Part shown: one piece after another, positions 1 through 64,000 of the stretch | How positions within the stretch are numbered: the stretch's first letter is position 1 | Layout: each line of letters begins with the position of its first letter | Source: Akanthomyces muscarius | Lineage: Eukaryota; Ascomycota; Sordariomycetes; Hypocreales; Cordycipitaceae | NCBI RefSeq assembly: GCF_028009165.1 | Contig: NW_026611617.1 | Coordinates: 1,002,001-1,066,000, forward strand | DNA: 64,000 nt | Direction of reading: 5' to 3' | Translations under genes and position numbers: made by a program | Notes under the pieces: generated by a model | What the model was told of the DNA's origin: nothing | Databases searched by the model: none | Seen by the model: only the letters and a program-made list of their open reading frames with translations

Positions 1-226
1 CGGACGGGTAGTAGCCTAGTTTTTCAAGAAGGCCACGCCGGTAAAACGCCTCGACAGATGGTGTGTTGAGGGCGCGCATGCCGAGCGGTAGGGACTTCCA
101 CGGCGACTTTAAATCTTCGTCGCGCTCGAGAACTAAAACCGAGAACCCGGATGCGCTGAGATCGCCGGCAATCATGAGACCTACGGGGCCAGCACCAGCG
201 ATGATGGCATCGTAGAATTTCGACAT
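1..226 (-). CDS. FAD-dependent monooxygenase, N-terminal fragment (cut by window edge)
   Basis: The frame opens at an ATG at 224-226 and runs off the left edge, giving about 75 residues. After six residues it enters a Rossmann dinucleotide-binding motif of the GAGPVGL type (about residues 10-17). The beta2 segment ends in LVLERDE, whose acidic residue normally binds the ribose of FAD. This is the N-terminus of group A flavoprotein monooxygenases (phenol 2-monooxygenase / PHBH-like), which hydroxylate aromatic or polyketide substrates with NAD(P)H and O2. It is divergent from the MDR reductase at 1276 across about 1 kb, so the two may belong to one metabolic locus continuing to the left. The substrate cannot be told from this fragment. 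Confidence 0.8.
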   Translation of the reverse strand, partial: MSKFYDAIIAGAGPVGLMIAGDLSASGFSVLVLERDEDLKSPWKSLPLGMRALNTPSVEAFYRRGLLEKLGYYPS

Positions 227-1275
227 AATTCTTGAGAGCAGTGACGGTGTTGCAGCCAATCTTGAGTGCTGGATGGTGTTGAATTCGACAGGCCCGCTGG
301 ACCTTGTTCGTGATTGCATCAATTCAGCAAGTCCTGCTTTCTAAAAAAAAGTCGTTTCGGTGGGACCATTCGGACGGCGGGCAACATTCAAGTCCGGTTG
401 TATTGTTTGATAGCTGTCGCCCAATGGGGTAAAAACTGTCGATTTATCCTTCGCTTTGGCCAATGACATGGCTGAAAATGGAGTGCCTCTCAGAGATGGT
501 GCTAATCGACTCCGGCGTGTCCTGTGAACAAAAAGGTGCACTGAACCCGATTTTTGCTACTCGGGCTGAATTAGCGCGATAGCTCGGTCGCATATGTCTG
601 CAGAATACGATTTTAGCCGAGGAGACGGGGTGCGGTCAGTAAGTATACGAGCCGCAGGCTTGACCGGGCTTATCTCACCAACAGAGCACTCATCCGAGTT
701 TCGCCAGCTGAGCACGACACAATGCCACCGCCACAGAATTTCGTTTGCCAACTCGTTTGAAGAACCATCAAACATTAGAAGCTACTGCCTGTGGAAGCGA
801 TGTAGTGAGGCAATAAATCTACCTGTGCCCGACTATCGAGGTACGATACTATGCTTCGTAAAAGATATGTATATCAACCGGCAACACATTTCACGTCGTG
901 TTCTGTATTCACGTGCGAATCTGTGTCCAGTCAAGTTAGAGTATACTGGATGCGGCAAAAGATCCCATAGAGTAAATATGAAGGTACCGGAAACCGCACA
1001 TACGCGTAAATCAGCTTGGCACTCATCGGCCACTAACGTAGCGTCTAGTTAGCCCGCAAATCCGCAAGTCCGCAACCCACTTGCTTCTGTGACGAATGAT
1101 CGCGCGGCCGAAACCTCCGGAAAGTATGTTACAGTGGAACTGATTATAAATGCTCTGCAGAGTATAAGATGCGCCAGTGTTAGCATCAGAAAAGTAACTA
1201 GAACAGTGCTCGGACAACCTCATTCGGCTATTCTTGGCACACGCGAATGCGCACGAAGAGACAATCATTTTCATC
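227..1275. other. Divergent intergenic region, no gene seen
   Basis: About 1 kb between two divergent oxidoreductase genes. It holds only short open frames with no recognisable motif or consistent coding character. It probably carries both promoters. I see no clear TATA box or repeat. Confidence 0.5.
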
Positions 1276-2485
1276 ATGAAAGAAGCAATAGTGAAGAAAG
1301 ACATCTCGGTCGACATTGTCGATTCTCCTATCCCGAAGCCCGGACCTGGTCATGTGCTAATTAAGGTCGTCATCGCGGGTAAGTAATAAACTTTGAGGGC
1401 GTTGCAGCGGCCAATCTATAAGGCAACATCCCGCCTTGGCAGCGACATCTATGCGCCGGAGCTTCAATGTTCCAGTCGGTAGCTAAAGCAGGTCATTGAT
1501 AGGATCCAACCCGAAGGACTGGAAGGTCCCTGCCATGCGCGGCTCTGAGATGAACAGCGGTGACGACATTGCCGGCACCATCGAAGCCGTGGGACAGAAT
1601 GTCGTCGGATTCCACAAAGGCGATCGTGTGGCTGCCTTCCACGAGATGAGGACCTCTCACGGCGCGTTCGCCGAGTACGCTGTGGCGCCCTATTACACCA
1701 CCTTCCACATACCTGACTCGACATCGTATGAGGAGGCTGCCACAATTCCATTGGCGGCCTACACGTCCGTCTGCGCGCTCTTCCAGGAGCTTGAGATTCC
1801 CGAGCCCTGGTCGCCACTCGCCAAGGCCGCGGCAAAGAAGGGCACCAAGAATGCTCTCATCATCTATGGGGCCAGTACAGCCACGGGAGCCTTTGCTATC
1901 AAGCTTGCTGCGGCCGCCAATGTTCATCCTCTCATCGCAGTGGGAAGCAAGCGGAGCGCCTTTATCAAGCCCTTCCTCGACGAGAGCAAAGGAGATGCCC
2001 TCGTCGACTACACTGCTTACTCAACAGAGGAAGAGTTGATTGCGGCCATCCAGGAAGCCGTCAAGAAGGGAGGCGCTCCCGATGGCCGCTGCTGGAAGGC
2101 CTATGATACCGTTTCCGAGGACGAAACCGTCAGACTTCTCACCAAGGTCATTGCCGGCCCGCCGGACGCTGCTGGGCAGAGGCCAAAATTAACGAACATT
2201 TTCATGAAAACTGATGTTGAGGGCTCTGACCCGAGTGTTGATCTCGTCTTCTCTATGGTTGGCCAGGTCCACTACGAAGACGAGAAGGACAAGCTCATTG
2301 GCGTGACATGGGGCGCCGCATTTTCTCGGGGTCTTCGCGAAGGTTGGCTCACCAGCCACCCCTACACGGTAGGCAAGAACGGTCTCCAAAGCTTGTCCGA
2401 AGGCTTAAAAGGCCTTAAAGAGGGAAAGATTCGCGGCCAGAAGTTCCTGACTCGCATCGCGGAGACACCTGGTGCAAGCGCTTAA
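1276..2485 (+). CDS. MDR-family enoyl/quinone reductase (trans-enoyl reductase-like), 2 exons
   Basis: The model is join(1276..1378, 1503..2485), 361 residues. Exon 1 ends before GTAAGT and the acceptor is the TAG at 1500-1502. The join restores the SNPKDWK motif, which is typical of fungal zinc-independent MDR reductases (LovC/ToxD-like and zinc-binding oxidoreductases). An N-terminal GroES-like barrel is followed by an Ala-rich stretch (AATIPLAAYTS) and a Rossmann motif (YGASTATG) at about residues 155-165. The family reduces enoyl or quinone groups with NADPH, often beside polyketide synthases. No zinc-ligand cluster is visible. The divergent FAD monooxygenase suggests a tailoring-enzyme locus. 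The assignment to a secondary-metabolite pathway is inference. Confidence 0.85.
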
Positions 2486-2753
2486 GCAAAATAAGCCTAA
2501 CTTGATATGGGCTACTTTCCACCCTTGCTCAGGAGCAGATTCGCACCCTGGCACGAGTCCGTCGGCAGAGTATTTAAGTGTTGGTTAGTCTATATCACCA
2601 ATGCAGCATTCTTTGCCCTTAACAATCAATAAAATTGAGATGTAAGGATGGATTGAAACGACTATTGCCAAACTGATAACCCTGATCTCGAGACTTGCGC
2701 CGTTAACTTGCTCTCACTGGCAGCCCCCACAGCCGACCCAGATTCTTCAGGCT
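2486..2753. other. Intergenic, between convergent reductase and NACHT remnant
   Basis: Short 3' region. It contains AATAAA-like sequence near 2628 that could serve polyadenylation of the upstream reductase. Nothing else is recognised. Confidence 0.35.
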
Positions 2754-3440
2754 TCATTGTAAACGTGGCTCAATGGCAAAGCAGACGCCAACCCAGGAGA
2801 CTGCCGCTTCAGGCGAAGCCTTGACCAACTTGCCGATGATTGATTTCGCGGCTTCTATAGCCGCCATGCCGTCACTGATGCCCTGCTTTACGGCCGCTTC
2901 CCGCTGCGTTTTCTTGAGCTCAATCTGAACGAGTTCTTGCATTTACACGGCTCTCAGCTCGGGAGTTTGCAAAATCTCGTCGTTCCCGTCGATCGCTGTT
3001 CCAGCACTGCGCTGGTGCAGTTCGAGACCAAGTATTCTCTCGTAAGCCTCAACGAGCCTGGGGTCAGCGTCCTTCACCCCCTCGTAGGCCTGGTTTCGGA
3101 GCCGTTCCTGCAAGCTCTGGTGAGTTGTTGCGATACCTGGTAGGGCCTCAGAGCTTTGCGGGGGGTCGTCATTCGCTTCTGTCAACGGAGTCGTTGCGGC
3201 TCTCCCCGCAATGCTCTCTTGTCTCGTGGACGAGGCTGAGCGCGGTGTAGATCCAGCTGATGAGCTGAGCTCGGCTCTGTTGTGTTTCCACTTGAGGAGG
3301 ACAGACGGCAAGGTGACCCCGCTTGCGGAAGCCGATCGTTGCTTGATATATGAGTGTTGGAAGACGAATTGCGGCGAGTGGTCGGCAACCCTGATCCAGG
3401 CACAATGCACCCTGCGCCCCCTAGAAGGTATAGTGAGCAT
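2754..3440 (-). pseudogene. NWD NACHT-NTPase N-terminal domain remnant
   Basis: Two open stretches in one frame (2943-3440 and 2754-2942) are split by an in-frame TAA at 2943-2945. The first has a Ser/Thr-rich leader and then AYEGVKDADPRLVEAYE, characteristic of the N-terminal domain of fungal NWD-type NACHT STAND proteins. The second has EAAVKQGISDGM and AVSWVGVCFAIE, the end of the same domain. The frame then stops. No NACHT P-loop or repeat domain follows on either side, so this is the broken 5' end of a STAND receptor gene. An intron removing the stop is possible but I see no convincing splice pair. It sits directly beside the gasdermin-like / S8-NACHT-WD40 pair. Confidence 0.6.
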
Positions 3441-3470
3441 CGATATATATAGAGTTTGGTCGAGTCCTAC

Positions 3471-3488
3471 TAGGGTAGCGCTACCCTA
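3471..3488. repeat. Perfect 18-bp palindrome at edge of AT-rich island
   Basis: TAGGGTAGCGCTACCCTA reads identically on both strands. It marks the boundary between the NACHT remnant promoter side and the AT-rich island. It could be the end of a decayed inverted-repeat element or an operator-like site. I found no matching copy at the other end of the island. Confidence 0.6.
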
Positions 3489-3489
3489 C

Positions 3490-3790
3490 CCTATGAAGCT
3501 AAATAAGCTTTATTTAACTATATTTAAATCTTTTATAGAAATCAATTAATTTCTTAATATTAATTATTAATTTATAATAAAATAGTAATATTAGAATAAG
3601 ATTAAAAGTTAATATAATATAAGTAATACAATTATAATAAGTTTTATTATATTTTCTATTAATTTTATTATATAGTTTAAAATATAGCTCTTTTATAGTA
3701 AAAATAAGCCCTTTTTATAATATTTTACTTATTAATAATAAGACATCTTATTAGTTTTATTAGTATAGTTTATCTCATAGCGAAGTTCTA
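3490..3790. other. AT-rich island (RIP-like), no gene
   Basis: The sequence is almost entirely A and T with abundant TA steps and stops in all frames. It contrasts sharply with the GC-normal flanks. Such islands in Pezizomycotina usually are transposon relics mutated by repeat-induced point mutation. No element type can be recognised here. Confidence 0.65.
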
Positions 3791-3992
3791 TAGAGAGCAC
3801 TCTAATTGTCTGCTTTACTAAATCGCAGTAATCAGATAAATGCTGCGTGTCACAATGATGCCACTCTCAGTTTTCCCAAACTTTACTTGCCATCAGTGGC
3901 GCTTTGATTTGATAAGATGCAACTTATAGTAATTCCACAAAGCATAATGCCATCTTCGCCCTTCACAGAGTAGGAAGCACCATAGTTGAATT

Positions 3993-4877
3993 TTATGCCT
4001 TTTCGCGGGTGCTGGGCATGATTAGCTCGCAGTCCATGTCATCATTGTCATCGTTCTCGTCGCTGGAACCCATGTCGTCTACCCGAAGCGCGTCTTTTCC
4101 GATGTCCTCTCCAGTCACGTCATCTTCATCCAGCTCAATAAATACCACGGCTTCTCCGGCGCCTGCGGGCTCTCCACCATCTTTCGTCTTGTCGTCCTGA
4201 TCGTCCCTGACTCCATGCAACGCACCGTTCCTGAACGGCCGATCACTATAAGCCCCCTTGCTGTAGCGAATTTGTCTCAGCCCGTATGCAAAGACGAAGG
4301 GCGTCGACTCTTTGAACTCAATGGCTCTCCCGTCCTCTGACAAGCCCTGCATTGAGGCTCCGACGGCCGCAGGGACTCCACCGACCAGGTTTCCATCGAT
4401 GCCAACAAAACCCTTGCCGCCTTTGCCTCTGCCGACCGACTCCCTAACGCTAGCCCCGTAGGCAATCTTGACGCTTGTGACCATGTAGACGGGCTTCGTC
4501 ACCCAATGGCTAGTGAGATATCGCTGAGTCTGGGGTGCCTCGATGCTTTGTCTGACATAGTCATCACTCGGTTTGAAGGTGCGCGTTTCGAGCTTGGCGA
4601 AGTTTGCGAGACGGTCGTGGCTCTTGTCACTGCTACCACTGACTCCAATACCCATCCACTCCAAGAACCTGAGGAACACCCCGCCTCCAAGCGCCCTGTG
4701 TCTCTTCAGCCTTTCCTCGACGTTGGTCTGAGTGGACATGCGAATTTCACTCTCCGCGATAGGTAGAGGCACGGTGAGGGATCCCTCCGGGTCGAGCGGG
4801 TCGGAAAGAACACTGCCCAGGACCAGAGGCCCATCAGGGTGACAGTCGAAATGCGGCACGAGGAAATATGCTTTCAT
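3993..4877 (-). CDS. Gasdermin-like (RCD-1/HET-Q1-type) candidate pore-forming protein
   Basis: The frame is open from 5111. I prefer the Met at 4875-4877 (294 residues) because family-like sequence starts there; the longer start would give 372 residues. Near this N-terminus is FDCHPDGPLVLGSVLSDP. Mid-protein is VYMVTSVKIAYGASV, then a Gly-rich low-complexity stretch, then PFVFAYGLRQIRY. The spacing and character resemble the strands of gasdermin pore-forming domains (a V-Y-x-V-T strand, a glycine/polar insert, then a hydrophobic strand). They also resemble a widespread fungal family that I associate with RCD-1/HET-Q1 gasdermins. A C-terminal tail of about 70 residues is very acidic (DDQDD, ELDEDD, DENDDNDD) and could be an inhibitory tail removed by proteolysis. 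It diverges from a subtilase-NACHT-WD40 gene, the context expected for fungal gasdermins. The gasdermin call is inferred from remote pattern similarity and needs a profile search. Confidence 0.55.
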   Translation of the reverse strand: MKAYFLVPHFDCHPDGPLVLGSVLSDPLDPEGSLTVPLPIAESEIRMSTQTNVEERLKRHRALGGGVFLRFLEWMGIGVSGSSDKSHDRLANFAKLETRTFKPSDDYVRQSIEAPQTQRYLTSHWVTKPVYMVTSVKIAYGASVRESVGRGKGGKGFVGIDGNLVGGVPAAVGASMQGLSEDGRAIEFKESTPFVFAYGLRQIRYSKGAYSDRPFRNGALHGVRDDQDDKTKDGGEPAGAGEAVVFIELDEDDVTGEDIGKDALRVDDMGSSDENDDNDDMDCELIMPSTREKA

Positions 4878-6118
4878 GTTGTGCTCCAGACCGAAGGCGG
4901 CCTTGTCCGAAATAATGTGTGTATTTACTGGCAAGTGCTCTTGAGCATCGAGTGTAGTGAAGTACACCGGGGTATCAAAAGTCAAGCCGCTTTTTTGGGT
5001 GAGAATGGCATACAAAAAGACGCGAGACTTTTGACAGGGTACTGTAGATGCTGTCGGTAAGTCTTGGATACGCGGGAGTACAGTTGAATTAAGACAGGGT
5101 CTGTGTAGCAACTTATTGAGCCAGAGCTGATGATTCTATTGCTTGTCCTCACAATTGTGTCGAGCGGGGAGTTCGTTCTCTACCTTGTTGCGCCCCAAGC
5201 TGCACGGTGATTTGACGCTAAAATATGTGGGCACTGGTTAAAGCGATATCCTGCTACAGTGGTTGAGCCAAATTTAACGGTGAGGCCCATCACCCAGACG
5301 GGCGCTATTTACTATTCACTTACACCACTGCAGACGACTCTCTGAACAGCACCAACCCCTCTTTTTAAGCTTGTGCAGTTGACAAATGTTGCATTACGAT
5401 CTGGCTCACGATTGGTCCTCTTGCCGCCGCAACGGCCTACAATTAGCCCAGCGCTCATAACACGGGGGGGGGGGGACGGATCTATTATTATCGACGGTGC
5501 GGAGTACAAGTAGGTACATTCTGCGCCACCTGTGGACTCTATAGGCCCACGTATGCAGCTATCGTCGGCTGACCACACATTGAGCGACAATTATGTATCA
5601 GCCTGGAGGGCGCCTATATACACCAAGAGCTGCAACTTCCGCGACTACGCGTTCGAACACAGTCAGCCCAGCCCTGTCACTGGTACGAGCATTGTATCGT
5701 ACTTGACACCCGACGAAGTCGCTAGGAGAAGCAGTTTATGCTGCACTGGAATCTACTTCACAAACTGGGCGTTGTCGGCACATGGCGTACCACAGCTGTA
5801 TGTGCAGGAGTGTGGATCTTAATTTTTAAACTGGCCAAATAACCCCACTGGCCACTGTCGTTCCCATGCCAGGGAGAGCCTGACCGCCGTAAGCAAGGGC
5901 GCCACGCCTGCCAATGGAAAGACGTGAAGCTGTCTCAGCCTCAGCCTCAACCACCTCGTCGATAACTGCGCCGAAATTAGATGCAGTGACCAAGAGTTGG
6001 CACACCCGACACGCTTCATGTCCTTCTCCTCAGCACCACCATCCGGCTTGGCTATACAGAACCAAAAGACGGCAACAGCTTCGCTCACCAGGATTGCGGG
6101 GCAGGAGAAAAGGGCAAA
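4878..6118. other. Divergent promoter region of the gasdermin-like / S8-NACHT-WD40 pair
   Basis: About 1.24 kb separate the two start codons. It has a G12 run at 5464-5475 and no recognisable gene. Open reading frame continues upstream of 4877 to 5111 without family resemblance and is treated as 5' UTR. A shared bidirectional promoter is plausible. Confidence 0.45.
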
Positions 6119-9100
6119 ATGCCCAGGTTGGATCCCAATGTCCCATATTACGATCGTAAAAGGTGTGTTTCTCCTCCGGCGGCACCAGAATGGGGGTTAA
6201 CCTGGCGTAGCAAGGGCAGCGCAGATGCGTGGCTCCAGAAGTTCGAAGATGTCTGTCGGCCCCTTTATGGTTATGATGGGAATCGGCCCGTCAGGATAGC
6301 CATTCTGGACACCGGCATAGATTGGTCATTGATCAAGGGGCAGGCATTACAGGAGAGGGTCAAAGATGAAAAGTCATTTCTTGCAGAGGACGACGGCAAG
6401 GATGACGACAGCGCCGCTCCGGACGCTTCTAGGGCTGCCCACGATGAAGCAGATGATCGTCATGGCACCAACATCGCCGGTCTTGTTCTGAGGCTCGCCC
6501 CCTGGGCACACGTATACGTCGCCCGCGTTGTCAAAGACCACAAAAGCTGCATCACACCTAAAAGTTTCGCCAAGGCATTTATCCATCTTCCCATTATATA
6601 ACCTAGCGCCGGTCGGTCACTAACTGAACAACAGGCCATCTACCACGCGATTGACACCTGGAAAGTCCACATTATTTCCATCTCTCTAGGCTTCCAGAGC
6701 CCTCACGAGTGCGTCGAGGTAGCTATACGCTATGCCTCCGAGAAGGGGGCCATCATGTTTGCGTCGGCGTCCAATGACGGAGCAAATCGACCCATGGATG
6801 ACAGGGCCCCATTTCCTGCATCCATGAGCGAGGTCATCTGCATCAATTCATCAGATGGACAGGGAAACCCGTCAGACTTTAACCCGCCGCCCGGCGATGA
6901 TGATTTCAATTTCATGACCTTGGGAGAATCCGTGCTTACCATTCCTGGTCTAGCCGCCGGTGACGCAGATGAGAGACATACAGGGACGTCGTTTGCGACT
7001 CCTATTGCCGCGGCAATTGCAGCGGTATTCATCGAGTTCTTCAACCAGAGGCCTCTGCGACTGCAGAAGCATCTTGTGGAAGAGGTCATCACTCAAGATG
7101 GCATGAGCAAGCTCTTCGTCGGTATGAGCGAACCCGTCAACGGCTTCAGGTATCTGCGGCCATGGGACTTGATGTTTTGCCAGAGGCATTCTGAGGTTCC
7201 CAAATGTCGCAAGGGTGCCGCAGAGAAAGTCCAGGCTGCCATGGCCCGTCGTCTCCCCACGCCTACTTCCACCATTCCTAATTTACCACATGTTCCAGGA
7301 GCGGAGTTTGACTCCCACTCTCATGAGGATGGCGTGGGACAAATCCAACACGATGCCTGGACACACTTTCCGGAAGACACAGAGGGACTATGCCTCAAAG
7401 GCACCCGGACACAGATCCTCCATGACATAGCGAAATGGGCAGACAGCCCGCATGGACAGCTTTTGGGCTGGCTTACTGGGCGAGCCGGCAGTGGCAAATC
7501 AGCCATCGCCCGGACAGCATGTCTTGAACTTCGATCACAACGTCGCCTTGGCGCAAGCTTCTTCTTTTCCAGGAAATACCGAAGACGCCACGAGGCCACC
7601 GACTTTGTGACAAGTATTGCGTACCAGCTTGCAAAGTCTCAACCTCGCGTAGCCAGAGCAATTGCGGCTGCCATTGCTGCCGATCCAGACCTGGCGGGGC
7701 GGGAGAAAAACAGACAAATGCAATGGAGAGAACTTGTTGTCACCCCTCTCGCGTCTCTTCGCTCCAATGTGGTCATTGTCATCGATGCATTGGACGAATC
7801 CACTCAGGCTGACCGCGTGCTCCCTCTGTTCGCAGACTTGAAGCCTTTGCAGGCCAAAGTACGAATCCTCGTGACCAGCAGGTTGGGGACGCTCATCGAG
7901 GGCGCCCTTCATTCATCCTTGCCAGCGCCCTGTCGTTTTGATTTGGACTTGGAATCATTGGCCGAGTCGACCTCCAAGGACATCTCCCTGTTCATACGGA
8001 GTGACTTGGCGCCGCTAAAGGAAACAATAGAAGGCCAGGGAGACACTTCATCGTATGACGCGGTCGTTGAGAAAGTTGCTACAAAGTCTGCGGGGCTTTT
8101 CATCTACGCAAAGACCGCCTGCCGCTACATTCGAGGCACGGATGTGTCTTGGGACAGCCGGCAGTCGACTGACGCACAGGAGCGGCTCGCTAAAGTCCTG
8201 GTTGACAAGCAGTTTGAAGGCATTGATGGTCTATATACCGAGATTTTGTCTCGCGCAACAACGGGCAGGAATCAGAAGGAGGTTGCACAACAGCTTCATC
8301 AGGTCCTGGAGCTCATCATGATACTGGCTAACCCGGTGCCGGAACAGGCGTTTAAAAAGCTGTGTCCTGCGGACATCAAACCAAGCCTGATCAAGGACCG
8401 TTTGGACTCTCTCCACTCTGTCCTCGTCGTTCGGCGAACACCGTCCGATACAGTCGAAGTTTTCCATGAATCGTTTCGCACATTTATTCTTGAACATGCG
8501 AGCTCCGATTTCAAAGTGGATGAATCTGGGGCTCACGAGCGCCTATTTGGTCGGCTCATGCTTCTCATTTCCCAGAAAAGCCTCAAGATGGACATCTGTG
8601 ATCTCCGTGATCCTGCAACGGCTGTTGAGGAGACTGATCAGCAAAAGATCAACAATCACTTACCTCCAGAGATTCAGTATGCATGCCGGTACTGGGTCTC
8701 GCACCTTGAGCAGGTCGACCAGACCCGACACCGTAACATGGGACTGGTTGATGCCGGCCAGGTCCACCATTTTCTAGAGAAACACTTTCTTCACTGGCTT
8801 GAGGCCCTCGGTCTCATGGGCAGCGTTGGCACTGGAATTTACGCCATGAAGAAGCTAAAAAAGATGCTGTCGGTAAGCTATTACCCACCACATACCCAGG
8901 AAGAGGCAAATGCGTCGATCTACGTTGCTCACATTCTCTGCTGTTAGGACACCGCCGGCGCGGAGCAGCTTCTGATACTTGCCCACGACGCGTTGCGCTT
9001 CGTTCAACACCATCGATGGTTGTTGAAAACTTACCCCCTTCAAGTCTACACCTCCGCTCTGATATTCAGTCCTTCCAGCAGCAAGGTGAAACAGCTTTTC

Positions 9101-10855
9101 CAGGGTACCATCCTCCACTGCGTCGCAGTACCGGAGATCCTCAAGCAAGGCTGGGGCAGGGACCTCAGAATCAGCGACCCAGTTGATCTAGTCGCCTGTA
9201 GTCCCAGCTCATTGATACTCGCCACGACGGACGGCAACGAGACGGTCTCTATTTGGGACATGGTTACAGGCGAACGGCTATCTAGGTTTTATCATGAGTC
9301 TGTGAGATGTCTTGCTTTCTCGCCAGACGCGAAGATGCTGGTCTCCGCGGGCGGGACAATGCAAAGATTGGAAAGGGACAGTTCAGAGGGTCAGAGCCCT
9401 AATTCAAGGCCGTATCTGATCAAAATCTGGGACTTGGACAAGGAGCACGCTACATCTTTGCCTGGATATACAAGCCCTATCACCTCCATTGTCTTGTCTC
9501 AAGACAGCATGAGGCTTGTCTCAGTGGCAGAGGATGGCATCTTTGCGGTCTGGAATATGTGCTCCAGGGTGTGCGAAGCGACAATCCAGCTGCCGAGTGC
9601 GTGTATGAAGAACGAAGCAAGACATTTCTTGCGGCGTCTAGATCCCATTCACGGGCCTATTTGGGGGCCCAATGGAGGGCACATCCAGCCACACGAGACG
9701 AAAGGCCCTCTGGTTCGCTTTTCAAATGACCCCGAGCTCCTTGTGGTGGCTTCGTACTACTTCGGTGTTAGAAGCTGGTCAAGTCGCCACGACCATTGGA
9801 AAACCATCCTAGAAGGCGGTCATTTTGAGATTGATAATGATTGCTTCTCTCCCGATGCGAAAACCTTTGCAGTCTATAGTCACTGCTGTGCAGATATTTA
9901 CGACGCCTCCGCAGGCAAACTACTTCAGTCTTTGCGCCATGAGGCTCCTGTCACACGTGTCGTGTATTCTTCAAGTGGACTTGTGGCAACAGAGACTGCG
10001 ATTGATCGGCGAAGCGAGTACATCATTCACATCTGGGACGTTGAGCGCGGAAAACGCCTCTGGAAGCTGCGCAACAGCGACGTCTGCGGTGCTCTGGTGT
10101 TTTCGCCAGACTCGACGATGTTGGCGTCAACACAAGGTACCGGAACTTTCAAGATCTGGGACATGGCAACCGGGAAGTGTCGTCAGAGGCTCGGCAATGC
10201 ACTCGGATCGCGTCCGTCATCCATGACGTTCTCTTTCGACTCGGAGATGCTCATAATGAGGCTGCGCCACAAACAAATCCAGATCTGGGACTTGACGAGC
10301 CCTGATAGGCTGCCTGCCAGAGGTGTTCGGTCCCGGCTTATGGATTCCATCTCCTTTGGTCTCGCCTCCATGGCGGCAGGCAGAATCGTCCGGCGACAAG
10401 AGTTTGAGAAGGACGGGGAGATGCAGCAAGTCATACCCAGCCGGTATTCAATCGCGACTATAACCTTTTCACAAGATCCGAAAGTCCTAGTGTCCGTCAC
10501 GATTGATAAATACTTGGCGGGTCGACGAACAGAGACCCGAAACCCCGTCAGCTTGTTCTCGGATTCTTTATGTCCTGGAGCAACGAGTCCGGAGTCTCGG
10601 GAGTTCGGCCTGACAGCATGCGGGACGTGGATCACGCGAGATTCCAAACGCTGGGTGTGGCTCCCTCCGACACATCGTGCCAGTTGTCTGGCAGTGCAGG
10701 AATCCAAGACCGTTGGAAAGACGTCGACGGAGTCAACACCAGCAGCCATGTCGAGGCTAGCGGTCGGCTGCTTCTCCGGGACTATTCTCATCCTCTCTCC
10801 ACCCGGCCAAGGGGACGATGTTGATAGCAGATTCCTTGCTCGCACAATTGTCTAG
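6119..10855 (+). CDS. Subtilase(S8)-NACHT-WD40 STAND receptor (NLR-like), 3 exons
   Basis: The model is join(6119..6574, 6635..8872, 8948..10855), 1533 residues. Residues 55-300 form an S8 subtilase with a complete triad: Asp64 in AILDTGID, His115 in DRHGTNIAG and Ser271 in GTSFATP. Asn199 in ASASNDG is the likely oxyanion residue. A NACHT NTPase follows, with P-loop GRAGSGKS (434-441) and Walker B VIVIDALDE (about 532-540), then a helical region. From about residue 960, WD40-like repeats with IWDM/IWDL ends (SIWDMVTGE, KIWDLD, HIWDVERG, KIWDMATGK, QIWDL) fill the C-terminus. There is no signal peptide, so it is cytosolic. Known STAND logic: WD40 binds a ligand, NACHT oligomerises, the N-terminal effector is activated. 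The divergent gasdermin-like gene is the obvious candidate substrate. Intron 1 (6575-6634) appears to start with GC rather than GT. Intron 2 is canonical. Confidence 0.9.
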
Positions 10856-10869
10856 CCTTAATAGGATAG

Positions 10870-11330
10870 AATATGGTAACTTGAGGCGCTAAGAGGTATA
10901 GTATAGGTTAAAAAGGAAATAGTTTCTATAGTAGATAACTTATTAGTATATTATTACTTATTATAATAAATTAAAAGGGACAAATAAGTTCTTTAAAGGT
11001 TCTATTAATTAATTAATTTATATAATTTAATATTTATATTTACATACTCTTAAAAAGATAAAAGATAATATAATAATTTATTTAAATAAATAAATAAATA
11101 ACTATATATATATATATATATATTAAATATAAAAAGTTATTTATTCTTTATATTAACTTATAATATTTATTATTTAAATCTTCTAAATTAATATAAAGAA
11201 TAATTAATATAATAATATATTATTAATAACTAATAATTCTCTCTTATAAATTGTTAAGCTTCTAAATATTTTATAAACTTAAACTCTATTGTTAGTCACA
11301 CTATATTATATAATTAGCCACAGGACTTGA
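10870..11330. other. AT-rich island (RIP-like) downstream of the receptor
   Basis: Nearly pure A/T sequence with a (TA)n run near 11103-11122 and stops in every frame. It begins just after the receptor stop codon and ends abruptly near 11330. Together with the island at 3490-3790 it flanks the gasdermin-like / receptor pair. It is probably a mutated repeat. No transposase motif can be read. Confidence 0.65.
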
Positions 11331-11679
11331 GCGATGTCGAGCACAATGTAGCCGAGAGTTCACGCATGTTCCAGTCGCAGCCGAAGCGGCGCCGTACTGA
11401 TTAATTGAGCGACATCTTCTGGTCGCCATACGTACTTGTGCGCCGACAATTTGGGGGTCGGCCATCGGCCTCGAAGCTCTAAACGAGCCTAGGGCTGGGG
11501 ACGATACTTTTCGTCAATGCGGGGTTACCGTAATCAATATATGGATCGTAACGCTTTAAAGTTTTAAGTGGAAAGTCTTTATGCGGTGACAGTGCGGAGA
11601 AAGTGCGGGGATGTGAGCACCTGAACCATTGTGTAATTCGTCTAGTGTATGTCCTCACCCATGTGCTTCTGGCCAATCT

Positions 11680-11935
11680 TTGCGCTTGTCAAGGCGTAGG
11701 TTGCGTCGCGACGCTAGTGCCTGTTCGACGTCGAGTTATCAAATGTTTGCGCTTGTCGGAGGTTGCTCCAGGACTCTAGTCCCTGTTCGACGTCGAGTTA
11801 TCAAATGTGTGTACTTGCAGGGGCGTGGATGTGCCGTGAGTCTGGTCCCTGTTCGATGTCGAGTTATCAAATGTCTGCGCTTGCCGGGGCGCAGATTACG
11901 CCGCGGCTGGTCCCTCACTGTCCGACATGGAGTCA
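11680..11935. repeat. Imperfect tandem repeat, 62-66 bp unit, about 3.5 copies
   Basis: A core beginning CCTGTTCGAYGTCGAGTTAT recurs at 11720, 11782 and 11848 (spacing 62 and 66 bp). A degraded fourth copy lies near 11908. Between cores, TTGCGCTTGT-like and CTAGT/CTGGT-like segments also recur. The cores are almost identical while the linkers differ, so the core may be under constraint or recently homogenised. It lies between an AT-rich island and the lipase promoter. Confidence 0.8.
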
Positions 11936-12306
11936 TCTCTACCCCAGAGGCACGTGCGCCTTTTTGAGTTGCTTGGCGCAGAAAGAAGACATCAATAGTA
12001 TACGATGGAGCCCTAATAGTCAGTATGAGGAATAGATGCCACCGGCGTCGATTGACGTGTTCTTGGGTTCCCCAGCCCGACGGAGTTGAACAGGAATTAC
12101 CCGAGCCTTGAGGCCGAGGGAGTACTCGCAGGCTCCGCGCGCGTGCGCTCCGAAAGCATCTAAGGGCGTCACGACTTCTTCGTTGTCTTGCAGCTGGGAC
12201 GGGCGCGGAGTCCGCGTCCTTGCATGATATTCCGCGTCGATGGATTGTACCTCGGGCACATGTTTTGTTGGATGTGGTACGCTACTGCTGAGGCTTGGCT
12301 GTCATC

Positions 12307-12315
12307 TATATATAT
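12307..12315 (+). promoter_or_regulatory. TATA-like box of the secretory lipase gene
   Basis: TATATATAT about 85-93 bp upstream of the lipase ATG, a normal distance for a fungal core promoter. Sequence match only. Confidence 0.4.
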
Positions 12316-12399
12316 CAACCACACGACGGCCGCAAATTGTGAAAAAGTCTTCAAGGTAGTCCAGTACTTGCAACGAAGACTTCTCACACAGAGCCAACA

Positions 12400-13815
12400 A
12401 TGCAGATCAATCTCTGGTCCGCGGCTCGCGCCATTCTTGTCCTCGCCACCTCTCTCCATTCGGTCCATGGCCGGGCCATTGACACTCCTCGGAACCTGAT
12501 TCCGACCCCTAGTCAGGACCCCTTCTACATCCCACCCGCCGGCTTCGAGTCGGCCAGTCCCGGTGCCGTCCTTCGCTCCCGTAAAGTCGTGGCGTCCTTC
12601 TTTTCACTCATTCCCAACCCCATCGAGACGTACCAGATCCTGTATCGCACCACCGCCGTTGACGGATCCGCCATTGCAACCGTCACCACCGTCTTCAAGC
12701 CAGCCTTTGCCAAAAAGGACCGGTTCGTCACATGGAACACGGCCTACGACAGCTCGGCCACGCAGTGCAACCCCAGCTATTCGTACCGCCTCGCGTCCAG
12801 CATCTTGCCGTCCATTTTTACCACGAATGCTATCGAGCAGCTAATTATTGAGCTCTACATTCTCAAGGGCTACATTGTCTCGTCGCCCGACTATGAAGGC
12901 CCGGACGCGGCCTTTACCGCTGGCCGACTCTCCGGCATGGGCGTCTTGGACAGCATGAGAGCCGTATCCAACTTTGGCAGCACCCTGGGTCTCTCGACGA
13001 CCAAGCCGTCCATCGTTGGCGCTGGCTACTCTGGCGGCGGTCTTGCCACCGCTTGGGCGGCGGCTCTGCAGCCGAGTTATGCCCCCGAGCTGCCCGTCAA
13101 GGGCTGGACTGCCGGCGGGATTCCTGCTAACTTGACGTACATTTTTGAGTCGATTGACAGCACGCTCTTGAGTGGTTTTGAGACTATTGCCCTTGCAGGT
13201 CTTCAAAAGCCGTCCGCCTATGGAGCCACGCTGAAGCCGTTTCTGGACGGACTCGCCACACCGGCCCTTCAAAAGGTGCTCCATATCGCCGACACACAAT
13301 GCATGGTGCCGAATCTCCTTGCTTTCCCGTTCCAGTCTCTGTTCGACACCAAGTATCAGAGCCTTGGCAAGGACATTCTCGCAGCCCCAACACTGCTCTC
13401 CGTTTTGCAGGACAATACACTGGGCGTCGACAAGGCACAGAAGCCGTCCGTGCCTTTTCTCATGTTCCATGCCAAACCCGATGAGCTCGTTCCATACGCC
13501 CCCGCGGCCAAAACCCGCGACACGTGGTGTGCTGATGGTGCCACCATTAAATTTATCGAATACGGAAATGGTGGCCATGGTACTACCGCTGTGCTTGGGC
13601 TTCCTGATGCCGTGCAGTTTGTAGACGATTCGTTCAACAACAAAGTTGCTTCTGGGTGTACGAGCAAGACTGTTCTTGACAGCACACTCAACCCCCTTGC
13701 GTTTGGCATCTCTTTGGAGCCTCTGGCTATAGGGCTGATCAACTATTTAGCCGCCCTAGGCAAAAAGGATGCGAATTGGCTGGCAGGCATCAAAAGCGGC
13801 GCAGTTACAAGATGA
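12400..13815 (+). CDS. Secreted lipase (secretory lipase LIP family)
   Basis: A single-exon gene of 471 residues. Residues 1-24 form a signal peptide ending near VHG. The alpha/beta-hydrolase core has the nucleophile elbow GAGYSGGG (Ser211), an acid in AKPDELVPY (Asp361) and His393 in GNGGHG. This is the catalytic triad order of the fungal secretory lipases (Candida LIP-type, PF03583). Flanking family features include DYEGPD near residue 166, upstream of the nucleophile. It hydrolyses extracellular triglycerides or related esters. The length is typical (430-470). The start follows AACA and matches the signal peptide. A zinc-cluster-less regulator follows on the same strand, but no co-regulation can be shown. 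Confidence 0.9.
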   Translation: MQINLWSAARAILVLATSLHSVHGRAIDTPRNLIPTPSQDPFYIPPAGFESASPGAVLRSRKVVASFFSLIPNPIETYQILYRTTAVDGSAIATVTTVFKPAFAKKDRFVTWNTAYDSSATQCNPSYSYRLASSILPSIFTTNAIEQLIIELYILKGYIVSSPDYEGPDAAFTAGRLSGMGVLDSMRAVSNFGSTLGLSTTKPSIVGAGYSGGGLATAWAAALQPSYAPELPVKGWTAGGIPANLTYIFESIDSTLLSGFETIALAGLQKPSAYGATLKPFLDGLATPALQKVLHIADTQCMVPNLLAFPFQSLFDTKYQSLGKDILAAPTLLSVLQDNTLGVDKAQKPSVPFLMFHAKPDELVPYAPAAKTRDTWCADGATIKFIEYGNGGHGTTAVLGLPDAVQFVDDSFNNKVASGCTSKTVLDSTLNPLAFGISLEPLAIGLINYLAALGKKDANWLAGIKSGAVTR

Positions 13816-14663
13816 GACAATCTTTTAGCAGTACCATAATCCAAGAAAGGATAAGAAGAGAATTACAAAAGAATTGGCCAGTTTTTGCTTCTTCCAAAGT
13901 CGGCTTCATCGAGTTCGCGCATTGTGCAATCATTCTTCCAGGTGCAAGACACATATACCTCATATTTTCCGTCCTTGTCTAGGCTGTAATCGGTATTATT
14001 GATGACAGCGAAAGTCAACCGGACAGAATATCTTCTGAAACAGCGGCGCAGTATCTTGCGCAACTGAATGACAACGACAACTTTGTGGCGGCCGAGTTCA
14101 AGCAGCATGTTGACGCAATGCGGTCTTTTTTACCGTCTGACGAGAGGGAGATGCGACTTGGGCGGAGAGAAGCACGGGAAGACAACGCTGAACTAGTTAT
14201 AGCCGTACAGGACCTAGCGACAACTGCGGTGCTCTCAGAGACGCTCTCCGAAGACCTGCTGGCACAGCAGATGACAGTTTTTTGTGTTTATTGACGTTTA
14301 CATAGATATGGATGCCGAACAAGGGCTTTATTGGCCCACGACAAATTATAGTTGTCAGTAGGAAGCAATGCATTAAACCGTCGCAGGCATCTTCAACCAC
14401 TCTGCTGGCGCTAGCGTTTTGTTACCTCGCCAGAAAGAAATAGGAAAATATTGTTATTAATCAAGAAAAGCTCCGAATCACATCATAATACTATTAGCAG
14501 TACTTTATACGTTTGGATAGCAGTAAGAGGTAATTACTAGTATCCCTCTTCAAGCTGTCGCGAGCAGAATTACTTCAGACCCACTGTAGGTTAACGCAGC
14601 GCTGCTACGCAGTGACCGAATACTAATCCTGTAGCTTACATCTACCTTCAAATCAACACGTCT
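13816..14663. other. Intergenic, unresolved short frames
   Basis: Short open stretches occur on both strands between 13860 and 14300: a minus-strand frame of 81 residues and a plus-strand frame whose only start is GTG. Neither has a recognised domain, so no gene is called. The rest is AT-rich promoter-like sequence before the regulator at 14664. Confidence 0.4.
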
Positions 14664-16412
14664 ATGGCTTCACTGTTCTGGGTCAACGAGACCGCCGAAT
14701 CCAAATCGCTTTCTCATTCCGACAACCGTGAGCGAATCCAGGTCTTCTCGCAAGCCCAGCGTACCAGCCGCCCAGGGAAGCGAAAGGGTGGCGGCAAAGA
14801 TGGCACAGTGAACGGACGAAAATCTGCTCAGAAAAACGGTACAGATAATTCGCGGGGACTGCTTTCTTCCGTTCCATATGCGACGGTGGTTGCCGGCGAT
14901 GAAATTGACTCCAACCATCCTACACTCGGTACCCAACAATCCTGGTGCCTCACTCTTGACCCTGTACCGCTCCTGGATCCAGACCGCACGATAATGGAAG
15001 CGCGAAGTCTCGAGTTCTTCAACCACGTGTCTCTGCGCAAAATAATCACCACCGAGCAAAACTTCTCTTTTTGGAATGTTGTGGTGCCTCGTCTAGCGAG
15101 CTGCCATGCGGCCTTTCGCCATCTCGTCGCTGCGATTGCTTCCACGCACGAGTTATTGTACAGTGATGATGCCGAGACTTTGAATGCATTTGCTCTGACG
15201 CAGTGCAACAAGGCTATTACATTATTACGGTCGTCTCAGGATTGGCCACCCGCACTAGTCCTCATATCGTGCATCCTTGTGTCAGCTTACAGCCTTCTGC
15301 GCTGCGACCTCGACCAGGCGGAAGCAAGCATCGAAAGCGGCTTGAAAATCGCCACCAAATGCACGGAAAGCAACCTGGCTGGTCTTTGCGACGAGAGAGC
15401 CACATATCAGCATATATTGGCGCAGCTCGGAAGGCAACACGGCTTCAAACTCTGGGCACCAGACGTAAACTTTCAATTTGAACGTTCGAAAGCCAGGGAA
15501 AAATGCATTACAATCGAAACAGAGTGTGTCAAGGGCCCATTCGAGGAGCCTAAGCATGCGATGGAAGCTGTGAGGCTTCTCTTGCAGAATGTCGTGACTC
15601 GGATCATGCGGAATCTTGCTCGGGGTGCTTGCATTGAACCAAGTTGTTCTCTAACAGATGAGGTTGACCGTCAATTCGCAATGTTTTCTTTTCACTGGGA
15701 GTCTCTGCACCGGCTGCTCTGTGTCTACGATGAGGATGGCGTATTGGAGCTCAAGCAGATCAAGATTGGCTTCCGTCTCGCAATTCTAATGTTTCATACC
15801 AAGATTGTGGGCCCCTCGGAGCGGCTCTTCGAAGCATACCCCGCCGTTGTGGAAGATATGCTGCAACTTGCCGAAGAGGTTGTGACCGCCGGGGAGGAGG
15901 GCCGACCTGTTGTATATTTGGACAAACTGGTCAATGCGGCAATCTGCTCTCTCGGCTTCGCCCTGTGCGCTGCCAAGTACAAAAAGCGAGCTATGAACAT
16001 CCTGCAAAGACAGGCTAATGACAGGGATGGATTGACTAATTGGTTACGTGGCTCGGTGATTGAAACTATGATGATGCTGGACCAGATGTCGCTAAGCTGG
16101 TGGAGCGATCCCTTCGCACCATCGCGCCTGATCCTTAGTGGACTGCGCGGCACAAACGATGGCAATTGCATATGGATTCAATTCAAAGCGTTGTGCTCAG
16201 ATGCAGCCGCACAGAATGCTATAGTGCCAATCAACTGGACATCCTGGTCGGGACCTAGGCCAGCAGCGGCCGAAGTGGACAGCCGGTTGCAGGGTATCCT
16301 GGCAGCGTACCGGATGTATGGCAAACCTCACTCTACAGACGCTCCCGATGGCTTTGTAGCTGAGATGATACATCGTGGAAGGCGGGTTCCGGTCGCATGG
16401 GAACCAGTATAA
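14664..16412 (+). CDS. Fungal transcription-factor-domain protein lacking the Zn2Cys6 cluster
   Basis: A single exon of 582 residues. A basic N-terminal stretch (SRPGKRKGGGKD, about residues 33-45) precedes a long helical region. That region matches the C-terminal regulatory domain of fungal C6 regulators (Fungal_trans_2-like). It includes LEFFNHVSLRKIITTEQNFSFW and then a histidine-bearing SLAL-type helix (AAIASTHELLYS), followed by alpha-helical repeats to the C-terminus. No CysX2CysX6Cys cluster exists in the frame or directly upstream. Such cluster-less proteins are common in ascomycetes. They may act as co-regulators or be degenerate factors. Nuclear location is inferred. Targets are unknown; lipase and hydrolase genes flank it. 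Confidence 0.65.
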   Translation: MASLFWVNETAESKSLSHSDNRERIQVFSQAQRTSRPGKRKGGGKDGTVNGRKSAQKNGTDNSRGLLSSVPYATVVAGDEIDSNHPTLGTQQSWCLTLDPVPLLDPDRTIMEARSLEFFNHVSLRKIITTEQNFSFWNVVVPRLASCHAAFRHLVAAIASTHELLYSDDAETLNAFALTQCNKAITLLRSSQDWPPALVLISCILVSAYSLLRCDLDQAEASIESGLKIATKCTESNLAGLCDERATYQHILAQLGRQHGFKLWAPDVNFQFERSKAREKCITIETECVKGPFEEPKHAMEAVRLLLQNVVTRIMRNLARGACIEPSCSLTDEVDRQFAMFSFHWESLHRLLCVYDEDGVLELKQIKIGFRLAILMFHTKIVGPSERLFEAYPAVVEDMLQLAEEVVTAGEEGRPVVYLDKLVNAAICSLGFALCAAKYKKRAMNILQRQANDRDGLTNWLRGSVIETMMMLDQMSLSWWSDPFAPSRLILSGLRGTNDGNCIWIQFKALCSDAAAQNAIVPINWTSWSGPRPAAAEVDSRLQGILAAYRMYGKPHSTDAPDGFVAEMIHRGRRVPVAWEPV

Positions 16413-16582
16413 GCTAAACGCAGCAAGTCCTGCTACATTTCCCCCACAGTTCTAGCATCCATACACAAAGAAGCTTAAGAAATTGTACAAATTGTTACCA
16501 TAGCAGGTTTTGGCTATACAGAAATTGCAATTATAGGCTCTAAGCTCGCTTGATTACCTCAGTTAAGTTTAAGTAATGGCTG

Positions 16583-18064
16583 TCACTGGTTGTCGGAGAA
16601 TCTATAACCGCCCCAAACCTTGCTCAGCCACCCAACGACAGATGTGAAAAGTTGAGTTTCGGCACCAAGCGAACAGTGTTCGCCAGAGCCTAGACGAACC
16701 GGGAACTCATGAAAGTACGTGAGAGCCTTTCCATTTCGTCGTCCGTTTACGAATTGATCATATGCAATGTTGGACTGGTTCAGTAGCCTTGTATCATCCT
16801 ATGAGCCGTTCTTAGTATCCAAGCCAGGTGGGCAGCTGCGCGCCAAACGTACCTGTCCATTCGCAATATAAACGGGGCGAGGCCCCATTCTTTCCACAAT
16901 GGCAGGTGTGATGGAAATCGCCCCAAGACGTGTGAACCAGTCAAATGGCGACTTGGTGTTGAATGCGTATAGACCCTGCTGAATGACGTAACGTTTGTTG
17001 ATTGGTTCCGATTTGTTCCCGGAAAGATCGAGGAGGTATTTGTTGAACTCGTCAACCTTGCCGGCCTCAAAAAGTCCTGTAAGAGATCCAAATTGGACCT
17101 TCAAATCTTGCTGAAGAGAAGACAGTCCGTCGATAGCAACGACTGCGGATATGCGCGGCTCGTAGGCTGCCGCGAGTGGTGCCAGAGTCCCACCAAACGA
17201 GTACCCAAGGAGTATAATCTTGCTCGCATCCACGTCCGGACGAGACACGATGTGATCAACTACAGGCGACGTGGCAGTCCACCAGTCCGGAATGAAGGTT
17301 AGATTCTGGTATCGACGGGGCGACGGCTGTCCGGGCCCTTCGTAGACGACGCAGTTCATGCCCCGCAGGAGCACCTGGGTGCACAAGGCGTGATAGGCAC
17401 CCTGCTGATCGCCGTCGTATCCAGTCGTGACAAGGACTGTGGGCAGCTTCTTCGAATCATTGGAGCTGGCTCTGAAAAAATATCCCGGAACACGGTAGGC
17501 ACCAATGCTTGAGTTTTTGGCCTTGACGTTGAATGGCTCCGCCGGAGGCTTCAAGAGATGGGCAGCCTTGTCAAAGTCGGCAATCTGCTTGTCCCACAGG
17601 CTAATCAGGCGTGGATCTTCCTGGTCACCGACGAGAAAGGTGGCTGCGGCGCGGTAATACGACGATGCGTGAAAGTAGTTTTCGCGGGCTCCGGCAGGAT
17701 CAACTCGGGGATCAGTGCTTTCTGCCAACGCGTGGATGGACTGCGCCATGGCATAGAAAGCATCGTGCACACTCTCCTCGCTGCCCGGCACAATCTGTGT
17801 GGCGACTCGCAGGACCTCTGCGGTGCTAGCGCCAGCGCCCGCGACAAAGGAGAGGACACTCTCCAAGAAAAAGGCCGTTTCCTCATCTGGAGAGAGTTGG
17901 AACATGGGGTGGCTTAGTGGATCGTAGACCGAGCTGTTCAAGCCACACGCCAACTTTACCAACGGTGTGTATTAGTGAGGGGCAAGCCATTTGACGATGT
18001 TGTTGTGACTTACAGCGGCGAAAGCCAGGCACAAAGTACCTGATGGTACGAGTTTGAGTAACAT
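16583..18064 (-). CDS. Secreted alpha/beta hydrolase (2,6-dihydroxypseudooxynicotine hydrolase-like), 3 exons
   Basis: On the minus strand: exon 1 18064..18014, exon 2 17953..16853, exon 3 16798..16583; 455 residues. Exon 1 encodes MLLKLVPSGTLCLAFAA, a signal peptide, before a GTAAGT donor. The intron contains CACTAATAC as branch point. The nucleophile elbow is LLGYSFGG (Ser about 269). The third exon begins DDTRLL (probable acid) and contains GSGEHCSLGA, which carries the catalytic His. This pattern is typical of the FrsA/DHPON-hydrolase-like fungal family, which has an N-terminal helical cap. If the last intron were missed the protein would lack its His. Substrate unknown. A TATA-like sequence lies about 105 bp upstream. 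Confidence 0.85.
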
Positions 18065-18952
18065 ATTGGGAGCCAATGAAAAAGGAATTCGAGGAATCTG
18101 CGCAAGGCAAAAAGACAATGGTGATAAACTTGTGGTTGAAGAAGAAGACGTGAGTTCATATTATCATGCTTTATATCCCCGGCTCCTACGAATTTGTCGT
18201 TGAGCCGGCGTGCCATTGTTAGACTGGTGATTAGAGCTTATTACTGGGTCACGAAATCTGCCTGTAAGACTGGCGCACTCTTAGCGTGCATGGGCACCCA
18301 GTATCAACGCCTCGCAGCAAGCTTACTAGCTGTTTAGCGCCAAGTCACCACTACTTGATTGAGTTAGGCGGCATTTGACGACTACTGCATCGGGCTTGGT
18401 GGCTTGGAAGAGCCGAAAGAGTCGCTAAATGCTTCCCGAAGTGGTACGCATGTTGGCAAACACGTTGATTCACAACGCAACGGCTACCTAGGTGCGAGGC
18501 GGAGCACGAGGATTGGCGTCGAGGCCAGGGCTGAGCACAACTAATCTAGGCAAGGCGCCCAGTGGCCGGGTGATTTAATGCCGTGGTTCGCTTCGAGTAC
18601 TGCGTAAGCAAAGTGCCGAGTTCCATGAAGCCGCGTACCCGTACCTATTACTAGCAGCCTTGCCAATGATTGCCTCGCAGCATGGTGCGCGCATTCCACA
18701 GTGGCGTCTGGCAGCACCATAATCGTTGATCTTGGCCCAATCAAGCCCCCAGACAAGGGCATAATAACGCACGCCATGGGAAAGTGCCAGTCCCGCATCA
18801 GCAAAACATGGCTCCCAAGCGTACGCTTTGGTCAGTGACTGTCATTTCTTAGACCGTGACCGTCCTCACCAAGTATTTATACCACGCCACCCCGCTTCAC
18901 ATTCTCCTGAGGCATAGAATCATAAGGAAATCAACGCTGCCTCATCTTCATC
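18065..18952. other. Divergent intergenic region, no gene
   Basis: Promoter region for the hydrolase (minus) and the DUF7702 gene (plus). TATA-like sequences lie at 18170-18176 (minus) and 18874-18881 (plus). No coding signature otherwise. Confidence 0.5.
18874..18881 (+). promoter_or_regulatory. TATA-like box of the DUF7702 gene
   Basis: TATTTATA about 75 bp upstream of the ATG at 18953. Sequence match only. Confidence 0.4.
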
Positions 18953-19896
18953 ATGGCTCTCGACTCTCTATCCATCGCCAAGCTTGTCATTTACATGATA
19001 TTAGCGCCAGGTGCTACCTACTGCTTGTGGAAGCATGGAAGACGAGGCTTCTTGGCGTGGTTCTACGTACAGGTTTTCTGTGTACTGCGAATTGCGTCTG
19101 GTGGCATCAGTCTTCACACCTCGGATAACCAGTTGACCTCGACTGTTGTCAACAGTATTGGCCTGTCTCCCTTGATGCTAGCTTGCGCTGGCATACTCCA
19201 CGAGGTGTACGTACTATATTCCACTGCCGCTGGATTACTGAACTCACAGTCGAATTAGGGTACACACTTGTATCCCGGACGCGAATCGTCTGTTGGAGCT
19301 CACTTTGGATATCAACTATCATGGCATCGTTGCGCTTGGTATGGTCTTGACTATTGTCGCCGTAGTAAAGCTCGAGTCCGGAGCAGATGGCTCGTTTGAT
19401 ACCATGCTGTCCCTATTGAAGGCTGGCGCTGGGATATCAGCTTTGGCTTTTGCTCTTTTGGTTATATGGGCCATTTTGACCTTTCGACGCGTCAAGAATC
19501 TGCGGAGCTCCCGGAAAGGTCCCCAAACCAGGCCTGGAATGATTGTGAGTTGCTGGCAGAGGAGGCTTGGATATGGAGCAGTCCGCGGGCAAATATCGTA
19601 TAGCTGTGCTGACCAGACTTCTCTAGCTTCTTTATGGCGCTTTGATTGTCCTTCCATTCATTGCCTTGCGTCTTGCATACGGCATGGCGTTTTTACTGCT
19701 GAGAGTGAACAGACCTTCCTCAGCCTTTATCCGGTCTCTTGCAGCCATGACGGTCCTTGAAGTTGTGCCAGAGCTTATCATCACCATTACATACCTCACT
19801 GTTGGGTTTCTCAGCCGAGATATTCAGCAGCAGACGCGTATCATGACACGTGAGGAAGGGACAAGTATGGTGACAAACGTTTCCGATAAACAGTAG
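18953..19896 (+). CDS. DUF7702 multi-pass membrane protein, 3 exons
   Basis: The model is join(18953..19206, 19259..19544, 19627..19896), 269 residues. Donors are GTACGT and GTGAGT and frames join exactly. It has about seven hydrophobic segments (for example AKLVIYMILAPG, WFYVQVFCVLRIA, LSPLMLACAGIL, IVALGMVLTIVAV, ISALAFALLVIWAI, IVLPFIALRLAYG and a last one near TVLEVVPELI). Order and flanking residues (ILHE after the third segment, NRLLEL after the junction, RLAYG, VPE) match the fungal DUF7702 integral membrane family. Function is unknown; the topology is receptor-like, reminiscent of PTH11-type proteins. The C-terminal tail is short and polar. Confidence 0.8.
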
Positions 19897-19967
19897 CCTT
19901 AGGCGACATTAATTAGGAGGTCGTGCGCGTAACAATTCTACTATATATAGTACTTAGTGGCTATAGC

Positions 19968-20230
19968 TCATTTTTCCAGTGTAGTATTGCCTTTAATGTT
20001 GACAAAGCTGCGGACCCTGTCCGGATGCGCGGCCGCGAGCTCCAGCGCCGTTAGCCCACCCGTGGAATGCCCGATGAGGTGAAAGTCGCGGACGTTGATA
20101 TATCGCAGTACTTGCTCCGCAATCTTGACCAAGAATTCGATATTGACCCTGAGAGGTCCTTGTACCATGTCTGCCCCCGGGCGCGTCGCAGGCGGTGAAG
20201 GGTGAGGTCCATTGCAGTTCCGTCAACGTC
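19968..20230 (-). pseudogene. Alpha/beta hydrolase fragment (truncated)
   Basis: The minus-strand frame contains RDFHLIGHSTGGLTALELAA, a nucleophile elbow (GHSTGG), then HPDRVRSFVNIKGN. After NIKGN, intact family members go on with a cap domain and the catalytic acid and His. Here the frame ends about six residues later. Upstream there is only about 20 residues of weak similarity, with no start and no N-terminal strands. The gene is cut at both ends and cannot encode an active enzyme. Confidence 0.6.
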
Positions 20231-21438
20231 GAGCCTAAGTCGTTCGTGCAGGATGCCGACGCTCGGCGGATGAGCGGTAGTTGTCGGCATTTTCTTTTCT
20301 GTTTGGTTATACTGTCACTCCCTTCGTCTAGTTCAACGTTATTTTTCTTCGATCCATTGTCATGTAATTGTTACTATAGGGCGATGAGGGGATATATGCG
20401 AAGGGTCACGGATACACTAAAGATCGGACCAAGGCTTCGATTCGGCGAGTTGGTGAGTTGAGAAAGTCGGACAAATCAGCTGAAAAATTATCATCAAACG
20501 CAACGGTTTCTCGGCGGCCAAGCGAGAGAAAGAAATCGTGTACTTGCCAACCCGTTGGTCTGGCCAAAGACGTTCTCCCGCGGGGCTTGCATGAAATAAC
20601 TGTGTTGAGAAAGAAAAGTGTCGCAGCCCATGAATTGAAGTCCACGGGTTGGCACAACGAAACTGAATTCTGAAGAGTCCTTATAGACTGCAAGCGGGCC
20701 TGAAAAATGATTTCGGCAAGTACAGGAGATGCCATTGATCATTTTGCCCAGCAAAGTCGTCTCCTCGCATGATAACAGCCTGGCGTCAGGCATCATGTGG
20801 AGGGCCTAGGGGTCGGCGACGTTGGCCAGCACTAAACAGCTGTCGGCTCGGAGGCGGGCACTTTGGGCTCATGTCACTTATTATGTTGTCGCCACTGGAA
20901 ATCTCGAGAGCTGTATTAATAGAAGTCTTGTTACCTGTTAAAAATGGGCGGAGCGGCAAGTACGTCCGTAGCAAGTCTTTGATACGCGATGTCTTGGGCT
21001 GCCTCTAACTAGTCAAAAAGCAGGCGGGCCCTCATTCATTTGTACTCGGCACTTCACCTCTGTCTTTCTTTCTTCGTACCATTGCGCGAGAGTATTCCAA
21101 TAACCAAACTTTTACTGACTAAAAAAAACCCTAAGCGGCCAGTGCAAAATTAGTACTCAGCCGAGACTGACCACCAAAGCCCACCATGACCGCCACCATA
21201 ACCCTCCTAATCGTGGACCATCCCGGTGCTGCGCGACCGCTACCCCCGCACCCATGCTTGGTCTGGAGTACACAGCACCACCACCAGTCCAAAAAGGCTT
21301 CCCCAAAGGGCCAAGCCACCATCGCATTTAGACGTAACATCCTCCTAGAGCCCTACGCTCGAATCGCCGTTTTTTTTTCTTATGCGAGACCATCTACGCG
21401 GCGCTACCCCAGCAGCATTCTCTCGTCATCCCAGCGCG
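20231..21438. other. Intergenic, nothing recognised
   Basis: About 1.2 kb without a supported gene. Open frames of up to about 100 codons on both strands lack domain motifs. Confidence 0.45.
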
Positions 21439-22747
21439 TCAACCCGTCCAGCCAGATGGGTCGAATGCCTTCTGTGCAGCTATATCCAAGTTCGCCCACA
21501 CCTTTTTGCATGGCTTGGTGGCAAGACAATGGCGCTTAAGGGCGTCTTTTCGGGAACAGGTTGTCTTACAAATTCTGCACTGGAAGCCGAGGTCGGGGTG
21601 CTCCCACAAAGAGACGTTTGCGTCAATCCACTTGAGCACCTCACCTCTATATACATATTAGCAGACTGCGTTTGTCTTCAAGGCATGGTAGAAGCCCCTA
21701 CCGGGTTATTTTCGCAGAGTAGTCGGGTTCTATTGCAGGAGAGTACATATAGACTGACATATCAAGCAAAGCAGGAGGAGCCACGCCCGTGGTATGGTCA
21801 ACCTGGAACGGCATGTCGCCAAGTCGTCCTCGCGAGTACAACTCATTGGCCGGAAGACGTCCAAACTTCTCTGATGGAACCATTGCGCTGGAGTTCTCTC
21901 CAGGAACGGCTGGTAGATATGCAGTATCAATAGTTGGCCCATCAGGAATGCCAAACGCCGCGTGGAAACCCGCGTCCATTGAGGCTGGGCCACCTTCTAC
22001 GGCAGATTCACTTGGGAAAGTATAATCAAAGCTATGAGCGCCGTTGATACTGATATTGTCATTATTAGTGGTTTGAAGGGTTTACGGTAAGCAATGCAGC
22101 AGGTCTCGTGAGCCATCGCGTTGACCTAAGCGGAAATCCGCCGAGCAAGGTAGGAGAACATCGCCTTTCCTAGGCGAGAGCTACAAGTGATTCATTTCTC
22201 GACGCGTAGAAATAACCACTGACCTACCTGACTGCCCCATCTGTTTTTTTTGCTCTTGCTGCATTGCGCAGTGTGATATCTTTTCAGCTCATTCGTACTC
22301 CGTACGATAGTCCACAGGACTAAACGCGATCGGCGGTGCGATCCTTGTATTCTTCTGAACACTAAATGTTCTGGGGCAGTGGGCTCGAGTCTGACTCCGG
22401 TTCAGGGTGCTCGGCCATCTCCTATGGTGTGCTGTCGGTTGCCTATGGGCAGCACACAGTATCGTTCGTTATCGTGTAACACCGCCTTGACCTGGACCCT
22501 AGCATAGTTAATTCATTTACAGGGTCACTCACATTGAACTTGGTAATTGGCGGGGCAAATCTTGTCCTGTTGCTTCGGATTCCGAGTGGTTGTTTCCCGC
22601 ATGGGATCGATCGAAATTTTGGTCGTTGGACCAGTACTCGCCGGGGAAATCGTCCTGATTTGGCCAATAACTCTGAGAATCAAGAGGCGCTTGCTCGCTT
22701 GTCGCATCACCTTCGAGGCCCGCTGGCGGTCGAAATGCGTCAGACAT
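21439..22747 (-). CDS. Small zinc-finger-like protein (C2HC variant), 3 exons
   Basis: On the minus strand: exons 22747..22533, 22049..21702 and 21646..21439; 256 residues. The splice donors are GTGAGT and GTAGGG and the acceptors follow CTAATAATG and CTAATATG branch-like motifs. All three frames join without a stop and total a multiple of three. The N-terminal two-thirds are acidic and polar without a fold I recognise. The last exon has FQCRICKTTCSRKDALKRHC, which has the C-x2-C-x12-H spacing of a C2H2 finger. The final ligand would be a Cys (H-x6-C) rather than His. A DNA-binding regulator is likely but not proven. Intron 1 (483 bp) is long for this window, so an extra exon could be hidden in it. 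Confidence 0.6.
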
Positions 22748-23562
22748 TACTTCTCGGATGAACGGTTGAGTCCAAGGTTCACAGGGCCTGGGCGGAACAA
22801 GTCGCTGCTACTTCAAGCAGTGGACACGAGTGGGATGCACCAAAAGGGCAGTACTACAACTGGCAAGGTCAGCTCGTAATCTTGCAATAGGCGTGATCAA
22901 AGTCAGGTAGAGAGGTAGTCGATGCTACGTGGTAATATTATGGGAAGGCGAGTGCTTTCTTTTATAGACAACACTATTCCGTGAATGCGCACCTTGGCAG
23001 CAGGGTGCAGTAGTCGGCTATGGCTGGGGAAGAAAGAAAGACAGAGAAGGAGGAGGAGGAGGAGGAGGGGGAGGAGGAGTGTGGTGGTGGTGGTGGTGGT
23101 GGTGGTGGTGGTGGTGGTGGACAGGTGGATACAGAAGGACTACGCCTCAGTGCCCGATCAACGTGGTGCACCAGCCTTGGAACAATATTGACGTGGCAAG
23201 CGTGAATAGAATTCAAAGTCTGGCCCATGATGCACGAGCCAGAGTGCCGCGTCGCGCGTTCCAAACGGCCAAGAGGCAAGACCGCGCGAGCAGGCACCCG
23301 CCAACGCAGCCTCGACTACTCAATTGTAGTCGTTCAAGGGAACGGTCGAGGCCAATCTTTTCCAGGCGCAACTACTTGTCGATGCAAAAGAAGAGCGGAT
23401 CTTCGATGCAATTTGATTTTCAAAACGACTCGCTCAAAATTAAACATAAAATACACGCGGGGTATCCTTCCTGCAAATAGCCAAATCATCAACCCCCTCG
23501 CTGAATACACACTACAAACAACCCGGCAGGACACTCACTCAATCCCACATCATCCTGAACTG
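22748..23562. other. Intergenic with trinucleotide microsatellite
   Basis: Promoter side of the zinc-finger-like gene and 3' side of the large protease-like gene. It carries a (GAG)n/(GTG)n tract at 23046-23120. No supported gene. Confidence 0.5.
23046..23120. repeat. (GAG)n-(GTG)n microsatellite
   Basis: A run of GAG triplets (about 23046-23078, interrupted by GGGGG) passes directly into about 13 GTG triplets (23081-23120). This gives a strand-asymmetric G-rich tract about 300 bp upstream of the zinc-finger-like gene. Likely slippage-prone and polymorphic. Confidence 0.9.
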
Positions 23563-26500
23563 TCAACTACTCACATCGATCCCCTGCTTCACAGCCACGC
23601 CCATATTCAACTCCGCCAAACCCCTCGTTAGCCTCCCCATGTCCATCACCGGCGATACCCTCGCCACTTCCTGCACCAGGGCCGGCGCCTCCTCCTCTTC
23701 TTCTGCCCCCTCATCCACACCATTCCACGCACAGCTATCGGCTTCGTCCTCCAGCACCACCACTGGCTCCCCACCCGGTAGCTTCACCTCTGTAGCATTC
23801 AGCGTCTGCGCAATGTCCAACATCAGCACATCCATAGGGCAGATATACGCGACCCTCTTCCGCTGGCTCCACGCCAGAACGTGTCCGCAGAGCGTCCCGT
23901 CGTGCGCGCCCGTGATCCACGCGCCGCTGTCGCCGGGAATTCCCATGGCGTGCTTCGCCGCTGCGTCATCCGGACTCGCGACCTGGTACGTGTGGCTCGG
24001 GGAGACACGTCCGTATATCTTGACGCTACAAAGCGCGGGTAGGATGCGCCCCTTTTGCAGGCCGCTCGTGCGCGCCACGCACTGCACCTCCTTGCCGGGA
24101 AGGGCTGAGGACGGCGCGAGCACAGTTGGCTGCAGCGGCCTGGCGGCGGCCGTGAGCATCTGGTTGTCCGCCGGCAGGCGGTCGTGCCCAAACTCAAACA
24201 GCGCCCAGTCGACTTCGTGCACGAGGCCATTGTCGCGCCGGCGCCGTATGCCGCTCGACGCATACACGGGGCCGAGGCTAAACGTGTCGAGGTGGTCTTC
24301 GTCCTCCGTCTCGGGGCATGGGTAAAAGCCCTCCTCGACATCGTCTAGCGCCGGCTGCGTGACCACATATCCGTCGCCGCAGCCGGGTTCAATGCCGGGA
24401 ATGTCGCCAGGCTCCTCCTCCTCCTCCTCCTCTTCTTCGCTCTCGTCGCCGTATTCACTCGTAATGTCCGTGTCAGAGTACGGTTCCGATTCCGTGTCCG
24501 ATAGCTCGTAGCCGTCGTCGTCCTCTTCCTCATCCATGCTGTCGAGTTGCGACGAGCTGTAGGTGGCTGGGATCGCTGCGCTGCGGCGAGTCTCCTGGGC
24601 GCTAAAGTCACGGTCCGGGTCGTCGAGCATGTGATGCACCGTCATGCCGTACGTCTTGCCGTCAACAGTCACCAGCCCACCAAAGCTCACAGGCGGCAGA
24701 TGGCGATCCCCGATCCAGGCACCAATGCTAGCACCGTTTCCCGGACGTTCTTGATACTTGGGGTTCACGGCCTCGACCTCGTCGTCGTCCGTGGCCATGG
24801 AGCGATGCACCGAGTCGGTAACGTGGCGGGATCGGACAACGTGACCACGGCACACTTTGAAGGCAAATCCCGTAGATCCGTCAAAGAGGTCCCCGACACG
24901 CTTCTTGAGAATGGCGCGCACCTTGCCGACGGACGAGCAGACGACGAGCACCGTGGGCTCCGTCTGCTGCGGGCTGAGGCCGATGGATTCGAGCGAGATT
25001 TCCACAGATTCAGGGTGCTTGCGGTAAAAGTGGCGAAGAGCCTGGTTAATTTGCGGCATGAGAATCGTGTTCCACTTCTCGACCGCCTCGGTGGGCAGCG
25101 GCACCTGCGTGTATAGCTTGAGCTTCGGTTCCTTGGCTGTAGACTGCGGCTGCGGCTGCGGCACATGTTCGCTGACAGGGTCCATGATACCCTCAGAGCC
25201 CACGAACGTCTGCGCCTGCGATAGAGAATGAAGAGATTTGGTTTTGAAATCACTCGGCTCGGCCTGCCGAAGCGCCTCACGCTGCGCCTCCTCTTGAGTA
25301 TCTGTATTTAGCCTTTGCTCCAAGCCACTGACGCCATCGAGAATGCAGCACGTCTCGAGGAACCGGCTGACGCGCATCTGCACCTGCGACAGCAGCGTCT
25401 CGCCCGTGGCCTCGCCAGCAATCTCCAGGTCGACAGCCTCCCAGCACGCATGCACCGCCTTGGTGTACAAGCCGCCACACTTGACCTTGAGTCGTTCCAT
25501 GGCGGATGTAAACGCGACTCCGCTAGCATCAGCAGGCAGTGTCTCGATGCTGGTCCAGAGACCAATAGAAAGTAGCATCATAGACAGCGCATACAGCTCC
25601 AGCACCCGCTCATCTGTATTCTTAGCCAGCGGCGACTTAGGCAAATAGCGGGGGTCCAGCGGGTGATGCAGCGTGTCTTCAGTTTTGTCTTCCGAAAAGA
25701 TGTCAAACGACGAGACGAGCGGCCGGCGCACGTCAACAACTGCATTGGGCGGTTCGCCGTCCGTGTTGGCTTTGTTGCAGAACGAGATATTATCTTCCGT
25801 GAGCTTGCCGTGCGTCACGCCGCGAGCGTGCATGTCAAAGACTGTATTAGCAAGGTTGTATGCGAGGCGAAATTTAGCTTCCAGCGGCGGCTCCATGGTC
25901 GAGGACGCAAGCAGCGTGCGCAGCGTCGAAATCTCGTGCGACGAGCTCTTCTTGTAGCCCTCAATGATGGCCGAGTCAAAGGGCGACGGGAAGCGATAGA
26001 CCAGCCCAAACCTCGAGTTCTCCATGTCCTCAAAGTAGCCCAGCAAACGCGGCAGACCGGACCACGCCCCTGGAGCGCGCTGCGAGTCTTGCTGCAGACC
26101 GGCCGACAGCTTCTCGAAACGCGCCATGGGCGGCATGATGCCCGTAGTCGAGTAGATGGGGTCAAACGTGGCGAACTCCAGTAGCAGCGGACCCCACGGC
26201 TGACGCGTGCGGCCCTGTGCCATCTCTGAATATGCCGTCTTGCTCATGAGCACGACGGCGCGCTGCGAAGCCACGTTGGCAGGCAGATCTCTGGCGGGCA
26301 GAATCTCTGTGAGTTGCGTGGGGTCAATGACCTGGGGCGTCTTCATGCGCGTCGACTCGAACGCTCTATATTCCTCAACGCCGGGGCCCTTGTGCAGTCC
26401 ACCCTTGGAGACTCTCCTCATCGCCGCGCCGCGCGTCCTCGAGAGATCGTACAGCGTATCGACAGACGCGGTAAAGTCATTCACCAAGTCCTCGAAGCGG

Positions 26501-26898
26501 GCGCGATCCCACTGCACCATCTTTTCCTTTTTGTCCGCGCCGCCTGCACTGCCGCCGCTGCCGCCGCCGCTAAGCCAGAGCTGCTCGGCCTCGGCGAGAA
26601 TGTCCTTGATGGTGGACATGATGCTGCCGACAACCTCGCTCAGGCCGGCGCGCGACAGCGACTCGTCAATCTCGGCGGCCTGCGCGGCGGGGTCGGACCA
26701 CTCGAGACCCCAGCTGACGAGGCGGTCCTTTTGGATGCGCAGCTTGCGGTGCAGGCCGGTGACGTCGGGGTCCTGCTGCTTCTCGCGGGGTACGGGCGCC
26801 TGGACAAAGTCGCTCGACTTTTTGGTGTCGTTGTAAAGGCGGGAAAGGCGGCGCTGAAAAGGCAGCTGGAAGCCGCCCGCGGGGAGTAGCGCCTCCAT
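23563..26898 (-). CDS. Pseudokinase plus trypsin-like serine protease fusion, incompatibility-type protein
   Basis: A single exon of 1111 residues with no signal peptide. Residues 1-160 are helical with a HeLo-like flavour ([14 protein letters not shown], then an amphipathic helix). Residues about 230-520 look like a kinase fold with a broken active site: THGKLTEDN replaces HRDxxxxN (about 362-370), and the DFG position reads SFD. From about 725 to 1040 is a chymotrypsin-like protease core: VHHML (His755/756), EVDWALFEF (Asp897) and GIPGDSGAW (Ser991). A Glu/Asp-rich insert (about 788-830) lies between His and Asp. So a complete His-Asp-Ser triad seems present behind a pseudokinase. Comparable multidomain proteins occur in fungal programmed-cell-death repertoires. 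The HeLo assignment is tentative; the protease motifs are clear. Confidence 0.7.
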
Positions 26899-27946
26899 GT
26901 GTGTCGGGTGGTGCGTGTTGGATGATTGGTAGTGGTGGTATGTATTTGGTGATGTATATTCGGTTATATGTAATCGGTAGCGTGTATTGATAGTGTGTAT
27001 TCGATGCGTATGTGTGCCTTATAGAAGGGCTCGTTGGTATTTGTCGGTCTTTGCGACAGAGGGCTCGTCTTGCCAGGCAGGCGTATTCCGCAGTCGCACA
27101 GCAGGCAGCCAGCGACCGACAGACTCTACGCAAGAGCGGGTATCACGGCGATTCTCGTAGTCGAAACTCGGTGCCTGGAGTCTGTGTGGCTATTGTGCCA
27201 TTATTCGTCCTCTTATCGTGCCGTCGGCTCGTCTCACGTCTGCGGCAGATGCGCTCCTGTCGTCGCGGCAGCAGTAGTCGCAGCTATACAGAAGAAAATA
27301 TGGAAAAGGAAATCGGAGCAATGACAGATGGATTAAAGATGGTAGAATAAAATAAAGCTAGCCGCCCGACTCGCATACAGATGGAAAATGCTGATGCCTG
27401 TTTGCAGCGAACGAATGTTGACCCCCCCGCCGCCAATCCATCTCCTTCCTCCCCCGCAAAAGGAAGCCGCTGAACCCTGCAACGGCTCCGGTTGGTCAGA
27501 AATCCTGCTGCCTGGCTGCGTCCCACCCTGCGCCACGGCTGACAGGCATTTCAGCAGCACGAGACATTGATAACAGCCTGAGACTATTTACACAAAAGAT
27601 GACAATCGGCCGAAAAAGTGATAAAGATGTCATATCACAGTTTGGCAGTCTAGCGAAAGTCTGTGAAAGGCTGGGTAGGTACAAGTACAACGGCTAAGAT
27701 GATGGGTAACGGTCTGTCCCTTATAGCCTGGAGTAGAGGTCAAGGTACGTTAAAGAGCTTGCTCTAGTTGATAAGCGTATGCCTCGATGACAACTAAAAC
27801 AAGTCGTACTTGATAGAAAATAGGGCAACTAATTGAAAAGAAAATTCGCATCACACTTCTGCTGTTGCGAGAAAATCTTAATATATATGACTTAAAATGT
27901 AATCGGGCTACGCCCACTCGTAAATACAATCCTCATCACAGCCTCT
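26899..27946. other. Intergenic, no gene
   Basis: 5' region of the pseudokinase-protease gene and 3' region of the secreted subtilase. AATAAA-like motifs occur near 27350. No supported gene. Confidence 0.5.
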
Positions 27947-30735
27947 CTAATCATATTTAATCACAAACCGGGTACCAATCGTGGTATCCCAGTCCTTGTC
28001 ATTGTTGGGGTCACCAAACACGCGCAGCGCACGCACCACAATGCGGTACTTGCCCGGCGGCGCATAGTCGCCATTGTCGAGCTGTCCGTCCCATGGATCC
28101 GTCACCGCGCCGCGGCTGCTGAAAAGCATCGGGAAATCAAACGGCTGGCCAATCGTCTTGTAGCCCTTGTACTCAAAGGTACCCTTGGGCGGGCACGTCG
28201 TCATGGGCTGCAGGTGGGCGGTAATGTTCTTGGAGCCGAGGCTCATGTTGATGACAAACTGCGGCAGACGCGTCTGCGGCGTGGCCTTGCCCGGGCCGGG
28301 GAGGGTAAAGGTCTGGTTGACGGGGAGGGCCTTGAGCTCCTTGTCGTCGCTCCAAGAGATCCAGCTGGCGTTGGGGTCCACGACGACATGGTCCTTCATC
28401 GAGCCGGATACACCCTGGTACGGCATCGACAGCGAGGTGCCGTCGGTGCCGTTGATGGTGACGAAGCCTGACCACACGGGCAGGCGCTTGGCGTCGGCAC
28501 CCTCGGGCGGCGTGGCGCTGATGTCGACCGACTCGGAGCCACCGGCAGGAATGGTCAGCTTGTCCTTGCTGAAGCTCAGCTTGGCGTAGCTGTCGACGGC
28601 CTCGTTGGGGAAAGGCTGCACGTGACTGCCCGAGGCACCGAGCGCGTACATGGTGTAGGCGGAGACCTGGCCGAGGTCGTAGGTGACGGACTCCTTGCCC
28701 GTGTTGCTGACCTTGAATGTGAGCTGCTTGACAAAGTTGGCCGTGTCGTTGAAGGCGAGGTTGGACGGCTCCAGGAGCGTCGTCGCAAACGCGCTGTCGT
28801 ACACCTGGATCAGACCAGCGCCCTGCTGCGGCACGGGGGCCAGCTTATCGAGGAACTTTGTGTTATCGTTGAACAGCTGCGGGTTGGCGTTGGCAGAGAG
28901 CAGGTTGGTAATGGTGGCGGGCGAGAGCTTCTTGCCGCGGACTTCAAGGAGCAGCGCGACCGAGGCGGCGACAAACGGCGTCGCCATCGAGGTGCCGGAG
29001 AGCACGGCCCAGGAGCCCTTGGCCGTGGGGTAGGTGGACAGGATGTTGCCGCCGGGGGCGCCGACGTCGGGCTTGACAAAGAGCTCCCACGAGGGGCCCC
29101 AGGTGGTGAAGCTGCTGAGGGCACCACCCGTGACGGTGTTTTTCTTGATGGAGAGCGACTTGCCCGACTTGGCCGAGCTGTTCATGGACACAGTCACCTT
29201 CTTGCCGTCCTTGAGCAGGCCGATGATGGTGGCGCCGTCCTCCGACGAGATGAGGCTGATGCCGAGAGCGAGCGGTGTGCCGTCGACCAGCATGCTCAGC
29301 GGATCGGGTTGGTTGTTGTAGATGAGGACATACTTGGCGCCCTTGGCCGTGGCAAAGTTGACCTTGTCGGCAAAAGCGCAGGTGCCGCGGTGAATGAGCA
29401 CAATCTTGTCGCTCAGGTCGGGCGTGTCGGCGGGGTAAGCCTTGCAGCCGTCGTCGGGCTTGGTGGTGTCGTAGCTGCCGGCCCAGACGTCGAGCGTCAC
29501 GCCATCCCAAGCATCCTTGGCGGAGCTGGTGGTGAGAAGCTGCTTCTTGTCGCCGCCGTCGACGGCGTAGTAGTTGACGTTGGCGAGCACAGGGGTATCG
29601 GTGTTGTCAAAAGAAGAAATGGACACGGCGCCCTTGCCGGTCGAGCCGCTGCTGGGGAAGAAGAGGCCGTCAGTGCCTTCGTTGCCGGCGGCAATGGTGC
29701 AAGGCACGCCACGGGCGACTATACGCGCAATCGTCTGAGCCCAGGGCTCATCGACCCAGCCAGAGGGGCCACCAATAGAAGCAGTGATGATGTCGGAGCC
29801 AGCCTGGTAGGCCTTGTTAAAGGACGAGATGAGCACGTCGGTGCCGGTGCTGCCGGAGCAGCCAAAGACTTTGTAGGCGCCGAGGGTAACGTCGGGTGCC
29901 GTGCCGGTAAAGTTGTACTCGTTGGGCTGGGCGGCAATGATGCCCGCGACGTGGCTGCCGTGGCCGCCGCAGTCCATGGGGTCGTTGTCGGGCACGGGGT
30001 GGTAGTCGCCGTCGCTGCCATAGTGGTCACCGACGAGATCGTAGCCGTAGCCGACAAGACAGCCCTCGCCAAAGCATCTGCCGAGAGCAGGGTGCTTGTA
30101 ATCAATCTGGATGTGTGAGCTAGACTGTTCGTGGATACTCAGGCAATGGATGACTTACACCAGTGTCGACAACAGCAACCTTGATGCCGCGGCCCTTATA
30201 GCCCTTGGCACGCATCTTGTCAATTTGACCCATGCGCTGGGCACTGCTGATGGGCTCAGCGCCATCTCGCGCGCTAATGGTGCCGGAGTCGCCTTTGTCG
30301 GCCAGCGCCTGCAGACCTTCGGTGGCCACCCACTCGACATTAGGGTTGGGGCGGGGCACCAACTTGACGGGCCAGATGTTCTTGACGGCGGGCAGGGCGG
30401 CGAGCTTCTCTGCCTTTTCGTCGGCGGTGTTGACGTCGTTTAGCTGGATGGAAACGCCCTGGAACAGCTCAAAGTTGAGGTCGACACGGACGGTGGCGTC
30501 CTGCTGGACGGCATCAAGAGCGGCCTTGTTGTTCTGCGGTCGCAGTCAGTATTTCTCTACACAAGTCGTTGTCTATCCCAATTGCGGCAGTACGTACATG
30601 GCCATCTTGGAACTCGATAATGAAAGCACCGGGAATGGCGGGCTGTGCCTTGTTGGGGTCGGAGTCGGTGTCTTGGCCAACAACCGCCGTGGCGGCGGTC
30701 GCCAGGAGCGTCAGGAGCGAAGAGGTCCTGACCAT
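27947..30735 (-). CDS. Secreted subtilisin-like protease, PR1C-like (S8A with PA domain), 3 exons
   Basis: On the minus strand: exons 30735..30598, 30533..30159 and 30106..27947; 890 residues. Donors are GTACGT and GTAAGT. The signal peptide MVRTSSLLTLLATAATAVVG is followed by an I9-like propeptide (residues about 35-120). The triad is Asp169 (VAVVDTG), His220 (CGGHGSHVAG) and about Ser544 (LSGTSMATPF). A PA domain is inserted before the Ser (SEDGATIIGLL region). A beta-rich Fn3/DUF1034-like region follows from about 600. Size and order match the large fungal subtilases called PR1C in entomopathogenic Hypocreales, which degrade cuticle and other proteins outside the cell. A TATATA lies about 130 bp upstream of the start. 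Completely intact. Confidence 0.92.
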
Positions 30736-33700
30736 GATTGCGACAGCTGCTGCAAGTCACCAGAAAAGAAAAAGAAAGGCGAGAACTTGTTGCCAAGTCG
30801 ATCTGGGGAGAACGAGAGTAGGAGCAGCCTCGGTGGTGAGCCCAACCGGGCGCACGGTCAGCTATATACTCCCCAAGGTCACGCTCTGGCGCATTATCGC
30901 GTGCCGGCCATGCCCCCTCAGCTGCTCCAACCCCAGCACGAACAAACGACGCGGACCTCAAAGGCCGGAGGTCAGGATGCAAGGTGACCCATGCACCTCT
31001 CCACCGGGCGCGGCGCCATGCAGGCGCATGTGCATCCCGTCTGGGCAGGTCGACAGATTGTGTTTTTGGGGGCAACACCAAGCTACATGCGTGCATAGTA
31101 CGAGGTCTGCTGGTGGTGGTGCCAAGACACCCTCCAACAATGCTTCTTCGCTGGGCTGTCCGACCCCTTTGGCTGGCGGCGTGGCCCAAGCCATCAATGG
31201 CGCCGCGCAAATTAGTGCGCAACGCTATCTTGTAGGGACCTACCTTATTGGGTAAGCTAGCGTCCCGAGAAAAAATTGGCAGACTGCAAGGGCTGGCAAA
31301 GCCTCGACTGTGGGTGCCAGCGAGGCTACGAGATTGTGCGAGGGCAGGTCCATTAAACTCATAACAGACCAGGTATTGCATTGTGCTGCGGGGTAGACGC
31401 TTGCGAGAGGATCTGGCGGAACCATGCAGGTCGTTGGCCCGCGTTGTTTCTCGTCGGCGAGGACAGGCCGGCCTGAAGGTACTGCTAGTTCGGAGGCGGT
31501 CCAACCCCTCAGCAGGCAATTGATTTCGCAAAACTGTAGGTGATAAATTCTAACTCGTGTGATGAGTTATCGGACTGCAGTGGACTCTACTGGCGCAATA
31601 TCGCCTCGACCGGCTGGTAGCCCATCCATCACGTACAGCTCCCCGCCTCACTCTAACCTGCATTGTCAGCTCGTCATCTCGTAGCTAGCACCATGTTAGC
31701 GCAGTGCCGGTCACCCTGGTGGAGAGACATGCCGAGTCAGCACTGCCTATGGAGTTGCCATTACTGCAACATTATGTGGTCTCTCATCATGAACCACGAG
31801 TTTTCTCGGCTAGGCCATTTCCAGTCACGCTCGTGATAACAGGATGGTATCTGCGGATTAGCGTGGGGGGAAGAGGCTTCTCCAACTTTGATCCATAAGG
31901 TTCCCTGTTCCTGGACATGTGGGACTGGCTTGTCTTGCTCGGGGAGGTCTGCACAGCTGGTCTTGCAGTACGGGGTACGGATACTGTGACGGGAAACAAA
32001 GTTGGCCTTTCTCGTCAAAGCCCTCGCCAGACGAAGCACCGTAGCCGGCTCTTGTCCATTTAGAGTCCATAGCACAATGCGGTGTAGAACGATGGGGTGA
32101 GACACTGTCGCAGACTGGCACAAGTTCTGTGCGCTGTCGATAACCCCGCCGAATCGGTCCATGGGGAACTCGTTGCATCTTTCCGTTGCCATTGTCTCTG
32201 CAGCAAGCTGAACAACTAGTCATAATTCATTATCCATCAGTTTGTTAGCCTTGGTCGGGGACGCAGGCGGCCAATGTCCGAAAAAGCAAAGAGCAGCACA
32301 ACACCAGCGCTAGCGTCTTGGCTGGGCGGACGGGAGGCACTTCTGTTGCGCCACATCCGAAAAGGGCTGGCCCTCGATGGTGGCCGTGAGATTGCGGTCG
32401 CCATCTTCTGTAAAGTCCGCGACACACGAGAACCCGTGTGATCCCGCTTTGTGCTGCAGTCTGTTTCCTGGCGACCGAACTGCTCGGAAGTCGTAATGCG
32501 AATTGCAAAACACTCAATTGCGTCGATTCTCGTCCGCTTGGGTCGTAGAGGTACTTTTTCCACGCTGGATCCCTCATTCCCCGCAAAAAGACTCCCGCAA
32601 TCCCGCTGCTGGGCGCGCAGACACAGTTAGTTATCCTAGTGAGCGATCCAAGGTGTTACGTACAGGCATTTCGCGTGACCCGGCTACCTGCTTCTAGGCT
32701 TGCAGCGCTCCGCCATCGCGAAAATGTGCTCCGTAGTACAGTCGCCGGCAACAAAGGTTCCCCGACCATGCTTGGCGGTTGGCGGGGAAAGGACCTTGTT
32801 GATAAACGGGCACTCCGTCCATCTTTATATTTTGCCTTGCGTCGCGATCGGTGTTTCAACGCATGCATGGAATACCTGTAGAAGTCTGCGATCATCGTCA
32901 AACTCCACAACAGTCGGCATCTTCCAGCGTTGCAGCAGCGAAGGGGTCACAGGTTCCAACGTAGCAAAAGAATTAAGCGTAAAAAGAGACAGCGATGATC
33001 TCTCTGTCAGGTCAGGCACTGCCGGCGCTCGTTCCACAGGCGGTGATTTTTTGTAAGCAGCTTCCTCTTTGGACTTGGGGCGGGTGGACGCGCAGGGCCG
33101 GGCCATACTAATGCTGTCCCCGCTGCTAATATGCCCATGTTGCTATGCGTTTGGCGTCGGGACGACAGGTTCCGCGAGTAATGGGGAAGTTCTCGATGAA
33201 GAAGGTGTATTCAGCTGGAAAGCCCGGGATGCAAGGGAAAGACGGTGACCAGTTTGCATTAGAAATGATTATGCAGGTGGAAAAGGGCGCTGGACGGGGC
33301 GGGCTTGACTGGTGGGCCAAGCAAGGGCCGACCGTTTGCTGGCTTGCCCATGCTGATTTACTAGGAAACAATGCCGCGTGCATCCGTGCATCAGTGATTG
33401 CATTGCTCGTACAGAGTATATTCTTGGACCTGTTGTGAAATCCGAAGTCTTTTTTTTTTTACTCCAAACTTGAGCTATTTAAACGAGTTGAAGCCTTACT
33501 CGTCGTAGCTGTCACCTTGCGCAGGCAAACGCACGTGCGCCGGCAGTGCAGCCCATCATTTCCAAAGATCGCTATTTTCAAAATCGGAAACAAACTGGCA
33601 GGATGTCAATTGAGATAATGGCATCGACTTTTCCGTTAAATGTCACGTTATCTTTAATGCCGTGAGACTCGACGTGGCCTCTCATCGCAATATAGCCATC

Positions 33701-34364
33701 AGCCGCCAAAATGCGAATACGCTCACACATGTCCAAATCTGCCGTCAACTCAGACGGGTTGATTCAAAATCTCGCCATCTCTAAAGTAACAAAAATCTGA
33801 AACTTTACTTAATAATTTATTTCTGGGCTCTTACCATGCTTGTTCTATCTGCCACTGTAGTACAGACAAACATGCGTGCCCTCCTGCTCATTGCTCACGA
33901 ACAGGGATGTACAGGGTAGGCTGATCTGACTGGGGAAACTTTTTGAGACGAAAGCATCGTAGATGTAGGACAAGCGTGGAGCTGGTAACGCAGTACTTGT
34001 CGTAAATCTCGGGCCTAACAAAATTTCGCCGAGCTCATGTTTACAAAAATTAGATTCCCTCGAGTGTGGGGGATTCGAGATTGATCAGTTAACCAGCTGT
34101 CAACCCGAGTTTATTTGCGAAGGTATTGATAGGCTCAGCATGTCGCATCACAGCACCGCAGGTGTGGAAATGCGTGCTAAAAACTACGTTCTAAGTCGTA
34201 ATAAATCATGGAGAATTCTAACAATCATGAAAAAGGTTTCTGTTCATTTTTATAGACGATATGCCATGCTTGATTTATATCGTGAGAAACGGGCTTGTCC
34301 AAGTAAAACAAATCTTCCAAACGACTGAGCTCCTTCCGTCCTGCAGTGCTGCAGCAGTACTAGA
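30736..34364. other. 3.6-kb gene-poor stretch with weak coding traces
   Basis: No confident gene. TATATA at 30863-30868 (minus) probably serves the subtilase. Between 32.2 and 33.1 kb the minus strand shows short cysteine-bearing frames (for example SCVADFTEDGDRNLTATIEG near 32370-32430, and FVAGDCTTEHIFAMAERC near 32710-32770). They look like pieces of small secreted proteins, but frames shift and no complete start-to-stop model could be built. The rest is featureless. Confidence 0.45.
32310..32600 (-). pseudogene. Possible degraded small cysteine-rich secreted protein gene
   Basis: One minus frame reads IECFAIRITTSEQFGRQETD with two cysteines. About ten residues later another frame continues with CVADFTEDGDRNLTATIEG and QPFSDVAQQKC, ending at the TAG at 32310-32312. 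The two pieces read as one small protein broken by a one-base frameshift, without a signal peptide in reach. No family recognised. Alternative: an unseen intron, or chance. Confidence 0.25.
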
Positions 34365-35167
34365 CTACACACGTGCGGCGATAAAATCTGCAGAAGACGC
34401 GGCATCAATGGCGTACGTCAGGTGCTGGGGCAAGATGAAAACTCCCTGCGCACAAATATCATCCCCTTCATGACACACGATGCGCACCTTGCTTACGTCG
34501 ATGTTGCTGAGTGGCTTGCGGGACAGCGGGTCCCCGAAGACGACAACAGCGCTCACCTTCGACATGGTCTTGCCCAGACTATCTGCTGCGTTGTGGACAG
34601 CAAAGCCGCCCTGCGAGTAGCCGCTGAGGACAATCTTGGTGTTTGGGCATGAAGCCCATGTGCTCCTCACCAATTTGGCCCTGCGGCTGGGTCAGCGTAT
34701 TCCAACGGCCCATCACATAGATGTTTGGCTTACATTGTCTGTCCGGCGGCTCCGTCGGCACTGAGATAGCCCTCCACGCTGGCAGGGTAGTTGATGCCTT
34801 GGAAGTTGATGGACTTGCCGGGAAGCTTGTCCTGAATGGCTTTGAAGAAAGGTGGACCGACGAGAGCACCGACGTTGCCGGGGTCGCAGGTGCCGCGGGC
34901 AAAGATGACAGTCATGTCCTTGCATGAGCTGCTGCTAGACTGTGTAGTGTCGAGGTTGAACACTGTTGCGAGAATTTGCTGGCCAGTATTGAGGGTGCCG
35001 CATGTGTTGTCAATGACAGTGTTGACGGGGAAGAGCTTGACGATCAGGCCGAGAAATGTATTAAAGGCAACACCGCGTTTGGTAGTATGCTCTTGCTCAA
35101 CTACTGTTGGGGCACCAACAGCAACCGTGCAGAGAATGGCGTTGACGATATATCGCAGTGTAAGCAT
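34365..35167 (-). CDS. Cutinase, 2 exons
   Basis: On the minus strand: exons 35167..34734 and 34680..34365 joined over a 53-bp intron (GTAAGC...CAG); 249 residues. The signal peptide is about residues 1-19. Cutinase features follow in order: CKDMTVIFARGTCDPGNVG (oxyanion strand), the elbow LSGYSQGG (Ser167), VVFGDP, then GDDICAQG (Asp) and LPQHLTY (His). Paired cysteines are in the expected places. The enzyme hydrolyses cutin or other polyesters outside the cell. The length is slightly above the classical 220-230 residues because of an extended N-terminus after the signal. Intact. Confidence 0.93.
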
Positions 35168-36188
35168 TGTAAAAGAATGTAATGAGCTTGCTAGAGACGA
35201 TGATGTTAGAATACGATTTCAATAAAACCTGAAAACGAAAGTAAAAGCAACATTTATAGAAATCTTTGCTCACATGCTACGTTGTTAACTTGAGTGGGTG
35301 AGCCAAAGTCCTCGGCTCAGCATATTGCTCGGAAAGACGTGGGCACAAGACAAGCACTAGCTGAACGCCAAGCTCCAACATGAGCAAATGGATGAAAGTT
35401 GTAGCCCATGAGTTGCTGGTTTTCCATTCTCGTGACCATTGTCCCCCTGAGCACATGCACTTGTTTCACGATGTTGTAGTTTTGTGCACCGAGGCCGTCG
35501 TGATCGCGGCCGCAATACCGACATGCAGAACACTGCAATTTCTAAAGTTCGATTAGCGTACTGTGGCGGCACACTCAGCTCTGCCTCTGCTCCCCCGCAC
35601 TTTTTCAAGCCTCTCATGTCTATAGCAGAAATTCACAACTTTTCCTCGAGGTTTGTTCAATGGATAGAACAATCGCTGTCTCGTGAGACCAACAGATTTC
35701 CAAATTTATCACATGTGAAAGATCTCAGACCAGTATCGTGTGCGATTAAATGTTTTTATCAAATCTCAAAACACTCTGATTGCTCGTTACCATCACCCAA
35801 GGGCTGGTTGGGCTCTGACAAGTTGGAGAAAACGGGGTCCAAAGGGTTGCGTTACATTTACCTGGGGAAGGAAGCTGTCAAATTTGCGGGGTAGTACAGA
35901 AACATCTGTGATCTGCACATGGACCAACGTTAGCAGCGTTTCTGGCGTCATGCAGCTCGGTTGAAACGCCGAAGTCGTTCGGTGAAAGTTGCGCCACAGA
36001 ACCCACCACAGAAACCGCCATTGTTGAATTTCGGAAAATCAGCGGATGTGGATGTGGCAGAAAACGCCCAGATTCCCAACAATCCCCGCAAAGTTGGGAA
36101 TTGTCGCGGGGCCCCGCGTTCATTATCGTCTTCTGCATGGAGTGACACTCCGCAAAAATACATTGTCTTCCTGCCCGTACCCCAAACT
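35168..36188. other. Divergent intergenic region, no gene
   Basis: About 1 kb between cutinase (minus) and the Zn2Cys6 regulator (plus). Open frames on both strands lack motifs. It likely contains both promoters. Confidence 0.5.
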
Positions 36189-38891
36189 ATGCCGGATGCT
36201 ATACTTGCGCGGAACAAACGACAGCGTTTGGCGTGCGCTTGGTGCCATGAGCGCAAAGTCCGCTGCGATGCGACGACCTCCGCTGGGCCTTGCGCCAACT
36301 GTCTGCAAAATGGACATGAATGCGTGCTTCGAACACGTTCAAACAGGTGATTGCCACTAATATCTCCGCGCTTCATGAAAACGTGATTGGCATCCCTTGC
36401 GCTGCTGCTAATTAGTGCAGGAGTCGAAACAGACCAAATATTGCTGCGGTGCCGGCAACGACCAATGAGCACGCCTCGACCCATTTGTCGCATAACCACA
36501 CGTTAGATTCTGATTGGAAACCGCTCCCGGCAAGCAGCTCATTAATAACGCCTCAGAGTGTTGCTTGGCCGTTCGAAGCTGGTATGTTGATCTGTGTTCC
36601 CGCCGTGCCCCAATGCTGCCTCTCAACTACAGCAAAAGGGCACATTTCATTCTTGTCACTGTTATTCCATCTAATATTTTCTACAAAGCCTGCGCCCCAC
36701 TGCAAACTTTTAGCTTTTCAAATATGGGGAGCAACTCCATAGCCTCCCAGCATAACGTACCCTTCTCTAGTTGTGGGTTCCTGGAACTCGGCTCGCTCGC
36801 CAATCTTCCCTCTGAGGACGTAGCGTTTCTCAATATGAAGGGCTGTCTTCATCTTCCGGATAAGCCTATCCTAGACGAACTTGTTCGGCAATACTTCCTA
36901 CACATCCACCCCATGTTACCTGTCCTCGGCGAGTCAGAGTTTTGGGCCGGCTATAACAATGAAATTGTCGAGGCCGGTAGAGGCATCGTCTCGCTATTTG
37001 TGCTTCAAGCCATGCTAGCAGCGAGCTGCGTCGTAAGTCTCGCGACCTAGCTATAAAGATTCTTTGAAACGCAACCTGTCTGACCGCAGTGCCAGTTCAT
37101 CTCTCCACAAGCCATCGAACAGGCAGGATTCTCCGACTACCGCAACGCTCGTAGATCATTATATTCTCGAGCCAAGGTAAATCATATACATCATTACATA
37201 ATTGAGTTGACCGCTAATGCGCCAGTATGCTAGTTGCTATTTGATCTAAACGCCGTAACGGACCCGTTCTCCATAGCCCAAGGATCTGTACTCCTCACAT
37301 TTCAGAGCTCATGCGTCAACATGCATGCTGGAAGCACGTGGCTTAGCATTGCAGTGCAAAATGCAATGGCCGTCGGCGCGCACCAGTACCAACAACACCA
37401 GCCGAACAACCGTATACGAGCAGCGAAAAAGCGTCTTTGGTGGGCCATCATTCTACGAGATCGGATCATGCCTCTGGCACTACGTCGCACGCCTCAAATC
37501 AACTTTAGCAATTTCGACATGTTTTTGGACCCCATTGATCAGACTGATCTAGAGGACGACTTGCAAGACTCGACGGTGTACGACATGGAGACCAAGATAC
37601 TACTTGCAAAACTCCTGAACTGCCAGTGTCAGCTGGCATTGACGCTTACCCCGGTTCTGATGCTCTGCTATCATCCGCAAATGTTTTCACAGTCAGCACC
37701 ATTTTCTAGTACGCGGTTTCTGCAGGGGATGGCCAATGTGAACAACGCCAGAACCGGCCTTGAAACGTGGCTGAAAAACGCTCAGCGGACTATCGATTCC
37801 GTTACCGAGGTTGACAAGCCTCATTCTTCGGTGCTTTTATACTCTGAGTTGACCTTCATGCACTACAAGTAAGGAGTCCTATCATGGTAACATATCGCGA
37901 CTTACTAAGTGTATACGTTGTAGTGTGGCACGAATGGCATTGCATCAACATGAGGCACTGCTAGTCGATAAATATTGTCTCCATACGGCATGTTTTACCG
38001 ACCAACTGCTCACGATCAAGACCAATCTAGAGGACTCTATAACGGCCATCTTTAAGAATGTCGAGAAATTCGTTCGGATGGGAGCTACCTGCCACCTTCC
38101 GATTGGAATGTGAGTCGTCATATATGCTACTTCTCTTGGGCTCTCTAGTCTCAATTTGGTTGAGGACTCATGCATAGTCAACCCGCTGATACAAATTTTG
38201 CAGGACAGCATATGTGGCCTTCCCATTACTTCTCGGTATGCTTGACAAGCAATTGTCCTCTACTGCCTTCCAGAGAAGTTCTCGCACACGCCGCATGGTA
38301 TTCTTACAAGAGGTAATACGACAACTTCAGCAACGCTATGAAGTGGCAGACGATGTGCTATCTTTCATTAACAAGTCACTGGACCTGGCTTGTCGTCAGC
38401 TACAAGGCCATTTCACCAGCTCAGCCTATCCGTGCAACTATGAAGGCGCGGCATGGGAGCAGATGACTGACCAGATGCGGTATCCGCCACCTGGGAGTCG
38501 CACAAAGGCATGGAGCGAGGTGTTTATCGGCAATACCAGGCACTTCTTGCGGTTTTCATTCTCCCTCGATTATGCGCTTGCGAGGGGGAAATTTCCTGAA
38601 GAGAGCAATCTAGACGCGGCGCTTGACCCTCCGGAAGGAAACACATGGAGTTGCCTTCCTTCCCCCGATGCGTTCTCGGCTGACCTGAATTTGGGAACTG
38701 CAATATCGACTCAGCCCTGTGACGGGCAGACTGACCTGATAGCTCGTCAAGAGGGGACGTTCTCGTCAGTGCCTCCAGCGTCTCCATCCGTTCCCTTGGA
38801 CAGCCTTGAAAACATGGACGATATGGTGCCAAACGCTGCCCCCTGGCCGCACTTCCCGCAGGGTACTCTGTACGAGGAGTCTTTACATTAG
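36189..38891 (+). CDS. Zn2Cys6 transcription factor, 7 exons
   Basis: The model is join(36189..36346, 36421..36581, 36689..37032, 37090..37176, 37234..37868, 37924..38109, 38204..38891), 752 residues. Every junction keeps frame. The binuclear cluster has Cys16, 19, 26, 35, 38 and 45 (C-x2-C-x6-C-x8-C-x2-C-x6-C). The middle homology region (Fungal_trans) starts at HPMLPVLGESEFW and includes LLTFQSS and KRLWWAIILRDR. A nuclear regulator binding CGG-type sites is expected from the family. It is divergent from the cutinase and convergent with the beta-lactamase-like gene, so local regulation of these hydrolases is possible but unproven. The intron-rich structure contrasts with the single-exon regulator at 14.7 kb. 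Confidence 0.88.
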
Positions 38892-39164
38892 ATGCATAAT
38901 TAATGAAAATACAGTCGGGGTGTGAACGGGCGCCAGTGGGATCTTTACAATGTTTTGTGCCAAGATATCCTTCATAATAGCAATTCGTTCTTTGAAAAAG
39001 CTAATTTAATCTGATCCCTTCTCTCAGTCTCGTTTGTTTTGGCGGAAAGCTGCCCATCGTTTTTAGATTCACTTTTCGGAACCGGCATTGATCGACAGTG
39101 CAGAGTATAACTGCGCTTCGACTGCTGCCTGGCATGCGAAAAACTCAGGATCTAGTCAAGATAG
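38892..39164. other. Convergent 3' region
   Basis: Short spacer between the convergent stop codons of the regulator and the beta-lactamase-like gene. Nothing else seen. Confidence 0.4.
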
Positions 39165-40603
39165 TCAGCTCGCAGCACATATGTTTGCACTTCCGAATAT
39201 CCAAGTATACATACCTCCAAATGGCAGGATCTGCGAAGCAAACACCCCCCCAATCCCCCTTTCCACATCCGCCCACCAAACAAGGTTGGCCAGTCCGCTC
39301 CACCATATACTGCCCGCCGACCGTCCCGTCGGCCCGTCAGACAGCAGCTTGAAAAAAGACAAGCCCCAGCCTTGGGCCTCGTTTTCGGGCTGGGGATACA
39401 TTTCCGGCGCCGAGTTGATAAAGCTTGGCTTTGCTGCTGGCGGGAGATTCCGTGCAAAGTTTGGGTGTTCAGGGATCTGGTTCTTGAGCATTTCTTTAAA
39501 AAAAAATTGCAAGTCAACAACTGGTATAGTAGTCTTATGTTTTGGTATTTACCATTCAGGGTTTCGCGTTGGAGAAGTTGGTGCCCAGTCTTTAGATGTG
39601 TGCCGTGATTGAGAAGAGCGGCAATGATCTCTGTGGGCGCTTCGGTTAGTTCGAGTAATACTGCTGGAAGCGTGGCACACATACGGCAATAGTCGGATGG
39701 TGTGCTGAAAAGCCCTGCACCTCCAGAATGAAGAATGCTACTCGCCTCTTCCTTCGAGGATGCACGCAGTGGTGTGCTAAGCAGATGCCCGTTTTCGCGA
39801 AGTTGAATTTGTCCATTTGCGGTCCGCTCGTGCAGAAACGCGAGGTTCGCCTTCATATCCGCCGTCGGACAGAACGTTGTCTTCCGCATCCTGAGCGGGC
39901 TGCAAATGTTTTTCTCAAAGTAAGCACCCAAGGACATTCCAGTGACGCGTTCAATCAGGCGACCAACCCAGTCCATGCTGACACCGTATTCCCAGTTCTC
40001 CCCTGGCTGGTTGACGAGAGGCTGTCCGAAGATGTCGTTCTCTCGATTGGCGTCTTCCATGATACCGATTGGTTCTGACCACCTTTTCAGCTTCATGCTC
40101 AAGAAGCTGTATGAGAACCCCGCTACACTTAAACAGTCAATAACGAGGCGCACACGAGATGGGGCGATGGCACGAATGTGCAAGTTCAGAGCGTAGACAG
40201 TACCTGTGTGAGACAGCAACATTCGCAGAGTTATTTTTCGCTTTTTCTCAATTAACTGCGTGCTTCCGTCGGGCATTTCCTCCAACACTTTCACCGTTTG
40301 AAGTTCTGGAAGATGGGTCTCCAGCTGATCCCCGTCATCCAGAGACAGCCTACCCTGCTCGACAAGTTGCATGGCGGCAATGGCCGTAAGAAGCTTCGTG
40401 CAAGACGCAATCCAGAAAACAGTATCGCGAGACATGGGCAAGGCTGATCCTACAGCTCGTGTTCCAGAGGCGGACTCGAAAATGACGTCGCCGCTGGCAT
40501 CGACCACGGAGCATACCAGGCCCGGAACACCGTCAGTCTTTGAAGTGTACGAATCGATGGTGCGTTGCAGCATGGCGCGATCCTCTGCGGTAAGGCGGCT
40601 CAT
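39165..40603 (-). CDS. Beta-lactamase-like serine hydrolase/transesterase (class C fold), 3 exons
   Basis: On the minus strand: exons 40603..40204, 40122..39553 and 39493..39165; 432 residues. The first intron (81 bp) is in frame and without stops, so it could be mistaken for coding. Removing it restores LLSHTAGFSYSF, a family hallmark. The active site has Ser67-x-x-Lys70 in WIASCTK, a Tyr in WEYGVSMDW, and HSGGAGLFST before the last third. The C-terminal exon contains GWGLSFF and GLANLVWWAD, typical of fungal LovD/EstB-like members. The family acts as esterases, transesterases or acyltransferases; some are secondary-metabolism enzymes. No signal peptide from this start. Divergent from the UNC-93-like transporter. 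Confidence 0.88.
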
Positions 40604-41151
40604 TGTGTAAATTTTTTTGCAAAAAGATGGTTGAGAAAGTAGGCGAGAAATCAGTCGGTGTGAGTTGTTGGGCTGCCGTAATTTGCAAGAGGTTTTGTTA
40701 AATGTCGAGATGTAAGATTGCTGGGTCCGAGAGACAGCGCCGCTGCCCGCTGTGGATCGAGTCACATGCGCATACCCCAGAATCCATTTTCCGGCTGGAG
40801 GCTCGATATAATCTACACGTGTACTGGCAGTCAACGTTATTGTGGATATGGCTGTCCAATGGAGGTAGACGCTACTACCAATCAAATGCACCGTCTGGAG
40901 TCAATAATCCTTGAAACGCCGAAGGTGCTCGGCGAAGGGCAAGCCACGAACCCCATCCGAGTTTAGCGCGCCAATGGCCAGTTCATGGCTTTTACCATTG
41001 TGCTTTGTACCGTATTCACCACAAAGTAAAATCATCGCCAGCTATAAAGACGCAAACTGCCATGCCTACAAGATGGAAGCTCCTACGGCCAAGAATAAAA
41101 AAACATCTACCTACACATTGTCTCATTAAGTTCTGATTACTCGAAGTCGTG
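40604..41151. other. Divergent promoter region
   Basis: 548 bp between the starts of the beta-lactamase-like gene and the transporter. No gene. Possibly a shared regulatory region. Confidence 0.45.
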
Positions 41152-43001
41152 ATGGCATATTCACTCAAAGCGCCAAGCTCCGTCAGGGCAAAGCTGCGTC
41201 TTTCCAAGTAAGACTGGTGCGCTCCCATACCTTCCAGTAGCTAACCAAACACCCTACTAGCCCCTGGACACAAAACTTCATCTCGGGCGTTATTCTCTTC
41301 CTGACCGTCGGCATTTATCTTGCCGTTATTGGTGAGCTTTCCGCCAAATTAAACGAAAAACAGAATTATGTACACTGACCAAGATTTTCTTCTTCGCAGG
41401 ATTGGGTGCGGGCGGAGGTAAGCCCTCCTCAGCCCATGTTTCGACAATCGTGTATACTTCCATTTACGCTGTCTTTTCTGTGACGGGCTTTTTTGGAGGG
41501 AGTGTCATGAACACCATTGGCCCGAAATTAACCATGACGGTAAAGCGCATTGACCACATTGCTTCCCTTACCCCCAGTACTGACCTCAATAAGTTCGGCG
41601 CCATGACATTTCCTCTCTTTATCGGTGGTTTATGGTACTACGACGCGTCTGGTAACTCTTGGTTTGCCATTCTTGGTGGCATAGTTGGCGGAATGTCGGC
41701 AGGGCTGTTGTGGACCGTCTCTGGGTTCATGTAAGTACAATGCTTTTGTGCTGGTCCGCCCCAAGCTAAAATTGCAGCGAAATAGCCAGTTCGCATACGC
41801 TGAAGAAAACGACAAGGGAGTCTATATCGCATGGCAGCTGTTTCTTCTCACCATTGGCTCAACAGTCGGTGCCGCAGTCGTGTTTGGCATTACATTTTAC
41901 GATACTTCGCTGAGTGGTGTTCCAACCTCGGTTTATATCACCTTTATTGTCATCATGGCTTCAGCAACACTTGTCAGGTAGGCAGAATCCCCTCATAAAA
42001 ATGAATCCCATGTGTGCTGCATAGGTGCTCTAACACTAGCTTCTTCTTCATAGCATCGTCGGCATCATACCCTCCCAGAACGTGGTCAGAGAGGACGGTA
42101 CGCGTCTAGCTGTGTTTACTGCCTCTGACTTTCGAACCGAATTTAAAGGCTGTGTTCATCTTCTTAGAGACTGGTAAGCGTTTCCACTACCCTTCCCCCC
42201 CCCCCGGCGGAAAAAAAAGAAAGAAACGCGCAAGCTAACTTTTACAAGGAGAATTGTGGCATTGATCATTCCAATGGCTGCTACGGAAATGTCATCGGCG
42301 CTCATCCCGACTCTCAGCGCCTATTCATTCAACCTGCGCACCCGGAGCCTAAACAGCGTCCTATTTTGGGCTGTTCAAATCCCAGCAACATTCTTGTTCA
42401 GCATCATACTCGACAATAGCAAGTTTCGCCGGAGAACGAGGGGGGTCATTGCCCTGACTGTCTCCCTGATTATTGTGTTGGCAAGCTGGGCTCTTACAAT
42501 TGCTGTACAGGTCAAGCACGGCCTCAAACGCGGCGCGCCGAGTCCCGCGTGGGACTGGACGGATGGCGAGCCCTTTGTCGAGTTTGTCTTTGTCATTCTG
42601 CTTACCGGTACCGCATACGCCATCGACCAGATGATGGTCATGTGGGTCATAGCCTCCTTCAGCAACGAACCGAGGCTGCTCGCGAGATATGGAGGGTTTT
42701 TCAAGGGTATGCTGAGCGCTGGTCTTTGTGTAGCCTTTGGGCTCGAAGCAGGTGGAGTGTCCTATCTGTAGGTTGCCCCCAGCATCCCGGTCCAACAACT
42801 AGTCATCTAATACTAACGCGCCGGCGCAGCACCCAAACGATCACGCAGGCGACACTCATGGTGGTGTCTTTTCCGATCATGTTCATTTTGGTGTCCAAGT
42901 GTGTGATGGATACAAACTACCTACACGAGGCGACAGTTATTCCCCCAGCACATATTAGTGGAGGCAAGGAGGTGCGAGAAGGCGAAACACAAGATACATA
43001 G
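41152..43001 (+). CDS. UNC-93-like MFS transporter, 8 exons
   Basis: The model is join(41152..41207, 41261..41331, 41400..41539, 41594..41730, 41786..41977, 42054..42173, 42249..42767, 42830..43001), 468 residues, all phases consistent. It begins RLSNPWTQNFISGVILFLTVG and continues with GLGAGGGK, IGPKLTM, GGLWYYDASGNSW, SGFIQFAYAEENDKG, LLRDWRI, RTRSLNSVLFW and WDWTD. This motif series belongs to the fungal UNC-93/DUF895 group of the major facilitator superfamily. About 11 transmembrane segments. Substrate is not known for this group. Intron 3 (41540-41593, 54 bp) is in frame. A C12 tract lies in an intron near 42196-42207. Divergent from the hydrolase, so the two may share regulation. Confidence 0.88.
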
Positions 43002-43502
43002 GGGTGGTTGTTGTCATGAGGGCTAAACACTCACCGAAATAGGTGGGATCACTATCTTCTTGCCGCCGTCCGTCCTTTCCATAATGGCAAAGGCGCCAAG
43101 CACTACATTTTCCCAGAACGACTTTAGTCAGCCCTCTTCATACACTTCAATAATGATGTCGTCTAAAATCGTACCCAACTAGTCCATATACATATTTTCG
43201 AGCCCTTTAGAGCCCAGCCATCAGAAACAAATCTTCCGGCGACCTCAGCGGCTTTGCGATCGCGGGTGGGGACATCAATGGCAACAGGTTTATTTATGAT
43301 GGACGAATCACCAGTATAACTATAAAGTCGGTTAAAAGACAGTATAGAAGCTACTCCTATTCTTGATTATTAGTTACAGCATTGTTCTCGAATCGTTGTA
43401 GATCCATGGCTTCTGAAAGTATGTAACAGCAGAAGAACAAATCATTGCTGCGAAACCTCCAATTGCATAAAGCTGTAGCTGTAGCCCATGTGCCGTGCGA
43501 AT
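43002..43502. other. Intergenic, no gene
   Basis: Convergent spacer of 500 bp between the transporter and the small secreted protein. No coding signature. Confidence 0.45.
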
Positions 43503-44049
43503 TTAGGCACGGAATGCGACACGTGAACGACGCCTGTTAAAGTCTTCGACCGAGCCGCCGCCACTTGCTAGTTCGGATTCACCACCCGAGATTAAGTAAC
43601 CTCCAGTAGACGGGTCGCTGCCACCGAAGGTCTGGCTGGTAGCACCAGAGGATTGACCGCCAGTGTCGGGAGTCGGAAAGGCATCTTGGTCACCCTCTGG
43701 GATGCCACATCCCGAATCGCTATCAGAGTAAACGCATTTCTGATTGTAGCAAGTGAGAGAGTTGATGTCACTTGAGCAGGTCCCAGCATAAATGCCAGGG
43801 TTATCCGAGCCGGCGTTGATCCAGCAATCCTAAAGAAAGATAACGTGTCAGTCGGGCTTCAGTTTCTTACAACTTCGGTGTCAGTCCGCAGATGGCCGAC
43901 CAACTTACTCTGCTGGAAGAGCAGGACTTGCAGTGCTTGTCACTGGCCGTGGCACATGGCGTCAGAGGTTGTGGTTTCGTTGCCACGGTCACGCCTGCGG
44001 ATGCAAGTTCCATAACGGCGGCCATGCATAGAAGAGCAAGTCCCTTCAT
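43503..44049 (-). CDS. Small cysteine-rich secreted protein, 2 exons
   Basis: On the minus strand: exons 44049..43909 and 43829..43503; 155 residues. The signal peptide is about residues 1-18 (MKGLALLCMAAVMELASA). Donor GTAAGT, acceptor TTTAG. The mature part has eight cysteines, all in its first half (for example PCATASDKHCKSC, DCWINAG, GTCSSD, TCYNQKC, GCGIPEG). A Gly/Ser-rich tail follows, ending in a basic RRRSRV stretch. No domain is recognised. The pattern fits a secreted effector-like protein or a wall-associated protein. The tail is not a clear GPI signal. Confidence 0.7.
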
Positions 44050-45508
44050 CTTCTTGTGTGAAAAAGTTGCGATGAATGTGAGAGAAGTTGATCAATTGAG
44101 AGGCAGGTAATCTTTACAACGATTGCTTTAATTTGGATTGTACTGGACAGCCTTCATGGTACCTTCTTATACTTGGGTTGAGGTGCGTGAGCACAGGTTG
44201 CTTTGCATTGAATGCGCGTTTTTTTCGCGTGGTTAAAATGCACCACAGAGCTAAATGGCTTTGATCCATTACTCGTGAGTTTCATTAAATATCCAACAGG
44301 TTTTGCAATTCGAGCAAAGCAGTTGCAAGTTTCGCGCGTAGTGGGTGTCCCAGGTTCGTCCAAAGCCTCCTAACGAGTAGCTAGCGCTGATCTGAAGGTT
44401 TCCTGGGACGCATCCCTTTCAAACATGTTCCCGGCTTCTAGAATGCCCCCCTGTCTTTTTTTTTTGTCTCCCTCTTTTCATTCGTCATGCGTCTAGCGGG
44501 TCTTTCTCGCATAAGCCTCACCCTGATTCACGAGAAAAGGTGCGAATAGCTAGGGAAAAAAAAAAAGGGAAGCTCCATCTAGTGCCCGAGAAACCCGTAC
44601 CGCCCGAGAAACCCGTACATGAATTTCCGAAATAGGCAAGCTGCGGCGGTGGGAGGGAGCTGAATTACTCAAGAGTGGGTTGGCCATTGCAGGGGATCCT
44701 CAGCCTGAAACGCGACCAGATGCTTCATGTCAATGGCGGACATGCCACTTTAATTACATAGTTCGGGTACCATGCTGCTGCTAGGATATGACGATCGTGC
44801 CGCTGTCCTGGATTGAACAGTCTCCTTCGCGACCAAGTCTGGGCGTTGAAGAAGTAAATATCGTTGGTAACCGTCCTGACTTGGGGTGGCAGGGCTGAGG
44901 CAAGCAAGTTTCTAATTTAAGCATTGGCACCGAAGTCAGACGATAGAATACTGCGCGAGTCATTGTCTTTCATTGGCGCGCTTGTAATCGTCCCCTTGAA
45001 GTCGCGCTAATCGTTCAGCACCCATGAAAGAACAGATCGGCCGATGGGAAACCCGAAACATGGCATTTGCAAAACAATGCTACCAGGATTAGTGGTATGG
45101 CTCGGCGTGAAAGGCGCTGGTTGGTGACAGAGTGGGCGGAGGTGTTCTAAGTGTGGCTGCCACATCTAGTGCGCGGCTGTAACAGCCTTGCCCCCCCCCC
45201 CCCATCCCCCCCAGGCCTACGCAGCAACATATTGGCTTAACTTATACTCGCTCGATAAGAAGTCAAGTCAGCAGTGCTAGAGCGGCTAAATCACCTCGCA
45301 ACATCAATCTAATCCTTGCCAGATAAGCATAAGCAGCCCCGCAGGCATAAAGAACGTAGTATGCGTTTGATTCGACTGTGAGCAAGCCCGTCAGCGTCGC
45401 GACTGTGTGCTCAACTTAACTATAGCTGGGTATTGAAATTCATAAAGATTGTGAGCTGCTTGCGCTCATAAGTCAGTCTAGTAGAAAAACTTAGCAGAAG
45501 AAAAATAA
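44050..45508. other. Intergenic, no gene
   Basis: About 1.45 kb with several homopolymer tracts (T11-type near 44456, A10-type near 44558, C13 at about 45191) but no supported gene. A duplicated CCCGAGAAACCCGTAC occurs at about 44585 and 44604. Confidence 0.45.
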
Positions 45509-47353
45509 TCAACACAACGCGAACCATGCTAGTTCGCCTGCGGCTGGTGCATCATCTTTGGTAGCAAACTCTCCGTCCATCATGCCATGCACGTAACAGG
45601 GACCCACGAGCTTGGACTTGCCGTCTTCAGTTCGTACGACAAACGGCAATTTTGCTCCCTGAAAAATCACGATTTCGTCGCCGACTTCGCTCGTTATGGG
45701 TACCATTGTCAAATACCCCCCATCGGTAATGCCGAGATTGCGCCCCCAGGTAATCGCAGTGGCTCTGTGAGCGTACTTTGACGGCTCTTTGTCATTGAAT
45801 ACATGTCTGGCGGCAGTACTCGTGTCATCCGGCCCCGTCAGGACTTTTAGCCAAGCATCAAAGGTCTCTGTATATCCTCCAGGTTTCTGGCGGTGAAAAG
45901 CTAGATCGCTCCCCCAGCAAAGCGTAGCTTTGAACACATCCGTAACAGTCTCTCCGGTCGGGTAGGACTCCAGGGCAGATGCAAATTTCCACCAGTAGCG
46001 CCATAGCTCGATGCATGCTTCGTTGCTATACCCTATAGAACTTGGCAGTTGGCCCGTGAGTTTCGCAAAGTCAACCTTTCTGCCTTTGATGCGCAAGAGC
46101 AACTTATCGTCCGAGTCTTCATACAAGACAGACGAAGCGCCTGCTGCACTGAAGACTTTTTCATCGAAATACTGCACTGGAGTATCGTTCCAACACGCCG
46201 CCCACGAGGGCAGGTCGGGAACGCTTGACTGGAAGAAGCCATAACAAGAGCTCAGAACGTCCAGATTTCCAGTGTTGGTTATGATTGCGCGTGAGACATC
46301 TGCATATAGCTCAACCGCCGTCTTCTTATAATCTGGCTCTGGGAAAATATTCTCAGGATCCGTTTCCGAGGCGCCAAAAAAGCCTAGGACGCCGTATATC
46401 TTGTCGCGAGGATCCGATGCTTGCGTGTTGCGAGTGGCGTCTAAAATTCGGAGCGCCTTGACACCAGGGGGCGATATCTTACTCATTCCACCAGTTTCAA
46501 TCATATGTCGCACGTGGAATTGATGAAACGTGGATGCGATGAAGAGGCTGTTATACTCCATCACCTCGACGGCCTGCTGGGGTCTGATGAGGGCCTCGAT
46601 GACAACTTTGACATTGTGGAAGGGCTCTCCTTTGCTACCGCATATCAGCGTCGGCTGTCTAGATAGAGCGACTTCTTGGACAACCCATAGCCTTTTCCAC
46701 CAACTCCGGTGGAGGACGTCCCACAATCCACGCACCCGTGGCGTGAAAACTTCACTATCAGAATACTGGAATGCCATTCGATCTTTGATGAACTCCTGAT
46801 ATAGCGGCCCTTCTCCAGGGTCCTGACCAGAATTCGTCTTTTCCGCAATCTCGACCGCAAAATCGTGGATATAGTCCATGCCCAGATCCGAAAGCGGCAA
46901 GCCCGACTCTTCATCGACTGCTAACGACGGCTCGCCGAGCCACAAGGCCACCCAAGATGCCTGGCTGTAGATCTGACGCATTAAGCCAATTTGTAGACTC
47001 CTCTCCTCGACGTTGGACTGATCAATACAGACAGCGTCCACCCAGAGGACCTGGTCTTCCCTGGGGCGGCGCAGCCTCTTCAGTGCGGCCTCGCAGTTTT
47101 TGGTTATCTTGATGGATGCCCCGCCGCAAAGCAACTCCTGCGACAACGAGGCAAGCCCGTCTTCGGTTGCCCACGTATAAGATAGCGCGCCAAAACTGGG
47201 AAGGGCATCGATGGGGAATTCGCGAAGGGAGACTTCGATTGGCAGCTGGTGATATGAATCACCTGTATGGAGGTACAGCAATCGGATCGATTTGGCATAT
47301 TTTAGAGCTCCGTACCGGTAGGCAATGCCAGGCTCTTGGGTTTGAGTTTCCAT
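45509..47353 (-). CDS. HET-domain heterokaryon-incompatibility-type protein
   Basis: A single exon of 614 residues. The HET domain is complete. Block 1 is FGALSYTWA (about residue 54). Block 2 is LWVDAVCIDQSNVEERSLQI with RQIYSQASWVALWLG (about 102-142). Block 3 is RSWWKRLWVVQEVALSRQ (about 216-233). The downstream ASDPRDKIYGVLGF is the usual end of the conserved region. The C-terminal half is the variable family part (SWAACW motif, then a beta-rich end). HET domains are TIR-like and trigger cell death upon non-self recognition. It is intact and stands alone, with no NLR partner next to it. The start is the first ATG of the frame and fits the usual distance to block 1. Confidence 0.93.
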   Translation of the reverse strand: METQTQEPGIAYRYGALKYAKSIRLLYLHTGDSYHQLPIEVSLREFPIDALPSFGALSYTWATEDGLASLSQELLCGGASIKITKNCEAALKRLRRPREDQVLWVDAVCIDQSNVEERSLQIGLMRQIYSQASWVALWLGEPSLAVDEESGLPLSDLGMDYIHDFAVEIAEKTNSGQDPGEGPLYQEFIKDRMAFQYSDSEVFTPRVRGLWDVLHRSWWKRLWVVQEVALSRQPTLICGSKGEPFHNVKVVIEALIRPQQAVEVMEYNSLFIASTFHQFHVRHMIETGGMSKISPPGVKALRILDATRNTQASDPRDKIYGVLGFFGASETDPENIFPEPDYKKTAVELYADVSRAIITNTGNLDVLSSCYGFFQSSVPDLPSWAACWNDTPVQYFDEKVFSAAGASSVLYEDSDDKLLLRIKGRKVDFAKLTGQLPSSIGYSNEACIELWRYWWKFASALESYPTGETVTDVFKATLCWGSDLAFHRQKPGGYTETFDAWLKVLTGPDDTSTAARHVFNDKEPSKYAHRATAITWGRNLGITDGGYLTMVPITSEVGDEIVIFQGAKLPFVVRTEDGKSKLVGPCYVHGMMDGEFATKDDAPAAGELAWFALC

Positions 47354-48240
47354 GGCGAAGACTGATGCAGAATTATTGTCTCACGTTATTCTGATTGCAC
47401 GGAGCATTAGGGGCGTTGATATGGTGCAGGTAGCACGTTCGACGGCGGCCGCTACATGCGTAACTAGTGCCCAGGCGGGAGCCCAGTGCGCTAGGCCTGA
47501 GATCTCCTCAGGTACCCGTACAATGCGGTGCTTATCCTCGGCGCCTCAGGCCTGCACGATCTCTTAGCAAAACTTCACGTTACTGGAGCCGCCTTAACAA
47601 AGGCAAAGGCGCCTCCTTTACAGTTTGCGCCCGGGAGTTCATGATTTGCCCCAATTAGACCTTGACACAGATGTGTTTTGTCTGCATTTGTACACTTTTG
47701 CATTTAGACCCTGTAAGCCTGAAATACAGCGCCCAGGGCATCAACTCCGGTGCCTTTACAGCGGGGTCTTGGGCCATCTGCCTCAAATTACAGGGCCTTC
47801 TTCTTGTCCCTACACTGTTGTCCCGCCTAGCTATCCCATCTTTTGTCCAGCCCCGGCTCTGATAGGAGCACATTGTGCGGAAATACTGCTTGGGCCATAG
47901 CGAACGTCCAAAGTAGTTAGTAACTGACGTTATTGTGTGTGGAATGGCGGCACGGGAAAGCTACTCAACACGGTACGAAGTTCTGAATCCGCGCCCGCGC
48001 GCGAAGGCAGGGGCCGCCAGGCTGCCTCAGAAGGTAGTGCCTCGTGAGTATGCCGGGTCCTTTTGTCAGCACTTGGTGTCACTGACAAACTCATCTTTAG
48101 CAGGCGTTTTACGGCACATTAGTACGCACTGCGTAGCCGTTATCCGCGAACAAAGAATACCGTAGCGGTCACGGAGGCATCCTTGATCGAGCAAGCTCCT
48201 CTGCGAGTGAAGAATTCCAAAGTAAGTTGTCCGATGCTGA
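47354..48240. other. Intergenic, no gene
   Basis: About 0.9 kb. Open frames without motifs. It may contain the 5' end of the GST-like remnant (a GTAAGT donor occurs at about 48223), but no start codon could be tied to it. Confidence 0.4.
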
Positions 48241-48248
48241 CTTGATAC

Positions 48249-49100
48249 GAGGCCTTAGCTGCCGCTAATTCGTACATCGTGCTGCTTGCTCGTGATCAGC
48301 ACCATCTGCAGTTCTTCACACAAAATTCGCCCAACGGCAAGCAGGTGCAGATCCTCCTGGAAGAGCTCCGAGATGCCGCTGGAATCGACTGCGAAACACA
48401 GCTTATTGATCTGGATACAGACGACCAAAAAAAAAAGTGGTTTTTAGCACTCAACCAAGCGGGTATGTTGACAAATCTAGCAACTGTTTACGGAGCCCGG
48501 GGATGGTTTTTCTTACGAGTCGTAGGGAAGATTTCAGTACTGGTCGATAGCTCATCCCCAGAGGGCCCAGTCTTAGCCATGGAGAGTCCCGCAATCTTGT
48601 TGCATCTTCAAGAAAACTACGACGCGGATAATCTGTTTGGTTTGAGCTCTGCGTACGAGCGAAGCCAGGTTCACCAGTGGCTCTTCATGTGGCATTCGGC
48701 TGCACGGCACCACGGTTTAACAAGAGCTTTTATAAACGACGCATCATCTGATCCCAGTACGTTGCCGGGTCAAAAGTAACACGCCAGCATTCACTTAGTT
48801 CACGATCTCGCACTGCCAGCTGTCGTTGAACATGACCGCCAACGAATGTTGCCAGCCTATTCACTCATCGAAGACCATCTCAGTGGAAGACACCGCGGAG
48901 TCACAGCGACTCAGCAGTACCTTGCTTGTGCAGGGCAGGGCAAGTATAGCATCGCGGATATGGGAGCTTGGTCGAACATCTGGTCGTGGCGTTGGCTGGG
49001 TTTCTCGAATGAAGAAGTATGCGCTTAATTCCTATCTATGCTGGCATGGGTTGATCAGCTCGCGGCCTGTCCAGCCGTTCAGCGTGGTATGGCGGATTAA
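48249..49100 (+). pseudogene. Glutathione S-transferase (URE2-like), degraded
   Basis: GST features are spread over three pieces. The first, to 48462, has FFTQNSPNGKQVQILLEEL, the thioredoxin-like N-domain. The second, 48526-48756, has PVLAMESPAILLHLQENYD and the C-domain start SQVHQWLFMW. The third, from about 48799, has KYSIADMGAWSNIW, then a TAA at 49026-49028, then MLAWVDQLAACPAVQR to a TAA ending at 49100. Introns at 48463-48525 and 48757-48798 (only 42 bp) restore the frame. However, no ATG precedes the first piece and a stop truncates the last 25 residues. The A10 run near 48427 is a further frameshift hazard. Probably a recently inactivated detoxification enzyme. An undiscovered 5' exon could rescue the start. 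Confidence 0.6.
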
Positions 49101-49559
49101 TACTACCGCAGTGAGGAGAATCCGACCCTTGTGGCAAAGAGCGAGTGAGGCGGGCAATGTCATGACTCTGTCCGAAGACGTCGTAGCACTGTATACATCG
49201 TTACTTGCCGTTTGGATTGATCAGGACCAGAGATTGGTCTCGAGGCCCTGCGTAACAGAGCTGTCCTCCTGTCATGGGGGGCGGCTGGTAATTTACCTAC
49301 TGTATTGTTGGTATGTAGAAGCAAAGTGCCATGTAGAGTCAGTCCACTGACTAAGTCATCCCCAGAATTAAGCTTACCCTTGATCGAGAGTCTTCGTCGC
49401 AAATTGATCAGTGTTTTGCTCAGTGACTGCCAACAAAGAATCTCAATTATGGGGTTTACTCTAGCTGGCTACAAGGGCATTGGGCTGCTCAGCACCACAG
49501 ACAGTGTATGGACTCTCCGTGATCCGGTGGAGCGCACTGTAAACAACATCGTGAGCATA

Positions 49560-49650
49560 TCGAATCTCCCACCTGCGAGCACGGGAATATCGCAAGACGA
49601 AAGGGTCCGAGCTGTCATGCTTGGCAGTGTTGGTGATGAGCTCCGTCAAA
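49560..49650 (-). pseudogene. Short fragment of a Sec14-like gene (partial duplicate of 53.0-54.5 kb)
   Basis: About 90 bp resemble 54058-54146 at clearly high identity. The shared block starts AATCTCCCAC and includes CATGCTTGGCAGTGTTG. Translated on the minus strand it gives LTELITNTAKH and FVLRYSRARRWEI, compared with LTELIVNTAKH and FVLRYFRARKWEI in the intact gene. Nothing else of the gene is present around it. An isolated relic of a local duplication. Confidence 0.75.
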
Positions 49651-49696
49651 TAAATGTAGTGTATTATTATCAAAACTATTTTTGACCATCTGAGGA

Positions 49697-50715
49697 TCAC
49701 TCTATGGTGACAATCAGTTTACCAGTGTTGCTTCCGCTGAACAGACCGGCTATCGCCCCGGGAAGTTGCTCTAGACCGCGAAGCTCGTGCTCGAGAGGGT
49801 CAAGCTGACCGCCTTCGACCCAGCCGCGGAGTTTTGTCCGGGCTTCGGCGGCCCGGTGTAGAAATAGAGCGACGCTGAAACCGTCAAATCGCAGCCCGTT
49901 AGCATGGATCGGGGAAATATCGACCTTCCAAGCCGTGTCCGGGTCATTGTAGGTTGCAATTTGACCGCACTCGACAATGCGGCCCGGACGGCGCATCTGG
50001 CCCATCACGACCTGAGAGAGCTTCCCACCGACATTATCGAAGTAGACATCCGGTCCATAGGGTAGCATAGCTAACAGTTGGTCGGCGAAGTTGTCGGCGC
50101 GGTAATCCAGGACGCCGTCGAAGCCGAGCCGCCCCATTACGATGTCTTGTTTGGCTTAGGTGCTAGTCAGCCCGAAGACTTTCGCACCGCGGATCTTGGC
50201 GACCTGCCCGGCTATCGCACCGACGGGCCAGCCGCGCTGGAAATAAGGACTGCCTCCCCCGGCTGCACGTCGCCGACTTCGATAATTCCGAAATACGCGG
50301 TAAGTTCGTTGATCCCGTACACGCCAAGCATGTGCGAGGGTTTCCCCAGCCTTCCGTCGATTTTGCTGAGACCTAAAAAGTCATCATCACTCGGATGCCA
50401 CACACTGTAACTTGCCCAGTCCATCAAACCCACAACGAGATCACCAACAGAGTGGTCAGGATGGCGGGAGTCAGTGACCCGTCTAACAGCTGGGCCGTCA
50501 ATAGGGGCACCGAGCGCAATCTGTGGAAGAAAACCCGGCCGCCCTGTCAGCCGGTTCTGCGTCACCGGGTCGACCGAGAAAGCGATAGGTTGGAGGAGAA
50601 CTTGCCCTGCTTGGATTGAGGGATTTGGCCGATGTTCGATGACGAGATCGTCGGGTTGCAGAGCGCGATAGGGCACGTACTTATGCAGGGTAACGAAGCG
50701 GCTAGTGTTAGACAT
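49697..50715 (-). pseudogene. MDR-family alkenal/leukotriene reductase-like gene with frameshift and stop
   Basis: The N-terminal part (50715 down to about 50220) carries PYRALQPDDLVIEHR, DPVTQNRL, VGVYGINELTAYFG-type sequence and ISSAAGP, the start of the cofactor motif. The motif should continue VGAIAGQVAK. That sequence is present but in the +1 frame, so one base is missing at about 50218-50226. Downstream, STxAKQDIV contains an in-frame TAA (50156-50158). After it GRLGFDGVLDY, DVYFDNVGG and the C-terminus to 49697 are intact. The intact parent would be an NADPH-dependent alkenal double-bond reductase-like enzyme of about 340 residues. With two independent lesions it is most likely a pseudogene. 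A sequencing error could explain one lesion but hardly both. Confidence 0.75.
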
Positions 50716-53022
50716 GTTGCGGTCGGGTGATAGTTACTAGAAGTAGGTACGGGGCGTTATATCTGTTGTATAATCGAACCAGCGCGGTGAGGAAGAGTAG
50801 GGTTTTCCTTCGAAGTAGTAGAGAGTATGAGCCGTCGTCTTCTGGGGCTTTTATACTCATATCAGATTGATTGGTCAATTCCACCGCCGCTTATATAACC
50901 CCCGGATGCAGTTGCAAATTCAATCTCACCAACTTTAGCCGGCTCCGCCTGTGTAGTGTATTAGGCGCTTAAAAGTCCAAAAGCGTGGAAATCTGTGGCC
51001 AAGGAGCGGGGATTACCAACAATTGGCGGAGTGTGTAATTACAAGGTTCTTGCCCATAGACAGTGCTCTCCATTGACAGTCCGCCCTCTTTCAACTACTC
51101 CGCTAACCAGCACCGACCCCTGTAGCATCAGCTTTTCACCAGTCATTTAGATACCGAGCCAAAGTGGGTCGAACTTCAACTTCAGCCGCCTACAAGGTTC
51201 GGACGATTAGAGTTCTAGAGAGCCTATCCTGGCTCCCGCCATTGTTGGCGGAACCCATCCACTTTGTTGCACCCATATTATGTAAACATGTCGCCGCTTA
51301 CTGATCGGTCAAATCTGAATCAAACAGAGCTGTTCGTTCTTGCTATCTTCAAGCCTTTTATTTACGAGTGTTGGATCTTTGACTCTTTGAGTTCCAGTTA
51401 CAGCGGTCATCTAGTCATGACCTCCTCGCGGATAGCTCAAACTTCCAGCGATAAACAGTGACTGAGTCTTGAAAGTGGATGACGTCCTCGACTCGCTTTC
51501 GCCAAGAGAGCTCCAAGTTACAATGCAAGAATATTGCGCAGCTCGATGGCGTTTTAAGTCTACTCGCCTCTCAGAAGTCTTGGCACAATAAATCGGCGCT
51601 AATCGTACAGTACGGTGAGGCTACCTAAGATCCGCCGCGGAGGTAATAGCTCCCGCTCGGCCTCGGTATATCGATGGTGTTATTACAAAGCTCAGTCATC
51701 AGCAAATTAGGCAGGTTCAATCTCTATTAGGTCCCATTCAGTTGCCACTTCCGCTGACAAATATAGCCGTGTTTAATCGGCGCTGTTTCCCCGGGCCTAG
51801 CCTCACAAATTTTCTGCCGATCTCATTGAAGCTCCTCGGTTTTATTCTCGGGACTGCAGCTCAAACTCCGCTGAAAAGTTTTCTTGCTGATAGCATACCT
51901 TTTCTGTCAACCTTAAAGCACTGGATTTGTAAACAAATCTTATAAACTGCCACATAATACAAAAGATATTACACTAGTCAGCCTTGATAGTTTGGACGGA
52001 CCGCTAAGATCACTAACGAAGCGACTTGAAATGCCGTATGTTAGAACGATGATGGTCTTTTGTTTCATTTTGCTGAATAAGCTTCTCCGTAATCCGGAGG
52101 AGGGTTGGTAGTAGACTTATTAGCTAACTGGCTACTTGTAATGCGGCGGTGGCCACCACACAAATATGAATAATTTCCATAAATCAACTACCTCGCCTTT
52201 AACCAATCAAGCTGTTCTGACGATGGTTACTTTTTGCTACAGCGATTGTTTAATTTGCTTTATTCGGACCGTCATACTTGAGCTCGTATCGCTGCAATCT
52301 GATTCCATTGGGCAATTGGTTAGACGTACTTGGAGCGCTTCTTTATCACGTTCGTGGTATATGCCGGTTTTGAACGATATTACAAAGTCTTAAAAATTGT
52401 GTACACATGTTAGTCGCTGCCTTAACAAGAGCCCAGAACTCCTGAATGATGCAAGCGGCGTCGTTTGTCTATACTGTCATGCAGACCAAAGTGCTTCCTC
52501 GTCATCGACGGATGAGGGTACTGGCCTGGGCGGGCGGCGCAAGTCTCTAGGTGTCATAGGCCTATTTGGTGTTTATATTGTAGTTTTTAATTTCTGACGT
52601 GTTCTCCATCTTTTACTGTAGCCTTTTGCCAACTTCAGGGTTTCTGAGGTCTGGTTGTGCTTTTTTGGACTGAATGTCAATGTCCGCAACTGTGGCATCG
52701 GCGAGCCAGCAATGAGCCACGAATGCCGAGCATGAGCAACATTGAGTGCAACTTGGATCGTCTGGTTAATTTCAAAGAGAAGCAGAGTTCTATTTCAAAG
52801 AAAAAAACTGTGTATACCATGATCTCTCCTCGCCGTTGTACCTTATCTGGAACAGCTAAATGCAGTACATAAAATCTCTGCATTTAAGAAGTTTCCGAGC
52901 ACACATGTAATGAAGATAGAATAAGGATAACCCTATTCTGTGTAGTCTATTGCAAGGCGCAAATACCTCTAAAGGCTGCCAGTCTCAACTCTGAATGTCG
53001 AAATGGGGCAAACAAACCGGGA
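50716..53022. other. 2.3-kb stretch without a supported gene
   Basis: Moderately AT-rich sequence with many short frames and no recognised motif. Its character (irregular composition, no codon bias) suggests old degraded DNA, possibly transposon-derived. I found no terminal repeats or transposase motifs. Confidence 0.4.
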
Positions 53023-54502
53023 CTAACTTGAGGCCTTCTTTTCATCAGTGTTGCCAGTAGAAAGGTCAACATCGGCGATCACAAGTGTGCCTTGCCGATC
53101 ATATAGTGATCGTGATCGTATGTAAGGATCGAGCTTTGCGTAATTTGACCGAAGCTGACCAATAACAATAGAGCGATTGCTCATCAACTCAGCATGGTCA
53201 AGAGCCTTCAGCCAGGCGTTGCTTATCGACACAAATTGCTTAGTGAGAGTTTCTCGCTCCAATAGAAGGCTATCACGGGTAGCTGCGTCCGTGAGCCTCT
53301 CATTCTCCCCGGATATTGGCTCTTCATAGCGATAGGTCCAGTCGTCATCGCCCCCAAGTTCTTTGACCAAGTTCTCTGGTGCGATGAACTTTTCAAGGCC
53401 TTTTCTGCCTGTTGTAAATCTGACTTTGTTGGCAACAGCTGGGTCAAGCCAACCACGGATTAGTCTCCAAATACCTATACACACAGCTATTAGTACACTT
53501 CTCAGCCATTTGGACTGGTAGCAGCGACTTACCCTGAAAAACCCAAGGAGCGTTGTGAATCAAGATATACCCAAGTGTTTCCGGATAATTTGCTTCAAAG
53601 ATGTTGGTACTGTATTTGACAAAGTTGTAATCCATGTTGGCTATAGAAAACCCTGTCATGTCGTAAACAATCGTCTATTGGCGTGTTGAGCATTCGGACG
53701 TAGAGACGGAAAGAGGAAAACGTACGATGGTTTCAGTAGACGTCGTAAGCATCAAGCGAATATTCTCAATCAAGTATAGAGTATATCGCTCAATACTTTC
53801 ATTGCATTGGTCTGAAGGCCTGTGAAGGCGTACGCGTGCATACCAAATCGGCCGGCCATCTTTATCCCTTCCATGTAAGAAGCTCTTTCCCATGCGTACC
53901 TGCTTCATAAAGTCGCTGGCCAGTTTAGGGTCCAAACATATACCCTTTTCTGAGTCGCGAATTGCCACTTCCTCGCCGTTTTTCAAAATGTCACCCTCGA
54001 CATTTGCCTCAAAATGGTACCAGTGTAGCGCAGCGATCAGCATGCAAAGGGTTCGGCCAATCTCCCACTTGCGAGCACGGAAATATCGCAGAACGAAAGA
54101 GTCTGGACTCTCATGCTTGGCAGTGTTGACGATAAGCTCGGTCAAACTTCTGTTATCCAGTAGTCTGCGAATTTTGCTCACTAGATTTGCTGATTCATCT
54201 GAGCCAATATGTTTTGGTGATATTTCTAGTTCCTCGAGCACCGTGGTAATATTTGTTGGCTGTGGTGGGCCGATTATGTCAGTCTCAGAGCCATTGCAAA
54301 CCTGATGCTGCTTTTCGCCTTCTGAGGGTCTCATTGGAGTATAGAGATACTCAGAAAAGCTTGTCTGGAGCTTGAAGATAGCCTGCCAGATATCAGCAGC
54401 CCTCTTTTGCTGCTCGCTAGGGTAGCTGTCGGCTGGTCTCGAATTCTCGTGTTCCATAATGTCTGCTTTTGTACGGTTGGCACTTTGCGTGATCTTGCGC
54501 AA
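53023..54502 (-). CDS. Sec14-like CRAL-TRIO lipid-transfer protein, 3 exons
   Basis: On the minus strand: exons 54502..53726, 53674..53533 and 53474..53023; 456 residues. Donors are GTACGT and GTAAGT; phases agree. A CRAL-TRIO N-terminal helical region has FVLRYFRARKWEI (about residue 138). The CRAL-TRIO domain follows with GRDKDGRPIWYARVRLH, TIVYDMTGFSIANMDY, NYPETLGYILIHNAPWVF and ENLVKELGG. This is the full motif series of fungal Sec14 family phosphatidylinositol/phosphatidylcholine transfer proteins. The N-terminal extension (about 100 residues) and the C-terminal helical tail of about 130 residues are longer than in minimal Sec14. An internal Met 16 is an alternative start. A fragment of a paralogue lies at 49.6 kb. 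Confidence 0.9.
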
Positions 54503-55723
54503 GCTCAGTTTTGTAGAGAGTTGACTGAATGATGATAATTTATGATTGACGGTACATTGCGGATGTAATTCTACACGACAGGAATCGGCTCAGGTTTGTC
54601 ATCAGGCAGCCGTTCTATGGCAAAACCGGTTACAAAAAACCTGTCCGGGCGCTTTGGACGCACTGACGTCCGCTCAGATCTGCGCTCTGATCCCCGCTTT
54701 CAACCAGCGGGATCCCGTCTAGATTTAACTTTCCGTCTCATGCCTTGATAAACTCTAATCCAACGGCCCGCGGCTATAGCTTGCGGTGAATTAGTTACTC
54801 AGTCTAGCCCGTCTCGACAACACTATATAATCCAGCTAAGATATATGATACATAGATAAATATAAAGATAATAGCATTATTAAGATATGACAACTTCTAA
54901 TGACATTTTGGTTACTAATAATAATTTAATAGTAATAGGTTTTATAGCTTGTATATTTATCTGATTGAGATTAAATTAGATCTTTAAATAGGCTTAACTA
55001 AGTATAGATAAAGGAAGAAAAAATATCGACGATTATATAGTATAGTATATCTAGCCTAGTACTACTGCTTAATGTAGTAGACTATAACCTAATTAGAGTG
55101 CATATAACTAAGTGGCGTCTTGTACGAGTGGAGGCGCGAAGGAGCTAGCGCTAACGGTCCGTCCAATCATGTTGAGAAGCATGCTACTTTGGTGTCCTTG
55201 CCTCGGTCCAGAGCCTTAGGCCAGCTGGCGACAGCTTCTAACTAGTGTACATGCAAGGTACAAAAGAAATGAAGCAGGACGAAGTGCGTGAGCAAGGAAC
55301 GAACTAAACGGACTCTACTTTAAGCCTTCCCCACTCCGTCCAACCATGGTTATGCGTAAATGCCCTCGGCTTATAAATGGTGTGCTCTAGCTGCTAGCCT
55401 GCGGAGTTTGATATAGCCGAGGATTCGTAGACCGGCCAAAGTCAATTGCTGACAATAAGTGCATTCTTACACTGTCATGTTTCAATACTCTGCTGCGGAG
55501 AAATACGAAATCGGTTGATCTGAAATATTCGCCACTCGGACGAACAGGGGACGGGGTGGTATTCATTCCCGTCCACGTATTCTACCACATCCAAGAAAGC
55601 ACAAATTGTGACCCTTCGCAGTCGCAAATCCTATGCAGATGAGAATTTTCTTGTACTCATACAGGATTGATTGTTTCATTATCTAGAGAGCCGCCTGGAG
55701 CCTATTAGGATCACGATTTAATC
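54503..55723. other. Divergent intergenic region with small AT-rich island
   Basis: 54830-55100 is AT-rich and RIP-like. The remainder is promoter sequence for Sec14-like and P450 genes. TTATAAAT at about 55371 lies 350 bp from the P450 start. No gene. Confidence 0.5.
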
Positions 55724-57334
55724 ATGCACTACATTGAGCTTCTTGTAGCTGGCACAGTCGTAGCCTTGACATTGTTTGTCTGGAACGTGTTTCTTTATCC
55801 TCTTTGTTTCTCTCCTCTTCGAAATTTACCACAGCCTGGAGATAAGCACTGGTTTATGGGGCATGGAAGAGACTATAAGACACAAAGTATCGGGTTTCTG
55901 GCTCGAGACTGGTATGTATTGAGAACGTTGTTCTCAGATGTATCTTTTTGCTTGCTGACCTTTGTTTTCAGGAACACCAAGGTGAAGAACAATGGTCTAA
56001 TCCGCATATTATGGCTTTTCAACCGCGAGCTTGTCCTCGTTACTTCTCGAGAAGCCCTCGCTGAAGTGCTTGTTACAAACAGCTACACATTCGAAAAGCC
56101 ATTATTTGTTCGCAACAATCTTGCCTCGGCAGTTGGCTGGAGTGTGCTAACAGCTGAGGGGGAAGAACATAAGAAACAAAGGCAGAAGCTTACGCCTGCT
56201 TTTGCCTACCGTAACATCAGAAACTTATACCCCACTTTTTGGGCAAAATCTTGCCAAACAACATCCGAAATGCTCAGAGGATGCGACAAAGACGGAGTGG
56301 CCGAAGTGGATGTCAGCTCCTGGGCATCACGATGCACACTGGACATCATAGGCTGCGCAGTTTTCGGGAAAGATTTTGGAGCCATCGCGGACGATAATAA
56401 CCCTCTTGTGAAGACTTACAACGGTTTCAAAGCATCTGCGGATGACATCGTCGTTCTATGTCTGAGAATGTTGCTGCCGGAGATGGTAGTCGCTACATTG
56501 CCTTTGCCTCGCCTGAAACGAATACGGAAAGCTTCCATGGAACTCCGACAGTTCTGCCTGCAACTGGTTCGAGAAAGAAAACAAGAGCAAGACACAAAAG
56601 TGGAAGGAAGGTCAGACCTGCTCAGTGTGGCACTTTCAAGTCACGTATTTACTGAGTCGAGTTTGGTCGATCAAATGATGACATTCTTGTCCGCAGGCCA
56701 CGACACCACGGCAGCCGCGTTGACTTGGGCAATTTACATACTTTGTCGATTTCCCAAAATACAAGAGAGACTACGCTCTGAAGTTCAAGCCAAAGTACAT
56801 CTGCTTCACGGAAGCAATGAAATCGATCCCGCAGAGATCGATGCTTTGCCATATCTGAACGCTGTGTGCAGCGAGGTCTTACGGACACACAGTCCGGTCC
56901 CATATACGCTTCGACAATCCAAAAAGGACACCACAATACAGGGCCAATATATTCCGAGTGGCACGAATATTGTGGTGGCTCCTTGGGCTACAAATGTTGA
57001 CCAGAATTTCTGGGGCCTAGACGCCGGCGACTTTAACCCTGAAAGATGGTTGAAATCCGAGAATGTAGGTATGAAGCCGGACAATGCGATATCCCACGGC
57101 GGGGCAACAAGTAACTATGGCTTCATGACGTTTCTACAAGGGCCACGCAGCTGTATAGGTGCGAGCTTCGCCAGGGCTGAGTTTGCCTGCATATTAGCTG
57201 CTTGGGTAGGCCAGTTTTCATTCAAACTCATGAATAGCGAAGATATGGATGAAAGCAATTTGAAGGTCTACCCGAGTGCAATAGCAAGACCGGGCGGAGG
57301 ACTATATGTGCGTATTAAGGCTAATAGAGGCTAG
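55724..57334 (+). CDS. Cytochrome P450 monooxygenase, 2 exons
   Basis: The model is join(55724..55911, 55972..57334), 516 residues. The intron (60 bp, GTATGT...TTTTCAG) is free of stops and restores LARDWNTKVK. An N-terminal membrane anchor (LLVAGTVVALTLFVW) is present. The helix-C WxxxR-like region is GEEHKKQRQKL. The I-helix is LSAGHDTTAAALTW. The ExxR region is CSEVLRTHSPVPYT. PERF-type FNPERW and the haem loop FLQGPRSCIG supply the thiolate Cys. All key P450 elements are present. The motif style resembles the CYP4/CYP3A-like fungal group. ER-bound, needs a P450 reductase. Substrate unknown. It sits between AT-rich islands, next to the interrupted SPT3-like gene. Confidence 0.92.
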   Translation: MHYIELLVAGTVVALTLFVWNVFLYPLCFSPLRNLPQPGDKHWFMGHGRDYKTQSIGFLARDWYVLRTLFSDVSFCLLTFVFRNTKVKNNGLIRILWLFNRELVLVTSREALAEVLVTNSYTFEKPLFVRNNLASAVGWSVLTAEGEEHKKQRQKLTPAFAYRNIRNLYPTFWAKSCQTTSEMLRGCDKDGVAEVDVSSWASRCTLDIIGCAVFGKDFGAIADDNNPLVKTYNGFKASADDIVVLCLRMLLPEMVVATLPLPRLKRIRKASMELRQFCLQLVRERKQEQDTKVEGRSDLLSVALSSHVFTESSLVDQMMTFLSAGHDTTAAALTWAIYILCRFPKIQERLRSEVQAKVHLLHGSNEIDPAEIDALPYLNAVCSEVLRTHSPVPYTLRQSKKDTTIQGQYIPSGTNIVVAPWATNVDQNFWGLDAGDFNPERWLKSENVGMKPDNAISHGGATSNYGFMTFLQGPRSCIGASFARAEFACILAAWVGQFSFKLMNSEDMDESNLKVYPSAIARPGGGLYVRIKANRG

Positions 57335-57674
57335 ATATAAGTGTTATTAGGATATATTATTTTATAAAGAGTTCTAGACTTATCTGGATTTTAAAAGTAA
57401 TTAAAAACTAAAGTTATTATTATATTTATTAGTAAAATAAGAGATAAATAAAGAAAAGATAAAAACTTATATTTTTAAAGCTTTATATATTATATTAACG
57501 TTATTTATAAACTTCTTCTTACTATATTTTTATTATTATTATTAGAGTCTTAATTATATTTCTTTTTGAAAATTAGGCAAGTTATTATTTTAATACTAAA
57601 TAGACTCTTTAGCTTACTATAATAGAAGCTTTGTGAGCTAAGTAATATATTTCTATGGCTAATTATATAGTATT
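57335..57674. other. AT-rich island (RIP-like)
   Basis: Almost pure A/T between the P450 stop and the SPT3-like stop, with stops in all frames. No element type is readable. Confidence 0.6.
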
Positions 57675-58621
57675 TTATATTAGCTGTAGTCCTCTCCTAT
57701 AGAAGCTTCGCTGCGTAGTGCCTCGAATCTGCGTTATCTCGTAGGCTCGACGGATATGGCGGACATCCAGCTCAGCAATTAGTTTTTCTGAGCAAGTGGA
57801 TTTAAAAGGTGAGTCGTACTCCCCACAATCTTTGATGCGCACGTCACCAGCCGCAGGAGAAACGGCTGTGGCGTGGGTCAACTCTAGCTCTCGAGTACCT
57901 CTCGCGAGCAGGGTCAGGCGCTGGACCATTTCACTCGTCAAAAAGGTTAGGATATCAAGCACGTCATCGGATGATCTGTGGTCTGCTATGAGACCTAGAC
58001 CGCACCACTGTCGAAAGCGGGCACGACGTTTTGTAAACGATGCGTGCCGATACTCTGACCACGTAGCGTATTCTTCAACAGACATCGCAAGAGTTTTCTT
58101 GTCTGCCGCTTGTAGTTTCTGTAAGTTGCTGGCCACGGCCTGCTCCTCTGATGCTGACGCGTCTATTTCGCCTGGAGCATCCGGGGGTTGAACAGCGTAG
58201 ATCGAGTTCAAGTCCCAAGGAATTCTCGTAGCAGGAACATTAGCGACGCCGGGGTCTTGCACGAGCGCGTCTGCTGTGGCCTCGCCGACCTGATCTTTCT
58301 CGTCATTTTCCTCATCTCGTGAGATACTGCGCATTTTCTTCAGCAAGAGAAACTTTTGTAACCGCTCGATGCGGGCTCTGTCGTGTCGAAATTGAAATAT
58401 AAGGTCGTCGTTGGAGAAAGCCCGGACACCACGACGCATCGCAAACTCCCCAGCACGTGATATCTAGAGGATATATATTGGCATTTGCCCGTTTTGGAGA
58501 GGGTAATGGTTTGCAAGAACGACGATTTCTAGCGTACCATTTGGATAACCTGGTTTTGGACAATACTTTCAATGAGTGAGATGGTGCCAAGGGGCGGCTG
58601 TCCAGTCTCGCCTGCGATATA

Positions 58622-58646
58622 CAGCCCCATACAAAAAGTTAGTTGT
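58622..58646. repeat. Left terminal inverted repeat
   Basis: Begins CAGCCCCATACAAAAAGTTA directly after the TA at 58620-58621. The inner 16 bp match the right copy perfectly. Confidence 0.88.
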
Positions 58647-59981
58647 GCGGCGCGACGCGTCCGGTGGCCCACGTAATCTCTCCACACAACACACCTACTT
58701 ACAACAGCCATAACAAATACCAAACACTCCTAAAAAGCGTGCATTTAGCACAGTTATATCAGGAAATTGAAAACAAGGCGGGTAGTTTTCTTTTAAAGCT
58801 CGTGCAGCTATAATTACGGTAAGGGTAGAGGGGCGAAAGCAGGCCTCTATCGCGAAGGAGTTTAACACATCATAACAAACTATTTCGAAGATTCTAAAAC
58901 ATTTTATAACAACTAGGGAAATTTCTCTAGAGAAAAGAAAAGGGCGTTTAAAGAAGCTCTCACCTCAGGACATTTAAGGTATAAAAAAAATAATTTATAA
59001 GTAGCCTTATATCTTAAAAAATCAGCTAGTGTCTTTATTACCTTCCCTAGTAGATACCCACACTATTACCTTAGTTTTAGACGATAATAAGTTACGCTTA
59101 TAATAAGTAATTAAAAAAATTTATATTATACTAGTACACGCTATTAAGCGACTTTTATTTATATTAAAATAGATATATAGGCCCTTAGAATACTATTAGG
59201 TTTAGGCTGTTTAAATATAGTAACTTTAGAGCTTTACTAACACTCTATAGATAATCTTCTCTAATAAGTGTTTTATTTAGAATTACACTATAAACCCCTA
59301 ATAATGGGTATAGTGTTATTTTTAGGAGCGCTATCTACCTTAAAATGTTAATAAAAGAGCTAATATTAAAGCAGATATTACGATAATAGTCTAGGCAGCT
59401 ATCTACTTAACTAGGAGAAGCGCCCTTATTATGATAACCCTAGAAGAAACTAATAAAAAAAGTATAAATTCTAAAATTTATACTAAGACACTATAAGAAG
59501 GTCTCCTTCCTATATATAAAGATTTAAAGCTTTTCTAATAAGATAATATAAGAATTTACACCTTATATGAGTTAATAAGGTAGCTCTAAAGTAAGGCAAT
59601 TAATGTTATTATATGGCCAGCTAAGAGCCCTAATCTTAGCCTAATTGAACATATATGGCCAGTTCTAAAGAGGAAATTATTTAAAGCGTACCTAGACCTT
59701 TACGAATTCACTAATAATTTAGAAAATATCTAAAAGTTTAAAGTATGCTTATAAGAGGCGTAGGCAGCGATTAATAACAGCTATATTATGAAGATTCTAG
59801 AGTTATCGCCTCGCCGGCTTGAAGCTATTAAAGCTGCAGGGGGTTATTATACACGATATTAATCCTTAGTTAATTATTAATCTAGAAATCTAAATACTTC
59901 TTATTTTACTCTTAAATTGCGTGTGTGGGAAGTACTTTTATTTAGTGCCCTATATGCCAAAAAGTAACACGCCGCATTTTA

Positions 59982-60006
59982 ACAACTAACTTTTTGTGGG
60001 GTGCTG
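59982..60006. repeat. Right terminal inverted repeat
   Basis: On the minus strand it begins CAGCACCCCACAAAAAGTTA, followed inward by GTTGT. Three mismatches to the left copy. Followed by TA at 60007-60008. Confidence 0.88.
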
Positions 60007-60125
60007 TACATCATCTTCGGATAGACACGAAAGGTAGTGGTGTTAGCAATATCACATTTGTTATATAATGAGATGAGGATATGTACCTGTTTAATCTCTG
60101 CGCCAAAAACCGGAGACGAGGTCAT

Positions 60126-61258
60126 TTTAGCAACAGTATAGTGCAATTTTGGGATTTAAAAGAAATAGAGTGGACTGCGTTACAGCTTTAAGAACTAGTC
60201 GCAAAAGGTTGTAACGGAAAGGAACAAGTGATTTTGACAATCATATTTTGTATACAAGGGAGCAACGAGAGAGCTATTTTATAGGTGTTGTGGATTATAT
60301 AAGCTTGGAGCAGCACCTGCCTCGAGGCTCTCACAGCCGGCGCGGTTCTGCCAGATGAAGAAGGGGAATGCTGTGGTTCAAGGGTTGGGGGGCACCGTTG
60401 GCCATGAAAAGCCTGGTCGGAAAGCTTGGTGGGGAAGCGAGTGGGGCCGTTCTGACGTGTGGCTTATGTGGCTTGTGGGTCAGGGTTAGGGTTAACGCGT
60501 GAGGGCCTCAGCCAAATACTACTAGTGGTGCGCTGTTATATACGGATACTGAGAGGCTTTATTCGCACGGTACACCTATTGGCCCGCCTGTCATGTACAT
60601 TACTAGCTAAGCGGCCTCGGCGAGCCAAGATTTTCTATGCAGCGCCACGTTCGCACGCGACTAAGAACTGTAATTATCCATGCGTCAGCAGCGCAAACAG
60701 CGCACCCGTGCCACCGGGCTCGTAACCGATGCCTGTGCAAATGAACCGGGCGCCATGTAGTTACCTAATCGTGGCTGTGGCATGCGTCAGCGTAGATTTC
60801 TCCATGCCATGACATGAATGATTTGGCTGAACCCTGATTTGCTATACCTGTAGGCTCGCCAACTTTATGTCTGCTATCTCGTCAAACTATTATTATAATA
60901 TCTTCCCTCATGACCTGCGCAATCATCGCCATTCGTGTCTTCGCATCTTGACTGCAGTCCTGGAGGGCAACTGAGGACATACGCCCTCACTATATTCGCT
61001 GCCATCTCTGGTGCCGGCAGGAGCGCACGAGTGTCTCCGTTAACCTCTCTAGTACCTAGAGCGCCAATATCTGGTATAACAGTCTCGGCAGTTATTTTAC
61101 AAGTTTAAAGTTGCGCCCACTCTGGGATTGTCTACTCTTCGCCGTGCTTCTCAACGCTTAGGTTGTGCTTAGAACACTACCAACGACAATCGACAGCAAT
61201 CACAGGAACCCGGATTATGAGGCGAAGCGCGATGTACCAATACACTATTCAAGAGCTA
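60126..61258. other. Intergenic, no gene; short telomere-like motif
   Basis: About 1.1 kb. GGGTTAGGGTTAA at 60483-60495 is two copies of the fungal telomere unit, probably by chance or an interstitial relic. No coding signature. Confidence 0.45.
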
Positions 61259-64000
61259 TTAAAACAGTCCACAGCGTGCTTTAGCCCGTTTTCGTCCTCT
61301 TTGATATGCAATGTCGTCTTCCTGCACGTCGTTTGCCTTCACGACACTCAGAAAAACATTTTCCAGCGTCGCAGCCGCTACTGAGTAACACTCCATTCCC
61401 AACCGCTCCTTATTTTCCTCCAGCAGGTTGATGACTCTCACGACATTGAGCTCTTTATAGCATGATGTTTTGCCTTTCAAGGTCCGTGAGGCCTGAGATG
61501 GAGTCCCTGGAACTGTAAAGCGAAGTTGACCGCCTAGCATGTCTCTTTCTAACTTTGCACCTGGTACGTTATGCTCAACAAAATCCCGAGCAGCACACAT
61601 TTCTTCAAGGCTGGACAATGGTGCGGAGCGAAGAATGAGGTTGATGTGGTACAGGTTACTGTACTTGTGGCGCAATGCTTGGGTTGTCCCAACGGTGAGA
61701 AGACGTTTAGAGATGATTGCTGCCCGAGTGGCTAACACATCTGCCTCTTCCATGCTATGCGTCTAGGACATGTTAGCCGGTTGCTATAAAATACTCGCAT
61801 CCATGTTGGCAAGTTTTTATTACTGTTAGAAGAACGGAATGCTGCGGCGCAACACTCTGGATAATCCTCCAGAAAGATCGCTTTGCCACTGCATCCATCG
61901 CAGAGGTTGGCTCATCGAGGACAAGTACCCGCGGTGTACCAATCAGCGCAATAGCAAGACTCAGCTTTCGCTTGTTACCTCCCGACAGCTTGGTCGCGGA
62001 CATCTTTCCGTATGGAGTAAGGCCAAGTCGAGCCATGATATGGTCCACGTTAGCTTCGGCATTCTCAATACCTTTGATGCGCGCGTAGAAGACCAGATGC
62101 TGTCGAGTACTGAGCATATCCATGGCGTCATATTGAGGGCAGACTAGAGCAAAGGTAAGCATCAGGCCAGGGCTCCATATGTGAAAACGTTCAAATTTAC
62201 CTCCCAAGTGCAGCTGTGCGTTATGGGTTCTTGAGTCTTCTCCACAAAGAAAGATGTGTCCAGAGTCCGCGGATAAGTCGGATTGGATGAGATTGACCAG
62301 TGTTGACTTTCCAGCGCCATTAGGTCCAAGAAGAGCCAGAACCTCGCCTTTTGGAAGACCGAGAGTCACGTCACTGACGGCATTATTGGACCCAAACCTT
62401 TTATCGAGGTGCACGATGCGTAGCAGATCAGAATCGTTTCCTTCCACACGCAATCGCTCCGCCTCGATTTCATCGGTGCAAATAATGCCCGTTTCGGGAT
62501 CCGAAGGCACATCGATGGATTTTTTTCGAAACAGACTGACATCTCCCTCGATAAATATGAATACACCTAGTAATAGGAGTATTTGCACAATCAGCAGCAG
62601 AATGGGTCCGCCATATGCGTAAATAGAGCTCGAGGCGATCTGATGGCTGCCTTGGCAGCGGATGTGGGCAATGTTGAATCCAACAATCATGGCCTTGAAG
62701 ACATTGCCAATAGGCATGATGAGAAATAATCCAAATGTAATACCTAGAGACTTTGCGTCCGTGTTCTGGGATGTTCCGTCAGAGTCGCCAACCTGGACAT
62801 TCATATCAGCAAGTATTCCAATAAATAAAGAACAATACCGGTGGCAGTTAACACACCCCAAATGCAACTCCCGCAATGGCACATAACACCACATTTACCC
62901 CAAATGCCGTCAAGAATGATTTGAGCGGCCCGTTGACAAAGTGTGCGACGATGTACATCTGCAGGATTGCGGCCAGTCCATATAGAACTAGAACAGGTAG
63001 CATAATCCAAGTTGTCCCAATCCAGCGAACCTGAAAGGCCATGACCACACTAGTAGCCGCCGATATGATGAGGACGAACAAAAAGTCAAATAGGCCGTAC
63101 GCGAACCAAAGCGGCACGCGGCGGACACCATTCGCGTATTGTACGGACCTCACCATGCGAAGTTTTTCCGTGGCAGGATACATCACAAAAGCAGCCGGAT
63201 AAATGGCTTGGACAAGACAGAAAAAGACGGTATAGAAAACGGCTGTGTTCAGAAGTGGCTTGCGAAAGCGTTAGTGTCTTGTCCAACAAGGGGAGCCAGT
63301 CAGCTTACCTCTTTTCTTTTTCGGGCGAAACCCCCTTGACTGACAACGATTTGCACTCCGCTCCTCATCTGACTGTACAGATTCATCATTTCAACTCCGG
63401 TTCCTTGCGCGAACGACCAAATTGCCGCAGGAACGGGACCAGGGTCCGAGTTCTGAGGTACATTGCCATCATCTTCATCTTCATCGCCATCATCGGAACC
63501 ACCACCGGCGCTTATCAACTGCTGCATGTATCCGGACAGATCTGGCTTAAATGCTATGAATCCTGGATCTGACTCTGACTGGAAGAACATGCCACCTCTA
63601 TCCTCATCCTTTGCAGTGTTGAGGTTGCGAGTCCATTCCTCCATCGTGGTGGACACATTGACGAGGTCATTGTAATACTTCAAGTCAATTTCAGCTACCT
63701 GAAAGACATTTTTCAAGGTCATCTTACTCATGCTTTCGTTTGCCAGCAAGTTTCCGAGATATATCTGCGGGCAGAAGAACTCCCCATAGCATTGGGTGGT
63801 AGCGGGGTACTGGAGCAACATGGGCGCTGAGAGCTTCGGTTTCAGGACCCTGCAATGATCCGGGAAATAGGATTTCAGAAAGCTATTCAGGCATGGTATG
63901 ATGATGATTGGTAGGGCCAGAACGTAGAAGTATGGCCACCAAAATCGCCAGAGAACTGTCCATCTCTTACGGTAGAGAGCTCCGACCTGGGACCAAAATG
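61259..64000 (-). CDS. ABCA-type ABC transporter, C-terminal part (cut by window edge), at least 5 exons
   Basis: On the minus strand: exons 64000(partial)..63309, 63258..62857, 62792..62201, 62143..61824 and 61762..61259. Phases are consistent. The visible N-terminal part begins near GALYRKRWTVLWRFWWPY, a membrane-entry motif of ABCA transporters. An extracytosolic loop and transmembrane helices follow (PLLNTAVFYTVFFCLVQ, LLILI-type helices, PIGNVFKAMIVG). The nucleotide-binding domain has Walker A GPNGAGKST, signature LSGGNKRK and Walker B VLVLDEPTS, then TTHSMEEADVLATRAAI. The ABCA-specific end ATLENVFLSVVK is present. The family moves lipids across membranes. The intron at 62793-62856 is the least certain; the region could instead hide a damaged helix. 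The first half of the protein lies outside the window. Confidence 0.88.

Follow-up and report, generated by a model that had tools for sequence, protein, structure and literature searches.

Does the divergent gene pair at this locus of Akanthomyces muscarius, in which a gasdermin-like gene lies beside a gene for a receptor carrying its own protease, encode a self-contained cell-death module? We analyzed the window (the whole stretch of DNA studied, 64,000 nucleotides) and searched the fungus's own genome and collections of related sequences. The pairing of the two genes is real, and the locus is very probably a regulated cell-death module made of two genes, of the fGSDM/Q2L kind. The genes are divergently oriented, their start codons 1241 bp apart, well inside the distance of less than 10 kb between protease gene and gasdermin gene that characterizes Q2L/fGSDM clusters. 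The features of the locus are as follows.

3993..4877, minus strand: gasdermin (fGSDM) gene, single exon, 294 residues, with a predicted pore-forming domain (~1–209), a low-confidence linker (~210–240) and a C-terminal tail from ~242
3993..4139, minus strand: tail after F246 (candidate P1), 48 residues, net charge −15, containing the rest of predicted strand 242–253, strand 263–267, an acidic low-confidence stretch (271–280) and terminal strand 282–286 with the motif C-E-x-x-x-P
4878..6118, no strand assigned: divergent intergenic region common to both genes, 1241 bp
6119..10855, plus strand: receptor gene, three exons and two introns, 1533 residues
6119..6574, plus strand: receptor exon 1, in which the S8 domain begins (D64, H115)
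6575..6634, plus strand: intron 1, GC-AG (AAG/GCATTT ... CTAAC ... ACAG/GCC), 60 nt, with an in-frame TAA inside
6635..8872, plus strand: receptor exon 2, the S8 segment holding N199 and S271, the NACHT/NPHP3_N domain (P-loop from residue 434, Walker B from residue 532) and the region that follows
8873..8947, plus strand: intron 2, GT-AG, 75 nt
8948..10855, plus strand: receptor exon 3, WD40 propeller region

The receptor combines an S8 subtilase with the architecture of a fungal NLR (STAND) protein. Pfam assigns Peptidase_S8 to residues 58–303 (E 2.5e-21), NPHP3_N to 409–568 (E 6.8e-31) and NACHT to 431–573 (E 1.9e-8), and WD40/propeller matches, with the best stretches at ~1056–1353, supply the C-terminal superstructure repeats that accompany a NACHT domain with P-loop and Walker B motifs in this class of receptors. 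Tandem Repeats Finder reported no tandem array in exon 3 (8948–10855), whereas the WD40 repeats of the HNWD proteins are near-identical to one another. The Asp/His/Ser triad of an S8 subtilase (D64, H115 and S271) and its oxyanion Asn (N199) are intact and align with the same residues in the relatives P0008, P0009 and P0010; P0011, which its source flags as low quality, is without the serine stretch, and P0012 starts after the aspartate and the histidine. The sequence-only reading had placed a complete S8 triad, a NACHT P-loop, a Walker B motif and WD40 repeats in one 1533-residue protein, and both Pfam and the alignment bear this out.

That reading frame holds, with the refinement that it requires splicing at a non-canonical GC donor, which had gone unmentioned. 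If intron 1 were retained, the frame would stop after 160 residues, ahead of the catalytic serine. Because P0008–P0010 keep their sequence across the K/A junction, the 60 nt inserted there, in-frame TAA included, can only be an intron. Its donor was examined in an alternative-donor trial covering positions 6500–6601, with the acceptor fixed at 6634: the other in-frame donors (GT at 6512, 6518, 6527 and 6530; GC at 6506, 6521 and 6569) were rejected, as each would delete residues kept in P0008–P0010. In the C11 and C6 paralogs the position of intron 1 carries a GT donor (AAG/GTAAGT and AAA/GTATGA, respectively), versus AAG/GCATTT in the window, and by the splice donor consensus at +4 to +6 the context of the GC donor is weak. 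With this donor the receptor allele may not work; unspliced transcripts would yield no active protease. An explanation compatible with the two-gene module is therefore that the pair is real but the receptor allele is off, the conserved intron having lost its GT donor so that most transcripts would end after 160 codons and leave the gasdermin with no activator. We regard this as unlikely, though it is the alternative that survives best: the contrast with the C11 and C6 donors and the stop produced by retention speak for it, but the rest of the 1533-residue frame is open with every catalytic and P-loop residue in place, the intron has a CTAAC branch-like site and ends in a CAG acceptor, and fungi do splice GC-AG introns, if at low frequency.

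The product of the divergent gene is a fungal gasdermin, as supported by both sequence and predicted fold. The 294-residue protein matches HET-Q1 (E 6.2e-13), RCD-1-1 (E 7.9e-13), RCD-1-2 (E 6e-10) and, more distantly, a bacterial gasdermin (E 0.0034), with a single-sequence query giving 2.2e-05 for HET-Q1 and 0.034 for RCD-1-1; homology to the known fungal gasdermins extends over the N-terminal domain. Structure comparison finds the gasdermin fold, with RCD-1 of Neurospora crassa as the closest solved structure. A first structure model, built from 8 sequences, reached a pLDDT of 46 and was discarded. Pfam gave no gasdermin match, its sole row being Voldacs below threshold (E 0.069), so Pfam alone would have missed the gasdermin, and the identity rests on the sequence and fold matches. 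Collections of viral and prokaryote contigs, which are uninformative on fungi, held no relatives. The gasdermin-like 294-residue protein that the sequence-only reading had proposed for the minus-strand frame is thereby supported, including its structural match to gasdermins; by homology, the protein would form pores.

The C-terminal tail had been described as strongly acidic, and so it is: the 48 residues after F246 (~5.3 kDa) carry the net charge of −15, while residues 1–246 sum to zero. The structure model refines this picture, in that the acidic tail is probably partly folded, with strands predicted at 242–253 (block pLDDT 81–90), 263–267 (78) and 282–286 (79), and low confidence at 210–240 and 271–280. 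In a 15-sequence alignment that includes the window's protein, the tail is present and partly conserved; Cys283 is found in 13 sequences, and in most it is followed by the pattern E-hydrophobic-hydrophobic-x-P (E in 12 of 15, P in 13 of 15). For HET-Q1, F238 is the reported P1 residue, with 40 residues removed (PMC12881547, PMC10989679, as described in the passages cited). Within ~210–247, F246 is the best single candidate for the cut residue in the window's gasdermin. It resembles F238 in distance from the C-terminus (48 versus 40 residues) but not by alignment; Phe occupies this position in 7 of the 15 sequences, which make up the closer group, with V, A, I, L or a gap in the other eight, and F246 is placed inside a predicted strand and not in a loop. 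The tail is also close in mass to the ~5-kDa fragment that the cited text reports for HET-Q1 (PMC12881547). A speculative extension, which we think rather doubtful, is that the inhibitory tail in this gasdermin subfamily is a folded lid and not an acidic plug, made of the three predicted strands and the conserved C-E-[hydrophobic]-[hydrophobic]-x-P motif, with Cys283 as a possible lipid or redox switch, and that the lid would be freed when the S8-NLR cuts the linker or the first strand.

The gasdermin might instead be activated with no cleavage at all, through an encounter with a different allele, as in RCD-1, while the neighboring receptor acts on something else. The solved fold closest to the window's protein does belong to a gasdermin that works by allele pairing, according to the passages cited (PMC12881547). 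We nevertheless hold this to be a distinctly improbable account, less so only than chance linkage of the genes, because gasdermin genes repeatedly pair with S8 genes in this genome, because the ~48-residue tail is about as long as that of HET-Q1, and because the 7 matches to the gasdermin include a near-identical relative (P0001, 98%) and no clearly divergent allele.

The recurrence of the pairing was assessed across the fungus's own genome (36.2 Mb, 12 contigs). A genome-wide search for gasdermin-like genes returned those on C10 (the window), C11 and C7 and, weakly, one on C6 (E 5.2e-4); in reverse, the C6 piece finds C11 (E 1.3e-4), and an HMM built from 17 gasdermins and run against a few loci gives it 8.9e-17. 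A fifth came to light on C5 only when the surroundings of an S8 gene were inspected; it has an E value of 8.2e-14 with the 17-gasdermin HMM (302 ORFs). As a 204-residue piece of this ORF, used as a genome query, found only itself and no other gasdermin, C5 is the least certain gasdermin-like gene. S8 genes are represented by 30 matches at 27 distinct loci plus two more, which makes at least 29 loci, a lower bound. Five of the 29 match the S8 part of the receptor (C10, C11, C5, C6 and C7), and four of these five adjoin a gasdermin-like gene (the window, C11, C6 and C5).

Two of these four pairs, C6 and C5, are weak. The C6 S8 match falls just below the Pfam cut-off (21.3 versus 21.8 bits) and has one stop inside, a possible sign of decay in that pair. 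Beside the fifth receptor-like S8 gene (C7, 383 kb) no gasdermin-like gene lies between 376.5 and 390.5 kb; the C7 gasdermin is at 338 kb, ~44 kb away, with no S8 or CHAT match within ~10 kb and no protease in Pfam among 6 of the larger ORFs around it. A CHAT protease was ruled out as its partner, since the five CHAT matches in the genome are on C2 and C3 only. The S8 ORFs of C11, C5, C6 and C7 each have a same-strand DUF7580 match beside them instead of NACHT-WD40, which makes the window's receptor, at the level of ORF matches, the only S8-NLR among the five.

Pairing is also kept in a related fungus. Diplogelasinospora grovesii is the source of both P0003, a gasdermin 47% identical to the window's, and P0012, an S8-NACHT-WD40 protein that over its annotated part is 66% (S8) and 54% (NACHT) identical to the receptor; both records give 114,106 bases as the length of the longest contig, and from the same species and the same figure the two genes apparently share one contig. 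As annotated, P0012 misses the stretch with D and H, and its P-loop is altered (GRAGRGKF); it may be misannotated or decayed. For the S8-NLR relatives of Fusarium (P0009–P0011) and Trichothecium (P0008), no gasdermin partner was recognized among 7 + 15 matches by a shared-word search, which is weak and not evidence of absence. Conservation of the pair in related fungi, on which the sequence-only reading had staked its case, is thus found in the D. grovesii homologs of both genes and in the four S8-gasdermin pairs of the own genome, the window's included. That the NLR and the gasdermin gene are neighbors by chance is extremely unlikely and largely refuted already: fungi commonly have both families, and no gasdermin lies within the ~1.5 kb examined on each side of 24 of the 29 S8 loci, but with at least 29 S8 loci in 36.2 Mb a neighbor within ~3.5 kb would be expected at ~0.6% per gasdermin, whereas an S8 neighbor is seen for three of the four gasdermin-like genes that the genome-wide search yielded, and the pair also occurs in D. 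grovesii. A repeat search over 2400–12600 (≥24 nt) found no repeats common to both sides of the module; a direct-repeat family at 11699–11892 and two inverted pairs lie inside the right AT-rich block.

A likely mechanism for the two-gene module follows from homology to HET-Q1/HET-Q2 and to the CHAT-TPR pair of Podospora anserina. The WD40 propeller would keep the intracellular NLR-like receptor off until a ligand is met, and ligand engagement by the propeller would lead the NACHT domain to bind nucleotide and oligomerize. The N-terminal subtilase of the same polypeptide is then predicted to cut the neighboring gasdermin within or close to the linker or first tail strand (~210–247), and removal of the ~5-kDa tail would uncover the pore-forming domain, which would insert into the plasma membrane and kill the cell or hyphal compartment. 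Ligand control, cleavage at such a site, pore formation and death might serve defence or allorecognition. The main doubts on this mechanism concern the GC donor of intron 1 and where the gasdermin is cut.

Gasdermin genes beside S8-protease NLRs have already been published (Clave et al. 2022, as cited in PMC9815663, PMC12881547 and PMC10197012). In the passages cited, NLRs with a protease as N-terminal module are a small subset of gasdermin-controlling sensors (PMC12881547), the same clusters appear in PMC10197012, where some are termed contracted pyroptotic-like pathways, and Peptidase S8 was an N-terminal class of fungal NLRs by 2014 (PMC4986451). The proposal that a protease fused to a STAND sensor beside a gasdermin couples recognition to cleavage therefore stands in its anatomy, and its functional step would follow by homology, but the coupling is not new, as S8- and CHAT-NLRs beside gasdermin genes were reported before.

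Experimental work on HET-Q1/HET-Q2 and on the CHAT-TPR/gasdermin pair is described in PMC12881547. Like the window, HET-Q1/HET-Q2 of P. anserina combines a gasdermin of the same family (HET-Q1 structure 9uv9) and a ~5-kDa tail with an S8 protease activator; as the cited passages have it, HET-Q2 is a protease of 388 residues whose gene is an idiomorph of the gasdermin gene at a single locus (PMC12881547, PMC10989679), whereas in the window the protease is the N-terminal domain of the 1533-residue NACHT-WD40 receptor and both genes occur together. The CHAT-TPR pair likewise sets a multidomain protease sensor beside a gasdermin, and activation was tested there (PMC12881547), but it uses a CHAT cysteine protease and TPR where the window has S8, NACHT and WD40. 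HET-E/HET-D, the HNWD NLRs, share the NACHT-WD40 scaffold (PMC12881547) with a HET effector domain in place of S8, and RCD-1, for all its closeness in fold, is described as controlled by allele pairing and not by cleavage (PMC12881547). The stimuli of such sensors are called a major open question in that review (PMC12881547). The locus brings sensor, protease and pore former together in two adjacent genes, so compactly that ligand-gated activation of a gasdermin could be reduced to two proteins. The closest counterparts are the Q2L NLR/fGSDM clusters, which belong to the same architecture class of an N-terminal S8 NLR beside a gasdermin gene, and nothing in the passages cited on them distinguishes the window's locus in kind. 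It adds one good example, a particular member, to a kind of fungal gene pair that is already on record, and brings with it the GC splice donor and a tail predicted to be partly folded and to end in a conserved Cys motif.

The genome of A. muscarius holds further loci matching the Peptidase_S8 domain at the N-terminus of the receptor, on contigs C5, C6 and C7, with DUF7580 in place of NACHT-WD40. Those on C5 and C6 lie beside a gasdermin-like gene, as in the window.

C5:998304-1002875, DUF7580 ORF, S8 ORF and diverged gasdermin-like ORF, a divergent pair (Pfam, gasdermin HMM)
C6:3119454-3124063, DUF7580 and S8 ORFs adjoining an RCD-1-like gasdermin gene
C7:338 kb, gasdermin gene, unpaired
C7:358.7 and 399.5 kb, NACHT-region matches
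C7:379.6 kb, weak NACHT-region match, with a 965-aa open frame alongside
C7:383 kb, DUF7580-S8 locus, unpaired

The gasdermin-like ORF on C5 is a 329-aa open frame matched by the gasdermin HMM with an E of 8.2e-14 (search of 302 ORFs). It was not recovered by genome-wide searches using other gasdermins as queries, and the reverse search from this ORF returned itself as the sole match. On C6, the S8 match falls below the Pfam cut-off, and the gasdermin gene is represented by two matching pieces in different frames, a difference that may reflect an intron or decay. The unpaired gasdermin, the NACHT-region matches and the unpaired DUF7580-S8 locus on C7 all lie within ~60 kb (338-401 kb), a possible defence or allorecognition island.

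The module in the window is flanked on either side by AT-rich blocks (3480-3790 and 10900-11320), both of which contain short AT tandem runs, with two inverted repeats in the right block; the blocks are possibly RIP-affected remnants. A ~66-nt unit is present three times head-to-tail at 11699-11892 (79-80% identity to the middle copy), where the ORF scan found no ORF of at least 100 aa. The GC content of 59001-60000 is 0.30, compared with 0.39-0.49 for adjacent kilobases.

The window also contains a subtilase carrying PA and fn3 domains (27950-30154), which is not among the own-genome matches listed for the receptor's S8 part, and a 1151-aa open frame (23566-27018) with a HeLo match slightly below the Pfam cut-off (23.0 versus 23.2 bits). 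A HET-domain gene at 45512-47380 (PF06985, E 8.2e-28) represents a further incompatibility-type gene in the window.
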